A DNA stretch of 64,000 bases from Mitsuaria sp. PDC51 (GTDB taxonomy: Bacteria; Pseudomonadota; Gammaproteobacteria; Burkholderiales; Burkholderiaceae_C): assembly GCF_900113225.1 (NCBI RefSeq), contig NZ_FOZE01000002.1:248001-312000 (forward strand). Direction: 5' to 3'. Shown piece after piece: positions 1 to 64,000 of this stretch (positions within the stretch are counted from its first letter, which is position 1; each line of letters starts with the position of its first letter). The notes below the pieces were generated by a model. It saw only the letters and a list, made by a program, of their open reading frames with translations. It had not been told where the DNA came from and made no database searches. The position numbers and the translations under genes are program-made.

Positions 1-192
1 GGGAACGGACGCCGCGGGCACCGCGGGCGCTGCCGGCGCGGGAGCGACGAGGGCGGGCTTGGTCGCGGCCGGTCTGGCGGGCGTCGGCGCGCCGGGCGCG
101 GTGGGAGCGGCCGCCCGGGCCGTCATCGCGGCCAGGACCAGCACCAGGCCGAAGGCGCCGGCTACGCGGCGCGGGGAACAGCGATCGAACAT
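1..192 (-). CDS. Secreted Ala/Pro-rich protein, N-terminal part only
   Basis: An open frame runs from an ATG at 192 to the left edge of the window, so the 3' end is missing. The 64 visible residues begin with an Arg-containing n-region and a hydrophobic core (GAFGLVLVLAAM) ending in an Ala-x-Ala-type site (TARA/AA), a convincing Sec signal peptide. After it comes a low-complexity Ala/Pro linker. The function cannot be told from this piece; it could be an envelope, lytic or Pro-rich periplasmic protein. It is divergent from the TonB receptor at 443, with 250 bases of intergenic DNA between them in which no clear operator was seen. Confidence 0.55.
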   Translation of the reverse strand, partial: MFDRCSPRRVAGAFGLVLVLAAMTARAAAPTAPGAPTPARPAATKPALVAPAPAAPAVPAASVP

Positions 193-442
193 CGTCAAGG
201 CCTCACGCCGCGGACCGGCGGCATCACGTAACCGGAGGAAGCCGCCCCATGACGGGGCGGATCGGACGAAGGGGGGAGCGCAGGAGGGCAACGATAGCGT
301 CGCGTCCCCACCGACGGGTGACTGTTGGTCACACCGCAGTTGCTTCGTCGCGACTGTCCCGGGAGATCACCCTTGCCGGTGCCGGGCCGGTCCCTAGACT
401 GGTCCGTCAGAGCCATCCCCCAACGGCCTCAGGGAGCCCGCC

Positions 443-3250
443 ATGACCGTCCCTTCCCCCCGTGTCGCCAAACGTCCGCCGTGCCCACCGAGCCTGCCGC
501 GAGCCTGCGCGGTCGCCGCGCTGGGCGCGCTCTGCGGCCTCGCGCAGGCGCAGGTCGCCGCGCCGGAGGCCGCCGCCTCCGCCCCGCCGCAGCAGCTGCA
601 GCGGGTGCAGATCACCGGTTCCGCGATCAAGCGCATTGCCGACGAGGGGGCGCTGCCGGTGCAGGTGCTGACCCGCAACGACATCGTCAAGGCCGGCGTC
701 ACCACCGCGGCCGAGCTGATGGCGACGGTCTCCTCGCTCAGCAACAACCTCACCGACGGCGTCAGCATCGGCACCGGCGGCTTCCGCGACCAGATGGGCT
801 TCAATTCGGCCAACCTGCGCGGCCTGGGCACCTCGTCGACGTTGGTGCTGCTGAACGGCCGGCGCATGGCCAACTTCGCCTCGCCGGGCGACGACAACGG
901 CGTCGACCTCAACAACATCCCGGCCGCGGCGATCGAGCGCGTCGAGGTGCTGCTCGATGGCGCGTCCGCGATCTACGGCACCGATGCGATCGGCGGCGTC
1001 ATCAACTTCATCACCCGCAAGGACTACCAGGGCCTGCAGCTGGACGTCTACGCGGGCAAGTCCGGCGAGGGTGGCGCGGGCAAGCGCACCGCGTCGATCG
1101 CCGCCGGCCATGGCGACCTGGCGCGCGACGGCTTCAACCTGATGGGCGTGCTGGACCTGCAGAAGACCGGCGCGCTGCGCACCTCGCAGCGCGACTTCAT
1201 CTCCGACCTGCGCATTCCGGAGCGACTGCCGCACCTGCTGTCCTCGGCCAGCTTCCCCGGCAACATCCGCCTCTCGGGCGACCAGCGCGACTACCTCGAG
1301 TCGCAGGGCTTCGCGATCAATGGCCGGCCCATCACCACGCGCACGATCAACCTGAGCGCGCCGACCTGCCAGCCGCCGCACTCCCTCTACCTGCCTGACG
1401 GCATTGGCGGCGTCGACGGCTGCACCTACGACTACATGCGCGACCTGGAGCTCTATCCGAAGACGGACAAGGGCAGCTTCCTGGGCCGCGGCGTGCTCAA
1501 GCTGGGCGACCGGCACGAGGCCTTCATCGAGGCCGCCTACACCCGCAGCAAGAGCTGGTACGTCGGCACCAGCAACCGGATCGACGCGGACCTGGATGTC
1601 TCGATGATCCCGGCGCTGGCGGCGACCGGCCTGGGCGACGCGCTGCCGGACGACCGGCTCATCACCGTGCGCACCCGCATGCTGGAGGCCGGCCCGCGCG
1701 CGAGCGAACTCACCAGCACCGGCAGCCGCATCGTCGTCGGCATGACGGGCACGCTCGGCGCCTGGGACTACGACTGGGGCTACAACCACAGCGTCAACCG
1801 AATATCCGACCGCGACGTGCGTGGCTACCTGCCTGAGGACGCGACGATGGCCGCCTACGCCGACGGCCGGCTGAACCCCTTCGGCCCGTCGAGCGCGGAG
1901 GGCTTGGCCTTCCTGCGCGACAACAACATCAACCAGGAAGTGCGCCGCGCCCGCGGCACGATGGACAGCCTGGACGCGAAGGTCACGCGCAGCCTGATGG
2001 CGCTCGGCGGCGGCGATCTGGCGCTGGCGCTCGGCGCGGAACTGCGGCGCGAGAAATCCACGTCGGCGGCCAGTGATCTGCTGATTTCAGACAACATTCT
2101 GGGCGACTCGTCGCCGGGCGACGCGCAGTTCACCAGCAATTCCCGCAAGGTGTGGGCGGCGTATGGCGAGCTGCTCGCGCCGATCACCAAGCAATGGGAA
2201 CTGCAGTTCGCACTGCGCCATGACCACTACCAGAAAATCGGCGCGACCACGAACCCGAAGATCGGCCTGCGCTACGCGCCGATGGACAAATTGACCTTCC
2301 GCGCCTCTGCCGGCACCGGCTTCCGCGCGCCGTCGATGAACGACCTCTACCGCTCGGTCAAGGTCAGCGAGACCGCCACCCTGCCCGATCCAGTGTGCAT
2401 GCGCGAGAACGACAACGACCTGGGCTTCTGCGCCAACAACTGGGAGACGCGGACCTATTCGAATGCCAACCTGAAGCCGGAGAAGTCGCGGCAGTTCTCG
2501 ATCGGCATGCTCGCGGACCCGACGCCGGAATGGAGCTTCGGCCTGGACTACTGGCGCGTCGAGAAGCGCGACCTGATAAGCACGCTGGGCGACGACGTGA
2601 TCCTCGCCAACCTCGACAAGTACGAGCCGCTGGTGCATCGCTACAACGAGGACGAAGGCATTGCGGGCTGCGACTACGACCCCGACGACTCCGAGATCTG
2701 CTTCATCGAGTTGCGCAAGGAGAACCGCGGCAAGCAGAAGGCGTCCGGGCTGGACATCACGCTGCAGTACCGCTCGCCGGCGACCGCGATGGGGCGCTTC
2801 GGCGTCAAGCTGGTGGGGACGTTGACGCTGAGCTCGAAGAAGCAGACCGGCGACGGCGATCCCTACATCAGCAACCTCGGGCGCTTCGTCACCGACGGCG
2901 TCGTGCAGCGGTGGCGTCATCGGGTCAACTTCGATTGGTCGCGCGGTCCGTGGAGCATCAACCTCGCGAACTCGTTCTACAGCGGCTACGACGACCAGAA
3001 CTCGGCGATCGATACCAACACGGGACTGGTGGTGGGGAAGAACAAGGTCAAGGCGTATTCGCTGTGGGACCTGTCGGGCGGCTGGGAGGCGACCGCCGCG
3101 CTCACGCTGCGGGCGGGGGTGAAGAACCTGTTCAACACGGCACCGCCGTTCTCGAACCAGGCTTACTTCTTCATTTCGGGCTATGACCCGAGCTATACGG
3201 ATCCGCGCGGGAGGTTCTTCTACTTGGCGGCGTCGTATCAGTTCAGGTGA
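443..3250 (+). CDS. TonB-dependent outer-membrane receptor
   Basis: A 935-residue outer-membrane receptor that should import a substrate across the outer membrane using TonB-ExbBD energy. A signal peptide (about 1-36, ending AQA) is followed by a plug domain from about residue 53 (QRVQITGSAIKR) through NLRGLGTSSTLVLLNGRR and RVEVLLDGASAIYGTDAIGG to about 175. The rest is a beta-barrel ending in an aromatic-rich strand (FFYLAASYQFR). No TonB box can be named with certainty and no N-terminal signalling domain is present, so it is a simple transducer. The start is supported by AGGGAG seven bases upstream. The substrate is unknown; the plug style resembles the large receptors of Xanthomonas and Roseateles-type genomes linked to plant polymers or peptides. 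No neighbouring sigma/anti-sigma pair is present. Confidence 0.93.
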   Translation: MTVPSPRVAKRPPCPPSLPRACAVAALGALCGLAQAQVAAPEAAASAPPQQLQRVQITGSAIKRIADEGALPVQVLTRNDIVKAGVTTAAELMATVSSLSNNLTDGVSIGTGGFRDQMGFNSANLRGLGTSSTLVLLNGRRMANFASPGDDNGVDLNNIPAAAIERVEVLLDGASAIYGTDAIGGVINFITRKDYQGLQLDVYAGKSGEGGAGKRTASIAAGHGDLARDGFNLMGVLDLQKTGALRTSQRDFISDLRIPERLPHLLSSASFPGNIRLSGDQRDYLESQGFAINGRPITTRTINLSAPTCQPPHSLYLPDGIGGVDGCTYDYMRDLELYPKTDKGSFLGRGVLKLGDRHEAFIEAAYTRSKSWYVGTSNRIDADLDVSMIPALAATGLGDALPDDRLITVRTRMLEAGPRASELTSTGSRIVVGMTGTLGAWDYDWGYNHSVNRISDRDVRGYLPEDATMAAYADGRLNPFGPSSAEGLAFLRDNNINQEVRRARGTMDSLDAKVTRSLMALGGGDLALALGAELRREKSTSAASDLLISDNILGDSSPGDAQFTSNSRKVWAAYGELLAPITKQWELQFALRHDHYQKIGATTNPKIGLRYAPMDKLTFRASAGTGFRAPSMNDLYRSVKVSETATLPDPVCMRENDNDLGFCANNWETRTYSNANLKPEKSRQFSIGMLADPTPEWSFGLDYWRVEKRDLISTLGDDVILANLDKYEPLVHRYNEDEGIAGCDYDPDDSEICFIELRKENRGKQKASGLDITLQYRSPATAMGRFGVKLVGTLTLSSKKQTGDGDPYISNLGRFVTDGVVQRWRHRVNFDWSRGPWSINLANSFYSGYDDQNSAIDTNTGLVVGKNKVKAYSLWDLSGGWEATAALTLRAGVKNLFNTAPPFSNQAYFFISGYDPSYTDPRGRFFYLAASYQFR

Positions 3251-3322
3251 GCGGGAATGGCGTGAGGTGCGGGGGTCGAGACTGGCTGAGGCGATGACCG
3301 GTCTGCCGGCGTTTCAGCGGTG

Positions 3323-3640
3323 CTACGGTTCCTCGTACAAGGCGAGCCCACAATTACCGCAGCATCGCTTCGCGCCGAGGCGAGGCTCTTGAGCAGCGAG
3401 CCAAGGGCTTCTGCATCGAGGGCACGGCCAACGCGAAATACGAAAGGCCGCCCAACCCCACGCCATACACCAGAGCGAGATGCCGCCGAAGAAGACAAGC
3501 TCTCCGGAGAGACCGAGCATCAGCTTCGTGATAACGAGCAACAGGATGGTGCCTGGCAGTCCCAATACCAACAGCAAACCGGCGGTCCAGTTCCTTCGAC
3601 GGTACTCATTCCATGCGCCAGAGACGTTCGGGCTCGACAT
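3323..3640 (-). CDS. Small membrane protein with C-terminal zinc ribbon
   Basis: About 105 residues. Two hydrophobic segments (WTAGLLLVLGLPGTILLLVI and ELVFFGGISLWCMAWGWAAF) are followed by a compact Cys motif CPRC...CCGNCG near the C terminus, which looks like a zinc ribbon facing the cytoplasm. The ATG at 3640 (MSSPNVSG) is preferred over an upstream in-frame ATG at 3703 because the extra N-terminal residues look non-coding. The function is unknown. It opens the accessory stretch after the TonB receptor and points towards it. Confidence 0.7.
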   Translation of the reverse strand: MSSPNVSGAWNEYRRRNWTAGLLLVLGLPGTILLLVITKLMLGLSGELVFFGGISLWCMAWGWAAFRISRWPCPRCRSPWLAAQEPRLGAKRCCGNCGLALYEEP

Positions 3641-3786
3641 GCGCCTGAGGATAGCAAGTTGCTGTCCGCTTCCGGCCCAAGCCGCGGCGACGTGTCTACG
3701 CATCTAGACTCGCCGCTCACCAGAGATTGGCAGCACAAGGGCGCACAACGCAGGCCGCCCTGAGGGCGGTGGCTGCAGAGTAGTCG

Positions 3787-4329
3787 TCAAGCCTCATCGC
3801 GGAGTAGTTTGGCCTCGGGGTGCGTCGCCATGTAATGGGCCGCCTGCTCAGGCGTGATGCCCACCAGAATAGTTGCAGTGCTGTCCCAGCAGACCAACTC
3901 GAACAGTGCGCCATCCAGTTGCGGCGTCAAGGCATTGGCATCCCGCCAGAATCGCGCATTTCCGTCCGCAGCCGGCGGCCGTAGCACCTCAACACGCTTG
4001 TCGCACGGGAAAGCACTGAATACGCCCCACATGAACTGCAGGTTGGAATACAAGAGGCATCGAGCCAGCTCTGGACCTGTCACCCAGCCGTCGGCCTGGG
4101 GAAGGCCATCAAAGGTAATGTTCGTCTCGATGTCACTCACGTACCAGTCAAACTCGGATGCGTCGACGCCGAGGGCGCGCAAAGTGCCACCGACGTCCGT
4201 GAAGTACGGGACTGCGTTCGTTGATTCGAGCAAGACGTTCATGACCGTCTGAAGTGAAATGTTGCCGCGAAGAGCGACCTTACCGCGGATAGGCTTGCAA
4301 CGGACATAAGGCACCAAATTGAAACCCAT
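3787..4329 (-). CDS. Hypothetical protein, about 180 residues
   Basis: A soluble-looking, Trp- and acid-containing protein with no signal peptide or membrane segment and no motif I can assign. Codon use differs from the neighbouring core genes and the local GC is lower. The ATG start lies within the first codons of the divergent gene at 4319, so the two start regions overlap by about 11 bases, which is unusual for divergent genes. It could be an immunity-type or other accessory protein, but nothing in the sequence proves that. Confidence 0.65.
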   Translation of the reverse strand: MGFNLVPYVRCKPIRGKVALRGNISLQTVMNVLLESTNAVPYFTDVGGTLRALGVDASEFDWYVSDIETNITFDGLPQADGWVTGPELARCLLYSNLQFMWGVFSAFPCDKRVEVLRPPAADGNARFWRDANALTPQLDGALFELVCWDSTATILVGITPEQAAHYMATHPEAKLLRDEA

Positions 4330-4627
4330 CGAGCTAATGATCGTTCTCGCGTGGCTGCTCGCGCCGTTTTTGATCGTCGCTGCGGCGATCTTCGTCGTCT
4401 GTCAGCGCACGGAACTTCGCGCAGCGCGAGCGCGGAACGCAGCGGGGCTTGTCATCTTGTGCGCTCTATCAGCCTTGATGTCGTTAGGGGCGCTCATGTG
4501 GGGACCGCCGATACTCGGTCAATACGTCGGCATGCGTGATGAGCCTTTCATGTGGGCGCCATTCGCTGGTCTGGCTGTCGCTGTGTCGTTGCCCATTGCG
4601 CTGCGGTGGACCAGATGTCGTAAGTGA
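4319..4627 (+). CDS. Small membrane protein of unknown function
   Basis: About 102 residues with three predicted membrane segments (MIVLAWLLAPFLIVAAAIFV, the AAGLVILCALSALMSLGAL stretch, and the FAGLAVAVSLPIAL stretch). The first in-frame start is TTG at 4319 with an AAGG ribosome-binding site seven bases upstream; an ATG at 4337 gives a protein six residues shorter. No family was recognised. Its start overlaps that of the divergent gene 3787-4329. Confidence 0.55.
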   Translation: MKPIELMIVLAWLLAPFLIVAAAIFVVCQRTELRAARARNAAGLVILCALSALMSLGALMWGPPILGQYVGMRDEPFMWAPFAGLAVAVSLPIALRWTRCRK

Positions 4628-4702
4628 CTACCTCTCCCGGTCCAGGCGGAAGCCGCAGGTGGCTTCGTAGCGGGAGCGGACGCGGCGGGATAACCTAGGG
4701 CG

Positions 4703-5032
4703 ATGGACGGCGTCGCTTCTTCGCTTGTGATGGCTATTGGGATGACGATGGCCTTGGTTGCTGCAGCTCAGATGGCAAGCACCATTCTGTTGTGGAGCAG
4801 GCATCCAACTGAAGCCCGACTCGCATTTGGATTCTGGTCTTCAGTACTAACCCTGCTTGCCAGCATCCCGCTGTTCGCTCTGTCCCTCCTGCTGACCTTG
4901 ACATCAGTTGGTTGGTGGCCGGCTCTGATCTGTCTAGGGCTTGTCGGCTGGGCCACTGGCTTGCTGGCTCGTGCCATCGAGTCAAGGCGATTGGCTCGAC
5001 AAGCGACCAAGAGGCCCATGTTTCGAAGGTAG
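4703..5032 (+). CDS. Small membrane protein of unknown function
   Basis: A 109-residue protein with three or four hydrophobic segments (residues about 5-30, 40-70 and 70-92) and a basic C-terminal tail (RRLARQATKRPMFRR), so the C terminus is probably cytoplasmic. No family was recognised. It follows 4319-4627 on the same strand in the lower-GC accessory stretch and may be co-transcribed with it. Confidence 0.55.
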   Translation: MDGVASSLVMAIGMTMALVAAAQMASTILLWSRHPTEARLAFGFWSSVLTLLASIPLFALSLLLTLTSVGWWPALICLGLVGWATGLLARAIESRRLARQATKRPMFRR

Positions 5033-5433
5033 TCCACACGCTATGCCCACTCCCAGCTTGAAGCGCAGGTTCGCCTCGCAGCGAGGCTGCGGGAAAACGC
5101 GTCCTCATTGCGAGGTGGCTGAGAATCGACCTCTCAGATCGACGCAGGATCGGCGATCGGCGCCTCGCTAATGGTGTCGAGACCCCGAAGACGGACCGTT
5201 GGAGGAGTTCTCACACAGCCTCCAGCGGAAGCGGACATTTCACGGAGGCCATGCGCATCATTCGGAATGACCTATCCCAAGGAGCCATAGCCTCGCCAGA
5301 AAAGTGCCGATGTATGAGCCGACTGCAGCGAACTTGACCGCATCCCAGGGGGCGGGAAAATCCGCCCCTCTCCTCGTTACAAAGTGCGTAGATTGCCTAG
5401 GCAAACACGTTTGGAGTGAGGGGAGGTGGGTGA
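5033..5433. other. Intergenic region upstream of the MazG/TS-like/UDG cassette
   Basis: No convincing gene was found in these 401 bases; a 62-codon open frame starting at 5304 has no coding character. The right half holds a hairpin at 5349-5368 (GGGGCGG / CCGCCCC around a 6-base loop) and a perfect palindrome at 5393-5404. The cassette promoter is probably between them. The left half shows nothing recognisable. Confidence 0.5.
5393..5404. promoter_or_regulatory. 12-bp palindrome TTGCCTAGGCAA, candidate operator
   Basis: A perfect inverted repeat lies 29 bases upstream of the start of the MazG-like gene. Position and symmetry suit a dimeric repressor site or the region around a promoter. No regulator gene is adjacent; one of the cassette proteins, or a regulator elsewhere, would have to bind it. 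Confidence 0.4.
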
Positions 5434-6342
5434 ATGTCAAGTACATCGAGCCGCAAGGACCGCGGCCAGAGGCCGATTCGTACGTTTGCTGAGTACCAGG
5501 CGACGGTCGAGCGAACCGACGAACGCAAGAAGGTCATCGTGTCTTTGCTCGGATTGGCCGGTGAACTCGGGGACCTCAATTCGACCTTCAAGAAGCTGGT
5601 GCTGCAGCGCGACAGCCGAACGCTTCGCGAGGACCTTCGCGAGGACATCGGCGACATCCTCTGGTACCTGACCAGCCTAGCTGTCCAATACAAGATTCCC
5701 TTGCAAGAGGCAGCTCGGGAGAGTGCACTCAAGGCGGAGCGTCTCTATTCCCAGGGCGAGGTGAACCGCTTCGATGATGGTTTTGATGACGAAGAGCGCC
5801 TGCCGCGTAGGTTCAGCGTTACGTTCTCAGAGAAGCGCAACGGCAAGCAATTGCTGGTACGCATCATGGTGAGTGGCGTAATCGTCGGCGACACCCTTAC
5901 CGACAACGCTCACAAGGGGGATGGCTACCGTTATCACGACGTTTTCCACCTGGCCTATGCGGCGGTTCTAGGGTGGTCCCCGGTCCTTCGCGGCCTCTTG
6001 CGGCGCAAGCGCAAGAGCAACCCGCGCATCGATGAAATCGAAGACGGTGGCCGTGCGGCTGTGGTGGAAGAGGCCATCTCGGTGCTTGTTTTCAACGAGG
6101 CGCCGCAGCGAGCTTGGTACAGCGAGGAGAGTTCGGTCGACATCGGCCTGCTAAAGACCATTATCCGCCTGACCGCCGGGCTGGAAGTTCACCGCTGTAC
6201 TGCGAAGCAATGGAAAGCTGCCATCCTCCAGGGTTACGCGGCGTTCGGTCAGTTGAAGGACAACTGTGGCGGCCGCGTCGATGTGGACCTCGACCGCCAA
6301 ATCTTGACCTACAACCCGCCGCGCCCCGAGGGGGCGCTGTGA
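5434..6342 (+). CDS. MazG-like nucleotide pyrophosphohydrolase with extra C-terminal domain
   Basis: A 302-residue cytoplasmic protein. Residues about 35-105 carry the all-alpha MazG-type signature: GLAGELGDL (E44, D47) and EDIGDILWYL (E70, D71, D74), the acidic residues that bind Mg2+ in (d)NTP pyrophosphohydrolases. Two canonical Glu positions are Asp here. Residues about 120-300 form a second domain with YRYHDVFHLAYAAVLGWSP and a following EDGGRAAVVEEA helix; I cannot name it with certainty. Known family chemistry is NTP to NMP plus PPi. The start has a strong GGGGAGG site. The stop overlaps the next gene's GTG start, so the two are translationally coupled. Inferred role: nucleotide-hydrolysing member of a three-gene system. 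Confidence 0.85.
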   Translation: MSSTSSRKDRGQRPIRTFAEYQATVERTDERKKVIVSLLGLAGELGDLNSTFKKLVLQRDSRTLREDLREDIGDILWYLTSLAVQYKIPLQEAARESALKAERLYSQGEVNRFDDGFDDEERLPRRFSVTFSEKRNGKQLLVRIMVSGVIVGDTLTDNAHKGDGYRYHDVFHLAYAAVLGWSPVLRGLLRRKRKSNPRIDEIEDGGRAAVVEEAISVLVFNEAPQRAWYSEESSVDIGLLKTIIRLTAGLEVHRCTAKQWKAAILQGYAAFGQLKDNCGGRVDVDLDRQILTYNPPRPEGAL

Positions 6343-7046
6343 CCGCTTGCAATGTGACCGGCACCACGGCCGTTGACGCCTGGCGGGCCGGCGTTCGAGC
6401 CGTGATTGCACACGGCGAAGTCTTCAACCTATTCACGACCGTCGAGCAGCCGGCTGCTTTCGACCCGGCGTGGCTGCAGGCTCATTCGCCACGACGCCGC
6501 GGAGTTGGCGGTGATGACTTACGCGAAGTCATCAAGACCATCTTTCCGTACGACCTTGCGCAGCGTGTGGCAGAGCGTGCAAGTCTATATCGCGACTATC
6601 TAAAGAGGCACGACCGCGCCATGAGATTTGTTCGTAATCGCGGGACCTGGGGAACGTACTTCGAGCGGCTGGTTCGCTTCCCTGACCATCCTGACACAAA
6701 TCAACTCGAGACTGTCATTGGCAAGCTCGGCACTTGGCAGAAACGAAGCGGGACGAGCTTGGTGTTTCATTTGTCGACGCCCGCGCGCGATACTCCTCGC
6801 ACTCGAGGAGGTCCGTGCTGGCAGTTTGGCGAAATCGTCTGGCACCCAGGCGGACGGCTCGACCTGGTGGTGGTCTACCGTAATCACGACTTCTTCAACA
6901 AGGCGCTGGGAAACTTCATCGGCCTAGGCCAGCTTTTGAATTTCATATGCGTCGCTTCGGGCAAAACGCCCGGCCGCTTGCTATGTCATTCGGTGCATGC
7001 CTACAACGGCGGTACGGTCGAAGCATTGCGCGCCGTGGCGACCTGA
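6339..7046 (+). CDS. Thymidylate synthase-like protein
   Basis: About 235 residues, starting at a GTG that overlaps the previous stop. The C-terminal half aligns by eye with thymidylate synthase around its active site: GPCW (C160, for the catalytic PCH cysteine), YRNHDFF (R181 and D184), GNFIG (N192, for the Asn that selects dUMP) and HSVHAY (H220 and Y222, nucleotide sugar contacts). GTWGTYFERLVRF (103-114) resembles the N-terminal loop that binds phosphate. The Asn at 192, not Asp, suggests a uracil-type substrate rather than dCMP. The N-terminal half is divergent and the folate site cannot be verified, so it may be a base-modifying relative or a sensor and not a second ThyA. Confidence 0.75.
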   Translation: MTACNVTGTTAVDAWRAGVRAVIAHGEVFNLFTTVEQPAAFDPAWLQAHSPRRRGVGGDDLREVIKTIFPYDLAQRVAERASLYRDYLKRHDRAMRFVRNRGTWGTYFERLVRFPDHPDTNQLETVIGKLGTWQKRSGTSLVFHLSTPARDTPRTRGGPCWQFGEIVWHPGGRLDLVVVYRNHDFFNKALGNFIGLGQLLNFICVASGKTPGRLLCHSVHAYNGGTVEALRAVAT

Positions 7047-7052
7047 ACAGTG

Positions 7053-8156
7053 ATGGTGGATAAAGAACCGCAGTTTGTCGACCTCGTGCGCCGCGTAAAG
7101 GCGTGCAAGCGCTGCCCACGTATGGCGGACAGTGCCCGAGTGCTCGGTGCGGGCTGCGGCTCGCTCAGCGCCAAGGTGATGTTCATCGGCGAAGCGCCGG
7201 GGCGGCTCGGTGCCGACACCTCGGAGCTGCCGTTCCATGGCGACAAGTCCGGGCACAATTTCGAGTCGCTGCTGGAACAGGTGGGACTGAGCCGCTACGA
7301 CGCTTTCGTGACCAATGCGGTCCTCTGCAATCCGAAGGACACGAGCGGCAACAACGCCACACCGTCCCCCTCTGAGGTGGCCAACTGCGCTCCGTTTCTG
7401 AGGGAACAGCTAGACCTCGTGGACGCTCCCGTGGTCGTAACACTCGGTGCAGTTGCCTTGCGGGCCACGGCGATGGTCACGGCCCATACCCTCACCCTTA
7501 AGGACAGCGTTCGAAAAGCTCACCTCTGGTCAGGTAGGCAGCTCATTCCTGCATACCATCCGGGCCAGCGAGCAATGGTGCATCGCAGCTTCGCCAACCA
7601 ACTGGCGGACTACCAGTTCGTGGCCGAGACGCTGCGCCGCGGCGGGGGCGCCGCACGACGCAAGCCGTCGGCCAAAAGGAACCGAGCGTCGGAAAAGGTT
7701 GGTGCCGCAGCACGGGTGCTGCTCGAGGAAAGCGGAGAACTGAGCTACTTTGCCCTCCACAAGCTGCTGTTCATGGCCGAGGTCCGGCACCTTGAGGCAG
7801 CCTCGGAGCGCCTCACCGAGGGCTACTATGTTCGACAAAAGGATGGGCCCTATTGCGTCGAGTTGCATGCCAGCCGGCTACCTGCGCTCATCCCGGGCTG
7901 CTTCACGCGCACCGTCGGAAAGCACCTGATGGTGGGGCTCGGCCAGAAGGGCCTACTAGACGGAGCGTCACAGGTCGACCCGCTGAGTGCGGCTGCCAGA
8001 CGCACCTTGCTGGAGGTGGCGGTCAAGTACGGTCAACTGCCGGTCGGGGAGCTGAAGACGGCGGTCTACCTGACGGCGCCAATGCGCGAGTTGCTGCGCA
8101 GGGAGAGGACCCTGCGGATGAACCTGTTCAATAGCGCGGTGCTACCGGCTCCCTGA
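7053..8156 (+). CDS. Fe-S uracil-DNA glycosylase fused to a Panacea/DUF4065 domain
   Basis: A 367-residue fusion. Residues 1-195 form a family 4/5-like uracil-DNA glycosylase: motif A GEAPG (46-50), TNAVLCNP (88-94) and motif B YHPG (168-171), with four cysteines C18, C21, C92 and C112 spaced as 4Fe-4S ligands. After a basic linker (about 196-214), residues 215-355 resemble the Panacea (DUF4065/SocA-like) domain: ALHKLLFMAEVRHL and DGPYCVEL. Panacea domains are known as versatile antitoxins or adaptors. The gene follows the TS-like gene by six bases. ATG at 7053 is used; GTG at 7050 is also possible. Inferred role: DNA-targeting effector or repair arm, with the fused domain as a protein-protein regulator. 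Confidence 0.85.
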   Translation: MVDKEPQFVDLVRRVKACKRCPRMADSARVLGAGCGSLSAKVMFIGEAPGRLGADTSELPFHGDKSGHNFESLLEQVGLSRYDAFVTNAVLCNPKDTSGNNATPSPSEVANCAPFLREQLDLVDAPVVVTLGAVALRATAMVTAHTLTLKDSVRKAHLWSGRQLIPAYHPGQRAMVHRSFANQLADYQFVAETLRRGGGAARRKPSAKRNRASEKVGAAARVLLEESGELSYFALHKLLFMAEVRHLEAASERLTEGYYVRQKDGPYCVELHASRLPALIPGCFTRTVGKHLMVGLGQKGLLDGASQVDPLSAAARRTLLEVAVKYGQLPVGELKTAVYLTAPMRELLRRERTLRMNLFNSAVLPAP

Positions 8157-8318
8157 ACCGTACGACAGCACCTCCAAGTCGGAATGCAAATGGGGCCCGC
8201 TAAGGACCACTCCCAGCCTCAATTCGACTGCGACTCGGTAGCGCATGATTCAGCCGCCATCGTCATGTACCCGTCTAGTCTGCCTGGGCCGATGAGATCA
8301 ACCGCGACAGTTCAACCT

Positions 8319-8687
8319 ATGCCTAAGACGATCTACTGCTGGCGCTGCCGCATGGACATTCCCATGCTCACGGAGGAGGAGTGGGATTTGGTGGCGCCTC
8401 ACCTCGCCAACGGGGTCGACCAAATCAAAGCGTATCGGGAGGCCCATGGGTGCTCTCTTGCCGAAGCGACGCGAGAGGGCTTTGGGCGGGAGGCGCTGGT
8501 GCAGTACGAGCGCATCACTGGCTTCAAGGAAGGCAACGCGAACGCGCTGTTCCATCATCGACTGAGCCTGTACGGCCCCGCTTGCTCACATTGCGGCAAG
8601 CCGCTTAGGACCCCGCAGGCGCGCTTCTGCGCGATGTGCAGCACGCCGAGCGGCTCCATTGCTGGTGATGGTCAACATTCAAACTGA
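8319..8687 (+). CDS. Zinc-ribbon hypothetical protein
   Basis: A 122-residue soluble protein beginning MPKTIYCWRCRMDIPML. It has an N-terminal CxxC (YCWRC), a central helical part and a C-terminal double CxxC (ACSHCGKPL and FCAMC), so it probably binds zinc. An upstream in-frame ATG at 8184 is less likely because the extra residues look non-coding. Function unknown; relatives are known to me only as short hypothetical proteins. It follows the UDG/Panacea gene by about 160 bases, so membership in the cassette is doubtful. Confidence 0.7.
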   Translation: MPKTIYCWRCRMDIPMLTEEEWDLVAPHLANGVDQIKAYREAHGCSLAEATREGFGREALVQYERITGFKEGNANALFHHRLSLYGPACSHCGKPLRTPQARFCAMCSTPSGSIAGDGQHSN

Positions 8688-8751
8688 AGCGCCTCACACA
8701 CTTCGGCGAAGAGCCATGCAGCGTGCCGCGAACTCGAGACCGGTTTCGCCA

Positions 8752-9339
8752 TTACGGTCGTCGCTTATCACCTGCTCGCGTTGCACCAACGGACTCGGCC
8801 AGCGCGAAAAGCCACCAGCCCAGCGACACGATCCACAGCAAGTTGGCGAGAGCAACGACGTGCTCGGACACTCCAAACACCGTTGCAAACCCAGCTCCCA
8901 CTAGCGAAGCAATGTAGGCGACGATGTATGAATTTCTGCGCCACACATAGAGCACCATGAGCAGCGTCGCGACCTGAATGACGAAAAACAGAAAGAACAT
9001 AGGACCAGAACTGGCGCCATGCGTCTTTAATTCATGAGCATGGAACTCCCAGTCCGTCTTTGCAATCGACCAATCGGGGCACCGCGTAGACGAGTCGACG
9101 CGGATGCGATGGACTGGAATACCAACGGGACCGACCGCATGTCCGAATCGAACTCCGCGATGACGCGCCTGCCGCTCGGAGGCTAGTCGACGCTCCATGG
9201 CGGCAGTGGCCCTGACCACTCCCCGCGCCGAGGCCATTCGGAAGATCTCGCCTGGAGACCGCATCGATACGGGAATATCTGGAAGTCCGATGCAAGCCCG
9301 ATCACGCATCATTCCGCCCCCGGGCGCTCGTTTCATCAA
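8752..9339 (-). CDS. Membrane protein of unknown function (start uncertain)
   Basis: The C-terminal 80 residues contain three convincing membrane helices (FFLFFVIQVATLLMVLYV, IVAYIASLVGAGFATVFGV and VVALANLLWIVSLGWWLFAL). The preceding stretch is basic and has poor coding character. The longest frame starts at 9339, but an ATG at 9000 would give an 82-residue protein made only of the membrane part. No ribosome-binding site decides between them. No family recognised. Confidence 0.45.
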   Translation of the reverse strand: MMKRAPGGGMMRDRACIGLPDIPVSMRSPGEIFRMASARGVVRATAAMERRLASERQARHRGVRFGHAVGPVGIPVHRIRVDSSTRCPDWSIAKTDWEFHAHELKTHGASSGPMFFLFFVIQVATLLMVLYVWRRNSYIVAYIASLVGAGFATVFGVSEHVVALANLLWIVSLGWWLFALAESVGATRAGDKRRP

Positions 9340-9414
9340 TGGATCTCACGCGTCGCGAGAAACCGACCCCACGATCTCTTGGCCACTCGGCCTTGATCGC
9401 GACCACAACCACTC

Positions 9415-9963
9415 ATGAGCGCGAACCCGTACGCATCTCCAGACTTCCAAGTCGCAGACCTTCCTTCCCGACAGGCGTCCTCGGAGCCCCCGTTCTTTGC
9501 CGTCTCGCTGTCCAAGCTCGTCGTCATGAGCGTCTGCACGCTCGGCCTGTATGAGATCTACTGGTTCTATCGCAACTGGAGATGCATCAGGCACCGGGAG
9601 CAAAGCAACATCGCACCGGCGCTGAGAGCGCTGGTCGCGCTCTTCTATTGCTACCAGTGCTTTGCCCGGATTCGCGCTTACGACATCGAGAAAAATGGCA
9701 GCTCGCCCCTCGCCGCCGGGAGCTTGGCCGTCGGTTGGATCGTCGCCACCTTGCTCTGGAAGCTTCCAGATCCGTACTGGTGGCTCTCCCTGCTCGCGTT
9801 CGTGTTCCTCCTTCCCGTGCAGGCGCGCGCGAACAGCTTGAATGCGCAGGTGAGCCCACTCCACAAGCGCAATGCGTCCGTACGCGGCTGGGACTGGCTG
9901 GCCGTGATTCCCGGGGGCGCACTGCTGCTGCTCGCATTCCTTGGAACACTTCTGGCCCCTTGA
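9415..9963 (+). CDS. DUF4234-like membrane protein
   Basis: A 182-residue integral membrane protein. The segment VCTLGLYEIYWFYRNWRCIR resembles the start of DUF4234-type proteins, which have TLGLY-x2-YW near a first membrane helix. Further hydrophobic stretches lie around residues 97-112, 121-137 and 162-180. Its N terminus (MSANPYASPDFQ) is like those of other small proteins of this kind in gamma- and betaproteobacteria. The role is unknown. It is the last gene of the accessory stretch. Confidence 0.7.
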   Translation: MSANPYASPDFQVADLPSRQASSEPPFFAVSLSKLVVMSVCTLGLYEIYWFYRNWRCIRHREQSNIAPALRALVALFYCYQCFARIRAYDIEKNGSSPLAAGSLAVGWIVATLLWKLPDPYWWLSLLAFVFLLPVQARANSLNAQVSPLHKRNASVRGWDWLAVIPGGALLLLAFLGTLLAP

Positions 9964-10073
9964 CCGGGTGAGCGTACCTAGGACTCGGTCCACCCCTTTC
10001 ATCGAGCGGGAGCCCCGCCGCTTCGCGCCGGTCAAGCCACCGGTCGCCCACGTGACCCGCTCGCGACGGCGCC

Positions 10074-10970
10074 CTACCCCCTCAACCGCTCCACCGCCAG
10101 GTCAATGAACGCCCTCACCTTGCGCGACGCTCGCTTCCCCTGATGCTGCAGCGCCTGCACCGGCACGGCGGGCGGTGCGAACTTCGGGAGCACCTCCACG
10201 AGCGCCCCTGAAGCGATCTGCTCTTCGACCATGTACGACAGCACACGAGTGAGCCCAAACCCATCGCGGGCCGCGGCAATGGCGTGGTCATTGCTGTTGG
10301 TGGCGAGTCGAGCGCGGATCGGCACCGAGACGATCGGCGCATCCACGCCCGCGCCCTCACGGAACTTCCACTCCGATCCCGGCTCCAGCCCAAGCGCCGC
10401 GATCACCGAGTGCTTCGCGAGATCCTTCAGCTGCTTCGGCGTCCCGTGCTGCTTCAGGTACGCGGGCGACGCGCACAGGATGCGCCGCACCTTGGCCAGC
10501 GGCGTCGCGTGGAAGGAAGCATCCGGCAGGTCGCCGATGCGGATCGCCACGTCCACGTCCTCGCTCAGCAGGTTGACATTGCGATCCAGGAAACGGCACT
10601 CGACCTCGGTCTCCGGATAACGGGCCAGGTAGGCCAGCACCACCTCGTTCAGCTTGAGCCGCCCGTACATCACCGAGGCGCTGACGACGAGCTTGCCGCG
10701 CACCGCGCCGTGCGAGCCACTCGCCGCCTGCTCGATCTCCTCCAGTTCGCCGAGCACGCGCCGGCAGTCCTGCGCGTAGCGCTCGCCGACCTCGGTGACC
10801 TTGACCACGCGCGTGGTGCGCAGCAGCAGGCGCACGTTCATCGCCGCCTCGAGCTCGCTCACCGCGCGCGTGACGACCGGCGCGGACACGCCGAGCCGCC
10901 GCGCCGCCGCGGAAAACCCGCCCTCCTGAACGACGGCCACGAAGATGGCCATGGCATCGAGCTTGTCCAT
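10074..10970 (-). CDS. LysR-family transcriptional regulator
   Basis: A 298-residue LysR regulator. The N-terminal winged helix-turn-helix (MDKLDAMAIFVAVVQEGGFSA through about residue 60) is followed by an effector domain from about residue 90 (GKLVVSASVMYGRLKLNEVV). It is divergently transcribed from the AhpD-like gene at 11073, and a palindrome at 10975-10989 sits right by its start, so it probably controls the oxidoreductase pair and itself. The effector is unknown; a redox or quinone-like compound would fit the targets. Confidence 0.92.
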   Translation of the reverse strand: MDKLDAMAIFVAVVQEGGFSAAARRLGVSAPVVTRAVSELEAAMNVRLLLRTTRVVKVTEVGERYAQDCRRVLGELEEIEQAASGSHGAVRGKLVVSASVMYGRLKLNEVVLAYLARYPETEVECRFLDRNVNLLSEDVDVAIRIGDLPDASFHATPLAKVRRILCASPAYLKQHGTPKQLKDLAKHSVIAALGLEPGSEWKFREGAGVDAPIVSVPIRARLATNSNDHAIAAARDGFGLTRVLSYMVEEQIASGALVEVLPKFAPPAVPVQALQHQGKRASRKVRAFIDLAVERLRG

Positions 10971-10974
10971 ATCT

Positions 10975-10989
10975 TTTCTGATCCAGAAA
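10975..10989. promoter_or_regulatory. Inverted repeat in the LysR divergent promoter
   Basis: TTTCTG-ATC-CAGAAA is a perfect 6-3-6 inverted repeat, five bases upstream of the LysR start codon and inside the 102-base divergent region. Position fits a site for the LysR regulator, probably autoregulatory, although the classic T-N11-A spacing is not obvious. Confidence 0.45.
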
Positions 10990-11072
10990 GAGTCATTTCC
11001 CAGCCGCGCCGATTCTCTCCGCGGAGCGCGAGGGCCACCATCCGCTCACCCTCAACCCACCGGAGAACCGCC

Positions 11073-11624
11073 ATGAGCCGCATCCACGTCGTCGAACCCG
11101 CCACCGCCACGCCCGAGCAGAAAGCCCTGCTCGACGCGATCCAGGGCCAGCTCGGCATGGTCCCCAACTTCCTGAAGGTCTTCGCCAACTCGACCACCGC
11201 GCTGCAGGCCTTCCTCGGCCTGTATGGCATCGCCAACGGCGGCAGCCTGGACCCGCTGGACCGCGAACGCATCGCCCTGGCGCTGGCGCAGCAGAACGGC
11301 TGCCAGTACTGCGTCTCCGCGCACACGGCCATCGGGCGCAAGACCGGCCTGTCGGCCGAGGAGATCGCCGCGGCCCGCGCCGGCACCAGCGACGACGACA
11401 CCTCCGCCGCGATCCTGAAATTCGCGCGCAGCTTGATGGACAAGCGCGGCGAGGTGTCCGCGCTGGAGCTGACCGAGCTGCGTGCCGCCGGCGTCGACGA
11501 GGCGCAGATCGTCGAGATCATCACGCACGTCGGCATGAACTTCCTGACCAACATCCTGGGCAAGGCCAGCCTGGTCGAGATCGATTTCCCGAGCGTCAAG
11601 CTCGAACTGCCGACCGCGGCCTGA
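11073..11624 (+). CDS. AhpD-like carboxymuconolactone decarboxylase family protein
   Basis: A 183-residue protein of the CMD/AhpD alkylhydroperoxidase fold. The family CxxC appears in NGCQYCVSAH with a His three residues after the second Cys, as in peroxidase-active members, and is preceded by the DRERIALALAQQ helix. Such proteins act as thiol-dependent peroxidases or on carboxylactones. CGGAG upstream supports the ATG. It lies 28 bases before the PNPOx-ferredoxin fusion gene, almost certainly in one operon, and divergent from the LysR regulator. The pair suggests a stress-linked redox function. Confidence 0.88.
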   Translation: MSRIHVVEPATATPEQKALLDAIQGQLGMVPNFLKVFANSTTALQAFLGLYGIANGGSLDPLDRERIALALAQQNGCQYCVSAHTAIGRKTGLSAEEIAAARAGTSDDDTSAAILKFARSLMDKRGEVSALELTELRAAGVDEAQIVEIITHVGMNFLTNILGKASLVEIDFPSVKLELPTAA

Positions 11625-11652
11625 AGGTCCGCATCCTCACCGGGAGCTCATC

Positions 11653-13281
11653 ATGGGACGCGCCTATTCGGACATCACCTTCACCCCGACGGTCCGCGAG
11701 GTCCAGGCAGAGAAAGGCAGCCGCGAGCAGTACGCCTTCCTCGACACGATGAGCGACCGCGGCGAGGCGCTGACGCCCCGCGAGGCGCAGTTCCTCGCCG
11801 AGGCCGACCACTTCTTCCAGGCCACGGTCAGCGAGACCGGCTGGCCCTACGTGCAGCACCGCGGCGGGCCGAAGGGTTTCCTCAAGGTGCTGGATTCGCG
11901 CACCATCGGCTTCGCGGACTTCCGCGGCAATGTGCAGTACCTGAGCGTCGGCAACCTGCGCAAGGACGACCGCCTCTCGATGATCGTCGTCGACTATCCG
12001 AATCGGCGCCGGCTGAAGCTGCTCGGACGCGTGGAGCTGGTCGAGGCCGGCGTCAGCCCGCAGGGCGACGCGGCCATCGCCGCGGTGAGTGATCCGGCCT
12101 ACGGCGCGACGGTCGAGCGCGCTTTCCTGATCCGCATCGAGGGTTGGGATTGGAACTGTCCGCAGCACATCACGCCGCGTTTCACCGAGGCCGAGGTTGC
12201 GTCGCTCACCGCCCCGCTGCGCGCGCAGGTGCAGAAGCTGAAAGCGCAGTTGAGCGACGCCAAGGCGGCGCTGGCCGCTTCGCAGACGCCGTCGGCGTCA
12301 ATGCCGCCGCCATCACTGGGCGACGGGCCGCTCGCGCTGACGATCTCCGGCGTGCGCCAGCTCACGCCATCGGTGCGGGCCTTCAAGTTGAGGACCGCCG
12401 ACGGATCGCCGCTGCCGGCGGTGGTCGCCGGCGCCCACCTCGACCTACCCGTGCGCCTGGCTGATGGCACCGACTCGACCCGGAGCTACTCGATCGCGTC
12501 CAGCCCGCATCGCACCGATGCCTACGAGATCGCCGTGCAGCGCGAGCCCGAGGGACGCGGCGGCTCCCTGGCCGTGCACGAGGACTTCCAGCTCGGGCTG
12601 CGGCTCAACGCCTCGATGCCGCGGACGCTCTTCTCGCTCGTCGAGACAGCGCATCGAGCGGTGCTGATCGCCGGCGGCATCGGCATCACGCCGATCAAGG
12701 CGATGGCGCATGCGCTCGTCGCGCGGGGCGCGGCCTTCGAGCTGCACTACGCGGTGCGCTCGCGGGCGCAGGCACCGTTCCTGGGTGAGCTGGTCGACGC
12801 CTTCGGCGAGCGCGTGAAGGTCCACGCGAAGGACGAAGGGCAGCGCCTCGACGTCCAGGCGCTGATGCTCGGCCTGGGCGAGACCGATCATGTCTACGTC
12901 TGCGGGCCTTCGCGCCTGATCGAAGCAGTGTCGGCGGCCGCGCGGCAGGCCGCTGTGAGCGCCGCGCGCGTTCACGCCGAGAAGTTCAGTGCCGACCGCG
13001 CCAAGCCCGGCGACCGCGAGTTCGTCGTCCACCTGGTCCGCAGCGGCAAGGATCTGCTCGTGCCGAAGGACCGCTCCATCCTCGAGGTCGCCGAAGCGCA
13101 GGGCGTGCGAGTGCCGGCCTCATGCCGCATCGGCAACTGCGGCACCTGCGCCACGCGCGTGGTCGCCGGCACGCCCGCGCATCGCGACGACGTGCTCACC
13201 GACGCGCAGAAGGCAGATCAGCAGTTGATGTGCGTCTGCGTCTCGAGAGCGGACGGCGATGAACTGACGCTCGACCTCTGA
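11653..13281 (+). CDS. PNPOx-like / FAD-NAD(P)H reductase / 2Fe-2S ferredoxin fusion
   Basis: A 542-residue three-part oxidoreductase. Residues about 30-190 form a pyridoxamine 5'-phosphate oxidase-like flavin-binding split barrel (GWPYVQHRGGPKGFLKVLD; DDRLSMIVVDYPNRRRLKLLGRVEL). Residues about 220-445 are a ferredoxin reductase module with the FAD motif RSYSIASSP and the NAD(P)H-binding start GGIGITPIKAM. The C-terminal 90 residues are a plant-type 2Fe-2S ferredoxin with C491, C496, C499 and C529 (CRIGNCGTC ... CVC). A coiled Ala/Gln linker joins parts one and two. Electrons should flow NAD(P)H to FAD to Fe-S to the split-barrel flavin or an outside partner. Substrate unknown. Confidence 0.9.
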   Translation: MGRAYSDITFTPTVREVQAEKGSREQYAFLDTMSDRGEALTPREAQFLAEADHFFQATVSETGWPYVQHRGGPKGFLKVLDSRTIGFADFRGNVQYLSVGNLRKDDRLSMIVVDYPNRRRLKLLGRVELVEAGVSPQGDAAIAAVSDPAYGATVERAFLIRIEGWDWNCPQHITPRFTEAEVASLTAPLRAQVQKLKAQLSDAKAALAASQTPSASMPPPSLGDGPLALTISGVRQLTPSVRAFKLRTADGSPLPAVVAGAHLDLPVRLADGTDSTRSYSIASSPHRTDAYEIAVQREPEGRGGSLAVHEDFQLGLRLNASMPRTLFSLVETAHRAVLIAGGIGITPIKAMAHALVARGAAFELHYAVRSRAQAPFLGELVDAFGERVKVHAKDEGQRLDVQALMLGLGETDHVYVCGPSRLIEAVSAAARQAAVSAARVHAEKFSADRAKPGDREFVVHLVRSGKDLLVPKDRSILEVAEAQGVRVPASCRIGNCGTCATRVVAGTPAHRDDVLTDAQKADQQLMCVCVSRADGDELTLDL

Positions 13282-13350
13282 GCGATGTTCACGGCTACAG
13301 TGCGCTCGTCCCATGACCTCGCCGGCCGCCGCACGCGCAGGAGCACCCCG

Positions 13351-14331
13351 ATGAACGCATCCCGATGGGCGGTCCCCGCCTCCTACTTCAGCATGGTGCT
13401 GGGCCTGACCGGCCTGGGCAACGGCTGGCGCGTGGCCTCGCGTCTGTGGGGCTTCCCCACCTGGATCGGCGAGTCGGTCATGGCGGTCGCGGTGACGGTG
13501 TGGGCGGTGCTGCTGGTCCGATTCGCGATCAAGTGGATCGCCGCGCGCGAGGAGGCCCTGGCCGAGGCCGCCCATCCCATCCTCTGCTGCTTCATCGCGC
13601 TCGTGCCGGTGGCGACCATGCTCGCCGGCATCGGCGTGCTGCCGCATGCGCACGGCGTGGGGACGGGGCTGGTCCTGCTCGGCGCGGCGGCCTCGCTGCT
13701 CTTCGGCCTGTGGCGCCACGGCGGCCAGTGGCGCGGCGGACGCGACCCGAAGACGACGACGCCCGTGCTCTACCTGCCCACGGTCGGCGCCAACCTGGTG
13801 TCCGCGATCGCGCTATCGGCGCTCGGCTGGCCGAGTTGGGGGCAGCTGTTCTTCGGTGCCGGCGTGCTGGCCTGGATCGTCCAGGAGTCCATCATCCTGG
13901 GCCGCCTGCTGACCGTCGATCCCTTGCCGCCGGCGCTGCGCCCGACGGTGGGCATCCAGATGGCGCCGCCGGCGGTCGCGCTGCTGGCCTACGCGGCCGT
14001 CACCGTCGGCCCGCCGGACCTCATCGCCCGCATGCTGCTGGGCTACGCGATCGTGCAGGCGCTGATGGTGCTGCGGCTGATGCCGTGGATCCGCCAGCCG
14101 TTCACGCTGTCGTACTGGGGATTCACCTTCGGCGCGACCGCGATCTCCACCGGCACCATGCGCTTCGCCGAGCGCGGCCATGACCCGGTCTTCACCACGC
14201 TCGCGCCGGTGCTCTTCACCATGAGCAATCTGGTCATCACCGGGCTCTCGATCGCTTCGGTGCTGTGGGCGCTGCGGCCGAAGCCGGCGTCCGCCAGCGC
14301 GCCCGCGCCGGTGGCGCCGGCGGCCAGTTGA
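13351..14331 (+). CDS. TehA/SLAC1-type (TDT) membrane transporter
   Basis: A 326-residue integral membrane protein with about ten hydrophobic helices. It begins MNASRWAVPASYFSMVLGLTGLGNGWR, as TehA/TDT-family transporters do, and retains the helix FTLSYWGFTFGATAISTGTM typical of the family. Members export tellurite-type anions or C4-dicarboxylates or act as anion channels; the substrate here is not known. The ATG at 13351 is supported by CAGGAG eight bases upstream and preferred over an ATG at 13285. It follows the fusion oxidoreductase by 69 bases and may share its operon. Confidence 0.85.
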   Translation: MNASRWAVPASYFSMVLGLTGLGNGWRVASRLWGFPTWIGESVMAVAVTVWAVLLVRFAIKWIAAREEALAEAAHPILCCFIALVPVATMLAGIGVLPHAHGVGTGLVLLGAAASLLFGLWRHGGQWRGGRDPKTTTPVLYLPTVGANLVSAIALSALGWPSWGQLFFGAGVLAWIVQESIILGRLLTVDPLPPALRPTVGIQMAPPAVALLAYAAVTVGPPDLIARMLLGYAIVQALMVLRLMPWIRQPFTLSYWGFTFGATAISTGTMRFAERGHDPVFTTLAPVLFTMSNLVITGLSIASVLWALRPKPASASAPAPVAPAAS

Positions 14332-14349
14332 TTCGGGGTGAATCAGCAG

Positions 14350-14387
14350 CGCGCCGCGGCGCGTCCTGACGCCGCGGTGGACCGCGG
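14350..14387. terminator. Hairpins between convergent tehA-like gene and pyrC
   Basis: Two GC-rich inverted repeats, CGCGCCGCGGCGCG at 14350-14363 and CCGCGGT-GG-ACCGCGG at 14372-14387, occupy the 64 bases between two convergent genes. There is no clear T-run, so termination in either direction is a guess from position. Confidence 0.35.
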
Positions 14388-14395
14388 TGTCGCGC

Positions 14396-15430
14396 TCAGT
14401 CGAGCTTCCAGCGCAGCGCCTCGCCGCCACGCAGCGGCTTGAGCTGCGCGGCTTCGCCGAAGGGGACGGACTCGGGCAGCGTCCATTCGGTCTTGCGCAG
14501 CGTGACCTGCGTCGTGTTGCGCGGCAGGCCGTAGAAGTCGGCGCCGTGGAAACTGGCGAAGGCCTCGAGCTTGTCGAGCGCGCCCGCAGCCTCGAAGGCC
14601 TCGGCATAGAGCTCGAGCGCGGACAGCGCGGTGAAGCAGCCGGCGCCGCACACCGAGTTCTCCTTCATCACCGACGCATGCGGCGCGCTGTCGGTGCCGA
14701 GGAAGAACTTCGGGCTGCCGGAAGTGGCGGCCTGGATCAGCGCCAGGCGATGCTCCTCTCGCTTGAGCACCGGCAGGCAGTAGTAATGCGGCCGCAGCCC
14801 GCCCATGAAGATCGCGTTGCGGTTGTAGAGCAGGTGCTGCGGCGTCACCGTCGCGCCGGTGAAGCGGTCCGCCGCGGTCACGTACTGCGCGGCTTCCTTG
14901 GTCGTGATGTGCTCGAAGACCACCTTCAGCTCGGGGAAGTCCTTGCGCAGCGGCGTCATCACGCGGTCGATGAAGAAGGCCTCGCGGTCGAAGACATCGA
15001 CGTCGCCATCGGTGACCTCGCCATGCACCAGCAGCAGCAGGCCCGCCTTCTGCATCGCCTCCAGCGTCGCATAGGTCTTGCGGATGTCGGTGACGCCGGC
15101 ATCGCTGTTGGTCGTGGCGCCAGCCGGATAGAGCTTGAGCGCGACCACGCCGGCCGCCTTCGCGGCGGCGATCTCCTCGGGGCGCGTGCGGTCGGTCAGG
15201 TAGAGCGTCATCAGCGGCTCGAAGTCCACGCCGGCGGGCACGGCGGCGAGGATGCGCTCGCGGTAGGCCTGCGCCTGCTCGGCCGTCGTGATCGGCGGCT
15301 TCAGGTTGGGCATCGCGATCGCGCGCGCGAACTGGCGCGCGGTGTACGGAACGACGCTCTGCAGCGCGGCACCGTCGCGCAGGTGCACATGCCAGTCGTC
15401 GGGACGGGTCAGGACTAGGGTTTCGCTCAT
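14396..15430 (-). CDS. pyrC: Dihydroorotase
   Basis: A 344-residue class II (PyrC-type) dihydroorotase converting carbamoyl aspartate to dihydroorotate in pyrimidine synthesis. The zinc-binding DWHVHLRDG lies at the N terminus, the carboxylated lysine in [14 protein letters not shown], zinc histidines in LLLVHGE and VFEHITT, and the late Asp in [10 protein letters not shown]. Length matches E. coli PyrC. The start [10 protein letters not shown] is chosen; an ATG six codons upstream is possible. It lies 24 bases downstream of the coiled-coil protein gene. Confidence 0.97.
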
Positions 15431-15454
15431 GGGGCGGGATTGTCGCACCCCGCC

Positions 15455-15940
15455 TCACGGCGCACTGGCCGGCGTCATCGGCGCGGGCACGGTGTACATC
15501 GCGAGAGCCTGCTGCGCCGGGGCTGCGGCGGACATGGCCCGGATCACGGGATGGAGCTGCAGGGCCCCCATGCCCGCCAGCAGGGCGAGGACGCCCATGA
15601 TGACGTTGATCGAGGTCTTGATCCCTCCGATCTCTCCCTTCAGCCCCTTGATCTCGCCTTTCAGCTCACCGACCTCCGCCCGCATTTCGCTGCGCACGGC
15701 GCAGATCTCCACCGTCAGCGCCGAGAAGCGGCTTTCCATCTGCACCCGCATCGCGGAAAGCTCCGTGCGCATCTCGCTGCGCATGCCGGCGATGTCGGCA
15801 CGGATCGTCTGAAGCAATGCATCGTTCTTCGCGTCGTACTCCACGCGCCGGACGTACTCCTCCTTCGGCCAGCGCTGGGCCCTCTTCGCCTGGGAGCCCG
15901 GCGATGAATGGCTGAAATGGCTGCGATGCTGTGCGCCCAT
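15455..15940 (-). CDS. Coiled-coil protein with C-terminal membrane anchor
   Basis: A 161-residue protein. Residues about 40-115 form a continuous coiled coil with heptad and hendecad-like repeats (DIAGMRSEMRTEL, MRAEVGELKGEIKGLKGEI), followed by one hydrophobic helix (SINVIMGVLALLAGMGAL) and a short tail. It resembles small bacterial DUF1640/XhlA-like proteins in layout only. A perfect AGGAGG about eight bases upstream selects the ATG at 15940 over longer frames. It may be co-transcribed with pyrC. Function unknown. Confidence 0.75.
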   Translation of the reverse strand: MGAQHRSHFSHSSPGSQAKRAQRWPKEEYVRRVEYDAKNDALLQTIRADIAGMRSEMRTELSAMRVQMESRFSALTVEICAVRSEMRAEVGELKGEIKGLKGEIGGIKTSINVIMGVLALLAGMGALQLHPVIRAMSAAAPAQQALAMYTVPAPMTPASAP

Positions 15941-16171
15941 CCGGTGACCTCCTGACGACTCGTGGATCGACGCACGGCCTGACCCCACGGGCGGATTCCC
16001 GCACGGATCACCTCGCGCCTCGTGCGACTCGCCACACACGGGCCGAATCGCGATGGGACCGATTGTTGGCAGCCCCTCGCCGGCCGTCACTGACCTCGAC
16101 CAGGAGTCTTTTGGACATCCATGCCGTGGACGAGTGAGCACCGCACAGGCGTCGTGGACAGCCGGAACGAA

Positions 16172-16201
16172 GAAGGCCCGCACCTTGCGGGGCGGGCCTT
16201 C
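16172..16201 (-). terminator. Rho-independent-like terminator of the glt operon
   Basis: A 10-bp stem (GAAGGCCCGC / GCGGGCCTTC) around a 10-base loop lies 36 bases past the gltL stop. Read on the minus strand it is followed by a T/C-rich run (TTCGTTCC). A good intrinsic terminator for the four-gene operon. Confidence 0.65.
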
Positions 16202-16236
16202 GAGGCAGTGCATGGGACGCCCTCGGGCGCCCGCGA

Positions 16237-16971
16237 TCAGTGCTGCAGGATCTTCGCCAGGAAGTCCTTGGCGCGCGGCGAGCGCTGGTCCGGGTTGCCG
16301 AAGAACTCGTCGCGGGTGCAGTCCTCGACGATCTTGCCGGCATCCATGAAGATCACCCGGTGGCTGACCTTCTTGGCGAAGCCCATCTCGTGCGTCACGC
16401 ACATCATGGTCATGCCCTCATTGGCCAGCTGGACCATCACGTCCAGCACCTCGCCCACCATCTCGGGGTCCAGCGCCGAGGTCGGCTCGTCGAACAGCAT
16501 CACGATCGGGTCCATCGACAGCGCCCGGGCGATCGCCACGCGCTGCTGCTGGCCGCCCGAAAGCTGGCCCGGGAACTTGTCCTTGTGGGCCATCAGGCCC
16601 ACGCGCTCCAGCATCTTCAGGCCGCGGGTCTTGGCGTCGGCCATGTTGCGGCCCAGCACCTTGACCTGCGCCAGCGTCAGGTTCTCCGTCACCGACAGGT
16701 GGGGGAACAGCTCGAAGTGCTGGAACACCATGCCCACGCGCGAACGCAGCTTGGGCAGGTTGGTCTTGGGCGCCGTCAGGCTGGTGCCGTCGACGACGAT
16801 GTCACCCGCCTGGATCGGCTCCAGCGCGTTGACCGTCTTGATCAGCGTGGATTTGCCCGACCCCGACGGGCCGCACACCACCACCACTTCCCCCTTCTGG
16901 ATGGTCGTGGAGCAATCGGTCAGCACCTGGAACGGGCCGTACCACTTGGAGACGTTCTTGATTTCAATCAT
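16237..16971 (-). CDS. gltL: Glutamate/aspartate ABC transporter ATP-binding protein
   Basis: A 244-residue ATPase powering acidic amino acid import. Walker A GPSGSGKS is at 34-41, Q-loop [11 protein letters not shown] at 81-91, signature LSGGQQQR at 137-144, Walker B VMLFDEP at 157-163, and a switch His in CVTHEMG. It is last in gltI-gltJ-gltK-gltL, ten bases after gltK, and followed by a terminator hairpin. Confidence 0.95.
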
Positions 16972-16981
16972 GGGGCGGACC

Positions 16982-17647
16982 TCAGCGGATGATGGCGATC
17001 TTCTTCTGCAGCCGGCGGACCAGCATGGACAGGCTGAAGCAGATCACGAAGTAGACGACGGCCGCGACCAGGTAGGTCTCCATCGGCCGGTTGAAGTTCT
17101 TGCCGGCGACCTCGAAACCCTTGAGCAGGTCGTAGGCACCGATCGCGTAGACCAGCGACGTGTCCTGGAACAGCACGATGGTCTGCGTCAGCAGCACCGG
17201 GAGCATGTTGCGGAAAGCCTGCGGCAGCACCACCAGGCCCATGGTCTGCTTGTAGTTCATGCCCAGCGCGTAACCCGCGAAGACCTGGCCCTTGGGCACC
17301 GACTGGATGCCCGCGCGCATGATCTCGGAGTAGTAGGTCGCCTCGAACAGCGTGAAGGTGATCAGCGCCGTCTTCTCCGCGCCCAGCGGCCCCGCGATGT
17401 AGGGGATCAGCAGGAAGAACCACAGGATCACCATCACCAGCGGGATCGAGCGCAGCGTGTCGACGTAGATCGCCGCCGGCCGCTCCAGCCACCATTTGCC
17501 CGAGAGCCGCATCAGCGCCAGGATCGTGCCCAGCACGATGCCGCCGATCATGGCCGAGAAGGTCAGCTGGATCGAGAACCACAGCCCCTTGGCGACGAAG
17601 GAGGACAGGACCTCCCAGGTCAGGAACGAAAAGTCGAGTTGCGTCAT
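16982..17647 (-). CDS. gltK: Glutamate/aspartate ABC transporter permease GltK
   Basis: A 221-residue inner-membrane permease of the HisM/GltK type with about five membrane helices. The EAA loop that docks the ATPase reads [21 protein letters not shown]. It starts one base after the gltJ stop, implying coupled translation. It forms the heteromeric channel with GltJ. Confidence 0.94.
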
Positions 17648-17648
17648 G

Positions 17649-18383
17649 TCACTTCGCCCCCAGGATGCCGGGCACGCGCACGTACCACTCGATCACCTTG
17701 GCCAGGCGGTTGATCGCATAGGCCGAGATGAAGTACAGCAGCGTCACGGGCAGGAAGATCTGCACGAAGCTCGACTGCTCGGAGGCCTGCAGCGCGAACT
17801 GCGCCAGGTCGGGGATGCTCACCGCGAAGGCCACCGCCGAGTTCTTGACGATGTTCATGCTCTCGCTGGTCAGCGGCGGAATGACGATGCGGAAGGCCAT
17901 CGGCAGCAGCACATGGCGATAGGTCTGCGGCAGCGTCAGACCCAGCGCCTGGCCGGCGTAGCGCTGGCCCTTGGGCAGCGTCAGGATGCCGGCCTTGACC
18001 TGCTCCGAGATCCGCGCCGAGGTGAACAGGCCGATCGCGATCACGACGAGCACGCTGGGCGGCAGGTCCAGGATCGGGAACAGGCGCGGGATCACGTGAT
18101 ACCAGATGAAGAGCTGGACGATCAGCGGGATGTTCCGGAACAGCTCCGTCCATGCCTCGCCGAACATCGCCAGCTTCCTGTTGGGCACCGTGCGCAGGAT
18201 GCCGATCAGCGATCCGGCCACCAGCGCGACCAGCAGGCCCAGGACCGAGACGAACATCGTCCAGCCCCAGCCGTGGATCATCGCGTCCAGGTAAGTCTCA
18301 TAACCGGGGGCGCCGAAACACTTCGGCGCGACCTCCTCGGTCACCATGTCTGTGCAGTACAACTGCCAATCCCAGCTCGCCAT
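17649..18383 (-). CDS. gltJ: Glutamate/aspartate ABC transporter permease GltJ
   Basis: A 244-residue permease with the EAA loop GQALGLTLPQTYRHVLLPMAF and five or more hydrophobic segments. The N terminus MASWDWQLYCTD is typical of GltJ. The ATG at 18383 has a well-placed GGAG; an in-frame ATG four codons earlier is less well spaced. Between it and gltI lie two strong stem-loops that probably lower its expression relative to the binding protein. Confidence 0.94.
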   Translation of the reverse strand: MASWDWQLYCTDMVTEEVAPKCFGAPGYETYLDAMIHGWGWTMFVSVLGLLVALVAGSLIGILRTVPNRKLAMFGEAWTELFRNIPLIVQLFIWYHVIPRLFPILDLPPSVLVVIAIGLFTSARISEQVKAGILTLPKGQRYAGQALGLTLPQTYRHVLLPMAFRIVIPPLTSESMNIVKNSAVAFAVSIPDLAQFALQASEQSSFVQIFLPVTLLYFISAYAINRLAKVIEWYVRVPGILGAK

Positions 18384-18405
18384 GGCGTGCTCCATCCATC
18401 AATGC

Positions 18406-18487
18406 GAAGGGCCGCCCGCATGCGCTGCCGCGGCCCTTCCAGTCTCCGGTCGCCCCCTTGCGACAAGGCGCCCCGCGGGGCGCCTTG
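18406..18487 (-). promoter_or_regulatory. Two intercistronic stem-loops between gltI and gltJ
   Basis: A 9-bp stem (GAAGGGCCG 18406-18414 with CGGCCCTTC 18431-18439) and a 24-base perfect palindrome (18464-18487, core GCGCCCCGCGGGGCGC) lie in the 121 bases after the binding-protein stop. Structures here are known in ABC importer operons to stabilise the upstream message or partly terminate, giving excess periplasmic protein. Confidence 0.65.
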
Positions 18488-18504
18488 CGCTCAGGGAACC
18501 GTGC

Positions 18505-19398
18505 TTACTTCTTGGCGTATTCCTCGACCGGCTTGTCGTTCGGGTTCGCCCAGGCGTCCTTGGTCGCCGCCGTCGCCGGCAGGCCCACCTTGGTGTTGGT
18601 CGGGGGGATCGGCTGCATGAACCACTTGTCGTACAGCTTGGCGATCTCGCCAGACTTCATCAGGCCCTTGATGCTGTCGTCCACCGCCTTCTTGAAGGCC
18701 GGATCGTCCTTGCGGATCATGATGGCGATCGGCTCGACCGACAGCACTTCGCCGACGATCTTGAAGCCCGCCGGATTGCGCGACTTGGCGATGTTGCCGG
18801 CCAGGATCTGGCCGTCCATCACGAAGGCGTCGGCGCGGCCCGACTCCAGCAGCAGGAAGCTGTCGGCGTGGTCCTTGCCCAGCACTTCCTTGAAGTCCAC
18901 GCCGTTGGCGCGCTCGTGCTTGCGCAGCAGCTGGACGGAGGTGGTGCCGGTGGTGGTCGCGACGGTCTTGCCGTTGAGCTGGGCGATCGAGGTGATGCCC
19001 GAATCGGCCTTCACCGCGATGCGCACTTCCTCGACGTAGGTCGTGACGGCGAAGGCCACGTCCTTGGCGCGGGTCATGTTGTTGGTGGTGGAGCCGCACT
19101 CGATGTCCACGGTGCCGTTCTGCACCAGCGGCACGCGGTTCTGCGAGGTCACCGGCAGATACTTGATGTCCAGCTTGGACAGGCCCAGATGCTTCTGTAC
19201 GTCGGCCAGCACGCGCTGGCAGATCTCGACGTGGTAGCCCACGTACTTGCCGTCGCCGAGCGTGTACGACAGCGCGCCCGAGGACTCGCGCACGCCCATG
19301 GTCACGCTGCCTGTGTCCTTGATCTTCTTCAGCGTGTCGGCTTGCGCCACGCCAACCAACGCCGCGCCAAGGGCCAGGACTAGCAATGCCTTCTTCAT
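18505..19398 (-). CDS. gltI: Glutamate/aspartate periplasmic binding protein
   Basis: A 297-residue solute-binding protein (SBP_bac_3 fold) with a Sec signal peptide MKKALLVLALGAALVGVAQA. The mature part has GSVTMGVRESSGALSYTLGDGK, PLVQNGTVDIECGSTTNN and NPAGFKIVGEVLSVEPIAIMI, close to GltI. The start has an AGGAGC site; longer frames upstream lack coding character. First gene of gltIJKL; its promoter must lie in 19399-19549. Confidence 0.95.
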   Translation of the reverse strand: MKKALLVLALGAALVGVAQADTLKKIKDTGSVTMGVRESSGALSYTLGDGKYVGYHVEICQRVLADVQKHLGLSKLDIKYLPVTSQNRVPLVQNGTVDIECGSTTNNMTRAKDVAFAVTTYVEEVRIAVKADSGITSIAQLNGKTVATTTGTTSVQLLRKHERANGVDFKEVLGKDHADSFLLLESGRADAFVMDGQILAGNIAKSRNPAGFKIVGEVLSVEPIAIMIRKDDPAFKKAVDDSIKGLMKSGEIAKLYDKWFMQPIPPTNTKVGLPATAATKDAWANPNDKPVEEYAKK

Positions 19399-19549
19399 AG
19401 TTGCTCCTGCTTGTTCGGATTCAAAAGCGGATTCGAGGGAGGCTCGACCGGTGAGCCGCCCAACCGGCAGAGCAGACCATGAGCGGCTGCTTTGCAGGGT
19501 AGGGAGTATCACGCATCTCGAGGTGTTGCACGGCTTACATATGCAGGTT

Positions 19550-20479
19550 TCATGCCTGCCCGGCGGCGGCGTGCGTCAGGAAATTCCAGAGCGCCTGCGC
19601 GACCGGTTTCACGCGGCGCGCCGAGCCCTGGCGCTCGCGGTACATCCGCAGTTCCATGTTCAGTTCGTACTGGCCCGGCTCGGCCGCGCGCACCAGGCGG
19701 CGCGCCTTCACTTCCTTCTTCACCGAGCTCGCCGGGAGGAAGGCCAGGCCGTGGCCCTCCAGCGCCATGGCCTTGAGGCTCTCGGCCATGTCGGTCTCGA
19801 AGACCGATTCCAGGTTGAGCGGCTGCGCGGCGTCCTTGACGATCAGCTCCACCAATCGCCCGAGGTAGGCGCCGGACGCGTAGCTGAGGAAGGGGATCTT
19901 CTGGCCCGGGTGTCCGGAAATCCGGAACATCGGCGCGCCGCCTGTGTCAGCTTTCGCATAGGCGGCCAGGGTCTCGTGGCCGAGCGAGACCGATTCGTAG
20001 CGCTCGGGATCGAGCTGCAGCGGCTGGCTGGGGTGGTGGTAGACGACCAGCAGGTCGCAGTTGCCTTCGCTCAGCTGCAGCGTCGCGTCATGGACGTTGA
20101 GCGCGTTGAGCCGGCATTTCACCTCGCCGAAGCGCTGGCGCAGCTCCATCAGCCAGTGCGGGAAGAAGCTGAAGGACAGCGAGTGCGGCACGGCGAACTC
20201 GATCATGTCCTGCCCCGCCGACTGGTGGCTGCGCAGCATGTTGCGCGTGGCCTGCAGGTTGCCGAGCAGGTCCACGGCCTGGCCCAGCAGGGTTTCGCCG
20301 GCCGCGGTCAAACGCGTCGGATAGGACGAACGGTCGACCAGATCGACGCCCGCCCACGCCTCCAGCGCCTGGATGCGGCGCGAGAACGCCGGCTGCGTGA
20401 CATGCCGCAGCTGGGCCGAGCGGGAGAAGCTGCGCGTCTCCGCCAGGCTCACGAAGTCTTCAAGCCATTTGGTTTCCAC
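19550..20479 (-). CDS. HypT/YjiE-like LysR-family regulator
   Basis: A 309-residue LysR regulator starting at a GTG (VETKWLEDFVSLAETRSFSRSA). The ETKWL-DF opening, VTQPAFSRRIQALE recognition helix and later LSYASGAYLGRLVE resemble E. coli HypT (YjiE), the hypochlorite-responsive LysR protein, more than the CbbR or BenM types. It sits upstream of gltI on the same strand, 11 bases after the ABC exporter stop, and may control the glutamate transporter. Whether it senses oxidants through methionines, as HypT does, is open. Confidence 0.88.
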   Translation of the reverse strand: METKWLEDFVSLAETRSFSRSAQLRHVTQPAFSRRIQALEAWAGVDLVDRSSYPTRLTAAGETLLGQAVDLLGNLQATRNMLRSHQSAGQDMIEFAVPHSLSFSFFPHWLMELRQRFGEVKCRLNALNVHDATLQLSEGNCDLLVVYHHPSQPLQLDPERYESVSLGHETLAAYAKADTGGAPMFRISGHPGQKIPFLSYASGAYLGRLVELIVKDAAQPLNLESVFETDMAESLKAMALEGHGLAFLPASSVKKEVKARRLVRAAEPGQYELNMELRMYRERQGSARRVKPVAQALWNFLTHAAAGQA

Positions 20480-20490
20480 GGCGCGGGAGT

Positions 20491-22416
20491 TTAGCCGTGA
20501 GGGGCCGCCGACGTCGCCGCCGCGTCCTGCCCATCCTGCTGCAGGGCCCACATCTGCGCGTAGCGGCCGCGCCGCGCCAGCAGCGCCGCATGGGTGCCGC
20601 GCTCGACGATGACGCCCTGCTCCATCACCAGGATCTCGTGGGCATCGACCACCGTCGAGAGCCGGTGCGCGATGACCAGCACCGTCTTGTCGCGCGCGGC
20701 GGCCTCGAGCTCGGCCTGGATGGCGCGCTCGTTGCGCGAGTCCAGCGCCGAGGTCGCCTCGTCGAAGATCAGGATCGGCGGATCCTTGAGCAGCGTGCGC
20801 GCGATGGCCACGCGCTGCTTCTCGCCGCCGGAGAGCTTGAGCCCGCGCTCACCGACCATGGTCTGGTAGCCCTGCGGCAGCGCCTGGATGAACGCGTGGA
20901 TGTGCGCGGCCTTGGCCGCGGCCTCGATCTCCTCGATCGTCGCCTCGGGGCGGCCGTAGGCGATGTTGTAGGCGATGGTGTCGTTGAACAGCACCGTGTC
21001 CTGCGGCACGATGCCGATCGCCCGGCGCAGGCTGTGCTGCGTGACCTCGGCGATCGACTGGCCGTCGATCGCGATGCGGCCGGACTGCGCGTCGTAGAAG
21101 CGGTAGAGCAGCCGCGCCAGGGTGCTCTTGCCCGAGCCGCTCGGGCCGACCACCGCGACCTTCCTCCCCGCCGGGATCTCCAGGCTGACGCCCTTGAGGA
21201 TGGGCCGCTGCGGCTCGTAGGCGAAGTGCACGTCCTCGAAGCGCACCGACGCGCCGGCCACCCGCAGCGGCTGGGCGCCGGGCGCGTCGGCGACCTCGCG
21301 CTCCCGGGCCAGCAGGCCGAACATCTTGTCCAGGTCGGTCAGGCTCTGCTTGATCTCGCGGTAGATCACGCCCAGGAAGTTCAGCGGGATGTAGAGCTGG
21401 ATCATGAACGCGTTGATCATGACCAGGTCGCCCAGGCTCATCTGCCCGGCGACGACGCCCTGCGTCGCGCGCCACAGCATCGCCACCAGCGCCACCGCGA
21501 TGATCACCTGCTGCCCGCTGTTGAGCAGCGACAGCGTCGTCTGCGACTTCAGCTGCGCGCGGCGCAGCCGCTCCAGGCTCTGGTCGTAGCGGGCGGCCTC
21601 GAAGTCCTCGTTGTTGAAGTACTTCACCGTCTCGTAGTTCAGCAGCGAGTCGATCGCCTTGCTGTGCGCGTGCGAGTCCAGCTCGTTGAGCTGGCGGCGG
21701 AACTTGGTGCGCCACTCGGTGACCACGATGGTGAAGCCGATGTAGAACACCAGCGCCGCGCCGGTGATCCAGGCGAAGAGCACGTCGAACTTCAGCGCCA
21801 GCAGGCTGAGCACCAGCACCACCTCGACCAGCGTCGGGAAGATGCTGTAGAGCGAGTAGGAGATCAGCGCATGCACGGCGCGCGTGCCGCGCTCGATGTC
21901 GCGGGTCATGCCGCCGGTCTGGCGCTCGAGGTGGAAGCGCAGGCTCAGGTCGTGCAGATGGCGGAAGACCTGCAGCGAGATGCTGCGCGAGGCGCCCTCG
22001 GTCGCCTTGGCGAAGATCAGCTCGCGCGCCTCGGTGAACAGCGAGGTGCACAGGCGCAGCATCCCGTAGGCCAGCAGCAGCCCCACCGGCACGACCATCA
22101 GCGCCTGCGCGCTGCCGGGCCGCAGGTCGAGGCTGTCCACCAGTTGCTTGAGCAGCACCGGCACGCCGACATTGGCCAGCTTGGCGCCGATCATGAAGGC
22201 CAGCGCGAGGCCGACGCGCCAGCGGTAGCGCCAGAAATAGGGCAGCAGGCGGCCGATGGTGTGCCAGTCGCCCCGGGACTCGGGCGCGGTGGAGGACGAG
22301 GGGACGGGGGTCGGCGCGGAGGTGCCGGCGAGCGTGGAGCGGCGCATGGACGAAGGGGCTGGACTGTCGTGGGGTCGGGCCTCGGGTCCGGCGCCTGCGC
22401 TGGCGGGGCCGGACAT
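20491..22416 (-). CDS. Atm1-type ABC exporter (fused permease-ATPase)
   Basis: A 641-residue half-transporter: an N-terminal Pro/Ser-rich extension of about 50 residues, six membrane helices (about 60-340), then the ATPase with Walker [10 protein letters not shown] (424-432), signature LSGGEKQ and Walker B ILIFDEATSALD. The cytoplasmic loop NYETVKYFNNE (260-270) is the hallmark of the Atm1/HMT1 group, which moves glutathione-linked Fe-S or metal species across membranes. The ATG at 22416 is used; a TTG four codons earlier and an ATG at 22347 are alternatives. It is divergent from the thioesterase at 22457. Confidence 0.92.
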   Translation of the reverse strand: MSGPASAGAGPEARPHDSPAPSSMRRSTLAGTSAPTPVPSSSTAPESRGDWHTIGRLLPYFWRYRWRVGLALAFMIGAKLANVGVPVLLKQLVDSLDLRPGSAQALMVVPVGLLLAYGMLRLCTSLFTEARELIFAKATEGASRSISLQVFRHLHDLSLRFHLERQTGGMTRDIERGTRAVHALISYSLYSIFPTLVEVVLVLSLLALKFDVLFAWITGAALVFYIGFTIVVTEWRTKFRRQLNELDSHAHSKAIDSLLNYETVKYFNNEDFEAARYDQSLERLRRAQLKSQTTLSLLNSGQQVIIAVALVAMLWRATQGVVAGQMSLGDLVMINAFMIQLYIPLNFLGVIYREIKQSLTDLDKMFGLLAREREVADAPGAQPLRVAGASVRFEDVHFAYEPQRPILKGVSLEIPAGRKVAVVGPSGSGKSTLARLLYRFYDAQSGRIAIDGQSIAEVTQHSLRRAIGIVPQDTVLFNDTIAYNIAYGRPEATIEEIEAAAKAAHIHAFIQALPQGYQTMVGERGLKLSGGEKQRVAIARTLLKDPPILIFDEATSALDSRNERAIQAELEAAARDKTVLVIAHRLSTVVDAHEILVMEQGVIVERGTHAALLARRGRYAQMWALQQDGQDAAATSAAPHG

Positions 22417-22456
22417 GCTGGACGACAATGCCGGCCATTGTCACCGTTTGCCGATC

Positions 22457-22912
22457 ATGAGCGACTCCACCGCCCCCAATGCCCCCGCGGCGCCGACCGC
22501 GCCCGCCTCGACGTCCAGCCTGCTCTCCCCGGAGACGATCGGCCCCCGCGAACTGGTGATGCGCGTGATGCCGATGCCTGCCGATGCCAATGGCAACGGC
22601 GACATCTTCGGCGGCTGGATCATGGCGCAGGTCGACCTCGCCGGGTCGGTGCTGCCGGCGCGCATCTCGCGCGGGCGGATCGCGACGGTGGCGGTCAACG
22701 AGTTCATCTTCAAGCAGCCGGTGTCGGTGGGCGACCTGCTGAGCTTCTATGCGCAGGTCACCCGCATCGGCCGCACCTCGATCACGGTGCATGTCGAGGT
22801 CTTCGCCGAGCGCAACCCCGCCAATCCGCATGTGGTCAAGGTGACGGAGGCCAACCTGACCTACGTCGCGATCGACCGCGAGGGCAAGTCGCGGGTGATC
22901 GGCGAGGCCTAG
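22457..22912 (+). CDS. YciA-like acyl-CoA thioesterase
   Basis: A 151-residue single hot-dog-fold thioesterase of the YciA/BACH type. The core PMPADANGNGDIFGGWIMAQVD contains the expected N/D-GDIFGG active-site loop, followed by AVNEFIFKQPVSVGDLL. It would hydrolyse acyl-CoAs to the acid plus CoA as a hexamer in the cytoplasm. The start MSDSTAPNAP follows 40 bases of divergent region shared with the ABC exporter. Confidence 0.92.
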   Translation: MSDSTAPNAPAAPTAPASTSSLLSPETIGPRELVMRVMPMPADANGNGDIFGGWIMAQVDLAGSVLPARISRGRIATVAVNEFIFKQPVSVGDLLSFYAQVTRIGRTSITVHVEVFAERNPANPHVVKVTEANLTYVAIDREGKSRVIGEA

Positions 22913-23083
22913 GTGGACGCGGCGAGCCGGCCCGCGAGGGCCTGTGCGAATGGGCGTCCCGCCACCAGGGTTTGTACGTAGATTCCGCAGCCGGCTCCGG
23001 GATGCGGGTGGGATACTGCGCCGCCTGGGTGCCGAGCCACGCCGGTGACGGCGCCAGCGGCGCCTTCAACCGGAGCCGTCCCC

Positions 23084-24424
23084 ATGCTGTCCCCTTCCGC
23101 CTCCGCCACGCCGGTCGTCGCCGTGCCGTGGTACCGCCATCTCTACCTGCAGGTCGTCGTGGCGATCGTGATCGGCATCCTGCTCGGTCACTTCGAGCCG
23201 AAGTTCGCCGTCACCCTGCAGCCGCTGGGCGATGCCTTCATCAAGCTGGTGAAGATGATCATCGCGCCGGTGATCTTCCTGACCATCGTGACCGGCATCG
23301 CGGGCATGACGCAGCTCAGCCGCGTCGGCCGGGTGTTCGGCAAGGCGATGGCCTACTTCCTGTTCTTCTCGACGCTGGCGCTGATCGTCGGCCTGGTGGT
23401 GGCGAACGTGGTGCAGCCGGGTCACGGCATGAACGTCAACGTCGCGGACCTGGACCAGAAGGAAGTGCATCGCTACGTCGAGAAGACGCATGACCTGACG
23501 CTGGTCGGCTTCCTGATGGACGTGATCCCGAAATCGCTGGTGGGCGCGCTGGCGGACGGCAACATCCTGCAGACGCTGTTCGTGGCGGTGCTGTTCGGCA
23601 TCGCGCTGGCGCTGGTGGGCGATCGCGGCAAGCCGGTGCTGAACTTCTTCGAGGCGCTGACCGCGCCGGTGTTCCGGATGGTGCACATCCTGATGAAGGC
23701 GGCGCCGATCGGCGCACTGGGCGCGATGGCGTTCACCATCGGCAAGTACGGGCTGGCCTCGCTGCTCAACCTGGGCATGCTGGTGGGCAGCTTCTACGTG
23801 ACGGCGCTGCTGTTCGTGCTGGTGATCCTGGGCATCGTCGCGCGGCTGTGCGGTTTCTCGATCATCAAGTTGATCCGCTACCTGAAGGCGGAGCTGCTGC
23901 TGGTGCTGGGCACCTCGTCGTCGGAGTCGGCACTGCCCTCGCTGATGGAGAAGATGGAGAAGGCCGGCTGCGAGAAGACGGTGGTGGGACTGGTCGTGCC
24001 GACGGGCTACTCGTTCAACCTGGACGGGACCAACATCTACATGACGCTGGCGGCGCTGTTCATCGCGCAGGCGACCAACACCGAGCTGACGCTGGGTCAC
24101 CAGATCACGCTGCTGTTGGTGGCGATGCTGAGCTCCAAGGGCGCGGCGGGCGTGACCGGCGCGGGCTTCATCACGCTGGCGGCGACGCTGTCGGTGGTGC
24201 CGGAGGTGCCGGTGGCGGGCATGGCGCTGATCCTGGGCGTGGACCGCTTCATGTCGGAATGCCGCTCGCTGACCAACTTCATCGGCAATGCGGTGGCGAC
24301 GATCGTGGTCTCGAAGTGGGAGCGCGCGCTGGACCACGATGCGCTGGACCTGGCGCTGTCGGGCAAGACCATCGACCCGGACGACCTGCCGATCCGTGTG
24401 GCCGGACCGGCCGAGACGGCGTGA
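23084..24424 (+). CDS. dctA: C4-dicarboxylate:cation symporter
   Basis: About 446 residues of the DAACS family, importing succinate, fumarate and malate with cations. Family motifs are present: [32 protein letters not shown] (serine-rich hairpin), [18 protein letters not shown] (substrate and cation site) and [17 protein letters not shown]. Eight or more membrane helices are evident. The ATG at 23084 is preferred; a GTG at 23045 would add 13 residues. A terminator-like hairpin follows. Confidence 0.94.
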
Positions 24425-24444
24425 GCGGACCCGGCGCATGAACG

Positions 24445-24470
24445 ACAACGGGCGCCGCGGCGCCCGTTGT
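24445..24470. terminator. Hairpin between convergent dctA and enoyl-CoA hydratase genes
   Basis: A perfect 12-bp inverted repeat, ACAACGGGCGCC (24445-24456) and GGCGCCCGTTGT (24459-24470), sits between two convergent stop codons. It lacks a long T-run, but position and strength suit a bidirectional terminator. Confidence 0.6.
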
Positions 24471-24502
24471 GTCGTATGGAGCGGCCTGGCTGCCGCTCTC
24501 GA

Positions 24503-25264
24503 TCAGAACTTCGAGAAGTCCGGCTGGCGCTTCTGGAAGAAGGCCTGGAAGGCTTCCATCGCCTCGGGGCTGCGCAGGCGGGCACCGAAGATCTCGGCCT
24601 CGGCCTGGATAGTTTCCAGCAGCTGCTCCTTGGTCGCGCGACGCATCAGCTGCTTGCTCTCGCGCACGGCGCTCGGCGGCAGCTTGTTGAAGCGCTCGGC
24701 CACGCGGCGCGCCTGCGCGACCACTTCGCCGGCCGGCAGCACCGCGTTCGCGATGCCGCATTCCACCGCCTGCTCGCCGGTGAACGGGTCGCCCAGCAGG
24801 ATCTTCTCGGCCGCGCGGCGCGGGCCCATCAGCTTGGGCACGAGCAGGCTGGAACCGAATTCGGGCACCAGGCCCAGGCTCACAAAGGGCATCGCCAGGC
24901 GCGCGTCGTCGGCCACGTAGACGAAGTCGCAATGCAGCAGCAGCGTCGTGCCGATGCCGATCGCCGCGCCGTTCACCGCGGCCACGATGGGCTTGTCACA
25001 GCCGATCATCGCGCGCATGAACTGGAACACCGGCGCGTCCTCGTCCCGCGGCGGGCTGCCCATGAAGTCCTCGATGTCGTTGCCCGACGTGAAGATCTGC
25101 GGCTGGCCCTGGATCAGCACCGCGCGCACGCTGTTCTCGGCGTTGGCCGCGACCAGCGCGTCGGCCATCTCCTGGTACATCGCGCGGGTCAGCGCGTTCT
25201 TCTTCTCGGGACGTGCGATCTCGATGGTCTGCACGCCGTTGACGATGGCGGTCTTGATGCTCAT
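24503..25264 (-). CDS. Enoyl-CoA hydratase/isomerase
   Basis: A 253-residue crotonase-fold enzyme. The oxyanion-hole strands are IFTSGNDIEDFMG and AAVNGAAIGIGTTLLLHCD, and one catalytic acid is likely the Glu in LGLVPEFGSS; the second classical Glu position is less obvious, so it may be an isomerase-like or specialised hydratase. It is the last gene of the minus-strand beta-oxidation block, 52 bases after the alpha/beta hydrolase. Confidence 0.92.
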   Translation of the reverse strand: MSIKTAIVNGVQTIEIARPEKKNALTRAMYQEMADALVAANAENSVRAVLIQGQPQIFTSGNDIEDFMGSPPRDEDAPVFQFMRAMIGCDKPIVAAVNGAAIGIGTTLLLHCDFVYVADDARLAMPFVSLGLVPEFGSSLLVPKLMGPRRAAEKILLGDPFTGEQAVECGIANAVLPAGEVVAQARRVAERFNKLPPSAVRESKQLMRRATKEQLLETIQAEAEIFGARLRSPEAMEAFQAFFQKRQPDFSKF

Positions 25265-25316
25265 GGAGCACTCTCCTGCTGGGTAAGGCCGTTGATGCCG
25301 TTGGGAATGGCCGCGA

Positions 25317-26168
25317 TCATGCCAGCCAGGCGCTCACCTGCGGCCACAGGCTGCGCTCGAATCGATCGCGGAAGAAACCGAAATGGCCGATGCGGCGCTC
25401 GCCGATGTCCTTGGGCGCGATGCGGCGCAGCTCGGGATGCGCGCCGGCGTAGAAGCCGTGCAGCGACTCGGTGTTGCGGCGGGACATGAATTCGTCGTCG
25501 GTGAACGCGAGCGAGAGCATCGGCACCGACAGCGAGGCGTACTGCGCGCGCAGCGCGTCGCCGCCCTCGCCCATCATGTACTCGCGGTCCAGGCACCAGC
25601 GGCGCCACTGCGCCATCACGCCGCGAGGGAGGTCGCCGACCTTGCGCAGCTTGCGGCCAGGGAAGTAGCCGAAGAGGGGCAGCGCGAGCGGGACCATGAC
25701 GTACCAGAGCCACCAGACGTAGCGGCGCAGACCGATCGAGTTCTCGCGCCAGTAGCCGCTGCCGCAGCCCACCGTCACCGCGCGGGAGACGCGCGAGCGG
25801 TTGGGCAGCAGGCCCAGGATCTGGCCGCCCAGGCTGTGGCCCAGCCAGTGGATCTCGCGGTCGTCGCCCAGCAGCTTGTTGAGATGCGAGAGCGCCGCAG
25901 CGGCGTCATGCTCGGCCCAGGTGCGGATGTCGGCGTCGAGGCCGCGCAGCGAGCGCTTCATCGACTCGGGCCGCGAGGCGCCCATGCCGCGGTAATCGAA
26001 GCTCAGCACCAGCCAGCCCTGCGACGCCATCCAGCGCGCGAAGGCGGCGTAGTAGCGCTGCTCGACGCCCATGGCGGGGGCGATCAGCAAGCCGGCCTTG
26101 GCAGTCGCTGGGTCGCCGTAGAGGTGGCCTTGGAGTTCGAAACCGTCATCTGCTCGGAAACTGATCAT
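25317..26168 (-). CDS. Alpha/beta hydrolase
   Basis: A 283-residue cytoplasmic alpha/beta hydrolase similar to the COG4757 group. The nucleophile elbow is GHSLGG in EIHWLGHSLGGQILGLL; FDYRGMGAS marks the strand-3 region; the charge-relay acid is probably in FTDDEFMS and the His in IGHFGFFRDRF. ATG 26168 has a GGGAG site upstream; longer frames add non-coding-like residues. The substrate is unknown; an ester or thioester role in lipid breakdown would fit the neighbours. Confidence 0.85.
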   Translation of the reverse strand: MISFRADDGFELQGHLYGDPATAKAGLLIAPAMGVEQRYYAAFARWMASQGWLVLSFDYRGMGASRPESMKRSLRGLDADIRTWAEHDAAAALSHLNKLLGDDREIHWLGHSLGGQILGLLPNRSRVSRAVTVGCGSGYWRENSIGLRRYVWWLWYVMVPLALPLFGYFPGRKLRKVGDLPRGVMAQWRRWCLDREYMMGEGGDALRAQYASLSVPMLSLAFTDDEFMSRRNTESLHGFYAGAHPELRRIAPKDIGERRIGHFGFFRDRFERSLWPQVSAWLA

Positions 26169-26253
26169 CGCGGTCTCCCGATCGATGAAGACGCTGGCGG
26201 GCGCCTGCGAAGGATGCCCAACCGCGTGGGGCCAGGCGCGGGCTCTCCACGAC

Positions 26254-26283
26254 GCGGGGGGCGTCCCTCCGGGAACCCCCCGC
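26254..26283 (-). terminator. Hairpin after the thiolase gene
   Basis: GCGGGGGG (26254-26261) pairs with CCCCCCGC (26276-26283), with a smaller inner stem in the loop. It lies within the 180 bases separating the thiolase stop from the alpha/beta hydrolase start and probably ends or attenuates the fad transcript. No clear T-run. Confidence 0.5.
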
Positions 26284-26348
26284 ATCATTCCGGCCCCACC
26301 CGCACTCGCTGCCCGAGGACGAGCGGACTGCGGTGGCCGACGCGCTTT

Positions 26349-27563
26349 TTACAGACGCTCGATGATGCCCGCCGCGCCTTGGCCGGCGCCAACGCACATC
26401 GTGACCATGCCGTACTTCGCGCCGGTGCGGCGCAGGCCGTGGATCACCGACGCCGCGCGGATCGCGCCGGTCGCGCCCAGGGGGTGGCCCAGGGCGATCG
26501 CGCCGCCGTTCGGGTTCACCTTGGTGCGGTCCAGCACGATACCCTTCGCGTCCAAGTCATTCAGCACCGCCAGCGACTGCGCCGCGAAGGCCTCGTTCAG
26601 CTCGACCCAGCCCAGGTCCTCGGCCTTGATGCCGGCCAGCTTCAGCGCGGCCGGGATCGCCTCGATCGGGCCGATGCCCATGATCTCCGGCGGCACGCCG
26701 CGCACCGCGAAGGACACGAAGCGCGCCAGCGGCGTCAGGCCGAAGCGCTTGACCGCCGCCTCCGACGCCACGATCAGCGCGCCCGCGCCGTCCGAGGTCT
26801 GCGAGCTGTTGCCCGCCGTGACGCTGCCCTTGGCGGCGAACACCGGCTTGAGCTTGGCCAGGCCCTCCATCGACGTGTCCTTGCGCGGACCTTCGTCGAT
26901 GTCGACCGTGCGCGACTTGACGATCACGCCATCGCCGTTCAGGTCGGGCTGGCGGTCCTTGATCTCGAATGGAGTGATCTCGTCCTTGAAGAAGCCCCCT
27001 TCGATCGCGGCCAGCGCGCGGCGATGCGATTCGAGCGCGAACTCGTCCTGCGCCTGCCGGCTCACCTTCCACTTGTCGGCGACCTTCTCGGCGGTCAGGC
27101 CCATGCCGTAGGCCAGGCCGATGTTCTCGTCGCGCTCGAAGATCGCGGGCGGGAACGAGGGCTTGTTGCCGCCCATCGGCACCATCGACATCGACTCCAC
27201 GCCGCCGGCGATCATCACTTCGCTCTCGCCGACGCGGATGCGGTCCGCCGCCATCGCCAGCGCGGTGATGCCCGACGCGCAGTAGCGGTTCACCGTCACG
27301 CCGCCGACCGTGTTCGGCAGGCCCGACAGCACCGCCGCCACGCGGGCGATGTTCATGCCCTGCTCCCCTTCCGGGAAGGAGCAGCCGATGATCGCGTCCT
27401 CGATGACCGACGGGTCCAGGCCCGGGACCTGGGCCATCGCGGCCTGGATCACGCGGGACAGCATCTCGTCCGGACGGGTGTTCTTGAAGTAGCCCCGGCC
27501 CGACTTGCCGATCGGCAGGCGGGTGGCGGCGCAGATGTAGGCGTCTTGAACTTGCTTGCTCAT
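26349..27563 (-). CDS. fadA: Acetyl-CoA acyltransferase (thiolase)
   Basis: A 404-residue thiolase doing the last step of beta-oxidation. The nucleophilic Cys is in VNRYCASGITALAMA, the GHPLGATGA motif carries the catalytic His, and the second catalytic Cys is in TMCVGAGQGAAG. Length and these motifs fit a FadA/AtoB-type degradative thiolase. It follows the FadN-type gene by 26 bases, so the two enzymes are surely co-expressed. Confidence 0.95.
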   Translation of the reverse strand: MSKQVQDAYICAATRLPIGKSGRGYFKNTRPDEMLSRVIQAAMAQVPGLDPSVIEDAIIGCSFPEGEQGMNIARVAAVLSGLPNTVGGVTVNRYCASGITALAMAADRIRVGESEVMIAGGVESMSMVPMGGNKPSFPPAIFERDENIGLAYGMGLTAEKVADKWKVSRQAQDEFALESHRRALAAIEGGFFKDEITPFEIKDRQPDLNGDGVIVKSRTVDIDEGPRKDTSMEGLAKLKPVFAAKGSVTAGNSSQTSDGAGALIVASEAAVKRFGLTPLARFVSFAVRGVPPEIMGIGPIEAIPAALKLAGIKAEDLGWVELNEAFAAQSLAVLNDLDAKGIVLDRTKVNPNGGAIALGHPLGATGAIRAASVIHGLRRTGAKYGMVTMCVGAGQGAAGIIERL

Positions 27564-27589
27564 GATTGATTCCTTGTGTGCCGCTCGGA

Positions 27590-29986
27590 TCAGTTGCGCA
27601 CGGGCTTGCCGGTCTGCAGCATGCCCATGATTCGCTCCTGGGTCTTCGGGTGCTCCAGCAGTGAGCAGAAGTGCTTGCGCTCCAGCGACATCAGGTATTC
27701 CTCGGTCACCAGCGAGCCGGCCTCGACTTCGCCGCCGCAGACCACGTCCGCGATCAGCGAGGCCAGGTGGAAGTCGTGCGCGCTGATGAAGCCGCCGTCA
27801 CGCATGTTGGCCAGCGAGGACTTCACCGTGGCGATGCCGGAACGGCCCGCGACCGGGAACTTGGCCTTGAGCGGCGCGCGGTAGCCGGAGTCCGCCATCG
27901 CCTTGGCCTGCGCCGTGGCGACGAACAGCAGCTCGTCCTTGTTGGGGACGATGACGTCGCTGTCCAGCAGGTAACCCAGCTTCTGCGCTTCCAGCGCGGA
28001 GGTCGCCACCTTGGCCATCGCGGCGTTGGTGAAGCCGTCCTTCAGGAAGGCGAAGATGTCCGCGTTGGCGTTGCCGGCCGAGGCCATCTCCGCCGCGCGG
28101 CGCGCGATGTAGGTCAGGCCACCGCCGCCCGGGATCAGGCCGACGCCCACTTCCACCAGGCCGACATACGACTCCATGTGCGCGACGCGGCGGGCGCAGT
28201 GCACCGCCAGCTCGCAGCCGCCGCCCAGCGCCAGGCCGCGCATCGCGGCCACGACCGGCACGTTGGCGTAGCGCACGCGCAGCATCATGTCCTGCAGCTT
28301 CTTCTCTTCCGGCGCGATGCCCTTGGCACCCTTGCTCATGAAGACCGGCATCAGCGCTTCCAGGTTGGCGCCGGCGGAGAACACGTCGTCCGGCGACCAG
28401 ATGACCAGGCCCTTGTACTTGGCCTCGGCGATCTCGACCGCCTTGAGCAGGCCCTCGGTGACCGTCGGGCTGATCAGGTGCAGCTTGCAGTTGATCGAGG
28501 CGATCAGCACTTCACCGTCCAGCGACCAGACGCGGACCTCGTCGTTCTTGAACTCCTCGGTGCCCGCCTTCAGCGGCTCCACCGCGCCCTCGCCGACCAG
28601 CGATTCGGGGAAGGCCTGGCGCTCGTAGACCGGCAGCTTGGCGCGCGGCTTGAACTTGCCTTCCTTGGCGCTCCACGAGCCGTCCTTCGAATGCACGCCG
28701 CCGTTCTCGGCGACCGGGCCTTCGAAGACCCACTTGGGCAGCGGCGCGCTCGACAGCGTCTTGCCGGCGTCGATGTCGGCCTGCACCCACTCGGCCACCT
28801 GCTTCCAGCCGGCGGCCTGCCAGAGCTCGAACGGGCCCTGCTGCGAGCCGAAGCCCCAGCGCATGGCGAAGTCGATCTCGCGCGCGGTGTCGGCGACGGT
28901 GTCCAGGTGCACGGCCACGTAGTGGAACGAGTCACGCAGGATGGACCACAGGAACTGCGCCTGCGGGTTGCTCGATTCCTTCAGCAGCTTGATGCGGTCG
29001 GCGGGCTGCTTCTTCAGCATGCGGGCGACGATCTCGTCGGCCTTGCCGCCGCCGGCGACGTACTCGCCAGTGGCGAAGTCCAGGCGCTGGATGTCCTTGC
29101 CGACCTTCTTGTAGAAGCCCGCGCCGGCCTTCTGGCCCAGCGCGCCCTTCTCGATCAGGCCCGCCAGCACCTTGGGCGTGGCGTAGGTCGAATAGAAGGG
29201 GTCGTCCTTCAGGTTGTCCTGCATCGTCTTGACGACGTGCGCCATCGTGTCCAGGCCCACCACGTCCGCGGTGCGGAAGGTGCCCGACGAGGCGCGGCCC
29301 AGCTTCTTGCCGGTCAGGTCGTCGACCACGTCCACGGACAGGCCGAACTTCTCGGCCTCGATCATCGTGGCCATCATGCCTGCGATGCCGACGCGGTTGG
29401 CGACGAAGTTGGGCGTGTCGTTGGCGCGCACGACGCCCTTGCCCACGGCCGAGGTCACGAAGCTCTCGAGCTGGTCGATGACTTCAGGATTGGTGGTCGG
29501 CGTGTTGATCAGCTCGACCAGGTACATGTACCGGGGCGGGTTGAAGAAGTGGATGCCGCAGAAGCGCGGCTTGATCGATTCCGGCAGGACTTCCGACAGC
29601 TTGGTGATCGACAGGCCCGAGGTGTTGGACGCGACGATCGCGTGCGGCGCGACGAACGGAGCGATCTTCGTGTAGAGATCCAGCTTCCAGTCCATGCGCT
29701 CGGCGATGGCCTCGATGATCAGGTCGCAGTCCTTGAGCAGCTCCAGGTGCTCCTCGTAGTTGGCCTGCTGGATCAGCGCGGCGTTCTCGGGCACGCCCAG
29801 CGGCGCCGGCTTGAGCTTCTTCAGGCCCTCGACGGCCTTGGTGACGATGCCGTTCTTCGGACCTTCCTTGGCAGGCAGGTCGAACAGCACGACCGGCACC
29901 TTCACGTTGACCAGATGGGCGGCGATCTGCGCGCCCATCACGCCGGCGCCGAGCACGGCGACCTTGCGAACTTGGAATCGACTCAT
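27590..29986 (-). CDS. 3-hydroxyacyl-CoA dehydrogenase / enoyl-CoA hydratase (FadN type)
   Basis: A 798-residue bifunctional beta-oxidation enzyme. The NAD-binding dehydrogenase comes first (VAVLGAGVMGAQIAAHL at about 10-26, then FCGIHFFNPPRYM), and a crotonase domain follows in the C-terminal third (GLALGGGCELAVHCARRVAH; VEVGVGLIPGGGG). This order, dehydrogenase before hydratase, is that of Bacillus FadN and is opposite to E. coli FadB. The start MSRFQVRKV has a GGAG site; seven extra codons upstream are possible. Confidence 0.95.
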   Translation of the reverse strand: MSRFQVRKVAVLGAGVMGAQIAAHLVNVKVPVVLFDLPAKEGPKNGIVTKAVEGLKKLKPAPLGVPENAALIQQANYEEHLELLKDCDLIIEAIAERMDWKLDLYTKIAPFVAPHAIVASNTSGLSITKLSEVLPESIKPRFCGIHFFNPPRYMYLVELINTPTTNPEVIDQLESFVTSAVGKGVVRANDTPNFVANRVGIAGMMATMIEAEKFGLSVDVVDDLTGKKLGRASSGTFRTADVVGLDTMAHVVKTMQDNLKDDPFYSTYATPKVLAGLIEKGALGQKAGAGFYKKVGKDIQRLDFATGEYVAGGGKADEIVARMLKKQPADRIKLLKESSNPQAQFLWSILRDSFHYVAVHLDTVADTAREIDFAMRWGFGSQQGPFELWQAAGWKQVAEWVQADIDAGKTLSSAPLPKWVFEGPVAENGGVHSKDGSWSAKEGKFKPRAKLPVYERQAFPESLVGEGAVEPLKAGTEEFKNDEVRVWSLDGEVLIASINCKLHLISPTVTEGLLKAVEIAEAKYKGLVIWSPDDVFSAGANLEALMPVFMSKGAKGIAPEEKKLQDMMLRVRYANVPVVAAMRGLALGGGCELAVHCARRVAHMESYVGLVEVGVGLIPGGGGLTYIARRAAEMASAGNANADIFAFLKDGFTNAAMAKVATSALEAQKLGYLLDSDVIVPNKDELLFVATAQAKAMADSGYRAPLKAKFPVAGRSGIATVKSSLANMRDGGFISAHDFHLASLIADVVCGGEVEAGSLVTEEYLMSLERKHFCSLLEHPKTQERIMGMLQTGKPVRN

Positions 29987-30037
29987 GGTTTCTCCAATGG
30001 ACATCACTGGGATGTAGGAATGGGGTTCTGGCGTCGC

Positions 30038-30493
30038 TTACTCGACGCGGATCCAGGTCTGGGTGCGGCCCAGCAGCGGCATGCCGACGAAGCCGCGGAC
30101 CTCGAGCTTCTTGCCGCCGTCGATCGGACGCAGGCGGACGCGATAGACCTTGCCGTTGCCCGGATCGAGGATGTCGCCGCCGTCCCAGAGCTCGGCGTCG
30201 TTGCCGTTCTTCTTGACGTTGCGCAGGATGGTCAGGCCCAGGATGGGCTGGCCCTTGCGCTCGTCGGCGCATTCGTCGCACTTGGCGGTCTGCTTGGTGG
30301 GATCGGTGATCTTCTCGATCTTGCCGGTGAGCACGCCGCCGACCTCGCTGATGCGCACGGTGGAGCGCTCCTGCTTGGTCTCGTCGTCGATCGTCTTCCA
30401 CACGCCCACCGGCGTGGTCGCGGCCTGGGCCAGCGCCAGGTTGGCGGACAGTCCGAGGCCCAGGGCGACGGCAGTGGCGAACAGCGGTTTCAT
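30038..30493 (-). CDS. DUF2147 secreted protein
   Basis: A 151-residue protein with a Sec signal peptide (MKPLFATAVALGLGLSANLALAQA) and a DUF2147 domain: TPVGVWKTIDDETKQERSTVRI, then CDECADERKGQPILGLTIL and the closing GRTQTWIRV. DUF2147 proteins are periplasmic calycin-like proteins of unknown role that are frequently found near fatty acid degradation genes in Burkholderiales. It sits between the acyl-CoA dehydrogenase and FadN-type genes. Confidence 0.9.
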   Translation of the reverse strand: MKPLFATAVALGLGLSANLALAQAATTPVGVWKTIDDETKQERSTVRISEVGGVLTGKIEKITDPTKQTAKCDECADERKGQPILGLTILRNVKKNGNDAELWDGGDILDPGNGKVYRVRLRPIDGGKKLEVRGFVGMPLLGRTQTWIRVE

Positions 30494-30618
30494 CGTGTCT
30501 CTCTCCGTTTCTTCTGTACAGCCGCGCCCTGTGCCGGACGCGTCGATGCGCGATGTTGCGGGCCCGGGTCGCGGCGCGTCAATCGCGCCGGGCGGAACCC
30601 GGTCCGCCGTAGGGGGAC

Positions 30619-30647
30619 GCGGGCGCCCCGCTCGAGGAGGCGCCCGC
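30619..30647 (-). terminator. Hairpin after the acyl-CoA dehydrogenase gene
   Basis: GCGGGCGCC (30619-30627) pairs with GGCGCCCGC (30639-30647) over an 11-base loop, starting 12 bases past the stop codon on the minus strand. No T-run, so it may end or attenuate transcription before the DUF2147 gene. Confidence 0.5.
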
Positions 30648-30658
30648 GACGCTGTCGT

Positions 30659-32449
30659 TCAGAACAGCGCCTCGTCCATTTCCATCAGCGGGTTCAGGCC
30701 GGCGCGGGCGGTGCGGATCAGGCTCGCGGTTTCCGGCAGCAGCTTGGCGAAGTAGAAGCGCGCCGTCGCCAGCTTGGCGGTGTAGAACGGATCGCCCGAG
30801 TCCTTCTTCTCCAGCGCCAGCTTGGCCATGCGCGCCCACATGTAGGCGAAGCACAAGTGGCCGACGACGCGCAGGTAGTCCACCGCGGCTGCACCGACTT
30901 CATCGGGGTTCTGGAAGGCCTTCATGCCGATCTCGGTGGTCAGCTTGGTGACCTTGTCGCCGATGTCGGCCAGCGGGTTGATGAACTCCTGCATCGCCTC
31001 GCTGGTGCCCTCTTCCTCGACGAACTCGGCGATCTTCTTGCCGAACTTCTTCAGCGTCGCGCCGTTGTTGCCCAGGATCTTGCGGCCCAGCAGGTCCAGC
31101 GACTGCACCGTGTTCGTGCCCTCGTAGATCATGTTGATGCGGGCGTCGCGGACGAACTGCTCCATGCCCCACTCGTGGATGTAGCCGTGGCCGCCGAAGA
31201 CCTGCATGCAGTGCGAGGTGGCGATCCAGCCGTTGTCCGTGATGAAGGCCTTGATGATCGGCGTCAGCAGCGCGACCTCGTCCTCGCAGGCCTTGGCCTC
31301 GTCGGCGTCGTCGCTGGACAGGGCCTTGTCCAGCTGCAGCGCCACGTAGGCCGACAGCGCGCGGCCGCCTTCGGCGTAGGCGCGGGCGGTCAGCAGCATC
31401 TTGCGGACGTCGGGGTGGACGATGATCGGATCGGCCGGCTTGTCCGGCGCCTTCGGGCCCGACAGCGCGCGCATCTGGATGCGGTCCTTGGCGTAGGCGA
31501 CGGCGTTCTGGTACGCGACTTCGGTCAGGCCCAGCGACTGGTTGCCCACGCCCAGGCGGGCGGCGTTCATCATCACGAACATCGCCTGCAGGCCCTTGTT
31601 GGGCTGGCCCACCAGCGTGCCGACGGCGCCGTCCAGCACGATCTGCGCGGTGGCGTTGCCGTGGATGCCCATCTTGTGCTCCAGGCCGCCGCAGTAGACC
31701 GGGTTGCGCTCGCCCAGCGAGCCGTCGGCGTTGACCTTGAACTTGGGCACGATGAACAGCGAGATGCCCTTGGAGCCGGCCGGGGCGTCCGGCAGGCGCG
31801 CCAGCACCAGGTGGACGATGTTCTCGGCCAGGTCGTGCTCGCCGGCGGAGATGAAGATCTTCTGGCCGGTGATCTTGTAGGTGCCGTCGCCCTGCGGCTC
31901 GGCCTTGGAGCGCAGCAGGCCCAGGTCGGTGCCGCAGTGCGGCTCGGTCAGGCACATCGTGCCGGTCCACACGCCCGAGGTCAGCTTGGGCAGGTAGGTG
32001 GCCTTCTGCTCGTCGGTGCCGTGCGCATGCAGCGCCTCGTAGGCGCCGTGGCTCAGGCCCGGGTACATCGTCCAGGCCTGGTTGGCCGAGTTCATCATCT
32101 CGTACATGCACTGGTTCAGCAGCACCGGCAGGCCCTGGCCGCCATAGGCCGGGTCGCACGACAGCGCGGGCCAGCCGCCCTCGACGTACTGCGCGTAGGC
32201 TTCCTTGAAGCCCTTGGGCGCCTTCACCTCATGGGTGGACTTGTCCAGCGTGCAGCCTTCCTGGTCGCCCGACAGGTTGATCGGGGTCAGCACTTCCGCG
32301 GCGAACTTGCCGCCCTCTTCCAGGACCGCGTTGATCGTGTCCTCGTCGACCTCGGCATGCGCGGGCAGCAGCTTCAGCTCGTCGACCGCGTGCAGCAGCT
32401 CGTGCAGCACGAACTTCATGTCGCGCAGGGGCGGGGTGTACTGAGGCAT
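30659..32449 (-). CDS. Acyl-CoA dehydrogenase with C-terminal extension
   Basis: A 596-residue flavoenzyme, longer than the usual 380 residues. It carries the extra N- and C-terminal parts of the DmdC/AcdB-type group. FAD and substrate motifs include TGTMCLTEPHCGTDLG, YKITGQKIFISAGEHD and the Glu-bearing MQVFGGHGYIHEWGMEQFVRDARI with IYEGTNTVQSLDLLGRK. It should oxidise medium or long acyl-CoAs to trans-2-enoyl-CoA, donating electrons to ETF. It is directly downstream of the TetR gene, 51 bases away. Confidence 0.95.
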   Translation of the reverse strand: MPQYTPPLRDMKFVLHELLHAVDELKLLPAHAEVDEDTINAVLEEGGKFAAEVLTPINLSGDQEGCTLDKSTHEVKAPKGFKEAYAQYVEGGWPALSCDPAYGGQGLPVLLNQCMYEMMNSANQAWTMYPGLSHGAYEALHAHGTDEQKATYLPKLTSGVWTGTMCLTEPHCGTDLGLLRSKAEPQGDGTYKITGQKIFISAGEHDLAENIVHLVLARLPDAPAGSKGISLFIVPKFKVNADGSLGERNPVYCGGLEHKMGIHGNATAQIVLDGAVGTLVGQPNKGLQAMFVMMNAARLGVGNQSLGLTEVAYQNAVAYAKDRIQMRALSGPKAPDKPADPIIVHPDVRKMLLTARAYAEGGRALSAYVALQLDKALSSDDADEAKACEDEVALLTPIIKAFITDNGWIATSHCMQVFGGHGYIHEWGMEQFVRDARINMIYEGTNTVQSLDLLGRKILGNNGATLKKFGKKIAEFVEEEGTSEAMQEFINPLADIGDKVTKLTTEIGMKAFQNPDEVGAAAVDYLRVVGHLCFAYMWARMAKLALEKKDSGDPFYTAKLATARFYFAKLLPETASLIRTARAGLNPLMEMDEALF

Positions 32450-32500
32450 GAGGACTCTCCTGAATGGTTCTGTGAAGGGATCGAAAGGGACTCGCCCCGC

Positions 32501-33241
32501 TCAGGCGCGCTTGCGGCTCGGGGCCGGGCTCGCGGAGGCGGAGTGAGGAGGCGTCTGCCGCGTCTGGGCATCGGCCTTGCGGCCGGCCGGCGTGGCGAAG
32601 CTGTCGAGGATGCGCTCCAGGCCCGTGCGAGCGCGGGCGAGCGCACCGGGGCTGCGCAGGAAGCGCGCGTCGTGATGCAGCGACAGGATCAGGCCGTGCA
32701 TCTCGAAAAGCACCTGGTCCGGATCGGCCTCGGGCACCAGGTGGCCGACCTCCTGCGCCAGCAGGATGGCCTTGCGGATCGCGGCGTGCCAGTCGCGCAC
32801 CATGCCGACCAGCGCGTCGCGCACCGGGCCGGGCCGGTCGTCGAATTCCACCGCGCCGCTGATGTAGATGCAGCCCGAGTCGACTTCCACCGAGGTGCGG
32901 TGCACCCAGCGCTCGAACAGCGCGCGCAGGCGCGGCAGGCCGCGCGGCTGGCGGATCGCGGTGTAGAAGACTTCTTCCTCGAACTTGGCGTGGTACTCGC
33001 GCACCACCGCGATCTGCAGTTCCTCGCGCGAGCCGAAATGCGCGAAGACGCCGGACTTGCTCATCTTCGTCACATCGGCCAGCGCGCCGATGGACAGGCC
33101 TTCCAGCCCCATGTGCGAGGCCAGCCCGAGCGCCGCGTCCAGGATCGCGGCGCGCGTCTGCTGGCCTTTCTGGAGCGAACGGGCGCCACGGCGCGCGACG
33201 GCGGCGGCGGGCTTGGCGGCGGTGACGGGGGAGGTGGACAC
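32501..33241 (-). CDS. TetR-family regulator of the fatty-acid block
   Basis: A 246-residue TetR repressor. The helix-turn-helix spans about residues 25-75 (TRAAILDAALGLASHMGLEGLSIGALADVTKMSKSGVFAHF), followed by an all-alpha ligand-binding domain; the C-terminal tail is Ala/Ser/Lys-rich. No ATG fits; a GTG at 33241 is the likely start. A -10-like TATTAT on the minus strand at 33252-33257 would leave almost no leader. A perfect palindrome lies just upstream, so it is probably autoregulated and senses an acyl-CoA. Confidence 0.88.
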   Translation of the reverse strand: MSTSPVTAAKPAAAVARRGARSLQKGQQTRAAILDAALGLASHMGLEGLSIGALADVTKMSKSGVFAHFGSREELQIAVVREYHAKFEEEVFYTAIRQPRGLPRLRALFERWVHRTSVEVDSGCIYISGAVEFDDRPGPVRDALVGMVRDWHAAIRKAILLAQEVGHLVPEADPDQVLFEMHGLILSLHHDARFLRSPGALARARTGLERILDSFATPAGRKADAQTRQTPPHSASASPAPSRKRA

Positions 33242-33261
33242 GATGCCCGGAATAATAAAAC

Positions 33262-33273
33262 GAACGATCGTTC
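33262..33273. promoter_or_regulatory. TetR operator palindrome GAACGATCGTTC
   Basis: A perfect 12-bp palindrome, 20 bases upstream of the TetR GTG and just upstream of a -10-like TATTAT, so bound repressor would block the promoter. The sequence is like operators of TetR regulators of fatty acid genes (GAACGNNCGTTC type). No second copy was found in front of the other genes of the block. Confidence 0.65.
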
Positions 33274-33318
33274 TATTTTGAGCAGTTCCGGGTCGGAAAG
33301 GCAATCCTTGCCCACCCC

Positions 33319-33342
33319 TTTTTAGTGGTGCAGACCTAAAAA
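33319..33342. promoter_or_regulatory. Inverted repeat in the tetR-cheW divergent region
   Basis: TTTTTAG (33319-33325) and CTAAAAA (33336-33342) form a 7-bp inverted repeat 10 bases apart in an otherwise GC-rich, 282-base divergent region. It could be part of the chemosensory promoter or a weak hairpin. No sigma-54 site was found. Confidence 0.3.
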
Positions 33343-33523
33343 AGCCAGGCTGCAGACCCGAGTTGGCAGGCTGGGGTCGGGCGATGTCCGAGGGTTTACC
33401 CGAACTCGAGGCGTGGACTTCTCTGCGACGCTGGGTGACTCGCGGGCGCGCCGGCCAGTGACCTTCGGCAACGCCTGTCCGCCCGACGCCGGCATAGACT
33501 GGCGCAAACAGGGAGCCAGAAGA

Positions 33524-34054
33524 ATGCACAAGCCATTGAATGGCATGTTCCGGGTTCTGGTGTGCCGGGTGCAATCCCGGCTGTGTGGCCTGCCGCTGGA
33601 TGCCGTCGAGGAGACCCTGCGGCCGCAGCCACTGCGGCCGCTGAAGTCGCCGGCCGTTCATGTCCAGGGGCTCGCGCGCATCCGCGGCGACTGGCTGCCG
33701 GTCGTCGACCTGGCCGGCCTGCTGGGACTGACCGAGTCCGGCGTGGTTCCCGCGCCGGCCGACGCCGCGGCGGTGCGCCGCTATGTCGTCGTCCGCGCCG
33801 GCGAACGCCGGGTGGCGCTGGCGGTCGCCGAGGTGCTGGGCCTGCAGACCTTCGCGGCGGAGCAACTCCGCGCCCTGCCCCCGCTGCTGCGCGACCGCGA
33901 CCATGGTGCCGTCAGCGCGCTGGCCGAGCGCGACGATGAACTGATCGCCGTGCTCGACCAGGCCCGGCTGTTTCCGGACGACCTGCCGCCGACCGCGGCC
34001 CTCTCCGCCGCGGACGGCGGCGAGGCCGCCAGCCATCGGGGAGCGGCCTCATGA
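33524..34054 (+). CDS. cheW: CheW-like adaptor (WspB position)
   Basis: A 176-residue CheW-domain protein joining receptor and kinase. The domain spans about residues 8-155, with VCRVQSRLCGLPLDAVEETL, LARIRGDWLPVVDLAGLLGL and the later ALAVAEVLGLQTF. AGGGAG upstream fixes the ATG at 33524. Its stop overlaps the CheR start (ATGA). It is first in an eight-gene operon that resembles wsp. Confidence 0.88.
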   Translation: MHKPLNGMFRVLVCRVQSRLCGLPLDAVEETLRPQPLRPLKSPAVHVQGLARIRGDWLPVVDLAGLLGLTESGVVPAPADAAAVRRYVVVRAGERRVALAVAEVLGLQTFAAEQLRALPPLLRDRDHGAVSALAERDDELIAVLDQARLFPDDLPPTAALSAADGGEAASHRGAAS

Positions 34055-35418
34055 CGCGGCCGTCGCCGTCCGATGCCGCCCTGATCTCGCTGCTGCCGCG
34101 CCTGCGGACGTTGCTCTCCGCCCGCCTGGGCCTGCAGTTCGACGACCGCCAGGACGACCGGCTCGCCGCCGCGCTGGCGCGGGTGGCCGGGCCGGGCGGT
34201 CCGGCGCGCTTCCTGGACCAGATGGAGCAGGCGCCGACGCGCGCCCGGCTCGATGCGCTCGCCGCCGAGCTGACGGTCGGCGAGACCTTCTTCTTCCGCC
34301 ACCCGGAGCAGTTCGACGCGCTGCGCGTGGACCTGCTGCCGTCGATGGTGCGCCGCGCGACGTCCACCGGCCTGCGGGCGCTCTCGGCCGGCTGCGCGAG
34401 CGGCGAGGAGGCCTACACCCTGGCCATCACGCTGCATCGCGCCGGCCTGACGGCGCAGGGCGTCGACTGGCAGGTGCTGGCCGTCGACGTGAACCCGGCG
34501 GCGCTGGCGCGCGCGGCCGCCGCCCGCTACGGCGAATGGAGCTTGCGCGCGACGCCGCCGGAGCTGCGCGAGCTGTGGTTCCGCGCAGTCGAACCGGGCG
34601 TCTGGACGCCGCTGCCCGCGATCCGCGAGCGGGTCCGCTTCGAGCCCCGCCAGCTGGGGCAGCCCGACGCCGCCTTCTGGACACCGGACCGCTTCGACAT
34701 CATCTTCTGCCGCAACGTGCTGATGTACCTGGCGCCCACGGCGCTGCGCCAGGCGATCCAGCACCTGGTCGGCGCGCTGGCACCGGGGGGCGTGCTGTTC
34801 CTGGGCCATGCGGAGACGCTGCGCGGCCAGTCCGAGGCACAGGCCGCGGGGCTGACGCTGCGCCAGGCGCATGGCTGCTTCTTCTATCGCCGCGAAGGCG
34901 CGGACGTGGCGCCCGCCTGGCCCTTTCCCTGGCCGACCCCCGTGCCGGAGCCGGCGACGGCCCCGCTGGCGCACGCGCCGGCATTCGAGGCCACGCCCGT
35001 CGACCACGCCGACCAGGCCCTGCTCGACGAGGCGCTGCTGCTGGTCGAGGCCGGCCAGATCGAGGACGGCCTGCGCGCCTGCGCCCGGCTGATCGCGCCG
35101 CAGACACCGGCCGCGCTGCAGGCCGAGGTGCTGTTCCTGCAAGGGCTGGCGATGGAGGAGCGCGGCCAGCTCCCCGCCGCGGAATGGCATCACCAGCGCG
35201 CCGCCGCCAAGGACGCCGCCTTCGCCCTGCCGCACCTCCGCCTGGGCCTGCTGGCCCGGCGTCGCGGCGAGATCGTCGCCGCGCGGCGCGAACTGGGGCG
35301 GGCGCTGGCGCTGCTGGACGACGAATCGCCCGAGCGGCTGCGGCGTTTCGGCGGCGGCTTCGAACGCGACGACCTGCGGCGCCTGTGCCGCGACGAGATC
35401 CAGGAGGCCCGCGCATGA
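34051..35418 (+). CDS. cheR: CheR methyltransferase with TPR-like C-terminal part
   Basis: A 455-residue receptor methyltransferase. CheR-N helices (about 10-75) and the SAM-binding domain are clear: TVGETFFFRHPEQFDAL, LRALSAGCASGEEAYTLAI and DIIFCRNVLMYLAP. Residues about 330-430 form TPR-like helical repeats (ALLDEALLLVEAGQIEDGL, LFLQGLAMEERGQLPAAEWHH), as in WspC and FrzF-type CheR proteins that belong to alternative-function chemosensory systems. It overlaps both neighbours by four bases. Confidence 0.93.
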   Translation: MTRPSPSDAALISLLPRLRTLLSARLGLQFDDRQDDRLAAALARVAGPGGPARFLDQMEQAPTRARLDALAAELTVGETFFFRHPEQFDALRVDLLPSMVRRATSTGLRALSAGCASGEEAYTLAITLHRAGLTAQGVDWQVLAVDVNPAALARAAAARYGEWSLRATPPELRELWFRAVEPGVWTPLPAIRERVRFEPRQLGQPDAAFWTPDRFDIIFCRNVLMYLAPTALRQAIQHLVGALAPGGVLFLGHAETLRGQSEAQAAGLTLRQAHGCFFYRREGADVAPAWPFPWPTPVPEPATAPLAHAPAFEATPVDHADQALLDEALLLVEAGQIEDGLRACARLIAPQTPAALQAEVLFLQGLAMEERGQLPAAEWHHQRAAAKDAAFALPHLRLGLLARRRGEIVAARRELGRALALLDDESPERLRRFGGGFERDDLRRLCRDEIQEARA

Positions 35419-35990
35419 CGCTCGACCGCTCCGACCGCTCCGACCCGCTGGAGGGCCAGCTCGACGAATGGCGGGCGGCCTTCGACCGCTCCTTCGCCGA
35501 GCCGCGACGGCTGGGCGATGACGACGCCGTCCTGGACGTGCTGGGCATCCGGATTGCCGGCGACCCGTTTGCCCTGAACTTGGCCGATCTGGCCGGACTG
35601 CAGCCCGCCATGCCCGCCGCGCCCTATCCCGCCACCGCACCCGGGCTGCTCGGGCTCGCCGGGCACCAGGGGCAGGTCTTGCCGCTCTACGACCTGCGCG
35701 CGCTGATCGGCCGCGGGGCCGCGACGGCGGTGCGCTGGTGGGCCATCGCGCGCGCCGCGCCGCTGGCGCTCGCCTTCGAGGGCTTCGACGGCCAATGGCG
35801 CCTGACGCCTGGCGATCGCCTGCAGCAGAGCGACGCGGCCGGCACCGGCTGGGCGGTCCGCTGCGGCGGCGCGCTGCGCCCGCTGATCGAGCTGGAAGGC
35901 CTGATCGCCGCCGTCGCCGGCAGCCAGCTCGGCGAGCCGTCGGCGGGATCCTTCACCACAACGACAAGCGCCGGCGCCGCCGGCCGATGA
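35415..35990 (+). CDS. cheW: Second CheW-like adaptor (WspD position)
   Basis: A 191-residue CheW-like protein: DAVLDVLGIRIAGDPFALNLADLAGLQP, LLGLAGHQGQVLPLYDLRALIG, then WRLTPGDRL. The first 35 residues are a polar extension. The start overlaps the cheR stop as ATGA. Wsp systems also have two CheW proteins flanking CheR, with different receptor or kinase preferences. Confidence 0.87.
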   Translation: MTLDRSDRSDPLEGQLDEWRAAFDRSFAEPRRLGDDDAVLDVLGIRIAGDPFALNLADLAGLQPAMPAAPYPATAPGLLGLAGHQGQVLPLYDLRALIGRGAATAVRWWAIARAAPLALAFEGFDGQWRLTPGDRLQQSDAAGTGWAVRCGGALRPLIELEGLIAAVAGSQLGEPSAGSFTTTTSAGAAGR

Positions 35991-36006
35991 CAGGGAGCAC
36001 CGTGCC

Positions 36007-37467
36007 ATGTGGACCTTCGGAAGAAAGCTGTCGATGGGTTTCGCGCTGTCCTTCGCGCTGCTGCTGCTCATCGGGACGCTGGCCTATCGCGGCGTCGACC
36101 TGCTGACGCAGACCAGCTACCAGGTCACCCGCACCCATGCGGCGCTGACCCACGTCGAGGCGCTGATGAGCCTGATGAAGGACGCCGAGACCAGCCAGCG
36201 CGGCTACCTGCTCAGCGGCGAGGATCCTTATCTGGACCCCTATCGCCACGCCGTCGCCAACCTGCCGCGACAGCTGGCCGAGCTCAGGCCGCTGATCCGC
36301 GACAACCCCGGGCAGCAGGCCCGGCTGAACCAGGCCACGGCCATGATCGAGGGCCTGATGCAGCTGCACAAGGAGCGCATCGAGTCGCGCCGCACGTCCA
36401 CCATCGAGGCGGCCATGCGCGTCCAGGGCCTGGGCGAGGGCAAGCGCCGCATGGATGAACTGCGCGCGGTGATCTCCCAGATGGAGGAGGAGGAGAACGA
36501 CCTGCTGCGCCAGCGCGCGCAGGAGGTCGAGTCCGCCGCCACCGGCGTGCGCATGGCCATCGTCTGGGGCACCGTCGCCGGCGCGCTGCTGGTGCTGGCG
36601 GCGGCGCTGACGCTCAACCGCGCGCTCAGCGGCCAGGTGGGCACGGCGGTCAAGCATGTGCAGCGCTCCTCGGCGGAGCTGCAGGCGGCCGCGAACCAGC
36701 AGGCCGCCGGCGCCCGCGAGACGGCCACCTCGATGACGGAGATCTCCACCACCATCTCCGAGCTGCTGGCCACCTCGCGCCAGATCGCCGACAGCGCGCA
36801 GCGCGTCGTGGTCATCGCCGAGCAGACGGCTGGATTGGCCCGTGGCGGCGACGGCACCCTGCAGGCGGCGCGCGAAACCATCGCCGCGATGCGCCGGCAG
36901 ATCGACCTGGTGGTCGACCACATGCTGGACCTGGGCCGCAAGTCGCAGCAGATCGGGGTGGTGATGGACCTGGTCGGCGAACTGGCCGAGCAGACCAACA
37001 TCCTGGCGATCAACGCCACCATCGAGGCCACCGTGGCTGGCGACGCGGGCCGGCGCTTCAGCGTCGTCGCGGACGAGATCCGCAAGCTGGCCGACCGCAT
37101 GACCGCGTCGACCAAGGAGATCCGCCTGCAGATCGACGACGTGCGCGGCGCGGTCAACACCACGGTGATGGCGACAGAGACCGGCTCCAAGGCGGTCGAT
37201 GCCGGCGCGCGTCAGTTCGACGACGTGGCCGCCACCTTCGCCAAGATCGCCGGCCAGGTCGTGACCACGACCGACGCGGCGCGCGAGATCGAGCTGTCCA
37301 CCAAGCAGCAGGCCACCGCGGTCGAGCAGCTCAATGTCGCGCTGTCCAACACCGCGCAGGCCTCGCGGGAGACCGAGGCCAGCTCCGGGCAGACCTCGCA
37401 GACGGCCACCGAGCTGGCGGAGATGTCCCGCGACCTGCTGCGCCTGGTGCAGGCCCAGCCGACCTGA
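36007..37467 (+). CDS. CHASE3 methyl-accepting chemotaxis protein without a clear HAMP
   Basis: A 486-residue receptor: TM1 about 11-29, a periplasmic four-helix CHASE3-type domain (30-182, with the DAETSQRGYLLSGEDPYL signature), TM2 about 183-203, and a signalling coil with the kinase-contact tip EQTNILAINATIEA (328-341). After TM2 the chain runs LNRALSGQVGTAVKHVQRSS straight into the coil, so a regular HAMP is missing or very short. Tip residues differ somewhat from canonical (ATIEATVAGDAGRRF). In Wsp systems such receptors sense surface or envelope stress. Confidence 0.92.
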   Translation: MWTFGRKLSMGFALSFALLLLIGTLAYRGVDLLTQTSYQVTRTHAALTHVEALMSLMKDAETSQRGYLLSGEDPYLDPYRHAVANLPRQLAELRPLIRDNPGQQARLNQATAMIEGLMQLHKERIESRRTSTIEAAMRVQGLGEGKRRMDELRAVISQMEEEENDLLRQRAQEVESAATGVRMAIVWGTVAGALLVLAAALTLNRALSGQVGTAVKHVQRSSAELQAAANQQAAGARETATSMTEISTTISELLATSRQIADSAQRVVVIAEQTAGLARGGDGTLQAARETIAAMRRQIDLVVDHMLDLGRKSQQIGVVMDLVGELAEQTNILAINATIEATVAGDAGRRFSVVADEIRKLADRMTASTKEIRLQIDDVRGAVNTTVMATETGSKAVDAGARQFDDVAATFAKIAGQVVTTTDAAREIELSTKQQATAVEQLNVALSNTAQASRETEASSGQTSQTATELAEMSRDLLRLVQAQPT

Positions 37468-37503
37468 GCCCGACCCCTTCAAGAACCGGACACCCCGCGC
37501 GCC

Positions 37504-39675
37504 GTGGCCAAGGACCCCTACCGCTTCTTCCGCATCGAAGCCCGCGATCTGCTGCGGCAGATGAGCGAGGCCGTGCTCGCCGCCGAGCAGGCGCCGGCGC
37601 CCGACCTGCCGCCGCGTTTGCTGCGCCTGGCCCACACGCTCAAGGGCGCCGCCAGCGTGGTGCGACAGCCCGGCATCGCGGCGCAGGCGCACGCGATCGA
37701 GGACCTGCTGACGCCGCTGCGTGACCGTGCCGAGGCCCCTGGCCGCGCCGACCTCGACGCGCTGCTGGCGCTGATCGACGTCGCCGGCGACGCGATCACC
37801 GCGCTGGACGCCCCGGCGGCGGCCGGGGCGCCGACGCCGCCCCGGGCCGAGAGCACTGGCACCAGCACGGGTTCGGGTTCGGGTTCGGCGGCCGCGGCGT
37901 ATGAGCGCGTCCCCGACCCCGCCGGCGCGAGCGCCGTCAACGCCGGCCTCACGGGCCTCACGGGCCTCGTGGGCCTTCCCGCCGACGCGGGCACCGCCGA
38001 GCCGGACGACGCCGGGGACCCGGATCCGATCGGCGCCATCCTGACCATTCCCCAGTTGATGCCGGAGGAGCTGGACGGCCTGCTCGCCGACATCGCGCGC
38101 ACGCAGGGGCACCTCGCGCCGATCGAGCGCGCCGCAGCGCTGCTGCGCGAGCTGCGCGCCGGCCTGCAGGGCCAGCAGGAGGCCCTGGCCGGCCCGCTGG
38201 CGCGGATCGAGGACCAGATCGAGCGCGGCGCGCGCCAGCTCGCGCGCGAACTGGTCGCGCTGCGCGATGGCGCCGAGCAGCTGCGGCTGCTGCCCGCCGC
38301 GCAGCTCTTCGCGCCGCTGCAGCGGACCGCGCGCGACGCCGCGCGCTCCCAGGACAAGCAGGCCCGGCTCACCGGCCACGGCGGCGACGTCAAGCTGGAA
38401 GCGGCGCTGCTGAACGCCGTCTCCGGCGCGCTGGTGCAGATGGTGCGCAACGCCGTCGCGCACGGCATCGAGCTGCCGGCCGAGCGCATCGCCGCCGGCA
38501 AGCCGCCGCAGGGCCGGATCGAGCTGCGGATCGAGCGCCGCGGCCGCGAGGTGCTGTTCTGCTGCGCCGACGACGGGGCCGGGCTCGACCTCGAGGCAGT
38601 GCGGCGCACCGCCATCGACAAGGGCATCCCCGGGGCGGCGCGGCTCGATGACGACGCGTTGATCGAGCGCCTGCTGCGCGGCGGGCTCAGCACCGCGCGG
38701 CGCGTGGACGCACTGGCCGGCCGCGGCGTCGGCATGGACCTGGTGCGCGACACGGCCGACCGCCTCGGCGGACGCCTGACCTTGAGCAGCCGGCGCGGCG
38801 AAGGCACGACCGTCGAGCTCTGCGTGCCGCTGCAACTGGCCGCGTTGCGCGCGATCCGCGTCGGCGCCGGCGCGGTCGCCGCCTGGGTGCCGCTGGACGC
38901 GGTCGAGTGCGTGCTGCAGCGGCCGGTGCTCAACGGCGCGCACCTGATCGTCGGCGACGAACTGCTGCCCCACCTCCCGCTGGCCGACGCCCTGCAGCCG
39001 GGCCAGACCACCGCGGCGGCGCCGCGCTCGGCGCTGGTGCTGCGCGCCGGTGGACAGCGCGCGGCGCTGGGCGTGGACGCGCTGGACGGCGTCACCAGCG
39101 TCGTGCTGCGGCCGCCACCAGCGCTGCTGCCGCCGTCGCCCCTGATCGCGGGCCTGGCGCTGGACGCGGCACAGCAGCCGGTGCCAGTGCTGGCCGCCGA
39201 GGGCCTGATCGCCGCGGCGCGCCAGGCGCGGCCACGGCCGGTGCCGGCGCCGCCGCGCACCGGCACCATCCTGGTCATCGACGATTCGCTGACCACCCGC
39301 ATGCTCGAGCAGAGCATCCTCGAGGCCGCCGGCTACCGCGTGCACATGGCCGCGTCCGCCGAGGACGGCCTGGAGGCGGCGCAGCGCGAGCGCTACGCGC
39401 TCATCCTGGTGGACGTGGAGATGCCGGGCATGGACGGCTTCGAGTTCGTCGCCCGCATCCGCGGCGACGCGGCGCTGCGCCACATCCCGGCGGTGCTGGT
39501 GACCTCGCGCAACGCGCCCGAGGACCTGGCCCGTGGCAAGGCGGTCGGCGCCGACGGCTACATCGTCAAGGGCGAGTTCGCGCAGAACGAGTTCCTGGCG
39601 CAGGTCGCGCAGTTGATGGCACGCTCGGCCGGCACGGTCGACGACGACGCGGCCGTCGAGGAGCCCGCCGCATGA
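37504..39675 (+). CDS. cheA: CheA-type histidine kinase with C-terminal receiver (WspE-like)
   Basis: A 723-residue hybrid kinase starting at GTG. HPt domain with H44 (LAHTLKGAASVV), a low-complexity linker (about 100-180, Gly/Ser/Thr repeats), a central helical part, an HATPase domain (MVRNAVAHGIELP; CADDGAGLD; GRGVGMDLV), a CheW-like domain, and a receiver with D637 (LILVDVEMPGMDG). It gets signal from the receptor through the CheW proteins and should phosphorylate its own receiver and other receivers of the operon. Its last bases overlap the cheB start. Confidence 0.93.
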   Translation: MAKDPYRFFRIEARDLLRQMSEAVLAAEQAPAPDLPPRLLRLAHTLKGAASVVRQPGIAAQAHAIEDLLTPLRDRAEAPGRADLDALLALIDVAGDAITALDAPAAAGAPTPPRAESTGTSTGSGSGSAAAAYERVPDPAGASAVNAGLTGLTGLVGLPADAGTAEPDDAGDPDPIGAILTIPQLMPEELDGLLADIARTQGHLAPIERAAALLRELRAGLQGQQEALAGPLARIEDQIERGARQLARELVALRDGAEQLRLLPAAQLFAPLQRTARDAARSQDKQARLTGHGGDVKLEAALLNAVSGALVQMVRNAVAHGIELPAERIAAGKPPQGRIELRIERRGREVLFCCADDGAGLDLEAVRRTAIDKGIPGAARLDDDALIERLLRGGLSTARRVDALAGRGVGMDLVRDTADRLGGRLTLSSRRGEGTTVELCVPLQLAALRAIRVGAGAVAAWVPLDAVECVLQRPVLNGAHLIVGDELLPHLPLADALQPGQTTAAAPRSALVLRAGGQRAALGVDALDGVTSVVLRPPPALLPPSPLIAGLALDAAQQPVPVLAAEGLIAAARQARPRPVPAPPRTGTILVIDDSLTTRMLEQSILEAAGYRVHMAASAEDGLEAAQRERYALILVDVEMPGMDGFEFVARIRGDAALRHIPAVLVTSRNAPEDLARGKAVGADGYIVKGEFAQNEFLAQVAQLMARSAGTVDDDAAVEEPAA

Positions 39676-40829
39676 GCGCATCAGGAGGCGTTGGCGGCGG
39701 TGGCGGCATCGGCGGCATCGGTGGACTGGGCGGCGCCGCCGGCGCAGCGCCGCCGGCCGGCCCCGGACCGGCCCGGCCGCTGCGGGTGCTGGTCGTGGAG
39801 GACTCGATCACGGTGCTGGCGCACATCCGCGAGGTGCTCGCCGCGCACGGCGACATCGAGGTCGTCGGCGAGGCCCACGACGGCGCGCAGGCCGTCGCGC
39901 TGTGCCAGCGGCTGCGGCCGGACGTCGTGTCGATGGACATGATGCTGCCCGGCATGGACGGCCAGGCGGCGACCGAGGCCATCATGGCCCACTGCCCGAC
40001 GCCCATCCTCATCGTCTCGTCGTCGACCAATCGCGGCGAGCTGCTGCGCACCTACGAGGCGCTGGCCGCCGGCGCCGTCGAAGTGCTGGAGAAGCCGGAC
40101 GCGAACGCGCCCGCGGGCGAGTGGGAGCGCCGCTACGTGACGCTGCTGCGGCTGGTGGCGCGGATCCGCGTCATCACCCATGTGCGCGCTCGCCTGGGCG
40201 GGCGCCCCGCCGCCGGCTTGGCGGCCCAGGCGCCGACACCGGCGCGCGCCCTGCTCGCGCTGGGCGCGTCGACCGGCGGCCCGGGCGCGCTGATGAAGGT
40301 GCTGCAGTCGATGCCGGCGCCGGCGCCGCTGCCGGTGCTGATCGTGATGCACATCAATGCGGTGTTCAGCCGCGGCTTCGCCGAATGGCTGGACGCGCAG
40401 ACGCCGCATCGCGTGCGCTACGCCCGGGGCGGCGAGCGCCTGCGCGACCTGGCCGGCCAGGTGGTGCTGGCGCCGCCCGACGTCCACCTGGTGCTGCGCG
40501 CCGGCGTGCTCGAACTCAGCCACGCGCCGCCGCGCCACTCGTGCCGGCCGTCGGTGGACGTGCTGTTCGAATCGCTGGCCGCCGAGAACGGCCCGGGCAC
40601 CGCCGCCGCGCTGCTGACCGGCATGGGCCGCGACGGCGCGCAGGGCCTGCTCGAGATCCGCCGCGCGGGGGGCGCGACGCTGGCGCAGGACGAAGCCAGT
40701 TCCATGGTCTACGGCATGCCGCGCGAAGCCGCCCAGCTGGGCGCCGCCGAGCGCATCCTGCCGCTGTCCGACATCGGCCCCGCCCTGATGGGATTGAGCG
40801 GCATGGCCTGGGGAGGAGCCCACAAATGA
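39672..40829 (+). CDS. cheB: CheB-type receiver-methylesterase (WspF-like)
   Basis: A 385-residue protein: a Gly/Ala/Pro-rich start (1-36), a receiver with phosphoacceptor D89 (VVSMDMMLPGMDG), and a methylesterase domain with catalytic S200 (GASTGG), H227 (VMHIN) and D321 (GMGRDGA). It removes methyl groups from the receptor and sets its adaptation. Overlaps both neighbours as ATGA, typical of tight stoichiometric expression. Confidence 0.94.
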   Translation: MSASGGVGGGGGIGGIGGLGGAAGAAPPAGPGPARPLRVLVVEDSITVLAHIREVLAAHGDIEVVGEAHDGAQAVALCQRLRPDVVSMDMMLPGMDGQAATEAIMAHCPTPILIVSSSTNRGELLRTYEALAAGAVEVLEKPDANAPAGEWERRYVTLLRLVARIRVITHVRARLGGRPAAGLAAQAPTPARALLALGASTGGPGALMKVLQSMPAPAPLPVLIVMHINAVFSRGFAEWLDAQTPHRVRYARGGERLRDLAGQVVLAPPDVHLVLRAGVLELSHAPPRHSCRPSVDVLFESLAAENGPGTAAALLTGMGRDGAQGLLEIRRAGGATLAQDEASSMVYGMPREAAQLGAAERILPLSDIGPALMGLSGMAWGGAHK

Positions 40830-43810
40830 ACAAGAGAACCTTCATCGTCGAGGACAGCCTCACGGTGCGGATGGACCTGCGCGAGGCGCTCGAGGACGCC
40901 GGCTTCGACTGCGTCGAGTGCGCCACGCTGGCCCAGGCCCGCGCCGCGCTGGCCCAGGGCGTGCCCGCGCTGGTGCTGCTGGACAACCTGCTGCCCGACG
41001 GCGACGGCGGCGCCTGGCTGCCCGAGCTGCGCGCCGCGCCGCAGGGCGGCGACTGCGTCGTGCTGATCCTGTCCAACGCCTCGCAGGCCAGCGACCGGCT
41101 GCGCGGCCTGGCCCATGGCGCCGACGAATATGTCGGCAAGCCCTATGACCGCCTCTACGTCATCGACCGGGCGCGCGAGCTGGTCCGCCAGCGCCAGGCC
41201 CGCCTGGCGACGCCCATGCCGCAACCGGCCTCGGTGCTGCTGATCGACGACAGCGAGACCTTCCGCGAGGCGCTGCGCGACGCGCTGGAGCCGCACGGCT
41301 ACGGCATCCACACCGCCGCGCACGGCGAGGAAGGCCTGCGCCAGGCCGCCGCGCTGCGGCCCAACGCGGTGATCGTCGACCAGCACATGCCCGGCATCGA
41401 CGGCGCGGCGGTGATCCGCCGGCTGCGCCTGGATCCGGCGCTGCGCCACACGCCCTGCCTGCTGCTGACCGCCGACGAGGGCCCCGAGGCCGAGCTGCGC
41501 GCGCTGGAGGCCGGCGCCGACGCCTTCGCCCGCAAGCAGGACGACGTCGACCTGATCCTGGCGCGCGTGGCCGCGATGCTGCGCAGCGCCAAGGCCAGCC
41601 TGCCCGAGCAGGGCGCCAGCCTGCTCGGGCCCAAGCGGCTGCTGCTGGTCGACGACAGCGCCAACGTGCTGGCCGAGCTCGGCGCGCTGCTGCGCGACGA
41701 CGGCTACGACGTCATCGCCGCGGCCAGCGGCGAGCAGGCGCTGGAGCTGCTCGCGGTGCAGGCGGTGGACGCGGTGCTGCTGGACGTGCAGATGCCGGGC
41801 ATCGGCGGGCTGGAGACCTGCCGGCGCATCAAGTCGGCGCCCTCGCTGCGCGACATCCCGGTGCTGCTGCTCACCGCCTTCGAGGGTCGCGCGTCGATGC
41901 TGGCCGGCCTGGAGGCCGGCGCCGACGATTACGTCGTCAAGGCCAACGGCGAGGTCGAGCTGCTCAAGGCCCGGCTGCGCGCGCAGCTGCGTCGCAAGCA
42001 GTTCGAGGACGAGGCCCGGCGCGTCCACGCCGAGCTGCACAACAGCGCGATGGAAGCAGCCGAGGCGCGCGCCGCGCGCGAGCTGGCGGACAGCCGCGCC
42101 GAGCTGCTGGCCGCGCTGCAGCAGCGCAACGACGCGCTGGAGCAGCTCAATGCCGAGCTCAGCCGCGCCAGCAGCGCCAAGACCGCCTTCCTGTCGACGA
42201 TGTCGCACGAGCTGCGCACGCCGCTGAACGCGGTGATCGGTTTCGCCCAGCTGATGCGCGACGGCGCAGCCGGCCCGGTCAGCGATCGCCAGGCCGAGTT
42301 CTGCGGCCACATCCACAACGCCGGGCAGCATCTGCTCTCGCTGGTCAACGACCTGCTGGACATGGCCAAGATCGAGGCCGGCCGCGTCGACCTGGACATC
42401 GAGCCGGTCGAGCTCGACGAGCTGCTGCGCGACGCGCTCGCGATCGTGCAGGAACGGGCCCGGCTCAACCGCATCGAGATGAGCTTCTTCGGCGTCGGCG
42501 GCCACCAGCGGCTGTGCGTGGACCGCCGCCGGCTGCGGCAGATCATCTACAACCTGCTGTCCAACGCGGCCAAGTTCACGCCCAAGGGCGGCAGCATCCG
42601 GCTCGAGGCGCGGCGGGTGCCCCGGGCGCGGGCGCGCGAGGCGCTGCCGGGCTTCCCCAACGGGCGGCGCTCCGAGCTGCCCGACAGCGAGCACGCCGAG
42701 TTCGTCCAGATCAGCGTCACCGACAACGGCATCGGCATCCCGCCGGACGGCCTGGACAAGCTGTTCCAGCCCTTCAACCAGATCCGCAACGTGCTGACCC
42801 ACAAGGTGGAGGGCACCGGCCTGGGCCTGGCGACGGTGGCGCGCCTGGTGCAGCTGCACGACGGCGCGGTGGCGGTGAGCAGCCAGCCCGACAAGGGCAG
42901 CTGCTTCACCTGCTGGCTGCCGTGGCGCGAGCCGGTGATCCCCGACGTCATCCTGCCCGACGAGACCGGCGAGCGTCCGCTGGCGCTCGTGATCGAGCAC
43001 AACGAGCAGGCCGCGGCGCTGATGCAGACGCAGCTCAAGGCGGCGGGCTTCCGGGTGCGGCACGTCGCCTCGGCCGAGGCGGCGCTGGAGCTCGCCCCGC
43101 ACCTGCGGCCCGAGCTGATCACGCTGGAGGTGAACCTGCCGGGGCTGGACGGCTGGGAGCTGCTGTCGCGGCTGAAGAACCTGCCGGGGTGGGCACACAT
43201 CCCGGTGGTCGTCGTGTCGGTGGACGCGGGGCAGGAAGTGGCGCTGTCGCTGGGCGCCTCCGCGGTGCTGCACAAGCCGGTGTCGCGCAAGGCGCTGAGC
43301 AAGGAGCTGGAGATGCTCGGCTTCAAGCCGACCGCGACGCGCAAGTTCCTGGTGCTGGCGATCAGCGACGCGCCCGGCGACCTGCAGTCGCTGAGCGCCC
43401 ACCTGTCGCAGCCCGGCTTCTCGGTGCTGCGCGCCACCGGCGGCAAGGAAGGCATCGAACTGGCCCGGCGCCACGTGCCCGACCTGATCGTGCTGGACCT
43501 GCTGATGGCGGAGGTCGACGGCATCGGCGTCGTCGAGGCGCTGCAGCGCGATCCGCTGACCGCGGCGATCCCGGTGATCGTGGTGGCGGCGTCTCAGCTC
43601 ACGCCGCGCGACCGCGAGCTGCTCAACCGCCATGTGCAGCGCGCCACCGTCAACCGCGAGACGGCCGCCGCGGCCGCGGCCGGCGGCGCGCCGGTGCCGG
43701 CGCCGCCCGGCGCGCGCACGCCGGCCGGGCCGCGGGGCCATTTCATGGACGAGGTGAAACGCGCGATCAGCCGCACCAGCTGGGGCGACCTCGACCCCTT
43801 GGACGATTGA
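40826..43810 (+). CDS. Five-receiver hybrid histidine kinase (signal hub)
   Basis: A 994-residue soluble kinase. Three N-terminal receivers (D53, D185, D320), a coiled coil (about 390-450), HisKA with H461 (FLSTMSHELRTPLNAVIG), an HATPase (NLLSNAAKFTP; DNGIGIP; GTGLGLA), then two more receivers. Receiver four has Glu (E768 in LITLEVNLPGLDG) where the phospho-Asp should be and lacks the usual acidic pair. Receiver five keeps D891 but lacks one acidic residue and apparently the Lys. No membrane segment. It replaces the GGDEF output of Wsp systems and probably integrates CheA phosphate with other inputs. Confidence 0.92.
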   Translation: MNKRTFIVEDSLTVRMDLREALEDAGFDCVECATLAQARAALAQGVPALVLLDNLLPDGDGGAWLPELRAAPQGGDCVVLILSNASQASDRLRGLAHGADEYVGKPYDRLYVIDRARELVRQRQARLATPMPQPASVLLIDDSETFREALRDALEPHGYGIHTAAHGEEGLRQAAALRPNAVIVDQHMPGIDGAAVIRRLRLDPALRHTPCLLLTADEGPEAELRALEAGADAFARKQDDVDLILARVAAMLRSAKASLPEQGASLLGPKRLLLVDDSANVLAELGALLRDDGYDVIAAASGEQALELLAVQAVDAVLLDVQMPGIGGLETCRRIKSAPSLRDIPVLLLTAFEGRASMLAGLEAGADDYVVKANGEVELLKARLRAQLRRKQFEDEARRVHAELHNSAMEAAEARAARELADSRAELLAALQQRNDALEQLNAELSRASSAKTAFLSTMSHELRTPLNAVIGFAQLMRDGAAGPVSDRQAEFCGHIHNAGQHLLSLVNDLLDMAKIEAGRVDLDIEPVELDELLRDALAIVQERARLNRIEMSFFGVGGHQRLCVDRRRLRQIIYNLLSNAAKFTPKGGSIRLEARRVPRARAREALPGFPNGRRSELPDSEHAEFVQISVTDNGIGIPPDGLDKLFQPFNQIRNVLTHKVEGTGLGLATVARLVQLHDGAVAVSSQPDKGSCFTCWLPWREPVIPDVILPDETGERPLALVIEHNEQAAALMQTQLKAAGFRVRHVASAEAALELAPHLRPELITLEVNLPGLDGWELLSRLKNLPGWAHIPVVVVSVDAGQEVALSLGASAVLHKPVSRKALSKELEMLGFKPTATRKFLVLAISDAPGDLQSLSAHLSQPGFSVLRATGGKEGIELARRHVPDLIVLDLLMAEVDGIGVVEALQRDPLTAAIPVIVVAASQLTPRDRELLNRHVQRATVNRETAAAAAAGGAPVPAPPGARTPAGPRGHFMDEVKRAISRTSWGDLDPLDD

Positions 43811-43852
43811 CACTCCCTGACGAGGGAAACACGAGGGAAACGCGACAGCACG

Positions 43853-44605
43853 ATGCAAGCGAATGCGACACCATTGACCGTGGTCCTCGTCGAGGACTCC
43901 TTCACCATCCGCCGGCAGCTGCTGCAGCGGCTCGACACGGTGCCCGGGCTGCGCGTCGTCGGCGAGGCGGCCGACGAGGCGACCGCGCTGACGCTGATCG
44001 GCTACCTGCAGCCGGACGCGGTGCTGCTGGATCTGTCGCTCGCGCAGGGCGGCTCGGGCATCGCGGTGCTCAAGGCGCTGCGCAAGCAGGGCTACCGCGG
44101 CCAGGTGCATGTGCTGTCCCACCAGACCGAGGCCTATCGCGCCGCGGTGCTGGCCGCCGGCGCCGACGGCTTCTTCGACAAGGCGGAGGAACTCGAGCTC
44201 ATGCTGCGGCAGCTGACCGGACAGCCGGAGGTGCCGCCGCCTCGCCCGTTCGATGCGGCGGCCCTGCACGAGCGCCTCGACCAGATGGTGCGGCTGGCGG
44301 TGCGGGACGGCTCCGACCTCGTCGTGCATGTGCTCGCCGGCAGCGCCGAGGCGCTGCAACCGCTGGCGGCGCGCTTGATCACCGGCCTGGATGGCGGCGA
44401 CCTGGTGGGCTGGCTCGGCACCTCGGACGGCGCCCGCCTCTGCATCGCCCAGATCGACGGCGAGGACGCCCCGCCGCTGGCTTCGCGTGCGGAGCTCCAG
44501 GGATCGGCGCTGCGCCTGGGCCGCGCGCAGCTGCCTGACGACGCGCTGTCGGCTGGGGGACTGGTCACGCTCGCGGAGCTGCGCGCGCTCGGCCGCCTGC
44601 CGTGA
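43853..44605 (+). CDS. Receiver protein with uncharacterised C-terminal domain
   Basis: A 250-residue response regulator. Residues 8-125 are a full receiver: E14/D15, phosphoacceptor D60 (AVLLDLSLAQ), the switch Ser in VLSHQ and the Lys in FFDKAEE. The remaining 120 residues (VRLAVRDGSDLVVHVLAGSAEAL, ELQGSALRLGRAQLPDD) match no output domain I know. It lies 42 bases after the hybrid kinase and is the last gene of the operon, so it may be its output. Confidence 0.87.
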   Translation: MQANATPLTVVLVEDSFTIRRQLLQRLDTVPGLRVVGEAADEATALTLIGYLQPDAVLLDLSLAQGGSGIAVLKALRKQGYRGQVHVLSHQTEAYRAAVLAAGADGFFDKAEELELMLRQLTGQPEVPPPRPFDAAALHERLDQMVRLAVRDGSDLVVHVLAGSAEALQPLAARLITGLDGGDLVGWLGTSDGARLCIAQIDGEDAPPLASRAELQGSALRLGRAQLPDDALSAGGLVTLAELRALGRLP

Positions 44606-44818
44606 GGACGCTGCACACCGCTTGACCGCGGTGCGACGCGGCGCCTGGCCCGGACGAGCCCCTCGATCGAGGTCGGTCGGCGGCTTGAACCTCGGCAATC
44701 GGGCGCCTATGTTGGGCGAACAGCCTGAATATCGTTCCTGGCGGCGCTTCCCTGCGCGTCCGGCACTTGAGTTGCCCCCTGCGACTGGATTACCCTTTGT
44801 CGCTGGAGGTCAACGACC

Positions 44819-45379
<561 letters not shown>

Positions 45380-45645
45380 CCCGGAGAGGGAGCGGTGATC
45401 GACGGCGATCGACAGTGTTCAACGGTCTTCGGCAAAGACCAGCTGTGAGCGGCGGCGTGGCTTTCCCGCGCTGACGATGCTGGTGTTACGCCGCGCTTAA
45501 GAGCCCTCAAAGGCGGTACCGGTAGAGTGGACCCACGCGCCATTGCTGCGCGGGAAGCCCGAGGGCGCCGAGGTAAAGACTTGTTGCGCGGTCAACGGAA
45601 TGTCACCGGTCGTCGTTGGCCGGCACATCGATTTGGAGAGACGAG

Positions 45646-46113
45646 ATGAAGAAGCTGCTGATTGCCACCCTGGTGGCCGCCCTGGCCGCCTGTTCGACGA
45701 CGAACCCGGACGTGATCCAGCGCGGTGACGCGCAGCGCCTGTCGCAGGTGCAGGATGCGACGGTGCTGTCGGTGCGGCCGGTGACGGTGGACGGCTCGCA
45801 GAGCGGGGCCGGCGCGGTGACGGGTGCGGTCGTCGGCGGTGTGGCCGGCGGCAGCGTCGGCGGCAGCCGCGAGGGCGTGATCGTCGGCGTGCTCGGCGCG
45901 GTGGCCGGCGCGGCGCTCGGCAACGCGGTCGAACGCGGCGTGACCAAGGAACAGGCGGTCGAGATCCTGCTGCAGCTGCGCAACGGCGAGCGCCGCGCGA
46001 TCGTCCAGGCGCAGGGCAACGAGAACTGGGTCTCCGGCGAGCCGGTGATCATCGTCACCACCGGCGGCAAGGCCCGCGTGGTGCGCGCGCCGGCGGCGAC
46101 CCGCACGTACTGA
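45646..46113 (+). CDS. Glycine-zipper outer-membrane lipoprotein (SlyB-like)
   Basis: A 155-residue lipoprotein with signal peptide MKKLLIATLVAALAAC and lipobox LAAC (Cys16). The central region, residues about 57-95, is a glycine zipper (GAVTGAVVGGVAGGSVGG; VLGAVAGAALGN) seen in SlyB/Rick_17kDa-type proteins. A soluble C-terminal part follows. Such proteins sit in the outer membrane and support envelope integrity. GGAGAG supports the ATG at 45646 over a frame starting at 45616. Confidence 0.9.
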   Translation: MKKLLIATLVAALAACSTTNPDVIQRGDAQRLSQVQDATVLSVRPVTVDGSQSGAGAVTGAVVGGVAGGSVGGSREGVIVGVLGAVAGAALGNAVERGVTKEQAVEILLQLRNGERRAIVQAQGNENWVSGEPVIIVTTGGKARVVRAPAATRTY

Positions 46114-46130
46114 GCGCGCTGCGCTCATCA

Positions 46131-46162
46131 ACGACCAGGGGCCCTCGCGGCCCCTGCGTCGT
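46131..46162. terminator. Hairpin between lipoprotein gene and regA
   Basis: CAGGGGCC (46136-46143) pairs with GGCCCCTG (46149-46156) over a five-base loop, and flanking ACGAC / GTCGT extends the stem across a one-base bulge. It is 18 bases past the lipoprotein stop and between two convergent genes, so it probably terminates the plus-strand gene and perhaps regA. Confidence 0.6.
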
Positions 46163-46200
46163 TTCAGCGCCGCGATGGTCGGGGCGCGCGTCGCCGCGCC

Positions 46201-46782
46201 TCACTTCACCCGCTGCTTCTCCAGCTTTCTCGCCAGCGTGCGCCGGTGCATGCCCAGCCGCCGCGCGGTCTCCGAGATGTTGAAGTCCGTCGCCGCCAGC
46301 GTCTCGTGGATGTGCTCCCACTCCAGCGTCTTGATGGAGGTGGTCGCGCGCTCGGTGACCTCGACCTCGGCGTCGCCCTGGGCGCGCGCGAAGGCGGCCT
46401 CGATGTCATCGGTGTTCGCCGGCTTGGCCAGGTAGTGCCGCGCGCCCAGCTTGATCGCCTCCACCGCCGTGGCGATGCTCGCGTAGCCGGTCAGCACCAC
46501 GATCACCATCTCGGCATCGTGCTCGTGCAGCGTCTGCACGCAGGCCAGCCCGGAGCCGCCCCCGGCGAGCTTCAGGTCAACGACCGCGTACTCCGGCGCC
46601 TCCTCGGGACCGCGCTCGGCCAGCAGCTTCTGCACCTGCTCCACCGTCGTCGCCCGCAGCACCTGGTAGCCGCGGCGCTCGAACGAACGCGACAGCGTGC
46701 GCGCGAAGGCGTCGTCGTCCTCGACGATCAACAGCAGGCGGTCGGTATCGGCGGCAAGGTCATCCGGCGTCATGAGCGGCAT
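46201..46782 (-). CDS. regA: RegA/PrrA-type response regulator
   Basis: A 193-residue two-part regulator: receiver with phosphoacceptor D69 (YAVVDLKLAGG) and a C-terminal Fis-type helix-turn-helix (ETLAATDFNISETARRLGMHRRTLARKL). Size and motifs match RegA/PrrA/ActR, the regulator of respiration and redox balance. It begins inside the end of regB (23-base overlap) and so is translationally coupled to it. Probable targets include the adjacent cyo operon. Confidence 0.92.
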   Translation of the reverse strand: MPLMTPDDLAADTDRLLLIVEDDDAFARTLSRSFERRGYQVLRATTVEQVQKLLAERGPEEAPEYAVVDLKLAGGGSGLACVQTLHEHDAEMVIVVLTGYASIATAVEAIKLGARHYLAKPANTDDIEAAFARAQGDAEVEVTERATTSIKTLEWEHIHETLAATDFNISETARRLGMHRRTLARKLEKQRVK

Positions 46783-48172
46783 TGTCAGGCAGTCCTAGAG
46801 GCTCGAGCGCGGACAGGGGCATGCGGATCTCGACCTCCGCGCCGCCGCCCTCCTCCGCCAGCCGGTTGCGCGCCTGCAGGCGCCCGCCCAGCGAGCGCAC
46901 GACGTTCAGCGCCAGGAACAGCCCCAGCCCGCCGCCCGCCCGGCCCTTGCTCGATTGATACGGCTTGCCGAAACGCTCCAGCATCTCCGGCAGGAAACCA
47001 GCGCCGCGATCGGTGACGCGCAGCACCAGCTGACCGTCCTCGACCAGCGCGCGCAGCGACACCGGCTGGCCCGGCGCGGCCTCGAGCGCGTTGTCGAGCA
47101 CGTTGTCGATCATCTGCTTGAGACCGACGTCCGACACGATGCGCACCTTCGGCAGGCCGGCGTCCGGCAGGTAGTCCAGCCCGTGATGCGGCCGCGTCGC
47201 GCGCCAGTGCGTCACCAGGTCGTCGAGGAAGGCCTGCAGCGTCGTCACCACCGGCGCCTCGCCGCGCAGCTCGCCCGCCGACATCAGGATCCCGCTGACG
47301 ATCGCCTTGCAGCGCCGCAACTGGACCTGCATCTCCTCGATCTCCTCGCGCAGCTCGGGATCGCCGGCGAAGGGTGCCATCCGCGACCAGTCCCCGAGGA
47401 TCACCGACAGCGTCGCCAGCGGTGTGCCCAGTTCATGCGCGGCGCCCGAGGCCAGCAGGCCCATGCGCACGATGTGCTCCTCCTCGGCCGCGCGCTGGCG
47501 CAGGTCGGCCAGGCGCGCGTCGCGCTGGCGCAGGTTGCGCCCGATGCGCTGGATGAAGATCACCAGCAGCGAGGCGTTGATCGCGAAGCAGATCAGCAGG
47601 CCGCCGATGTAGTGCGTCGGCAGCGACAGCCCTTCCATGTCGGGCACCAGCAGCGGCAGGTGCCACTGCGTCAGCGCGACGAAGCAGCCCCCCGTCACCG
47701 CGACCGTGAACCAGATGTAGCGCGAGGGCAGCAGCACCGCACCCACCGCGATCTGCAGCAGGAACAGGAAGATGAAGGGGTTGGTGACGCCACCGCTGTA
47801 GTAGAGCTGGCCGCTCAGCACCGCGATGTCGACCAGCAGGCCGGCGAAGAGCTCGGCGTTGCGCACGCTGGGCACCCAGCGGGTGCGCAGCCAGCAGGCC
47901 AGGTTGAAGAGCACCAGCACCGCCAGCAGCGTCAGCATCTCCGGCATCGGCAGCCGGATGTGCAAGGCGTAGTGCACCGAGAGCACGGTGCCGAACTGCC
48001 CCGCCGCCGCCAGCCAGCGCAGCTGCACCAGCTGCTGCAGGTTGTTGCGGCCGGCCTGCAGCGCGCGGCCCTCGCCGGAGGATTCCTCGATGCCCAGCGC
48101 CCCGGCGGCGCCGTCCAGGTAGCGACTGTCGTCGGGGTGGTCGTCGTCCGGATCGGGACGGCTCAGCGGCAT
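46760..48172 (-). CDS. regB: RegB/PrrB-type redox-sensing histidine kinase
   Basis: A 470-residue sensor kinase with about six membrane helices. The ubiquinone-sensing motif GGVTNPF is at 127-133, the phospho-His is H246 in AAHELGTPLATL, and C288 (RRCKAIVSGIL) is 42 residues later, near the spacing of the redox-active Cys of Rhodobacter RegB. The ATPase has NVLDNALEAAP, DRGAGF and GGGLGLFLA. It would be inhibited by oxidised quinone and Cys oxidation, linking quinone pool redox state to RegA. Start 48172; ten bases after SURF1. Confidence 0.93.
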   Translation of the reverse strand: MPLSRPDPDDDHPDDSRYLDGAAGALGIEESSGEGRALQAGRNNLQQLVQLRWLAAAGQFGTVLSVHYALHIRLPMPEMLTLLAVLVLFNLACWLRTRWVPSVRNAELFAGLLVDIAVLSGQLYYSGGVTNPFIFLFLLQIAVGAVLLPSRYIWFTVAVTGGCFVALTQWHLPLLVPDMEGLSLPTHYIGGLLICFAINASLLVIFIQRIGRNLRQRDARLADLRQRAAEEEHIVRMGLLASGAAHELGTPLATLSVILGDWSRMAPFAGDPELREEIEEMQVQLRRCKAIVSGILMSAGELRGEAPVVTTLQAFLDDLVTHWRATRPHHGLDYLPDAGLPKVRIVSDVGLKQMIDNVLDNALEAAPGQPVSLRALVEDGQLVLRVTDRGAGFLPEMLERFGKPYQSSKGRAGGGLGLFLALNVVRSLGGRLQARNRLAEEGGGAEVEIRMPLSALEPLGLPDNAAHDAG

Positions 48173-48182
48173 GGTCGCGGCC

Positions 48183-48959
48183 TCAGTCCGCGGCCGCGTC
48201 CAGGCCGAGCGCGCGGCGGCGCTCGACCCGCCACAGCCAGACACCGATGCCTGCGGTCATCGCCGCCATCGCGAACCAGGTCAGCGCGTACTGCAGGTGA
48301 TGGTTGTTGAAGCGCACCACCGTCAGCCCGCCGCGCGGCCAGCGCGTGCGGTCGTCCGCCGCGGCGGCGTCGACGAAGTACGGCGCCACGGGACCCTCGA
48401 CGATCCGGCGCGCCTGGGCGATCGCCTCGACGTCGCGCGAGTACCAGCGCTCCTGCGCCGGATCGTTCTTGCGCAACAGGCTGCCGCCGGGCTCGCTCAG
48501 CCGCAGCAGCCCGACGACGCGGTCCTCGCCCTGCGTCTCCGACGCGGTGCGCGACGCGCGCGTCTTGAATTCCGGCGGCACGAAGCCGCGGTTGACCAGC
48601 ACCCAGTCGCCGCGCACGGTGCGCAGCGGCGTCAGCACCCAGTAGCCGGTGCCCAGCTCGGTGCTCGCGCCGACCAGGGTCTCGCGCGAGTGGTCGAAGG
48701 TGCCGTTGAGCACGACCTTGCGGTACTCGTCGCCGGCCTTCGTGATCGCGTCCCAGCGGTCGGCGCCGGGCGCGCGTTCCGGCTCGGCGGCCAGGCGCTT
48801 GTCCAGCCGCGCGATCAGGTCCTCCTTCCACGCCAGCCGCTGCAGCTGCCAGGCGCCCAGCGCGAGGAAGGCCGCAAACAAAAGGGCCGCGCCCAGCAGC
48901 AGCGCCCAGAAGGCGGTGCTGCGGCGCGGCCGCGGCGGTTCCGGATGAACGGCGGTCAT
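48183..48959 (-). CDS. SURF1 family protein (quinol oxidase assembly)
   Basis: A 258-residue protein with a membrane helix near each end (FWALLLGAALLFAAFLALGAW; LTWFAMAAMTAGIGVWLW) and the SURF1 core between (LGTGYWVLTPLR, WVLVNRGFVP, FNNHHLQYALTWF). SURF1 helps heme insertion into heme-copper oxidases. Here it overlaps the cyoD stop by one base, so it probably serves this quinol oxidase, like the Surf1q type of Paracoccus. Confidence 0.93.
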   Translation of the reverse strand: MTAVHPEPPRPRRSTAFWALLLGAALLFAAFLALGAWQLQRLAWKEDLIARLDKRLAAEPERAPGADRWDAITKAGDEYRKVVLNGTFDHSRETLVGASTELGTGYWVLTPLRTVRGDWVLVNRGFVPPEFKTRASRTASETQGEDRVVGLLRLSEPGGSLLRKNDPAQERWYSRDVEAIAQARRIVEGPVAPYFVDAAAADDRTRWPRGGLTVVRFNNHHLQYALTWFAMAAMTAGIGVWLWRVERRRALGLDAAAD

Positions 48960-49369
48960 CAGGGCATGTTGCGCATGTCGTGGACCGGCATCATGTTGCT
49001 GTTCAGGTGGAACATCACCCAGATCGAGCCGGCCAGCATGATCACCACGACGGCAATCGTGAAGATCAGCGACAGCATCGACCAGCCGCCCTCGACCTTC
49101 GAGTTCATGTGCAGGAAATAGACCATGTGCACAACGATCTGCACCGCCGCGAAGATCAGCAGCACGATGCCCATCGCCTGCGACGAGGCGATCGACTTGG
49201 TCATCACCAGGAAGAAGGGGATGGCCGTCAGGATCACCGACAGCAGGAAGCCGATCAGGTAGCCCTTGACGGTGGCGTGGTAGCCGACGTCGTCGTGGTC
49301 ATGGTCGTGCCCGCCGTGGCCCTGGTCGTGGCCGTGCGAGTCATGCTTGTGGTTGTGGTCGGCGCTCAC
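48959..49369 (-). CDS. cyoD: Cytochrome bo3 quinol oxidase subunit IV
   Basis: A 136-residue subunit with three membrane helices. Its N-terminal 27 residues are extremely His/Asp-rich (HNHKHDSHGHDQGHGGHDHD), longer than in E. coli CyoD, and may bind copper or zinc. The start overlaps the cyoC stop by four bases (ATGA). Confidence 0.95.
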   Translation of the reverse strand: MSADHNHKHDSHGHDQGHGGHDHDHDDVGYHATVKGYLIGFLLSVILTAIPFFLVMTKSIASSQAMGIVLLIFAAVQIVVHMVYFLHMNSKVEGGWSMLSLIFTIAVVVIMLAGSIWVMFHLNSNMMPVHDMRNMP

Positions 49370-49989
49370 GGCAGCACTCCCATCAGGTAAACGAAGGTGA
49401 AGACACCGATCCAGATCACGTCCAGGAAGTGCCAGAACATCGACAGGCAGATCAGGCGGCGCTTGTTCTCCTTGGTCAGGCCGAATTTGGACACCTGGAC
49501 CATCAGCGTCACCAGCCAGATGCAGCCGAAGGTGACGTGCAGGCCGTGGGTGCCCACCAGCGTGAAGAACGAGGACAGGAACGCGCTGCGCTGCGGACCC
49601 GCGCCTTCATGGATCAGGTGCGCGAACTCATAGAGTTCCACCGCCAGGAAGCACAGGCCCAGCACGCCGGTGATCGCCAGCCAGGCCAGCGTGCCCGACT
49701 TCTTGTTGCCCAGCATCTTGATCATGGCGAAGCCATAGGTGATCGACGAGAGCAGCAGGAAACCGGTGTTGAGCGCCACCAGCGGCAGGTCGAAGAGGTC
49801 GGCGCCCGACGGGCCGGCGGCGTAGCTGCGGCCCAGGACCGCATACGTCGCGAACAGCACCGCGAAGATCAGGCAGTCGCTCATCAGGTAGATCCAGAAC
49901 CCGAGGAGCGTGCCGTGCTGCGGATGGTGGTCGCCGTTGTCGTAGAACACCGGCGCGCCGGTGTTGTTCGTCATGGTCGTTGCTTGCAT
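49366..49989 (-). CDS. cyoC: Cytochrome bo3 quinol oxidase subunit III
   Basis: A 207-residue CyoC with five membrane helices, e.g. GFWIYLMSDCLIFAVLFATY and HFLDVIWIGVFTFVYLMG, and the family Glu in AVELYEFAHLI. The ATG at 49989 is used; an ATG five codons later is possible and neither has a clear ribosome-binding site. It lies 23 bases after cyoB. Confidence 0.95.
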   Translation of the reverse strand: MQATTMTNNTGAPVFYDNGDHHPQHGTLLGFWIYLMSDCLIFAVLFATYAVLGRSYAAGPSGADLFDLPLVALNTGFLLLSSITYGFAMIKMLGNKKSGTLAWLAITGVLGLCFLAVELYEFAHLIHEGAGPQRSAFLSSFFTLVGTHGLHVTFGCIWLVTLMVQVSKFGLTKENKRRLICLSMFWHFLDVIWIGVFTFVYLMGVLP

Positions 49990-50012
49990 GTTGGATATCG
50001 CTCGCTGCGGAA

Positions 50013-52007
50013 TCAGGCCTGGGCGGCCAGCACCTTCGTGCGGGCGTCCTCCGTGCTGGCCACTTCATCGGCGGGGATGTAGTAGTCGCGCTTGTAGTTG
50101 AAGGTGTGGACGATCGCGGCGATCACGGTCACCGCGAAGGCGACACCCGCCACCAGCCACATGTGCCAGATCAGGGCGAAACCGAACAGCGTCGACAGGC
50201 CGGCCAGGATCACGCCCGCGCCGGTGTTCTTCGGCATGTGGATCTCCTTGAAGCCGCCGACCGGCCGCTGGTGGCCGCGGGTCTTCATGTCGTGCCAGGC
50301 GTCGTGGTCGTGGACCACCGGCGTGAACGCGAAGTTGTACTGCGGCGGGGGCGACGAGGTCGACCACTCCAGCGTGCGGCCGTTCCACGGGTCGCCATCG
50401 ACGTCACGCAGCTGCTCGCGCTTGAGGAAGGACACCACCAGCTGGATCAGGAAGCAGCCGATGCCGGCGGCGATCAGCAGCGCGCCGAAGGCGGCGACCT
50501 GGAACCAGATCTGCAGCGAGGGATCGTCGAAGTGGCTCATGCGGCGCGTCACGCCCATCAGGCCCAGCACGTACAGCGGCATGAAGGCGACGAAGAAGCC
50601 GATCTGCCAGAACCAGAACGAGGCCTTGCCCCAGAACGGGTCCAGCTTGAAGCCGAAGGCCTTGGGGAACCAGTACGAGATGCCCGCCAGCAGGCCGAAC
50701 AGCACGCCGCCGATGATCACGTTGTGGAAGTGCGCGATCAGGAACAGCGAGTTGTGCAGCACGAAGTCGGCAGGCGGCACCGCCAGCAGCACGCCCGTCA
50801 TGCCGCCGATCACGAAGGTGACCATGAAGCCCACGGTCCAGTACATCGGGACCTCGAACTTGATGCGGCCGCGGTACATCGTGAACAGCCAGTTGAAGAT
50901 CTTCGCGCCCGTCGGGATCGAGATGATCATCGTCGTGATGCCGAAGAACGAGTTGACGCTGGCGCCCGAGCCCATCGTGAAGAAGTGGTGCAGCCACACG
51001 AGGTAGGACAGGATCGTGATCACGACCGTCGCGTAGACCATCGAGGCGTAGCCGAACAACTTCTTCTGGCTGAAGGTCGACACGACTTCCGAGAAGATGC
51101 CGAAGGCCGGCAGCACCAGGATGTAGACCTCGGGGTGACCCCAGATCCAGATCAGGTTGACGTACATCATGGCGTTGCCGCCCAGGTCCGTCGTGAAGAA
51201 GTTGGTGCCGGCGTAACGGTCCAGCGACAGCAGCGCCAGGGCCGCGGTCAGGATCGGGAACGAGGCCACGATCAGGATGTTCGAGCACAGCGAGGTCCAG
51301 GTGAAGACCGGCATCTTCATCATGGTCATGCCCGGCGCCCGCATCTTGATGATGGTGGCGATCAGGTTGATGCCCGAGAGCGTCGTCCCCACCCCGGCCA
51401 CCTGCAGCGACCAGATGTAGTAGTCCACCCCCACGCCCGGACTCGCGAGCAGGCCCGACAGCGGCGGATACGCCAGCCAGCCGGTGCGCGCGAACTCGCC
51501 GACGAACAGCGAGGCCATCACCAGCACCGCGCCGCCGGTGGTCATCCAGAAGCTGAAGTTGTTCAGGAACGGGAAGGCCACGTCACGCGCGCCGATCTGC
51601 AGCGGCACCACGTAGTTCATGAAGCCTGTGATCAGCGGCATCGCCACGAAGAAGATCATGATCACGCCGTGGGCGGTGAAGACCTGGTCGTAGTGATGCG
51701 GCGGGAGGAAGCCGAGCTGGTCGCCGAAGGCGATCGCCTGCTGGGCGCGCATCATGAGCGCGTCGGCGAAGCCACGCAGCAGCATGACCAGGCCCAGCAC
51801 GATGTACATGATGCCGATCTTCTTGTGGTCGATGCTGGTCACCCAGTCCCGCCAGAAGGGGCCCCAGAGCTTGTACTTCGTCATCATCGCGAGGACGAAG
51901 AGGCCGCCCAGGACGACCATCGCGAAGGTGCCGACCAGGATCGGCTCGTGGAGCGGAAGCGCCTCTAGGCTGAGGCGTCCGAAGATGAGCTTTTGAGCGT
52001 CAATCAT
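50013..52007 (-). CDS. cyoB: Cytochrome bo3 quinol oxidase subunit I
   Basis: A 664-residue catalytic subunit with about 15 membrane helices. Heme and CuB ligands can be seen in [35 protein letters not shown] (crosslinked His-Tyr), [12 protein letters not shown] and [16 protein letters not shown]; the proton-channel Lys is in [12 protein letters not shown]. Oxidises ubiquinol and reduces oxygen to water, pumping protons. Confidence 0.97.
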
Positions 52008-52074
52008 CTTGGATCTCGGTAGTGCTTGCGGTCCCGGCGCGGCGATTCATCGCGGTCGCGCCGGGGGACGCCAA

Positions 52075-53151
52075 TCAATTACGGGTGGCCGAGGCCTGCC
52101 ATTGCGACGCGTACTGCCCCGCGTTGTCAGGCGTGCACAGCGCGGCCACGAAGATCCGCTTCTGCTCGTTGCTCCAGGGCTTGCTGGCCAGGCCGTCGAT
52201 CGCGCCCTTGCCGCCGCCGCCCGCGGCGTCGATGGCCATCATCTGGCCCATGCACATCTTGGTGCCGTCGACGCAGCGGTTCACGACCGCGTCGAACAGG
52301 CCCGGCGCGACGCTGGCGAAGCGGCGCACCGGCTGGCGCTCGGACGGCTTCTCCAGGTCCAGGTACAGCTCCTTGGTCAGCGCGACGCCGTCGGCCTTGT
52401 TGCGCTCGACCCAGGCGGAGAACTCGTCGTTGGACAGGCCGTGGAACTTGAAGCGCATGTGCGAGAAGCCATCGCCGCTGAAGTTGGCCGAGAAGCCGTC
52501 ATACACGCCGGGCTTGTTGATCACCGCGTGCAGCTGGCTCTGCATGCCGGGCATCGCGTAGATCATGCCGGCCATGGCGGGCACGTAGAACGCGTTCATC
52601 ACGGTCGACGAGCTGATCTTGAAGTGGATCGGGCGGTCCACCGGCGCGGCCAGTTCGTTGACGGTGGCGATGCCCTGCTCGGGATAGATGAACAGCCACT
52701 TCCAGTCCAGCGCCACGACCTCGACGGTCAGCGGCTGCACGCCGGCGGGAATCGCGCGCTGCGCGTCCAGGCGCTCCAGCGGGCGGAAGGGATCGAGCTT
52801 GTGGGTGCTGATCCAGGTCATCGCGCCCAGCGCGATGATGATCAGCAGCGGCGCGCCCCAGATGATCAGCTCCAGGCGCGTCGAGTGGTCCCACTCTGGC
52901 GAGTAGGTCGCCTGCGTGTTGGACGCCCGGTAGCGGAACGCGAAGACCAGCGTCAGGATGATCACCGGGACGATGATCAACAGCATCAGCAGCGTCGAGG
53001 CGACGATGAGCTGCGCCTGCTGGTTCGCGATGTCGCCGGACGGCTTCATCACGACCATGTTGCAGGCGGACAGGGGCAGCGCCAGGGCCAGCAGCCCGAG
53101 ACGGGCGAGTGGGCGGGCGAGACTTGTTTTTGGAGAGGCTTTGAGGTACAT
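52075..53151 (-). CDS. cyoA: Cytochrome bo3 quinol oxidase subunit II
   Basis: A 358-residue subunit II with a lipoprotein signal peptide (lipobox LSAC, Cys30), two membrane helices and a periplasmic cupredoxin-like domain. The CuA cysteines of cytochrome c oxidases are not present, as expected for a quinol oxidase. First gene of cyoABCD-surf1-regB-regA; promoter must lie in the 214-base divergent region with the MFS gene. Confidence 0.95.
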   Translation of the reverse strand: MYLKASPKTSLARPLARLGLLALALPLSACNMVVMKPSGDIANQQAQLIVASTLLMLLIIVPVIILTLVFAFRYRASNTQATYSPEWDHSTRLELIIWGAPLLIIIALGAMTWISTHKLDPFRPLERLDAQRAIPAGVQPLTVEVVALDWKWLFIYPEQGIATVNELAAPVDRPIHFKISSSTVMNAFYVPAMAGMIYAMPGMQSQLHAVINKPGVYDGFSANFSGDGFSHMRFKFHGLSNDEFSAWVERNKADGVALTKELYLDLEKPSERQPVRRFASVAPGLFDAVVNRCVDGTKMCMGQMMAIDAAGGGGKGAIDGLASKPWSNEQKRIFVAALCTPDNAGQYASQWQASATRN

Positions 53152-53365
53152 GGGACTTCAGCAGACCAGCAGGCGTAGTTCACGCGGAGCCCCCTTTGAC
53201 CACCGCACCTGGCAGTGGGTTCCCGCCGTCCGAAACCTGGGGTTTCCTCTGGAGGGAAAGCGATAAAGGGGAAAACGACACTTGTCGACCGTTGCACGCC
53301 GGGCGCAGATTTTGCCCGATTGACTCAAACCAACTATTGGACATTTTGTCCCAGGTAGGAGACGT

Positions 53366-54724
53366 ATGAACAGCAGCACCCTTTCGACAGCCGGGCAACA
53401 CCTCTCGACCGTGGGCCAGCCGCTGCCGCGAGGCAGCGGGGTCGCCACGCAGGAGGAGCAGGACGCGATCGCCCCTGGCGACATCGCCGTCGGCGTGGTG
53501 ATCGGGCGGGCGTCCGAGTACTTCGACTTCTTCGTCTACGGGATCGCCTCGGTGCTGGTCTTCCCGTCCATCTTCTTCCCCCACATGGAGCGGCTGGAGG
53601 GCACGCTGTACGCCTTCGCGCTGCTGGCGCTGGCCTTCGTGGTGCGGCCGATCGGCACGCTGGTGGGGATGGACATCCAGCGGCGCTTCGGCCGCAGCGT
53701 GAAGCTGACGGTGGCGCTGTTCCTGCTGGGCATCTCCACCTGCACGATCGCGGTGCTGCCCGGCTTCAACACCTGGGGCGGTGCGGCCATCGCCCTGCTG
53801 GCCGCCTGCCGGATCGGACAAGGCCTGGCACTGGGCGGGTCCTGGGACGGCCTGCCCTCGCTGCTGGCGCTGAACGCACCGGAAGGCCGCCGCGGCTGGT
53901 ACGCGATGCTGGGGCAGCTCGGCGCGCCGATCGGCTTCCTGATCGCGGCCGCGCTGTATGCCTACCTGTGGAGCAGCCTGGATCCGATCGACTTCCTGAG
54001 CTGGGGCTGGCGCTACCCCTTCTTCGCGGCCTTCGCGATCAACGTCGTGGCGCTGTTCGCGCGGCTGCGCCTGGTGGTGACGCACGAGTACGAGAAGAAC
54101 ATGGAGGAGCACGAGCTCGACCCCTGCGACACCGACGAGCTCTTCGCCCAGCAGGGCACCACGCTGTTCATCGGCGCGTTCGCGGCGCTGGCCAGCTATG
54201 CGCTGTTCCACATCGTCACCGTGTTCCCGCTGTCCTGGGTGCTGCTGTACGGCGACCAGAACGTCACCCAGTTCCTGACCGTGCAGGTCATCGGGGCGCT
54301 GCTGGCCGCTGCGGCGATGCCGATCTCCGGGATGATCGCGGACCGCATCGGCCGGCGCAGCACGCTGGGCACCCTGGCCACGACGATCGGGATCTTCAGC
54401 CTGTTCACGCCCATCCTCCTGGACAGCGGCGCGATGGGCCAGAACATCTTCATCCTGGTCGGCTTCGTGCTGCTGGGCCTGTCCTACGGCCAGTCCTCGG
54501 GGGCGGTGACGTCCAACTTCCTGCCCCACTTCCGCTACACCGGCGCGGCGCTGACCTCCGACCTGGCCTGGATCATCGGCGCGGCCTTCGCGCCGCTGGT
54601 GGCGCTGGGACTGTCGGCGAAGTTCGGCCTGTGGGCGGTGACCGCCTACCTGCTGTCGGGCGCGATCGTCACCCTGGTGGCGCTGCGCACCAACCGCATG
54701 CTCCAGATGAAGGACAAGGACTGA
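53366..54724 (+). CDS. MFS transporter, metabolite:H+ symporter type
   Basis: A 452-residue major facilitator with about twelve helices and a 40-residue polar N-terminal extension. RASEYFDFFVYGIASVLVFPSIFF, GMDIQRRFGRSVKLT and ADRIGRRSTL fit the MHS (ShiA/ProP-like) group. AGGAG precedes the start. Divergent from cyoA; a transporter in this place next to cyo is recurrent in Burkholderiales. Substrate unknown, perhaps a carboxylate. Confidence 0.9.
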   Translation: MNSSTLSTAGQHLSTVGQPLPRGSGVATQEEQDAIAPGDIAVGVVIGRASEYFDFFVYGIASVLVFPSIFFPHMERLEGTLYAFALLALAFVVRPIGTLVGMDIQRRFGRSVKLTVALFLLGISTCTIAVLPGFNTWGGAAIALLAACRIGQGLALGGSWDGLPSLLALNAPEGRRGWYAMLGQLGAPIGFLIAAALYAYLWSSLDPIDFLSWGWRYPFFAAFAINVVALFARLRLVVTHEYEKNMEEHELDPCDTDELFAQQGTTLFIGAFAALASYALFHIVTVFPLSWVLLYGDQNVTQFLTVQVIGALLAAAAMPISGMIADRIGRRSTLGTLATTIGIFSLFTPILLDSGAMGQNIFILVGFVLLGLSYGQSSGAVTSNFLPHFRYTGAALTSDLAWIIGAAFAPLVALGLSAKFGLWAVTAYLLSGAIVTLVALRTNRMLQMKDKD

Positions 54725-54787
54725 TCCCCGGGGCCGATGAGCCCCGAACCCGCGACATGGGCTTGACAGCCCGCGACGCGAAATAAC

Positions 54788-54814
54788 AACGGCCGGTCGA
54801 CAAGACCGGCCGTT
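54788..54814 (+). terminator. Intrinsic terminator after the MFS gene
   Basis: A perfect 11-bp stem, AACGGCCGGTC and GACCGGCCGTT, with a five-base loop and a following T-rich stretch (CTGCTTTCTG). It lies 64 bases past the MFS stop, on the plus strand. The best-formed terminator in the window. Confidence 0.75.
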
Positions 54815-54892
54815 CTGCTTTCTGCCTCGAGACGGTGCCTCGTCCTGCCAGCCGCTCCCGGCTTCCGCCATTCGCCCAATAACCCCACCGAA

Positions 54893-54912
54893 ATAGATAG
54901 CAAGCTAACTAT
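54893..54912. promoter_or_regulatory. MarR-type operator palindrome
   Basis: ATAGATAGC-AA-GCTAACTAT is a 9-2-9 inverted repeat with one mismatch, 14 bases upstream of the MarR start codon. Its TAG(N)TAGC half-site is like well-known MarR operators, such as those of emrR and related efflux regulators. It probably mediates autorepression and control of the downstream efflux genes. Confidence 0.6.
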
Positions 54913-54926
54913 TTAAACTCGCCGGC

Positions 54927-55433
54927 ATGAACACCTCCAAGGACAAGCCGGCCCGCTCGCTGACGCGCACCGCGCGGGAATCGGCGCTGATGACGGTCGG
55001 GATGATGCTGCCGGTGCTGGAGCGGGCGTACCGCGCCCGCGCCAACCTGGCGATGGCGCACGTGGGCCTGTCGCAGGCGCTGGCCTGGCCGCTGGTGATG
55101 ATCGGCCGCCAGGGCGACGGCATGCGCCAGGGCGAACTGGCGACGCTGCTGGGCATCGAGGGGCCGTCGCTGACGCGCTCGGTGGACCAGTTGATCACCG
55201 GCGGCTACATCGAGCGCCACGAGGATCCCGACGACCGTCGCGCCAGGACGCTGCACCTGACGGCGCTGGGCGCGGACGCCTGCGAGCAGATCGAGGTCAC
55301 GCTGCGCGACCTGCGCAATGAGCTCTACGAAGGCATCGCGGACGCCGACGTCGAGGCCGCGCTGCGCGTCTTCTCCACGCTGGCGGAGCGCGTCGGCGCG
55401 CCGACGCCGGCCGTGCCGCCGCGGCGCAAGTGA
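54927..55433 (+). CDS. MarR-family repressor of the efflux operon
   Basis: A 168-residue winged-helix regulator. The helix-turn-helix and wing are in MRQGELATLLGIEGPSLTRSVDQLI and GGYIERHEDPDDRRARTLHLT, ending in a dimerisation helix. It lies 25 bases before the FusC/AaeB-type gene in the same direction, behind its own operator. It would release DNA on binding an aromatic acid or similar effector, as SlyA/MarR relatives do. Confidence 0.92.
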   Translation: MNTSKDKPARSLTRTARESALMTVGMMLPVLERAYRARANLAMAHVGLSQALAWPLVMIGRQGDGMRQGELATLLGIEGPSLTRSVDQLITGGYIERHEDPDDRRARTLHLTALGADACEQIEVTLRDLRNELYEGIADADVEAALRVFSTLAERVGAPTPAVPPRRK

Positions 55434-55458
55434 GGGTGCCCGTCGCGCCTCACAGACC

Positions 55459-57672
55459 ATGAAATTCCCCGCTCTCTCCTTTCCCGCGATCCGGCTACCC
55501 ACGCTGCGGCTGCCCACACTGCGGCTGCCTGCGATCCGGTTGCCCGCGCCGCCGAAGCTGCCGGCCGCGCTGCGGCCCGGCTTCACGCGCGCCGAATGGA
55601 TCTTCTCGATCAAGGCCTTCGCCGCGGCGATGCTGGCGGTCTTCCTGGCGAGCTGGGCCGGCCAGCCGCGGCCGTTCTGGGCGCTGATGACGGCCTACAT
55701 CGTGGCCCATCCGATGGCGGGCGCGGTGCGCTCCAAGGGTGTGTTCCGCGTCGCGGGCACGCTGGTCGGCGGCATGGCCGCGGTGCTGCTGGTCCCGAGC
55801 CTGGCCAATGCGCCTGAACTGCTGAGCCTGGCCCTGGCCTTGTGGGTGGCGGGTTGCCTGGTGCTGTCGCTGCGCGACCGCACGCCGCGCGCCTATGCCT
55901 TCATGCTGGCGGGCTACACCGTGGCGCTGATCGGTTTCCCGGCGGTGGACACGCCGCTGACGATCTTCGACACCGCCGTCGCCCGCCTCGAGGAGATCGG
56001 CCTGGGCGTGCTCTCGGCCACGCTGGTACACAGCCTGGTGCTGCCCAACAGCCTGGCGGGCTCGGTGCTGGGGCTGCTGGATCGCACGCTGGGCGACACC
56101 CGCGCCTGGCTGACCGACATCGCCGCGCGCCGCGATGGCGGCGCCGACCGGCGCCGTGTCGCCGGCGACATCTCCCAGCTGCGGGTGCTGTCGACCCACA
56201 TCCCCTTCGACACCAGCCACCTGCGCTGGACCGCCGACGCGGTGCATGCGATGCAGGACCACGTGGCCGCGCTGACGCCGCTGCTGGCCGGCGTGGAGGA
56301 TCGTCTGCGAGCGCTCGAAGCGCATGGCGGCCTGCCGGACGACGTGCGCGCGCTGCTGGATCGCCTCAGTCCCTGGCTGACGCTGCCCGCCGATCAGGCC
56401 GAGGCGCGCTTGCCCGCGTTGCGAGCGCAGCTCGACGCGCTGACCGGCGCGGACGCGCGCGACCGCCTGGCCGGCGATCCCTGGGCGCGGCTGCTCCGCG
56501 TCGCGCTGGCGCAGCGGCTCGGCGAGCTGCTCGACGGCTGGCTGCACTGCGTCCACCTGCGCGCCGACATCGACCGCGGCCTGTCCGGCGCACCGATGCC
56601 CGCGCGGCCCGCGCCCGCCCCGGGCGGGCCCAAGCTGCACCTGGACCTGGGCATGGCGCTGTGGTCCGGCGCGGCCGCGCTGATCGCGATCCTGGTGTGC
56701 TGCGCCTTCTGGATCCTCACCGGCTGGCCGATGGGCGCGGCCGCCGCGATGATGGCCGCGATCTTCTGCTGCTTCTTCGCGTCCATGGACGACCCGGTGC
56801 CGGCCATCAACGGCTTCCTCGCCTGGACGCTCTGGTCGATGCCCTTCGGCGCGCTCTACGTGCTGGTGCTGCTGCCGCTGGTGCAGGACATGTGGACGCT
56901 GATGGCGGTGTGCGCGCCGGTCTTCCTCCTCCTGGGCGCCTTCATCGGCCGCCCGGCGACCGTCGGCGCGGCGCTGCCCTTCCTGTTCGGCGTCATGGGC
57001 ACCCTGGTCATGCACGACACCGCGCAGGCGGATCTCACCAGCTACCTGAACTCGATGTCGGGCCAGCTGGCCGGCATCTTCGTCGCGGCGCGCGTCACGC
57101 GGCTGATGCGGTCGGTCGGCGCCGACTGGAGCGCCCGCCGCATCCAGCGCGCGACCTGGCGCGAGCTCGACGACCTCGCGCGCCTGCCGCGCCCGGCGGG
57201 CCGCGGGCAGGCCTACCTGCTGCGCATGGTCGACCGCATCGCGCTGCTGGCGCCGCGCGTCGCGCAGTCGGGCGGCTCGGTGCCCGGTGTGCCCACCGAT
57301 GACGCGCTGCGCGACCTGCGCATCGGCGCGGACCTCGTCGCGCTGCAAAGCGTGCGCGGCCAACTGCCGGCCTTGGCGCAGCGCCCGCTGGGGCCGCTGC
57401 TGAGCGCGCTCGGCGACTGGCTGCGCGCCCGCATCGACGGCCGTCCCGGCGCGCTCGACGAGTTCGACGCACCGCCGGCATCGCTGCTGGAGCGCCTGGA
57501 CGCCGCGCTCGCCGGATTGCTCGAGGCCTACGCCGGCGCCGGCGACCTGCCCGCCGAGGCACATCCCGCGGCCGGCGCGCTGATGGGCCTGCGTCGCAAC
57601 CTGTTCCCGGATGCGCCCGTGCCGGCGCTGCCGCCGCGCACCGTGGACAACGACAAGGAGGACCGGCCATGA
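55459..57672 (+). CDS. AaeB/FusC-type aromatic acid efflux membrane protein
   Basis: A 737-residue inner-membrane protein of the fusaric acid resistance/AaeB family. Two blocks of membrane helices (about 55-190 and 400-540) are separated by and followed by soluble helical parts (about 200-390 and 545-737). The N terminus is a five-residue repeat LP(T/A)(L/I)R. With the adaptor (58016) and outer-membrane factor (58897) it would export aromatic carboxylic acids. Its stop overlaps the DUF1656 gene start as ATGA. Confidence 0.92.
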   Translation: MKFPALSFPAIRLPTLRLPTLRLPAIRLPAPPKLPAALRPGFTRAEWIFSIKAFAAAMLAVFLASWAGQPRPFWALMTAYIVAHPMAGAVRSKGVFRVAGTLVGGMAAVLLVPSLANAPELLSLALALWVAGCLVLSLRDRTPRAYAFMLAGYTVALIGFPAVDTPLTIFDTAVARLEEIGLGVLSATLVHSLVLPNSLAGSVLGLLDRTLGDTRAWLTDIAARRDGGADRRRVAGDISQLRVLSTHIPFDTSHLRWTADAVHAMQDHVAALTPLLAGVEDRLRALEAHGGLPDDVRALLDRLSPWLTLPADQAEARLPALRAQLDALTGADARDRLAGDPWARLLRVALAQRLGELLDGWLHCVHLRADIDRGLSGAPMPARPAPAPGGPKLHLDLGMALWSGAAALIAILVCCAFWILTGWPMGAAAAMMAAIFCCFFASMDDPVPAINGFLAWTLWSMPFGALYVLVLLPLVQDMWTLMAVCAPVFLLLGAFIGRPATVGAALPFLFGVMGTLVMHDTAQADLTSYLNSMSGQLAGIFVAARVTRLMRSVGADWSARRIQRATWRELDDLARLPRPAGRGQAYLLRMVDRIALLAPRVAQSGGSVPGVPTDDALRDLRIGADLVALQSVRGQLPALAQRPLGPLLSALGDWLRARIDGRPGALDEFDAPPASLLERLDAALAGLLEAYAGAGDLPAEAHPAAGALMGLRRNLFPDAPVPALPPRTVDNDKEDRP
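55465..55554 (+). repeat. 15-bp tandem repeat at the start of the FusC/AaeB gene
   Basis: Six adjacent 15-bp units, the last one partial and diverged, encode FPALS-FPAIR-LPTLR-LPTLR-LPAIR-LPAPP. The units are in frame, so gain or loss of a unit changes only the length of the N-terminal cytoplasmic segment. Confidence 0.65.
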
Positions 57673-57887
57673 CCGGCGCCGTGGATTTCTTCGGCCTCTA
57701 CCTGCCGTGGCTGATGCCGCTCGCGGCCCTCGCGCTGATCGCGCTCTCCGCCGTGCGGCGGCTGCTGGCCTGGGTCGGTGCCTACCGCTGGATCTGGCAT
57801 CCGGCGCTCTTCGACCTGGCGATCTACCTGCTGCTCCTCTGGGGCTTGAGCAACGCCTCGCTGCGCGTGCTGCACGGACCCGGGTGA
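57669..57887 (+). CDS. DUF1656 small membrane protein (AaeX-like)
   Basis: A 72-residue protein with two membrane helices (YLPWLMPLAALALIALSAV; ALFDLAIYLLLLWGLSN), belonging to DUF1656 (AaeX). It is regularly found between AaeB-like and AaeA-like genes. It begins inside the stop of the previous gene. Confidence 0.9.
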   Translation: MTGAVDFFGLYLPWLMPLAALALIALSAVRRLLAWVGAYRWIWHPALFDLAIYLLLLWGLSNASLRVLHGPG

Positions 57888-58015
57888 CGACGCCCGCAGC
57901 AAGGAACCGCAGGGCCCACCGGTCCGGACTCCGCTGAAACCGCCCTGTCGCGCATCGCCTCACCGCAGCGTGGCCTTTCCCAATCAACGATGCCGGCCTG
58001 GCCGACCCCGACGAC

Positions 58016-58900
58016 ATGAAGCCTTCCTCCTTTCCCTTGCGACGCGTGATCTCGATGGCCGTCACGCTGGCCGCCGTCGGCGGCGCGCTGTGGGCGGCCC
58101 AGCAGCTCTGGGACCGCTACGAGCTCCAGCCCTGGACCCGCGACGGCCGCGTGCGCGCCAACGTCGTGCAGATCGCGCCGGACGTCTCCGGCCTCGTCAC
58201 CGCCGTGCCGGTGCAGGACAACCAGCGCGTCGCCGCTGGCGCGCTGCTGTTCGAGGTCGACCGCGCGCGGTATGAGCTCGCGCTGCGGCAGGCGCAGGCA
58301 CAGCTCGCCGCGCAGAAGGTCGCGCTCGCGCAGTCGCTGCGCGAGGCCGAGCGCAACAGCGGCCTGGGCAGCCTGGTCTCGCAGGAGTCGCGCGAGCAGA
58401 CGCGCAGCCGCGCCGAGCAGGCGCGCGCCGCCGTCGCGCAGGCCGAGGTCGCGGTGGACGCGGCGCGGCTCAACCTCGCGCGCGCCGAGATCCGCGCGCC
58501 CTCCTCCGGCACGATCACCAACTTCGACCTGCGCCAGGGCGCCTACGCCAGCGCCGGGCATCCGGTGCTCGCGCTGGTCGACGCGGATTCGCTCTACGTC
58601 GAGGGCTATTTCGAGGAGACCAAGCTCGCGCGCATCCACATCGGCGATGCCGTCGAGGTCAAGCCGATGGGCGCGAGCCGCGCCCTCACGGGCCGCGTCG
58701 AGAGCCTCTCGGCCGGCATCGCCGACCGGGACCGCAGCACCAGCGCGAATCTGCTGCCCAGCGTCAATCCGACCTTCAACTGGGTGCGCCTGCCGCAGCG
58801 CGTGCCGGTGCGGGTCAAACTCGATCCGCTGCCGCAGGGCGAGCGGCTGGTCGCCGGGCAGACGGTCACGGTGCAGGTGCTTGGGGGAGCGAAATCGTGA
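58016..58900 (+). CDS. AaeA/EmrA-type periplasmic adaptor protein
   Basis: A 294-residue membrane fusion protein: one N-terminal membrane helix (VISMAVTLAAVGGALWAA), a biotinyl-lipoyl-like split domain (VRANVVQIAPDVSGLVTAV and IRAPSSGTITNFDLRQGAY), a coiled-coil hairpin in between (about 90-160) and a beta-barrel end. It links the AaeB-type pump to the outer-membrane factor. Its stop overlaps the next GTG start. Confidence 0.93.
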   Translation: MKPSSFPLRRVISMAVTLAAVGGALWAAQQLWDRYELQPWTRDGRVRANVVQIAPDVSGLVTAVPVQDNQRVAAGALLFEVDRARYELALRQAQAQLAAQKVALAQSLREAERNSGLGSLVSQESREQTRSRAEQARAAVAQAEVAVDAARLNLARAEIRAPSSGTITNFDLRQGAYASAGHPVLALVDADSLYVEGYFEETKLARIHIGDAVEVKPMGASRALTGRVESLSAGIADRDRSTSANLLPSVNPTFNWVRLPQRVPVRVKLDPLPQGERLVAGQTVTVQVLGGAKS

Positions 58901-60423
58901 GCGGCCCAATGAAGCACACGCTGGCGATCCTGGCCACGGCGGCGCTCGCGGCGTGCTCGACCGCGCCGAAGGGGCCGGACTATCGGGTGCCCGCGGAAGC
59001 CGTCGTCATGAAGCCCGCAGCGGCGACGCCCTTCCTTGAGCAGCAACGGGCCGCGCAGGCCGCCGGGGCCGGCGAGATCTCCGAGCCGGGGCAGAACGGC
59101 GGCGGGGCAAGCGCGAGGCCCCTGCCCTTCGACAACGCGCCACTGCCGCCGCACTGGTGGCGGCTCTTCCACGACCAGACGCTCGACGCGCTGGTCGAGC
59201 AGGCGCTCGCGCGCAACACCGACCTGCGACAGGCAGCGGCCAACCTCGAGCGGGTCCAGGCCCTCGAGTCCGAGGCGCGCGGCGGCGCGCGGCCCGCGAT
59301 CAGCGTCAACGGCGGGCCCAGCTTCGGCCATCCGTCGGGCCTCTCGATGCTGAAGAAGGACGACGTGCCGCCAGACACCTTCCGCTACAGCGCGGGCGTC
59401 GGGCTGTCGTACCAGCTCGATCTCTTCGGCCAGATCCGGCGCGCCATCGAGTCCTCGCACGCCAGCACCGAAGCGGCCGCCGCGGCGCTGGACCTCGTGA
59501 AGGTGAACGTGGCCGCCGGCACGGCGCGCGCGTATGCCGAGGCCTGCGCGACGGGGCAGCGACTGGCGTCGGCGCGGCACTCGGTGGACCTGCAGCGCGA
59601 GGCCGTGTCGGTCACCGAGCGGCTGCAGCGCGCGGGCCGGGTCGGCGACATCGACGCGGCGCGTGCGCGCAGCCAGCTCCAGCAGCTGCAGGCGGCGTTG
59701 CCGCCGCTGCTGGCGCAGCGACAGTCGGCGCTGTATCGGCTGGCCACCTTGACCGGCGAGCTGCCGGCCGACTTTCCGCGCGGGCTGGCGGAATGCCACC
59801 TCGCGCCGCGCGTCGCCGGCACGATCCCGGTCGGGGACGGCGCCGCGCTGCTGCGCCGGCGGCCTGACATCCGCCAGGCCGAACGGGAGCTGCATGCGGC
59901 GACGGCGCGCATCGGCGTGGCGACCGCGGACCGGTATCCGAAGATCACGCTGGGCGTGTCGGCGGGTTCGGCGGGCACGCTGGCCGGGTTCGGCAGGAGC
60001 GACACGCTGAGCTGGAGCCTCGGGCCGCTGATCTCGTGGACGATGCCGAGCAACGGCGTCGCCGACGCGCGCATCGCGCAGGCCGAGGCGGGCACGCGGC
60101 AGGCGGCGGCCAGATTCGATGGCGTCGTGTTGAATGCGTTGCGAGAGACCGAGACGGCGCTCAACCAGTACGCCCGGGAGCTGGACCGGCGCTCGGCGCT
60201 ACAGGCCTCGCGCGACGAGGCGGCGACGGTGGCGGGACAGGCGCGGCGGCTGTATCAGGGCGGCAAGGTCGGCTATCTGGATGCCTTGGACGCGGAGCGT
60301 GCGCTGGCGGCGAGCGATGCGGCGCTGGCGGCGTCAGAGGCCGCGTTGATCGACGAGCAGGTCCAGCTGTTCCTGGCACTGGGCGGCGGGTGGGAAGTGG
60401 AGGAGTCGACCAGCGCGCAGTAG
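58897..60423 (+). CDS. NodT-type outer-membrane efflux lipoprotein
   Basis: A 508-residue TolC-like outer-membrane factor of the NodT/RND group with a lipoprotein signal (LAAC). Two outer-membrane-factor repeats follow: LVEQALARNTDLRQAAANLERVQ and the later LRRRPDIRQAERELHAATARIGVA. A GTG start at 58897 has a strong GGGGGAG site and is coupled to the adaptor stop (GTGA); ATG at 58909 is the alternative. Completes the tripartite pump. Confidence 0.93.
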   Translation: MSGPMKHTLAILATAALAACSTAPKGPDYRVPAEAVVMKPAAATPFLEQQRAAQAAGAGEISEPGQNGGGASARPLPFDNAPLPPHWWRLFHDQTLDALVEQALARNTDLRQAAANLERVQALESEARGGARPAISVNGGPSFGHPSGLSMLKKDDVPPDTFRYSAGVGLSYQLDLFGQIRRAIESSHASTEAAAAALDLVKVNVAAGTARAYAEACATGQRLASARHSVDLQREAVSVTERLQRAGRVGDIDAARARSQLQQLQAALPPLLAQRQSALYRLATLTGELPADFPRGLAECHLAPRVAGTIPVGDGAALLRRRPDIRQAERELHAATARIGVATADRYPKITLGVSAGSAGTLAGFGRSDTLSWSLGPLISWTMPSNGVADARIAQAEAGTRQAAARFDGVVLNALRETETALNQYARELDRRSALQASRDEAATVAGQARRLYQGGKVGYLDALDAERALAASDAALAASEAALIDEQVQLFLALGGGWEVEESTSAQ

Positions 60424-60445
60424 GGAAAGGCGGCTGCACTTCATC

Positions 60446-60490
60446 GGCCGCTGGCCCTCACCCCTGCCCTCTCCCGCAAGCGGGAGAGGG
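60446..60490. repeat. Dispersed intergenic hairpin repeat (CCCTCTCCCGCAAGCGGGAG type)
   Basis: A GGCCCTCACCCCTGCC lead-in is followed by a perfect 11-bp inverted repeat CCCTCTCCCGC / GCGGGAGAGGG around AA (60467-60490). I recall this sequence type as one of the most widespread intergenic repeats of GC-rich proteobacterial genomes. It lies between convergent genes. Only one copy is in this window. Confidence 0.65.
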
Positions 60491-60531
60491 AGAAAGAAAA
60501 AGAGAGCAGCGCTGCGTGCGGCTGCTCTCTT
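60491..60531 (-). terminator. Intrinsic terminator of the PHP phosphoesterase operon
   Basis: AAGAGAGCAGC (60500-60510) pairs with GCTGCTCTCTT (60521-60531). Read on the minus strand the stem is followed by a T-rich run (TTTCTTTCTCC), 41 bases after the phosphoesterase stop. Good terminator for the minus-strand operon. Confidence 0.7.
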
Positions 60532-60571
60532 CAAGGCGGGAAGGCGGACGGGCGGTGCGCCCGTCGCGGCG

Positions 60572-63046
60572 TCAGGGGTAGCTGATGGTCAGCTTGTACG
60601 GGGACGTGGTGCTCGAGCCGGCGTACGACATCACCTTGATGTAGACCGTCTGCGCGCTCGTGCCGTTCTGGTACGTCAGCGACTCGGTGCTGCCCACCGC
60701 CTCCGAGCGCGCCAGACCCGTGCCCGTCGACCTCACCACGTACAGGTCGTAATCGATGCTCGACGAGGTCGGCCCGGTCATGTCCACGCGCAGCCGCTGG
60801 TTCGCGGCCAGCGTGACCTTGAAGAAGTCGACGTCGCTGGCGCTGCCGATGAAGCCGGTCAGCTGGTTGCGGCTGCCGACTGCGTTGGCTGCGGAGATCG
60901 TGTTGTTGGGCTCCACCTCGTCCGCCGCGTCGACGACGTTGTTGACGTTGAAGCTCACCGGCGCGGAGGTCGTCGTGTTGCCCGCCGCGTCATAGGCCTT
61001 GGCCACCAGGCTGTGCGTGCCGTTGGTCAGCTGCGTCGAGTTGACCGCGATCGAATACGGCGCCGTGGCGTCGACCTCGCGCAGCGCGCCGTCCAGCCAG
61101 AACTCCACCTGCGTCACGCCGACGTTGTCGCTCGCCGTGGCGGAGAAGGTGATCGTGCCGCTGGTGCCGTTCACCGCCGCGGTCACCGAGGGCGGCGTGG
61201 TGTCGCCGCCGCTGACGCCCTGGTTGACCCAGATCGGCGCGGACCACAGCACCTTGCCGTCGTCCTGCGTGACCTTGGCGTAGTAGAAGTGCTTGCCGTT
61301 GGCCGGCGTGATGGTCGCCGTCGGGTTGCTGCCCAGCAGCGTGACCGTGCCGTTGCGGCCCGGCACGCCTTCCCAGATCTCGGTCGACACCACCGTGCGG
61401 CCGCTCGGGTTGTAGAAGCCGACATTGAGCGCCAGCGCGCCCGCGTTGTCGAAGCGCTCGCCCATGATCCGGCCGTTGGCGCTGAAGATCAGCTGCGACT
61501 GCTTGTCCATCGTCGCGAAGACGCGGCGCGCCTTCAGCGCGTCGACCAGCGCGGCCTTGCTCAGCGCGGTGCCGGTCGGGATCAGCACGGCGGTCCGGTT
61601 GGTGTAGGACTTGCCCCAGTTGGCGCAGTGGTTGTCCTGGTTGGTCGCCGGCGCCACGTGGAAACCTCGCTCCAGCAGCTTCTTCCACGAGCCCTCGTAG
61701 GAGCTGCGCGAGGTCTCGCTCTCGCTCGTGTTGGACGAGAAGGCCGAGGTGTTCATCACCTCCGCCATCACCATCACCTCGTCACCGTCGGCGCTGTAGG
61801 CCATGTCGGTGCCGTTGATGATGAACTGGCCGCTCGAGTCCGGATGGTTGAACTGCCCCACCAGGCCCTGCGCGCGCATCACCGAGTACAGCGTCGCGTA
61901 GTCGTTCTTGGCGATGTAGCGATCGCCGAAGAGCTCGTTCTGCGCGTTGTACTCCCACGAGAACAGCTCGTTGCTGTTGAAGATGTTCAGGTGGCCGCCG
62001 TTGCTGATGACGCCCCACTCCATGCCGTACATCGCCAGGAAGCCGGGGTTGACCGCGGTGACATCCGCCGCGATCTGCAGGCCGCGCTGGTAGCGCGCCT
62101 TGGCCGCGGTGGCGCTGCCGCTGGTGTTGGTGCTGGACGAGCCGTCGTAGTAGTGGTTGTGGTCGGTGTTGGCGAAGATGTCCAGCCCGGCGTCCTTCGC
62201 ATACGGGAAGGCGACGTCGGGGCCGTAGGCGCCGCTCTGCGCCGGCTGCGACGAGTTGCAGCTGCCGATCGCGCCGCCGCCGTCGGAGTCGTTGGTCTGG
62301 CCGTGGAAGCTGCCGTAGTAGATGGTGTAGGGCCAGGAGCCCGCGCCCACCGCCGCCGACTGCGCGCGCACGCGCTGGTCGGCCTCGCCGGTGGCGCCCA
62401 TCGCCAGCGGACGCAGCGTGCCCATCGCGACCTTGGCCGGCTTGCCGACGGCGAAGTTCCAGCTCTGCTCGACCGCATGGCCGTGGCTGTCGCCCGACTG
62501 CTGCGCGGCCAGGATCTCGGCGAACTGCGCGTCCGCGCCGCTGGCCTTCAGCGCCGTGCCCGCCTTGGCGCTGAGCGCGGTCAGCGTCGCGGTGTAGACG
62601 CCATCGGCCAGGCTCGCGTCGCCGCGGCCGGCCCAGTCCAGCGTGACCGTGCGCACGTCGCCGGCATAGGACTCGACACCGCTCCATCGCTTGACGAGCG
62701 CGCCGCCCGGGGCGCGCAGCTCGACGCGATAGGCCAGCAGCGTGCCCGCGGGCGCGCCGACGTAGTCCAGGTGGACCTTGAAGGCGCGCGCGCCGGTGGC
62801 CTCGGCGCCGGTGAAGGGCACGTCGAGGGCGGCGTCGAACTCGTGGTGGTCGGGGTACTTGGCCGCCGGATCGGCGACCTGCGCGGTCGCGCGGTCATCC
62901 GGCGCCGCGGCTTGCGGCTGCGCGGACGACTTGTCGCCGCCGTTGAGGCCGCCGCCGCAGGCGGTCAGCACGACGGCCATCGCGCTCAGCGTGGTGACGC
63001 GCAGCGCGGCGCGACCGGTCAGGGCAATCAGGGCACGGACTCTCAT
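60572..63046 (-). CDS. PHP-fold metallophosphoesterase lipoprotein with Ig and PPC domains
   Basis: An 824-residue surface or periplasmic lipoprotein (LTAC lipobox, Cys30). A PHP/CehA-like core spans about 240-560: YYGSFHGQTNDSDG, TDHNH (294-298), GHLNIFNS, QFNHPDSSGQF and TNQDNHCANWG supply metal-binding His/Asp. After it come an Ig-like domain (SVTAAVNGTSGTITFSATAS) and a C-terminal pre-peptidase (PPC) domain (EVEPNNTISAANAV to the end). It probably hydrolyses an extracellular phosphoester. AAGGAG supports the start. It lies 22 bases after the PEP-CTERM gene. Confidence 0.87.
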   Translation of the reverse strand: MRVRALIALTGRAALRVTTLSAMAVVLTACGGGLNGGDKSSAQPQAAAPDDRATAQVADPAAKYPDHHEFDAALDVPFTGAEATGARAFKVHLDYVGAPAGTLLAYRVELRAPGGALVKRWSGVESYAGDVRTVTLDWAGRGDASLADGVYTATLTALSAKAGTALKASGADAQFAEILAAQQSGDSHGHAVEQSWNFAVGKPAKVAMGTLRPLAMGATGEADQRVRAQSAAVGAGSWPYTIYYGSFHGQTNDSDGGGAIGSCNSSQPAQSGAYGPDVAFPYAKDAGLDIFANTDHNHYYDGSSSTNTSGSATAAKARYQRGLQIAADVTAVNPGFLAMYGMEWGVISNGGHLNIFNSNELFSWEYNAQNELFGDRYIAKNDYATLYSVMRAQGLVGQFNHPDSSGQFIINGTDMAYSADGDEVMVMAEVMNTSAFSSNTSESETSRSSYEGSWKKLLERGFHVAPATNQDNHCANWGKSYTNRTAVLIPTGTALSKAALVDALKARRVFATMDKQSQLIFSANGRIMGERFDNAGALALNVGFYNPSGRTVVSTEIWEGVPGRNGTVTLLGSNPTATITPANGKHFYYAKVTQDDGKVLWSAPIWVNQGVSGGDTTPPSVTAAVNGTSGTITFSATASDNVGVTQVEFWLDGALREVDATAPYSIAVNSTQLTNGTHSLVAKAYDAAGNTTTSAPVSFNVNNVVDAADEVEPNNTISAANAVGSRNQLTGFIGSASDVDFFKVTLAANQRLRVDMTGPTSSSIDYDLYVVRSTGTGLARSEAVGSTESLTYQNGTSAQTVYIKVMSYAGSSTTSPYKLTISYP

Positions 63047-63068
63047 GGGGAAGGCTCCTTGGTCATGA

Positions 63069-63788
63069 TCAGGCTTGCTTGCGGCGGCGGACCACGGCGC
63101 CCATCGCGCCCAGGGCGGCCAGGGTCAGCGCGATCGAGGCGGGCTCCGGAACTTCCGGCACGACTTCGGGGATCAGCGAGCCGGCGAACTGGACCATGTC
63201 GTAGCGGATGGTCCCGGCGGTGCCGTAGTTGTTGCTGGTCCCGGCATAGGCCTGCGTGTTGGGCGCGAACATGCTGACCAGCTGCACCGCGAAGTTGGCG
63301 TTGTCGTCGACGCCGGCGATGTCGGAGAAGTCGAAGCCCAGGCCCTTCACGAAGACGCTGTCGCGCACCATGCGGAAGGTGGTCGCCTCGACCCAGTTCT
63401 CGCCGTCGATGGTGTAGCGCAGCGCGGTCCAGGCGGACGCGGTGCCGCTGTTGCGCTGGTCGAAGGTCAGGACGATGTCCTGGAAGCCGGAGGTGTCGAC
63501 CGAGAACTGCACGCCGGCCGTGCGGTCGCCAGTGCCCTGCGCCGCATAGCCCGAGGTGTTCAGCGCGGAGCTGCCGGCGGTGGTGTCGGACGAGCCCCCC
63601 TGGCTGGCGAAGGTGGTGGTGACGTTGCCCACCGTGCTGAAGAACGCGCCGCCATGGTCGGTGTAGGTCGGCTTGGTGGTCGGCGTGCCGGTGCGGTCGG
63701 GATTGAAGCCCCACAGCGCGACGGTGTCGGCCTGAGCCGCCCCGGCGAGCAACAGCCCGGCGGCGAGCAGGATGGATTTCAGATGCAT
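63069..63788 (-). CDS. PEP-CTERM sorting-signal protein
   Basis: A 239-residue secreted protein: signal peptide MHLKSILLAAGLLLAGAAQA, a beta-rich middle (DTVALWGFNPDR; WTALRYTIDGENWVEATTFRM), and a C-terminal sorting signal VPEPASIALTLAALGAMGAVVRRRKQ (PEP box, one membrane helix, Arg/Lys cluster). PEP-CTERM proteins are cleaved and anchored by an exosortase (EpsH/XrtA type) encoded elsewhere and go with exopolysaccharide or floc formation. Start ATG 63788; 63806 would be a non-ATG extension or upstream frame. Confidence 0.92.
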   Translation of the reverse strand: MHLKSILLAAGLLLAGAAQADTVALWGFNPDRTGTPTTKPTYTDHGGAFFSTVGNVTTTFASQGGSSDTTAGSSALNTSGYAAQGTGDRTAGVQFSVDTSGFQDIVLTFDQRNSGTASAWTALRYTIDGENWVEATTFRMVRDSVFVKGLGFDFSDIAGVDDNANFAVQLVSMFAPNTQAYAGTSNNYGTAGTIRYDMVQFAGSLIPEVVPEVPEPASIALTLAALGAMGAVVRRRKQA

Positions 63789-63820
63789 GGCGACCCTCGA
63801 CGTCAATAGTTAAAACAAAT

Positions 63821-63836
63821 GTTTGCGCAAACGTTT
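63821..63836. promoter_or_regulatory. LacI-type overlapping palindromes upstream of the PEP-CTERM gene
   Basis: GTTTGCGCAAAC (63821-63832) is a perfect 12-bp palindrome and overlaps AAACGTTT (63829-63836). Both cores, TTGCGCAA and AACGTT, are typical of LacI-family operators for sugar genes. It is 33 bases upstream of the start codon, in place to control the PEP-CTERM/phosphoesterase operon. Confidence 0.5.
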
Positions 63837-63954
63837 ACGGCAAAACTTTGTCAGCAAATGTGAGCTTGTGCGCTTGACTTGGCGCAGCAATGGAACGGGC
63901 GGAGCGTAGGGTCGCTTGGTGACAAGCAGGTTGCGGGGAAGCCCGGAGGAGGGA

Positions 63955-64000
63955 ATGCCGCACCCCGCATTCGAGGGGGGTGCCCGCACGGTCGCGGTGC
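63955..64000 (+). CDS. Possible start of a plus-strand gene, cut by the window edge
   Basis: A GGAGGAGGG ribosome-binding site precedes an ATG at 63955, and the frame (MPHPAFEGGARTVAV) stays open to the window edge, only 15 codons. If real it is divergent from the PEP-CTERM gene. Too short to identify, and the upstream region fits a promoter. Confidence 0.3.
   Translation, partial: MPHPAFEGGARTVAV

Follow-up and report, generated by a model that had tools for sequence, protein, structure and literature searches.

A mobile cassette of MazG–MazG_C, thymidylate synthase-fold and uracil-DNA glycosylase–Panacea genes as a candidate anti-phage module of base-excision type

Analysis of a 64,000-nucleotide stretch of the Mitsuaria sp. 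PDC51 genome (contig NZ_FOZE01000002.1, positions 248,001 to 312,000; hereafter the window) was centred on three coupled genes, A, B and C. Comparison of loci indicates that this cassette moves between bacteria as a single mobile unit, sporadic in its occurrence and additional to the host thymidylate synthase ThyA. A function of the defence type is probable, and the cassette may act by damaging the DNA of viruses that invade the cell; that it is specifically a horizontally moving anti-phage module of base-excision type is a plausible but tentative reading. The cassette (type I) is one architecture within a broader MazG_C group delineated here. Family membership or predicted fold, conserved residues, co-transfer and recurring partners were computed for its genes.

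Results

All three genes lie on the forward strand. Gene A (5434..6342, 302 aa) encodes a MazG-like NTP pyrophosphohydrolase domain followed by MazG_C, gene B (6339..7046, 235 aa) a predicted thymidylate synthase (TS)-fold protein, and gene C (7053..8156, 367 aa) a uracil-DNA glycosylase (UDG) domain of the Fe-S, family-4-like kind followed by a Panacea domain. As read from the sequence, genes A and B share a stop/start overlap, GTGA, at 6339-6342, and genes B and C are separated by six bases (7047-7052). The cassette has a GC content of 0.615 and sits in a low-GC variable interval, 3252..10056, recognised by synteny and GC (0.610 vs 0.697 in the remaining window). The flanks of the interval, 559-3251 and 10057-13285, are syntenic with a genome of the same genus whose own interval is unrelated; KaiC-like and histidine-kinase-like genes occupy the equivalent site there, as judged by eye. 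A previous sequence-only reading had described these coupled genes, their overlap and gap, and their location in a lower-GC accessory stretch, and all of this was borne out, the stretch being a variable interval that holds a mobile cassette.

The leader of gene A (5349..5433, forward strand) was delimited by DNA matches and alignment and is partly conserved. About 60-85 bp of upstream DNA are also matched in two close copies of the cassette, L010 (from 5349) and L011 (from 5376), while in the same search the match to a third, L009, starts only at 5434. Blocks such as TACAAA-TGCGT and CAAA are kept in a four-way alignment, and the window copy has a palindrome, TTGCCTAGGCAA, as well as a GC-rich hairpin. 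The leader is a possible promoter or operator. Two promoter-like sites were observed vs 0.9 in shuffled sequences and one terminator-like site vs 3.1; an Rfam search of 3200-10100 matched no RNA element. Compared with the three close copies, cassette genes have dN/dS of 0.06-0.11, with dS ranging from 0.56 to 1.57 and therefore partly near saturation. These ratios indicate purifying selection, and all three genes are intact.

In gene A, MazG_C (PF18722) is matched at residues 110-296 with E 3.7e-80 and 268.4 bits, above the Pfam cut-off of 29.7. The N-terminal MazG domain (about residues 17-105) falls under the Pfam cut-off (E 0.01); it is backed by profile matches to MazG/DCTPP1 proteins of known structure, the best at E 1.9e-7, and by the predicted model, in whose whole-model fold search residues 9-109 were the region compared. 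The A4 profile had no match at 0.01 among PDB sequences. Residues E44, E70 and D74 of the MazG part are invariant in 18/18 aligned proteins; position 47, compared with the ExxE...ExxD metal site of MazG, is D in seven of the 18, S in five, T in four, and E and G in one each. In MazG_C, D163, Y165, R166, H168, D169, H172, K192, R193, D200, D204, R207, E212 and E213 are likewise invariant (18/18). The profile of the phage MazG-like family phrog_229 matches residues 17-289 with E 2.6e-26.

Gene B has no match in Pfam at E<=1 and does not reach the curated thymidylate synthase cut-off of NCBIfam (archaeal model TIGR03283: E 1.3e-12, 47.7 bits vs 174.55). Its predicted structure (pLDDT 90.8) has the TS fold, and the model places in it a nucleophilic Cys and the Arg and Asn of a dUMP site; Cys160, Tyr180 and Asn192 are invariant in 17/17 family members and Arg181 is found in 16/17. 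We take Asn192 to correspond to the residue through which E. coli TS prefers dUMP. The solved fold nearest the model is the TS-like phage dCMP hydroxylase AfhB (PDB 9iqu, 9iqc). Identity of gene B to AfhB and to the CMP hydroxymethylase MilA (PDB 5b6e and others) is 15-17%, and the remaining MilA entries gave 14.8-15.3 against the model, not above true TS. The substrates of AfhB and MilA are dCMP or CMP, whereas gene B keeps Asn192. Because AfhB is its nearest solved fold, gene B probably differs from a plain thymidylate synthase, and we propose that it is a pyrimidine-nucleotide C5-modifying enzyme. Of the earlier description as a divergent thymidylate synthase-fold protein, the predicted fold stands.

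The UDG domain of gene C (PF03167, residues 36-179) is matched at 2.7e-25, and the profile match to the family-4 Fe-S UDG TM0511 (PDB 1vk2) reaches 2.2e-28. The four cysteines characteristic of family 4, which serve as cluster ligands in that family, are present and invariant (C18, C21, C92 and C112, 16/16), as is HPGQR at 169-173 (16/16). The overall order of motifs is also that of TM0511. Family-4 UDGs, including TM0511 and 4zbx, carry the motif GE(A/G)PGxxED; gene C instead reads GEAPGRLGAD...PFHGDKSG in this region, with insertions, and has Panacea fused to it. Its base preference may therefore differ from that of TM0511 and 4zbx. The pocket motif may resemble that of family 5. Since the NCBIfam type-4 UDG model gives 93.3 bits vs a cut-off of 250, gene C is classed only as family-4-like. 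Panacea (PF13274) at residues 235-334 of the window protein lies below cut-off (1.3e-3, 20.1 vs 25.7 bits) and is matched at E<=0.01 in 16/16 aligned members of the gene C family (best 4.8e-9).

An alignment search with the TS-like protein revealed 16 genome loci, all of which (16/16) carry the three genes, with MazG_C on the opposite strand in one and a contig end cutting another. Across two genome samples, TS was matched in six distinct genomes, the own genome among them, and in all six MazG_C and a UDG lie beside it. When contigs bearing the best 120 TS and the best 120 UDG-Panacea proteins were paired by size, 42 were common to both sets, compared with 1.4 if sizes were jittered. Protein distance matrices of the cassette genes concur (r 0.89–0.95). 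The co-occurrence that the sequence-only reading had suggested looking for was thus found, and scattered homologues that never travel together, which it had named as the contrary outcome, are contradicted by the 16 loci and the concurring matrices; these also rule out a chance neighbourhood of three genes.

In a housekeeping role, uracil sanitation, MazG would be dUTPase-like, the thymidylate synthase auxiliary and the UDG a repair enzyme. These three activities form a known uracil-avoidance chain, and intact genes under purifying selection would suit such a role. Against this, nearly all relatives are without the cassette genes: TS occurs in 3/100 relatives and 4/399 genomes of the order, MazG_C in 2/229 of the class and 4/398 of the phylum, own genome counted. 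The host has a separate ThyA and four other UDG-superfamily matches. The three close copies have the cassette in common and not the flanking DNA, the leader match in L010/L011 aside. Housekeeping is highly unlikely, and sporadic presence, host ThyA and cassette-only sharing rule it out as the main reading.

Four architectures were distinguished in the wider MazG_C group. Type II combines MazG_C and the same TS family with a very divergent UDG and with HTH, ImmA and peptidase genes. In type III, a helical domain takes the place of the UDG beside MazG_C and TS; it belongs to the family of phage 5-hmdU DNA kinases, and its PF18723 match was verified in L006 and L008. Type IV contains MazG_C, the divergent UDG seen in type II, and Nmad2 (7/7 loci), often with TIR-like proteins (5/7). 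Nmad2 is also found near L023, a type I locus. Genes resembling dCTP deaminase are present in 5/41 loci of types I-IV, identified by Pfam in L002, L003 and L023, by annotation in L242 and by similarity alone in L233. Holo-ACP-synthase genes adjoin one type II and one type III locus. The two UDG families of the group resemble each other weakly (hhalign 68.6%, E 4.6e-5, 60 columns); both belong to the UDG superfamily. That two highly divergent families pair with one MazG_C core suggests that base excision is central to the group. Together with the dCTP-deaminase-like neighbours, it strengthens the focus on uracil and thymine proposed earlier.

These partners bear on how the cassette might act. 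The glycosylase could directly restrict phages with uracil or 5-hydroxymethyluracil in their DNA, for which Brig1 provides a precedent in the available text (PMC11078745), with MazG_C and the TS-fold protein destroying or reverting the unusual dNTPs of the phage. The kinase-family domain of type III points to hmU chemistry, and Nmad2 lies close to one type I locus. This scheme, which we consider unlikely, leaves unexplained a host enzyme predicted to make, not remove, a C5 group; we know of no TS fold that reverses one. A self-marking role is distinctly unlikely. TS-like hydroxymethylases feed base modification in phages, and host DNA might incorporate the TS-fold product, which would mark it for protection or regulation, with the UDG removing the mark or attacking unmarked DNA. 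The holo-ACP-synthase neighbours would suggest further decoration in those loci, but the three type I genes include neither a nuclease nor a mark reader, and a glycosylase acting on its own mark would mean self-damage.

The fused Panacea domain raises the prospect of a toxin-antitoxin-type unit, in which unchecked base excision or nucleotide depletion would be the toxin and Panacea an inhibitor released by phage or stress. As far as the available text of PMC8832971 goes, Panacea domains neutralise many toxins through direct binding and the Panacea protein SocA is a ClpXP adaptor, both of which agree with such a unit, as does the constancy of the fusion. However, tblastn with the Panacea part from the window found none in any of the 24 loci that are not type I, a search that a divergent Panacea could escape, and the word glycosylase is absent from the main text of PMC8832971. 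We find a toxin-antitoxin unit quite unlikely.

In a DNA-level search, E. coli genomes had no match to the cassette. On plasmids, the top gene B match has 33% identity, the 8 records examined out of 18 are of types II and III, and no site covers 80% of gene C. A tblastn search of 50,697 phage records gave no match to gene A or gene B, and a TS pattern scan of IMG/VR found none. UDG-Panacea gave 437 matches in IMG/VR; among the best 80, not one extends beyond residue 261, so none of these displays a full Panacea domain. Phage cargo was rejected as an explanation of the cassette on these phage-record and IMG/VR results. IMG/VR does contain type III and type IV MazG_C loci as well as some with TS only (L058-L063); these loci and the phrog_229 match place the wider group on viral contigs.

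PADLOC-DB 2.0.0 profiles do not match genes A, B or C at E<=1. Proximity to defence genes, raised by the sequence-only reading, was seen for several members of the wider group and not at the window site, where the two flank proteins compared had no PADLOC match. In L014, 2.1 kb separate the type I cassette from Gabija (GajA and GajB), the PADLOC candidate PDC-S19 adjoins L021, and one type IV set sits amid CBASS, TIR and SIR2 genes. The flank scan covered 110/181 predicted flank proteins and gives raw counts without background control: at 1e-5, 267 families matched, and the 25 matches listed were mostly to PtuA- and GajB-type models. Of ten flank candidates re-scanned at 1e-20, GajA and GajB (L014) and PDC-S19 (L021) matched and seven failed. 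A second GajB-like member and a DruA member are among the scan candidates.

Discussion

For an anti-phage module of base-excision type we infer the catalytic steps, pathway direction, trigger and outcome as follows. MazG-MazG_C would hydrolyse dUTP or a C5-modified dUTP, excluding it from host DNA and supplying the monophosphate. The TS-fold protein would bind dUMP via Cys160 and add a C5 group, hydroxymethyl- or hydroxyl-like, yielding an abnormal pyrimidine nucleotide. As the phage replicates, with high nucleotide-kinase activity and DNA synthesis, uracil or the abnormal base would enter new DNA, from which the Fe-S glycosylase would remove it, leaving abasic sites that block replication; the Panacea domain may restrain the glycosylase or detect the phage. 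This exact sequence of steps is doubtful. In its boldest form the scheme amounts to chemical poisoning of phage DNA followed by excision: a C5-altered deoxyuridine nucleotide made by the host, from which MazG_C shields resting host DNA, would be incorporated by replicating phage DNA and converted to abasic sites by a Panacea-controlled glycosylase. We hold this form to be rather improbable. If true, types I-IV would constitute an undescribed superfamily of base-poisoning and base-excision immunity with interchangeable modules for excision, supply and control.

If the base-excision reading is right, glycosylase immunity would widen from one enzyme, Brig1, to coordinated pathways in which a base is both supplied and excised, and the recurrence of MazG_C, TS, UDG, dCTP-deaminase-like, Nmad2 and 5-hmdU-kinase-like domains in the mobile loci compared would be explained. 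That one MazG_C core pairs with two highly divergent UDG families is a concrete clue to function and one open to testing. New tools for unusual pyrimidines could also come from the TS-fold protein and the glycosylase.

Several known systems share parts of the cassette. PanAT modules, as presented in the available text, have Panacea in common with gene C, which differs in fusing it to a glycosylase within a three-gene cassette (PMC8832971). Brig1, in the accessible part of its description, is a UDG-superfamily glycosylase proven to act against phage through abasic sites, and gene C resembles it in belonging to that superfamily, action on phage DNA being established for Brig1 (PMC11078745). The likeness runs via a shared relative: the best structural match of Brig1 is 4ZBY, the family-4 UDG of S. 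tokodaii, and 4zbx/4zby are among the close PDB relatives of gene C by sequence. Brig1 acts alone and excises alpha-glucosyl-hmC, whereas gene C has a fused Panacea domain and coupled nucleotide enzymes (PMC11078745).

The earlier statement that no such system is described holds for the exact MazG–MazG_C/TS-fold/UDG–Panacea composition, which a full-text literature search, within the text it covered, did not find described. It does not hold for the components, as MazG, MazG-C and UDG already figure among the computationally predicted, unvalidated defence systems of DefensePredictor, the available text of which also reports a TS-domain system validated as defence (PMC13092281). Compared by text alone, the candidates of its Fig. 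6F share MazG, MazG-C, UDG, HTH and a nucleotide-modification-associated domain with the MazG_C group, and the figure text and legend do not mention TS together with UDG-Panacea (PMC13092281). As far as these parts of the source go, the cassette is a new variant among already predicted MazG-C/UDG defence candidates (PMC13092281).

The cassette and its insertion site

The sequence-only reading had described three genes coupled by a GTGA overlap and a six-base gap in a stretch of lower GC content, and inspection of the sequence confirmed the positions, the coupling and the composition (GC 0.615 in the cassette versus 0.697 in the window outside 3252–10056). Profile searches identified gene A (5434–6342) as MazG plus MazG_C and gene C (7053–8156) as a uracil-DNA glycosylase (UDG) with a Panacea domain; gene B (6339–7046) encodes a divergent thymidylate synthase (TS)-fold protein. 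Comparison with three close copies yielded dN/dS of 0.06–0.11 at dS of 0.56–1.57.

The DNA of the close copies was compared with the window's first 20 kb (E 1e-10). Within the flanks compared, L009, L010 (identical to L049) and L011 share with this part of the window nothing beyond a block that starts at 5349, 5376 or 5434 and ends near 8159. A genome of the same genus, G010, retains both flanks (559–3251 at 91.5% and 10057–13285 at 89.3%) and carries 13.8 kb of different genes between them. The cassette is real and mobile.

The variable insertion site (3252–10056 in the window, 2696–16468 in L053) has a TonB-receptor-like gene on one side and a LysR-type regulator gene on the other; in the same-genus genome KaiC-like, histidine-kinase-like (by eye) and further genes stand in place of the cassette. 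The leader (5349–5433), conserved in part among the close copies, contains a GC-rich hairpin and the 12-bp sequence TTGCCTAGGCAA, a perfect palindrome; it is a possible operator, and the cassette itself has no regulator gene. The same-strand gene downstream (8184–8687), with weak zinc-ribbon matches at its C-terminus, lies beyond the stretch common to the close copies. The sole tRNA called in the window, tRNA-Val (37802–37893), is 92 bases, long for a tRNA-Val.

A broader group of modules

The cassette belongs to a broader group of modules centred on uracil and thymine, of which it is one form. Forty-one de-duplicated loci were compared by tblastn with representatives (E<=1e-3). Duplicates (L001, L025–L027, L049, L052, L055–L057, L231, L232, L234), viral matches L064–L137, mostly to the MazG part, and four weak UDG matches (L235–L238) were left out; L250 and L251, both type II, were found later and stand outside the 41. 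Plasmid loci were picked by hand (8 of 18 TS records and 4 more of 34 MazG_C records). Because the same proteins were used to seed the loci, the following counts describe compositions, not frequencies: type I, the architecture of the window cassette (MazG_C, TS, the Fe-S family-4-like UDG and Panacea), 17 of 41 loci; type II (HTH/ImmA/C1 peptidase/TS, another UDG and, in 6, an ACP-like protein), 7 loci, of which 6 hold MazG_C within the stretch; type III (HTH/ImmA/TS/HMUDK_hel), 7 loci, 6 with MazG_C; type IV (Nmad2, the other UDG, a TIR-like protein in 5 loci and an unnamed small protein in 2 loci), 7 loci, 6 with MazG_C; TS and MazG_C without UDG or kinase domain, 2 loci; other, 1 locus.

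Pfam searches confirmed HMUDK_hel in L006 and L008, a deaminase-like domain in L003, Nmad2 in L051 and L062, and a ThsB-type TIR in L061. Nmad2 and a deaminase-like domain were also confirmed in L023, where the TIR-like match had no Pfam match. The ACP-like matches were weak (Pfam E 0.026 and 0.046) and two more candidates had no Pfam match; a holo-ACP synthase is annotated adjoining two loci and a phosphopantetheinyl transferase adjoining a third.

In the type II locus L140 (5986–8181) a transposase gene interrupts the UDG gene. A 1104-residue protein beside the type I cassette of L017 (8912–12226) has, by eye, a metallophosphatase-like N-terminal stretch, and a metallophosphoesterase gene is annotated adjoining L239 (type II) and L240 (type IV). 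Gene A gave a profile match across both domains to phrog_229, a phage MazG-like pyrophosphatase family; despite this, no tblastn match to gene A was obtained in phage records.

Co-occurrence and distribution

The expectation that the three genes travel together was borne out: all 16 loci retrieved when genome contigs were scanned with A1, an alignment of the TS-like protein (records of the window's own genome were possibly excluded), also carry UDG-Panacea and MazG_C. In L021 (Bradyrhizobium) MazG_C lies on the other strand and is of the longer, type II kind (53% identical to L004), and in L020 the contig edge leaves no more than its last 78 residues. In the remaining loci the genes keep the order A-B-C, with intergenic gaps of −86 to +32 bases, start codons being assumed.

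Pairwise correlations between the protein distance matrices of A, B and C were 0.947, 0.942 and 0.889 (16 loci, without L020), values reached in 0 of 2000 permutations. In the protein database, the match lists for the TS-like protein and UDG-Panacea shared at least 42 contig sizes, versus a mean of 1.4 with jittered lengths; this overlap is a lower bound, since the lists hold the best 120 of 420 and the best 120 of 1254 matches.

The TS family is sporadic: 3 of 100 relatives carry it, as do 4 of 399 genomes from the order, own genome included each time. MazG_C and UDG adjoin TS in all six distinct TS-positive genomes of both samples, of which the own genome, G005 and G1029 (the genome of L024) are type I and G037, G848 and G734 type II. 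For MazG_C, 2 of 229 genomes from the class and 4 of 398 from the phylum were positive, again counting the own genome; the others are of types II, III, III and IV.

Two glycosylase families

By sequence, types II and IV share a predicted UDG whose family is highly divergent from that of type I: hhalign aligned the two over 60 columns (68.6% probability, E 4.6e-5), and their conserved blocks are unlike, though both fall in the UDG superfamily. One MazG_C core is thus paired with two very different predicted glycosylases, through either replacement or deep divergence. Genes for dCTP-deaminase-like proteins occur in 5 of the 41 loci, across types I–IV (L002, L003, L023, L233, L242). Together with the two UDG families they point to uracil-type bases in DNA, the strongest functional hint obtained, and base excision is probably central. 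That gene B modifies C5, which way the pathway runs and what Panacea contributes are inferences.

Links to defence systems

The suggested nearness to defence islands was seen for some relatives but not, among the flank proteins tested, at the cassette's own site. On a Cupriavidus basilensis plasmid the type IV locus L243 (2325–9428) has TIR, Nmad2-like, MazG_C and UDG genes followed directly by SIR2 and a second TIR, with a CBASS phospholipase gene close by. PADLOC identified Gabija in L014, 2.1 kb away from its type I cassette, and the candidate PDC-S19 in L021, where TS is 175 bp away. The neighbours of the cassette in L023 also count in favour of a link; each of these loci is a single case that may suggest one. 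In the window's own genome, PADLOC detected no defence neighbours among the flank proteins tested, and the occupation of the same site in G010 by other cargo also counts against a link.

L023 (9116–15438, Fibrella forsythiae) is a composite island with a type I cassette, a dCTP-deaminase-like gene and, on the opposite strand, Nmad2, HEPN-like (scoring below cut-off) and HTH genes; the same genome has a second MazG_C at another place. In L021 (13923–17783, Bradyrhizobium australiense) a class II ribonucleotide reductase gene lies directly beyond MazG_C and may be plain chromosome.

The claim that no described system has this composition stands in part. Full-text search, with key earlier computational work outside its reach, did not retrieve the exact composition, but MazG, MazG-C and UDG are already named in predicted, unvalidated defence systems in PMC13092281, which also describes a TS-domain system that was validated. 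The modules of the broader group look like defence.
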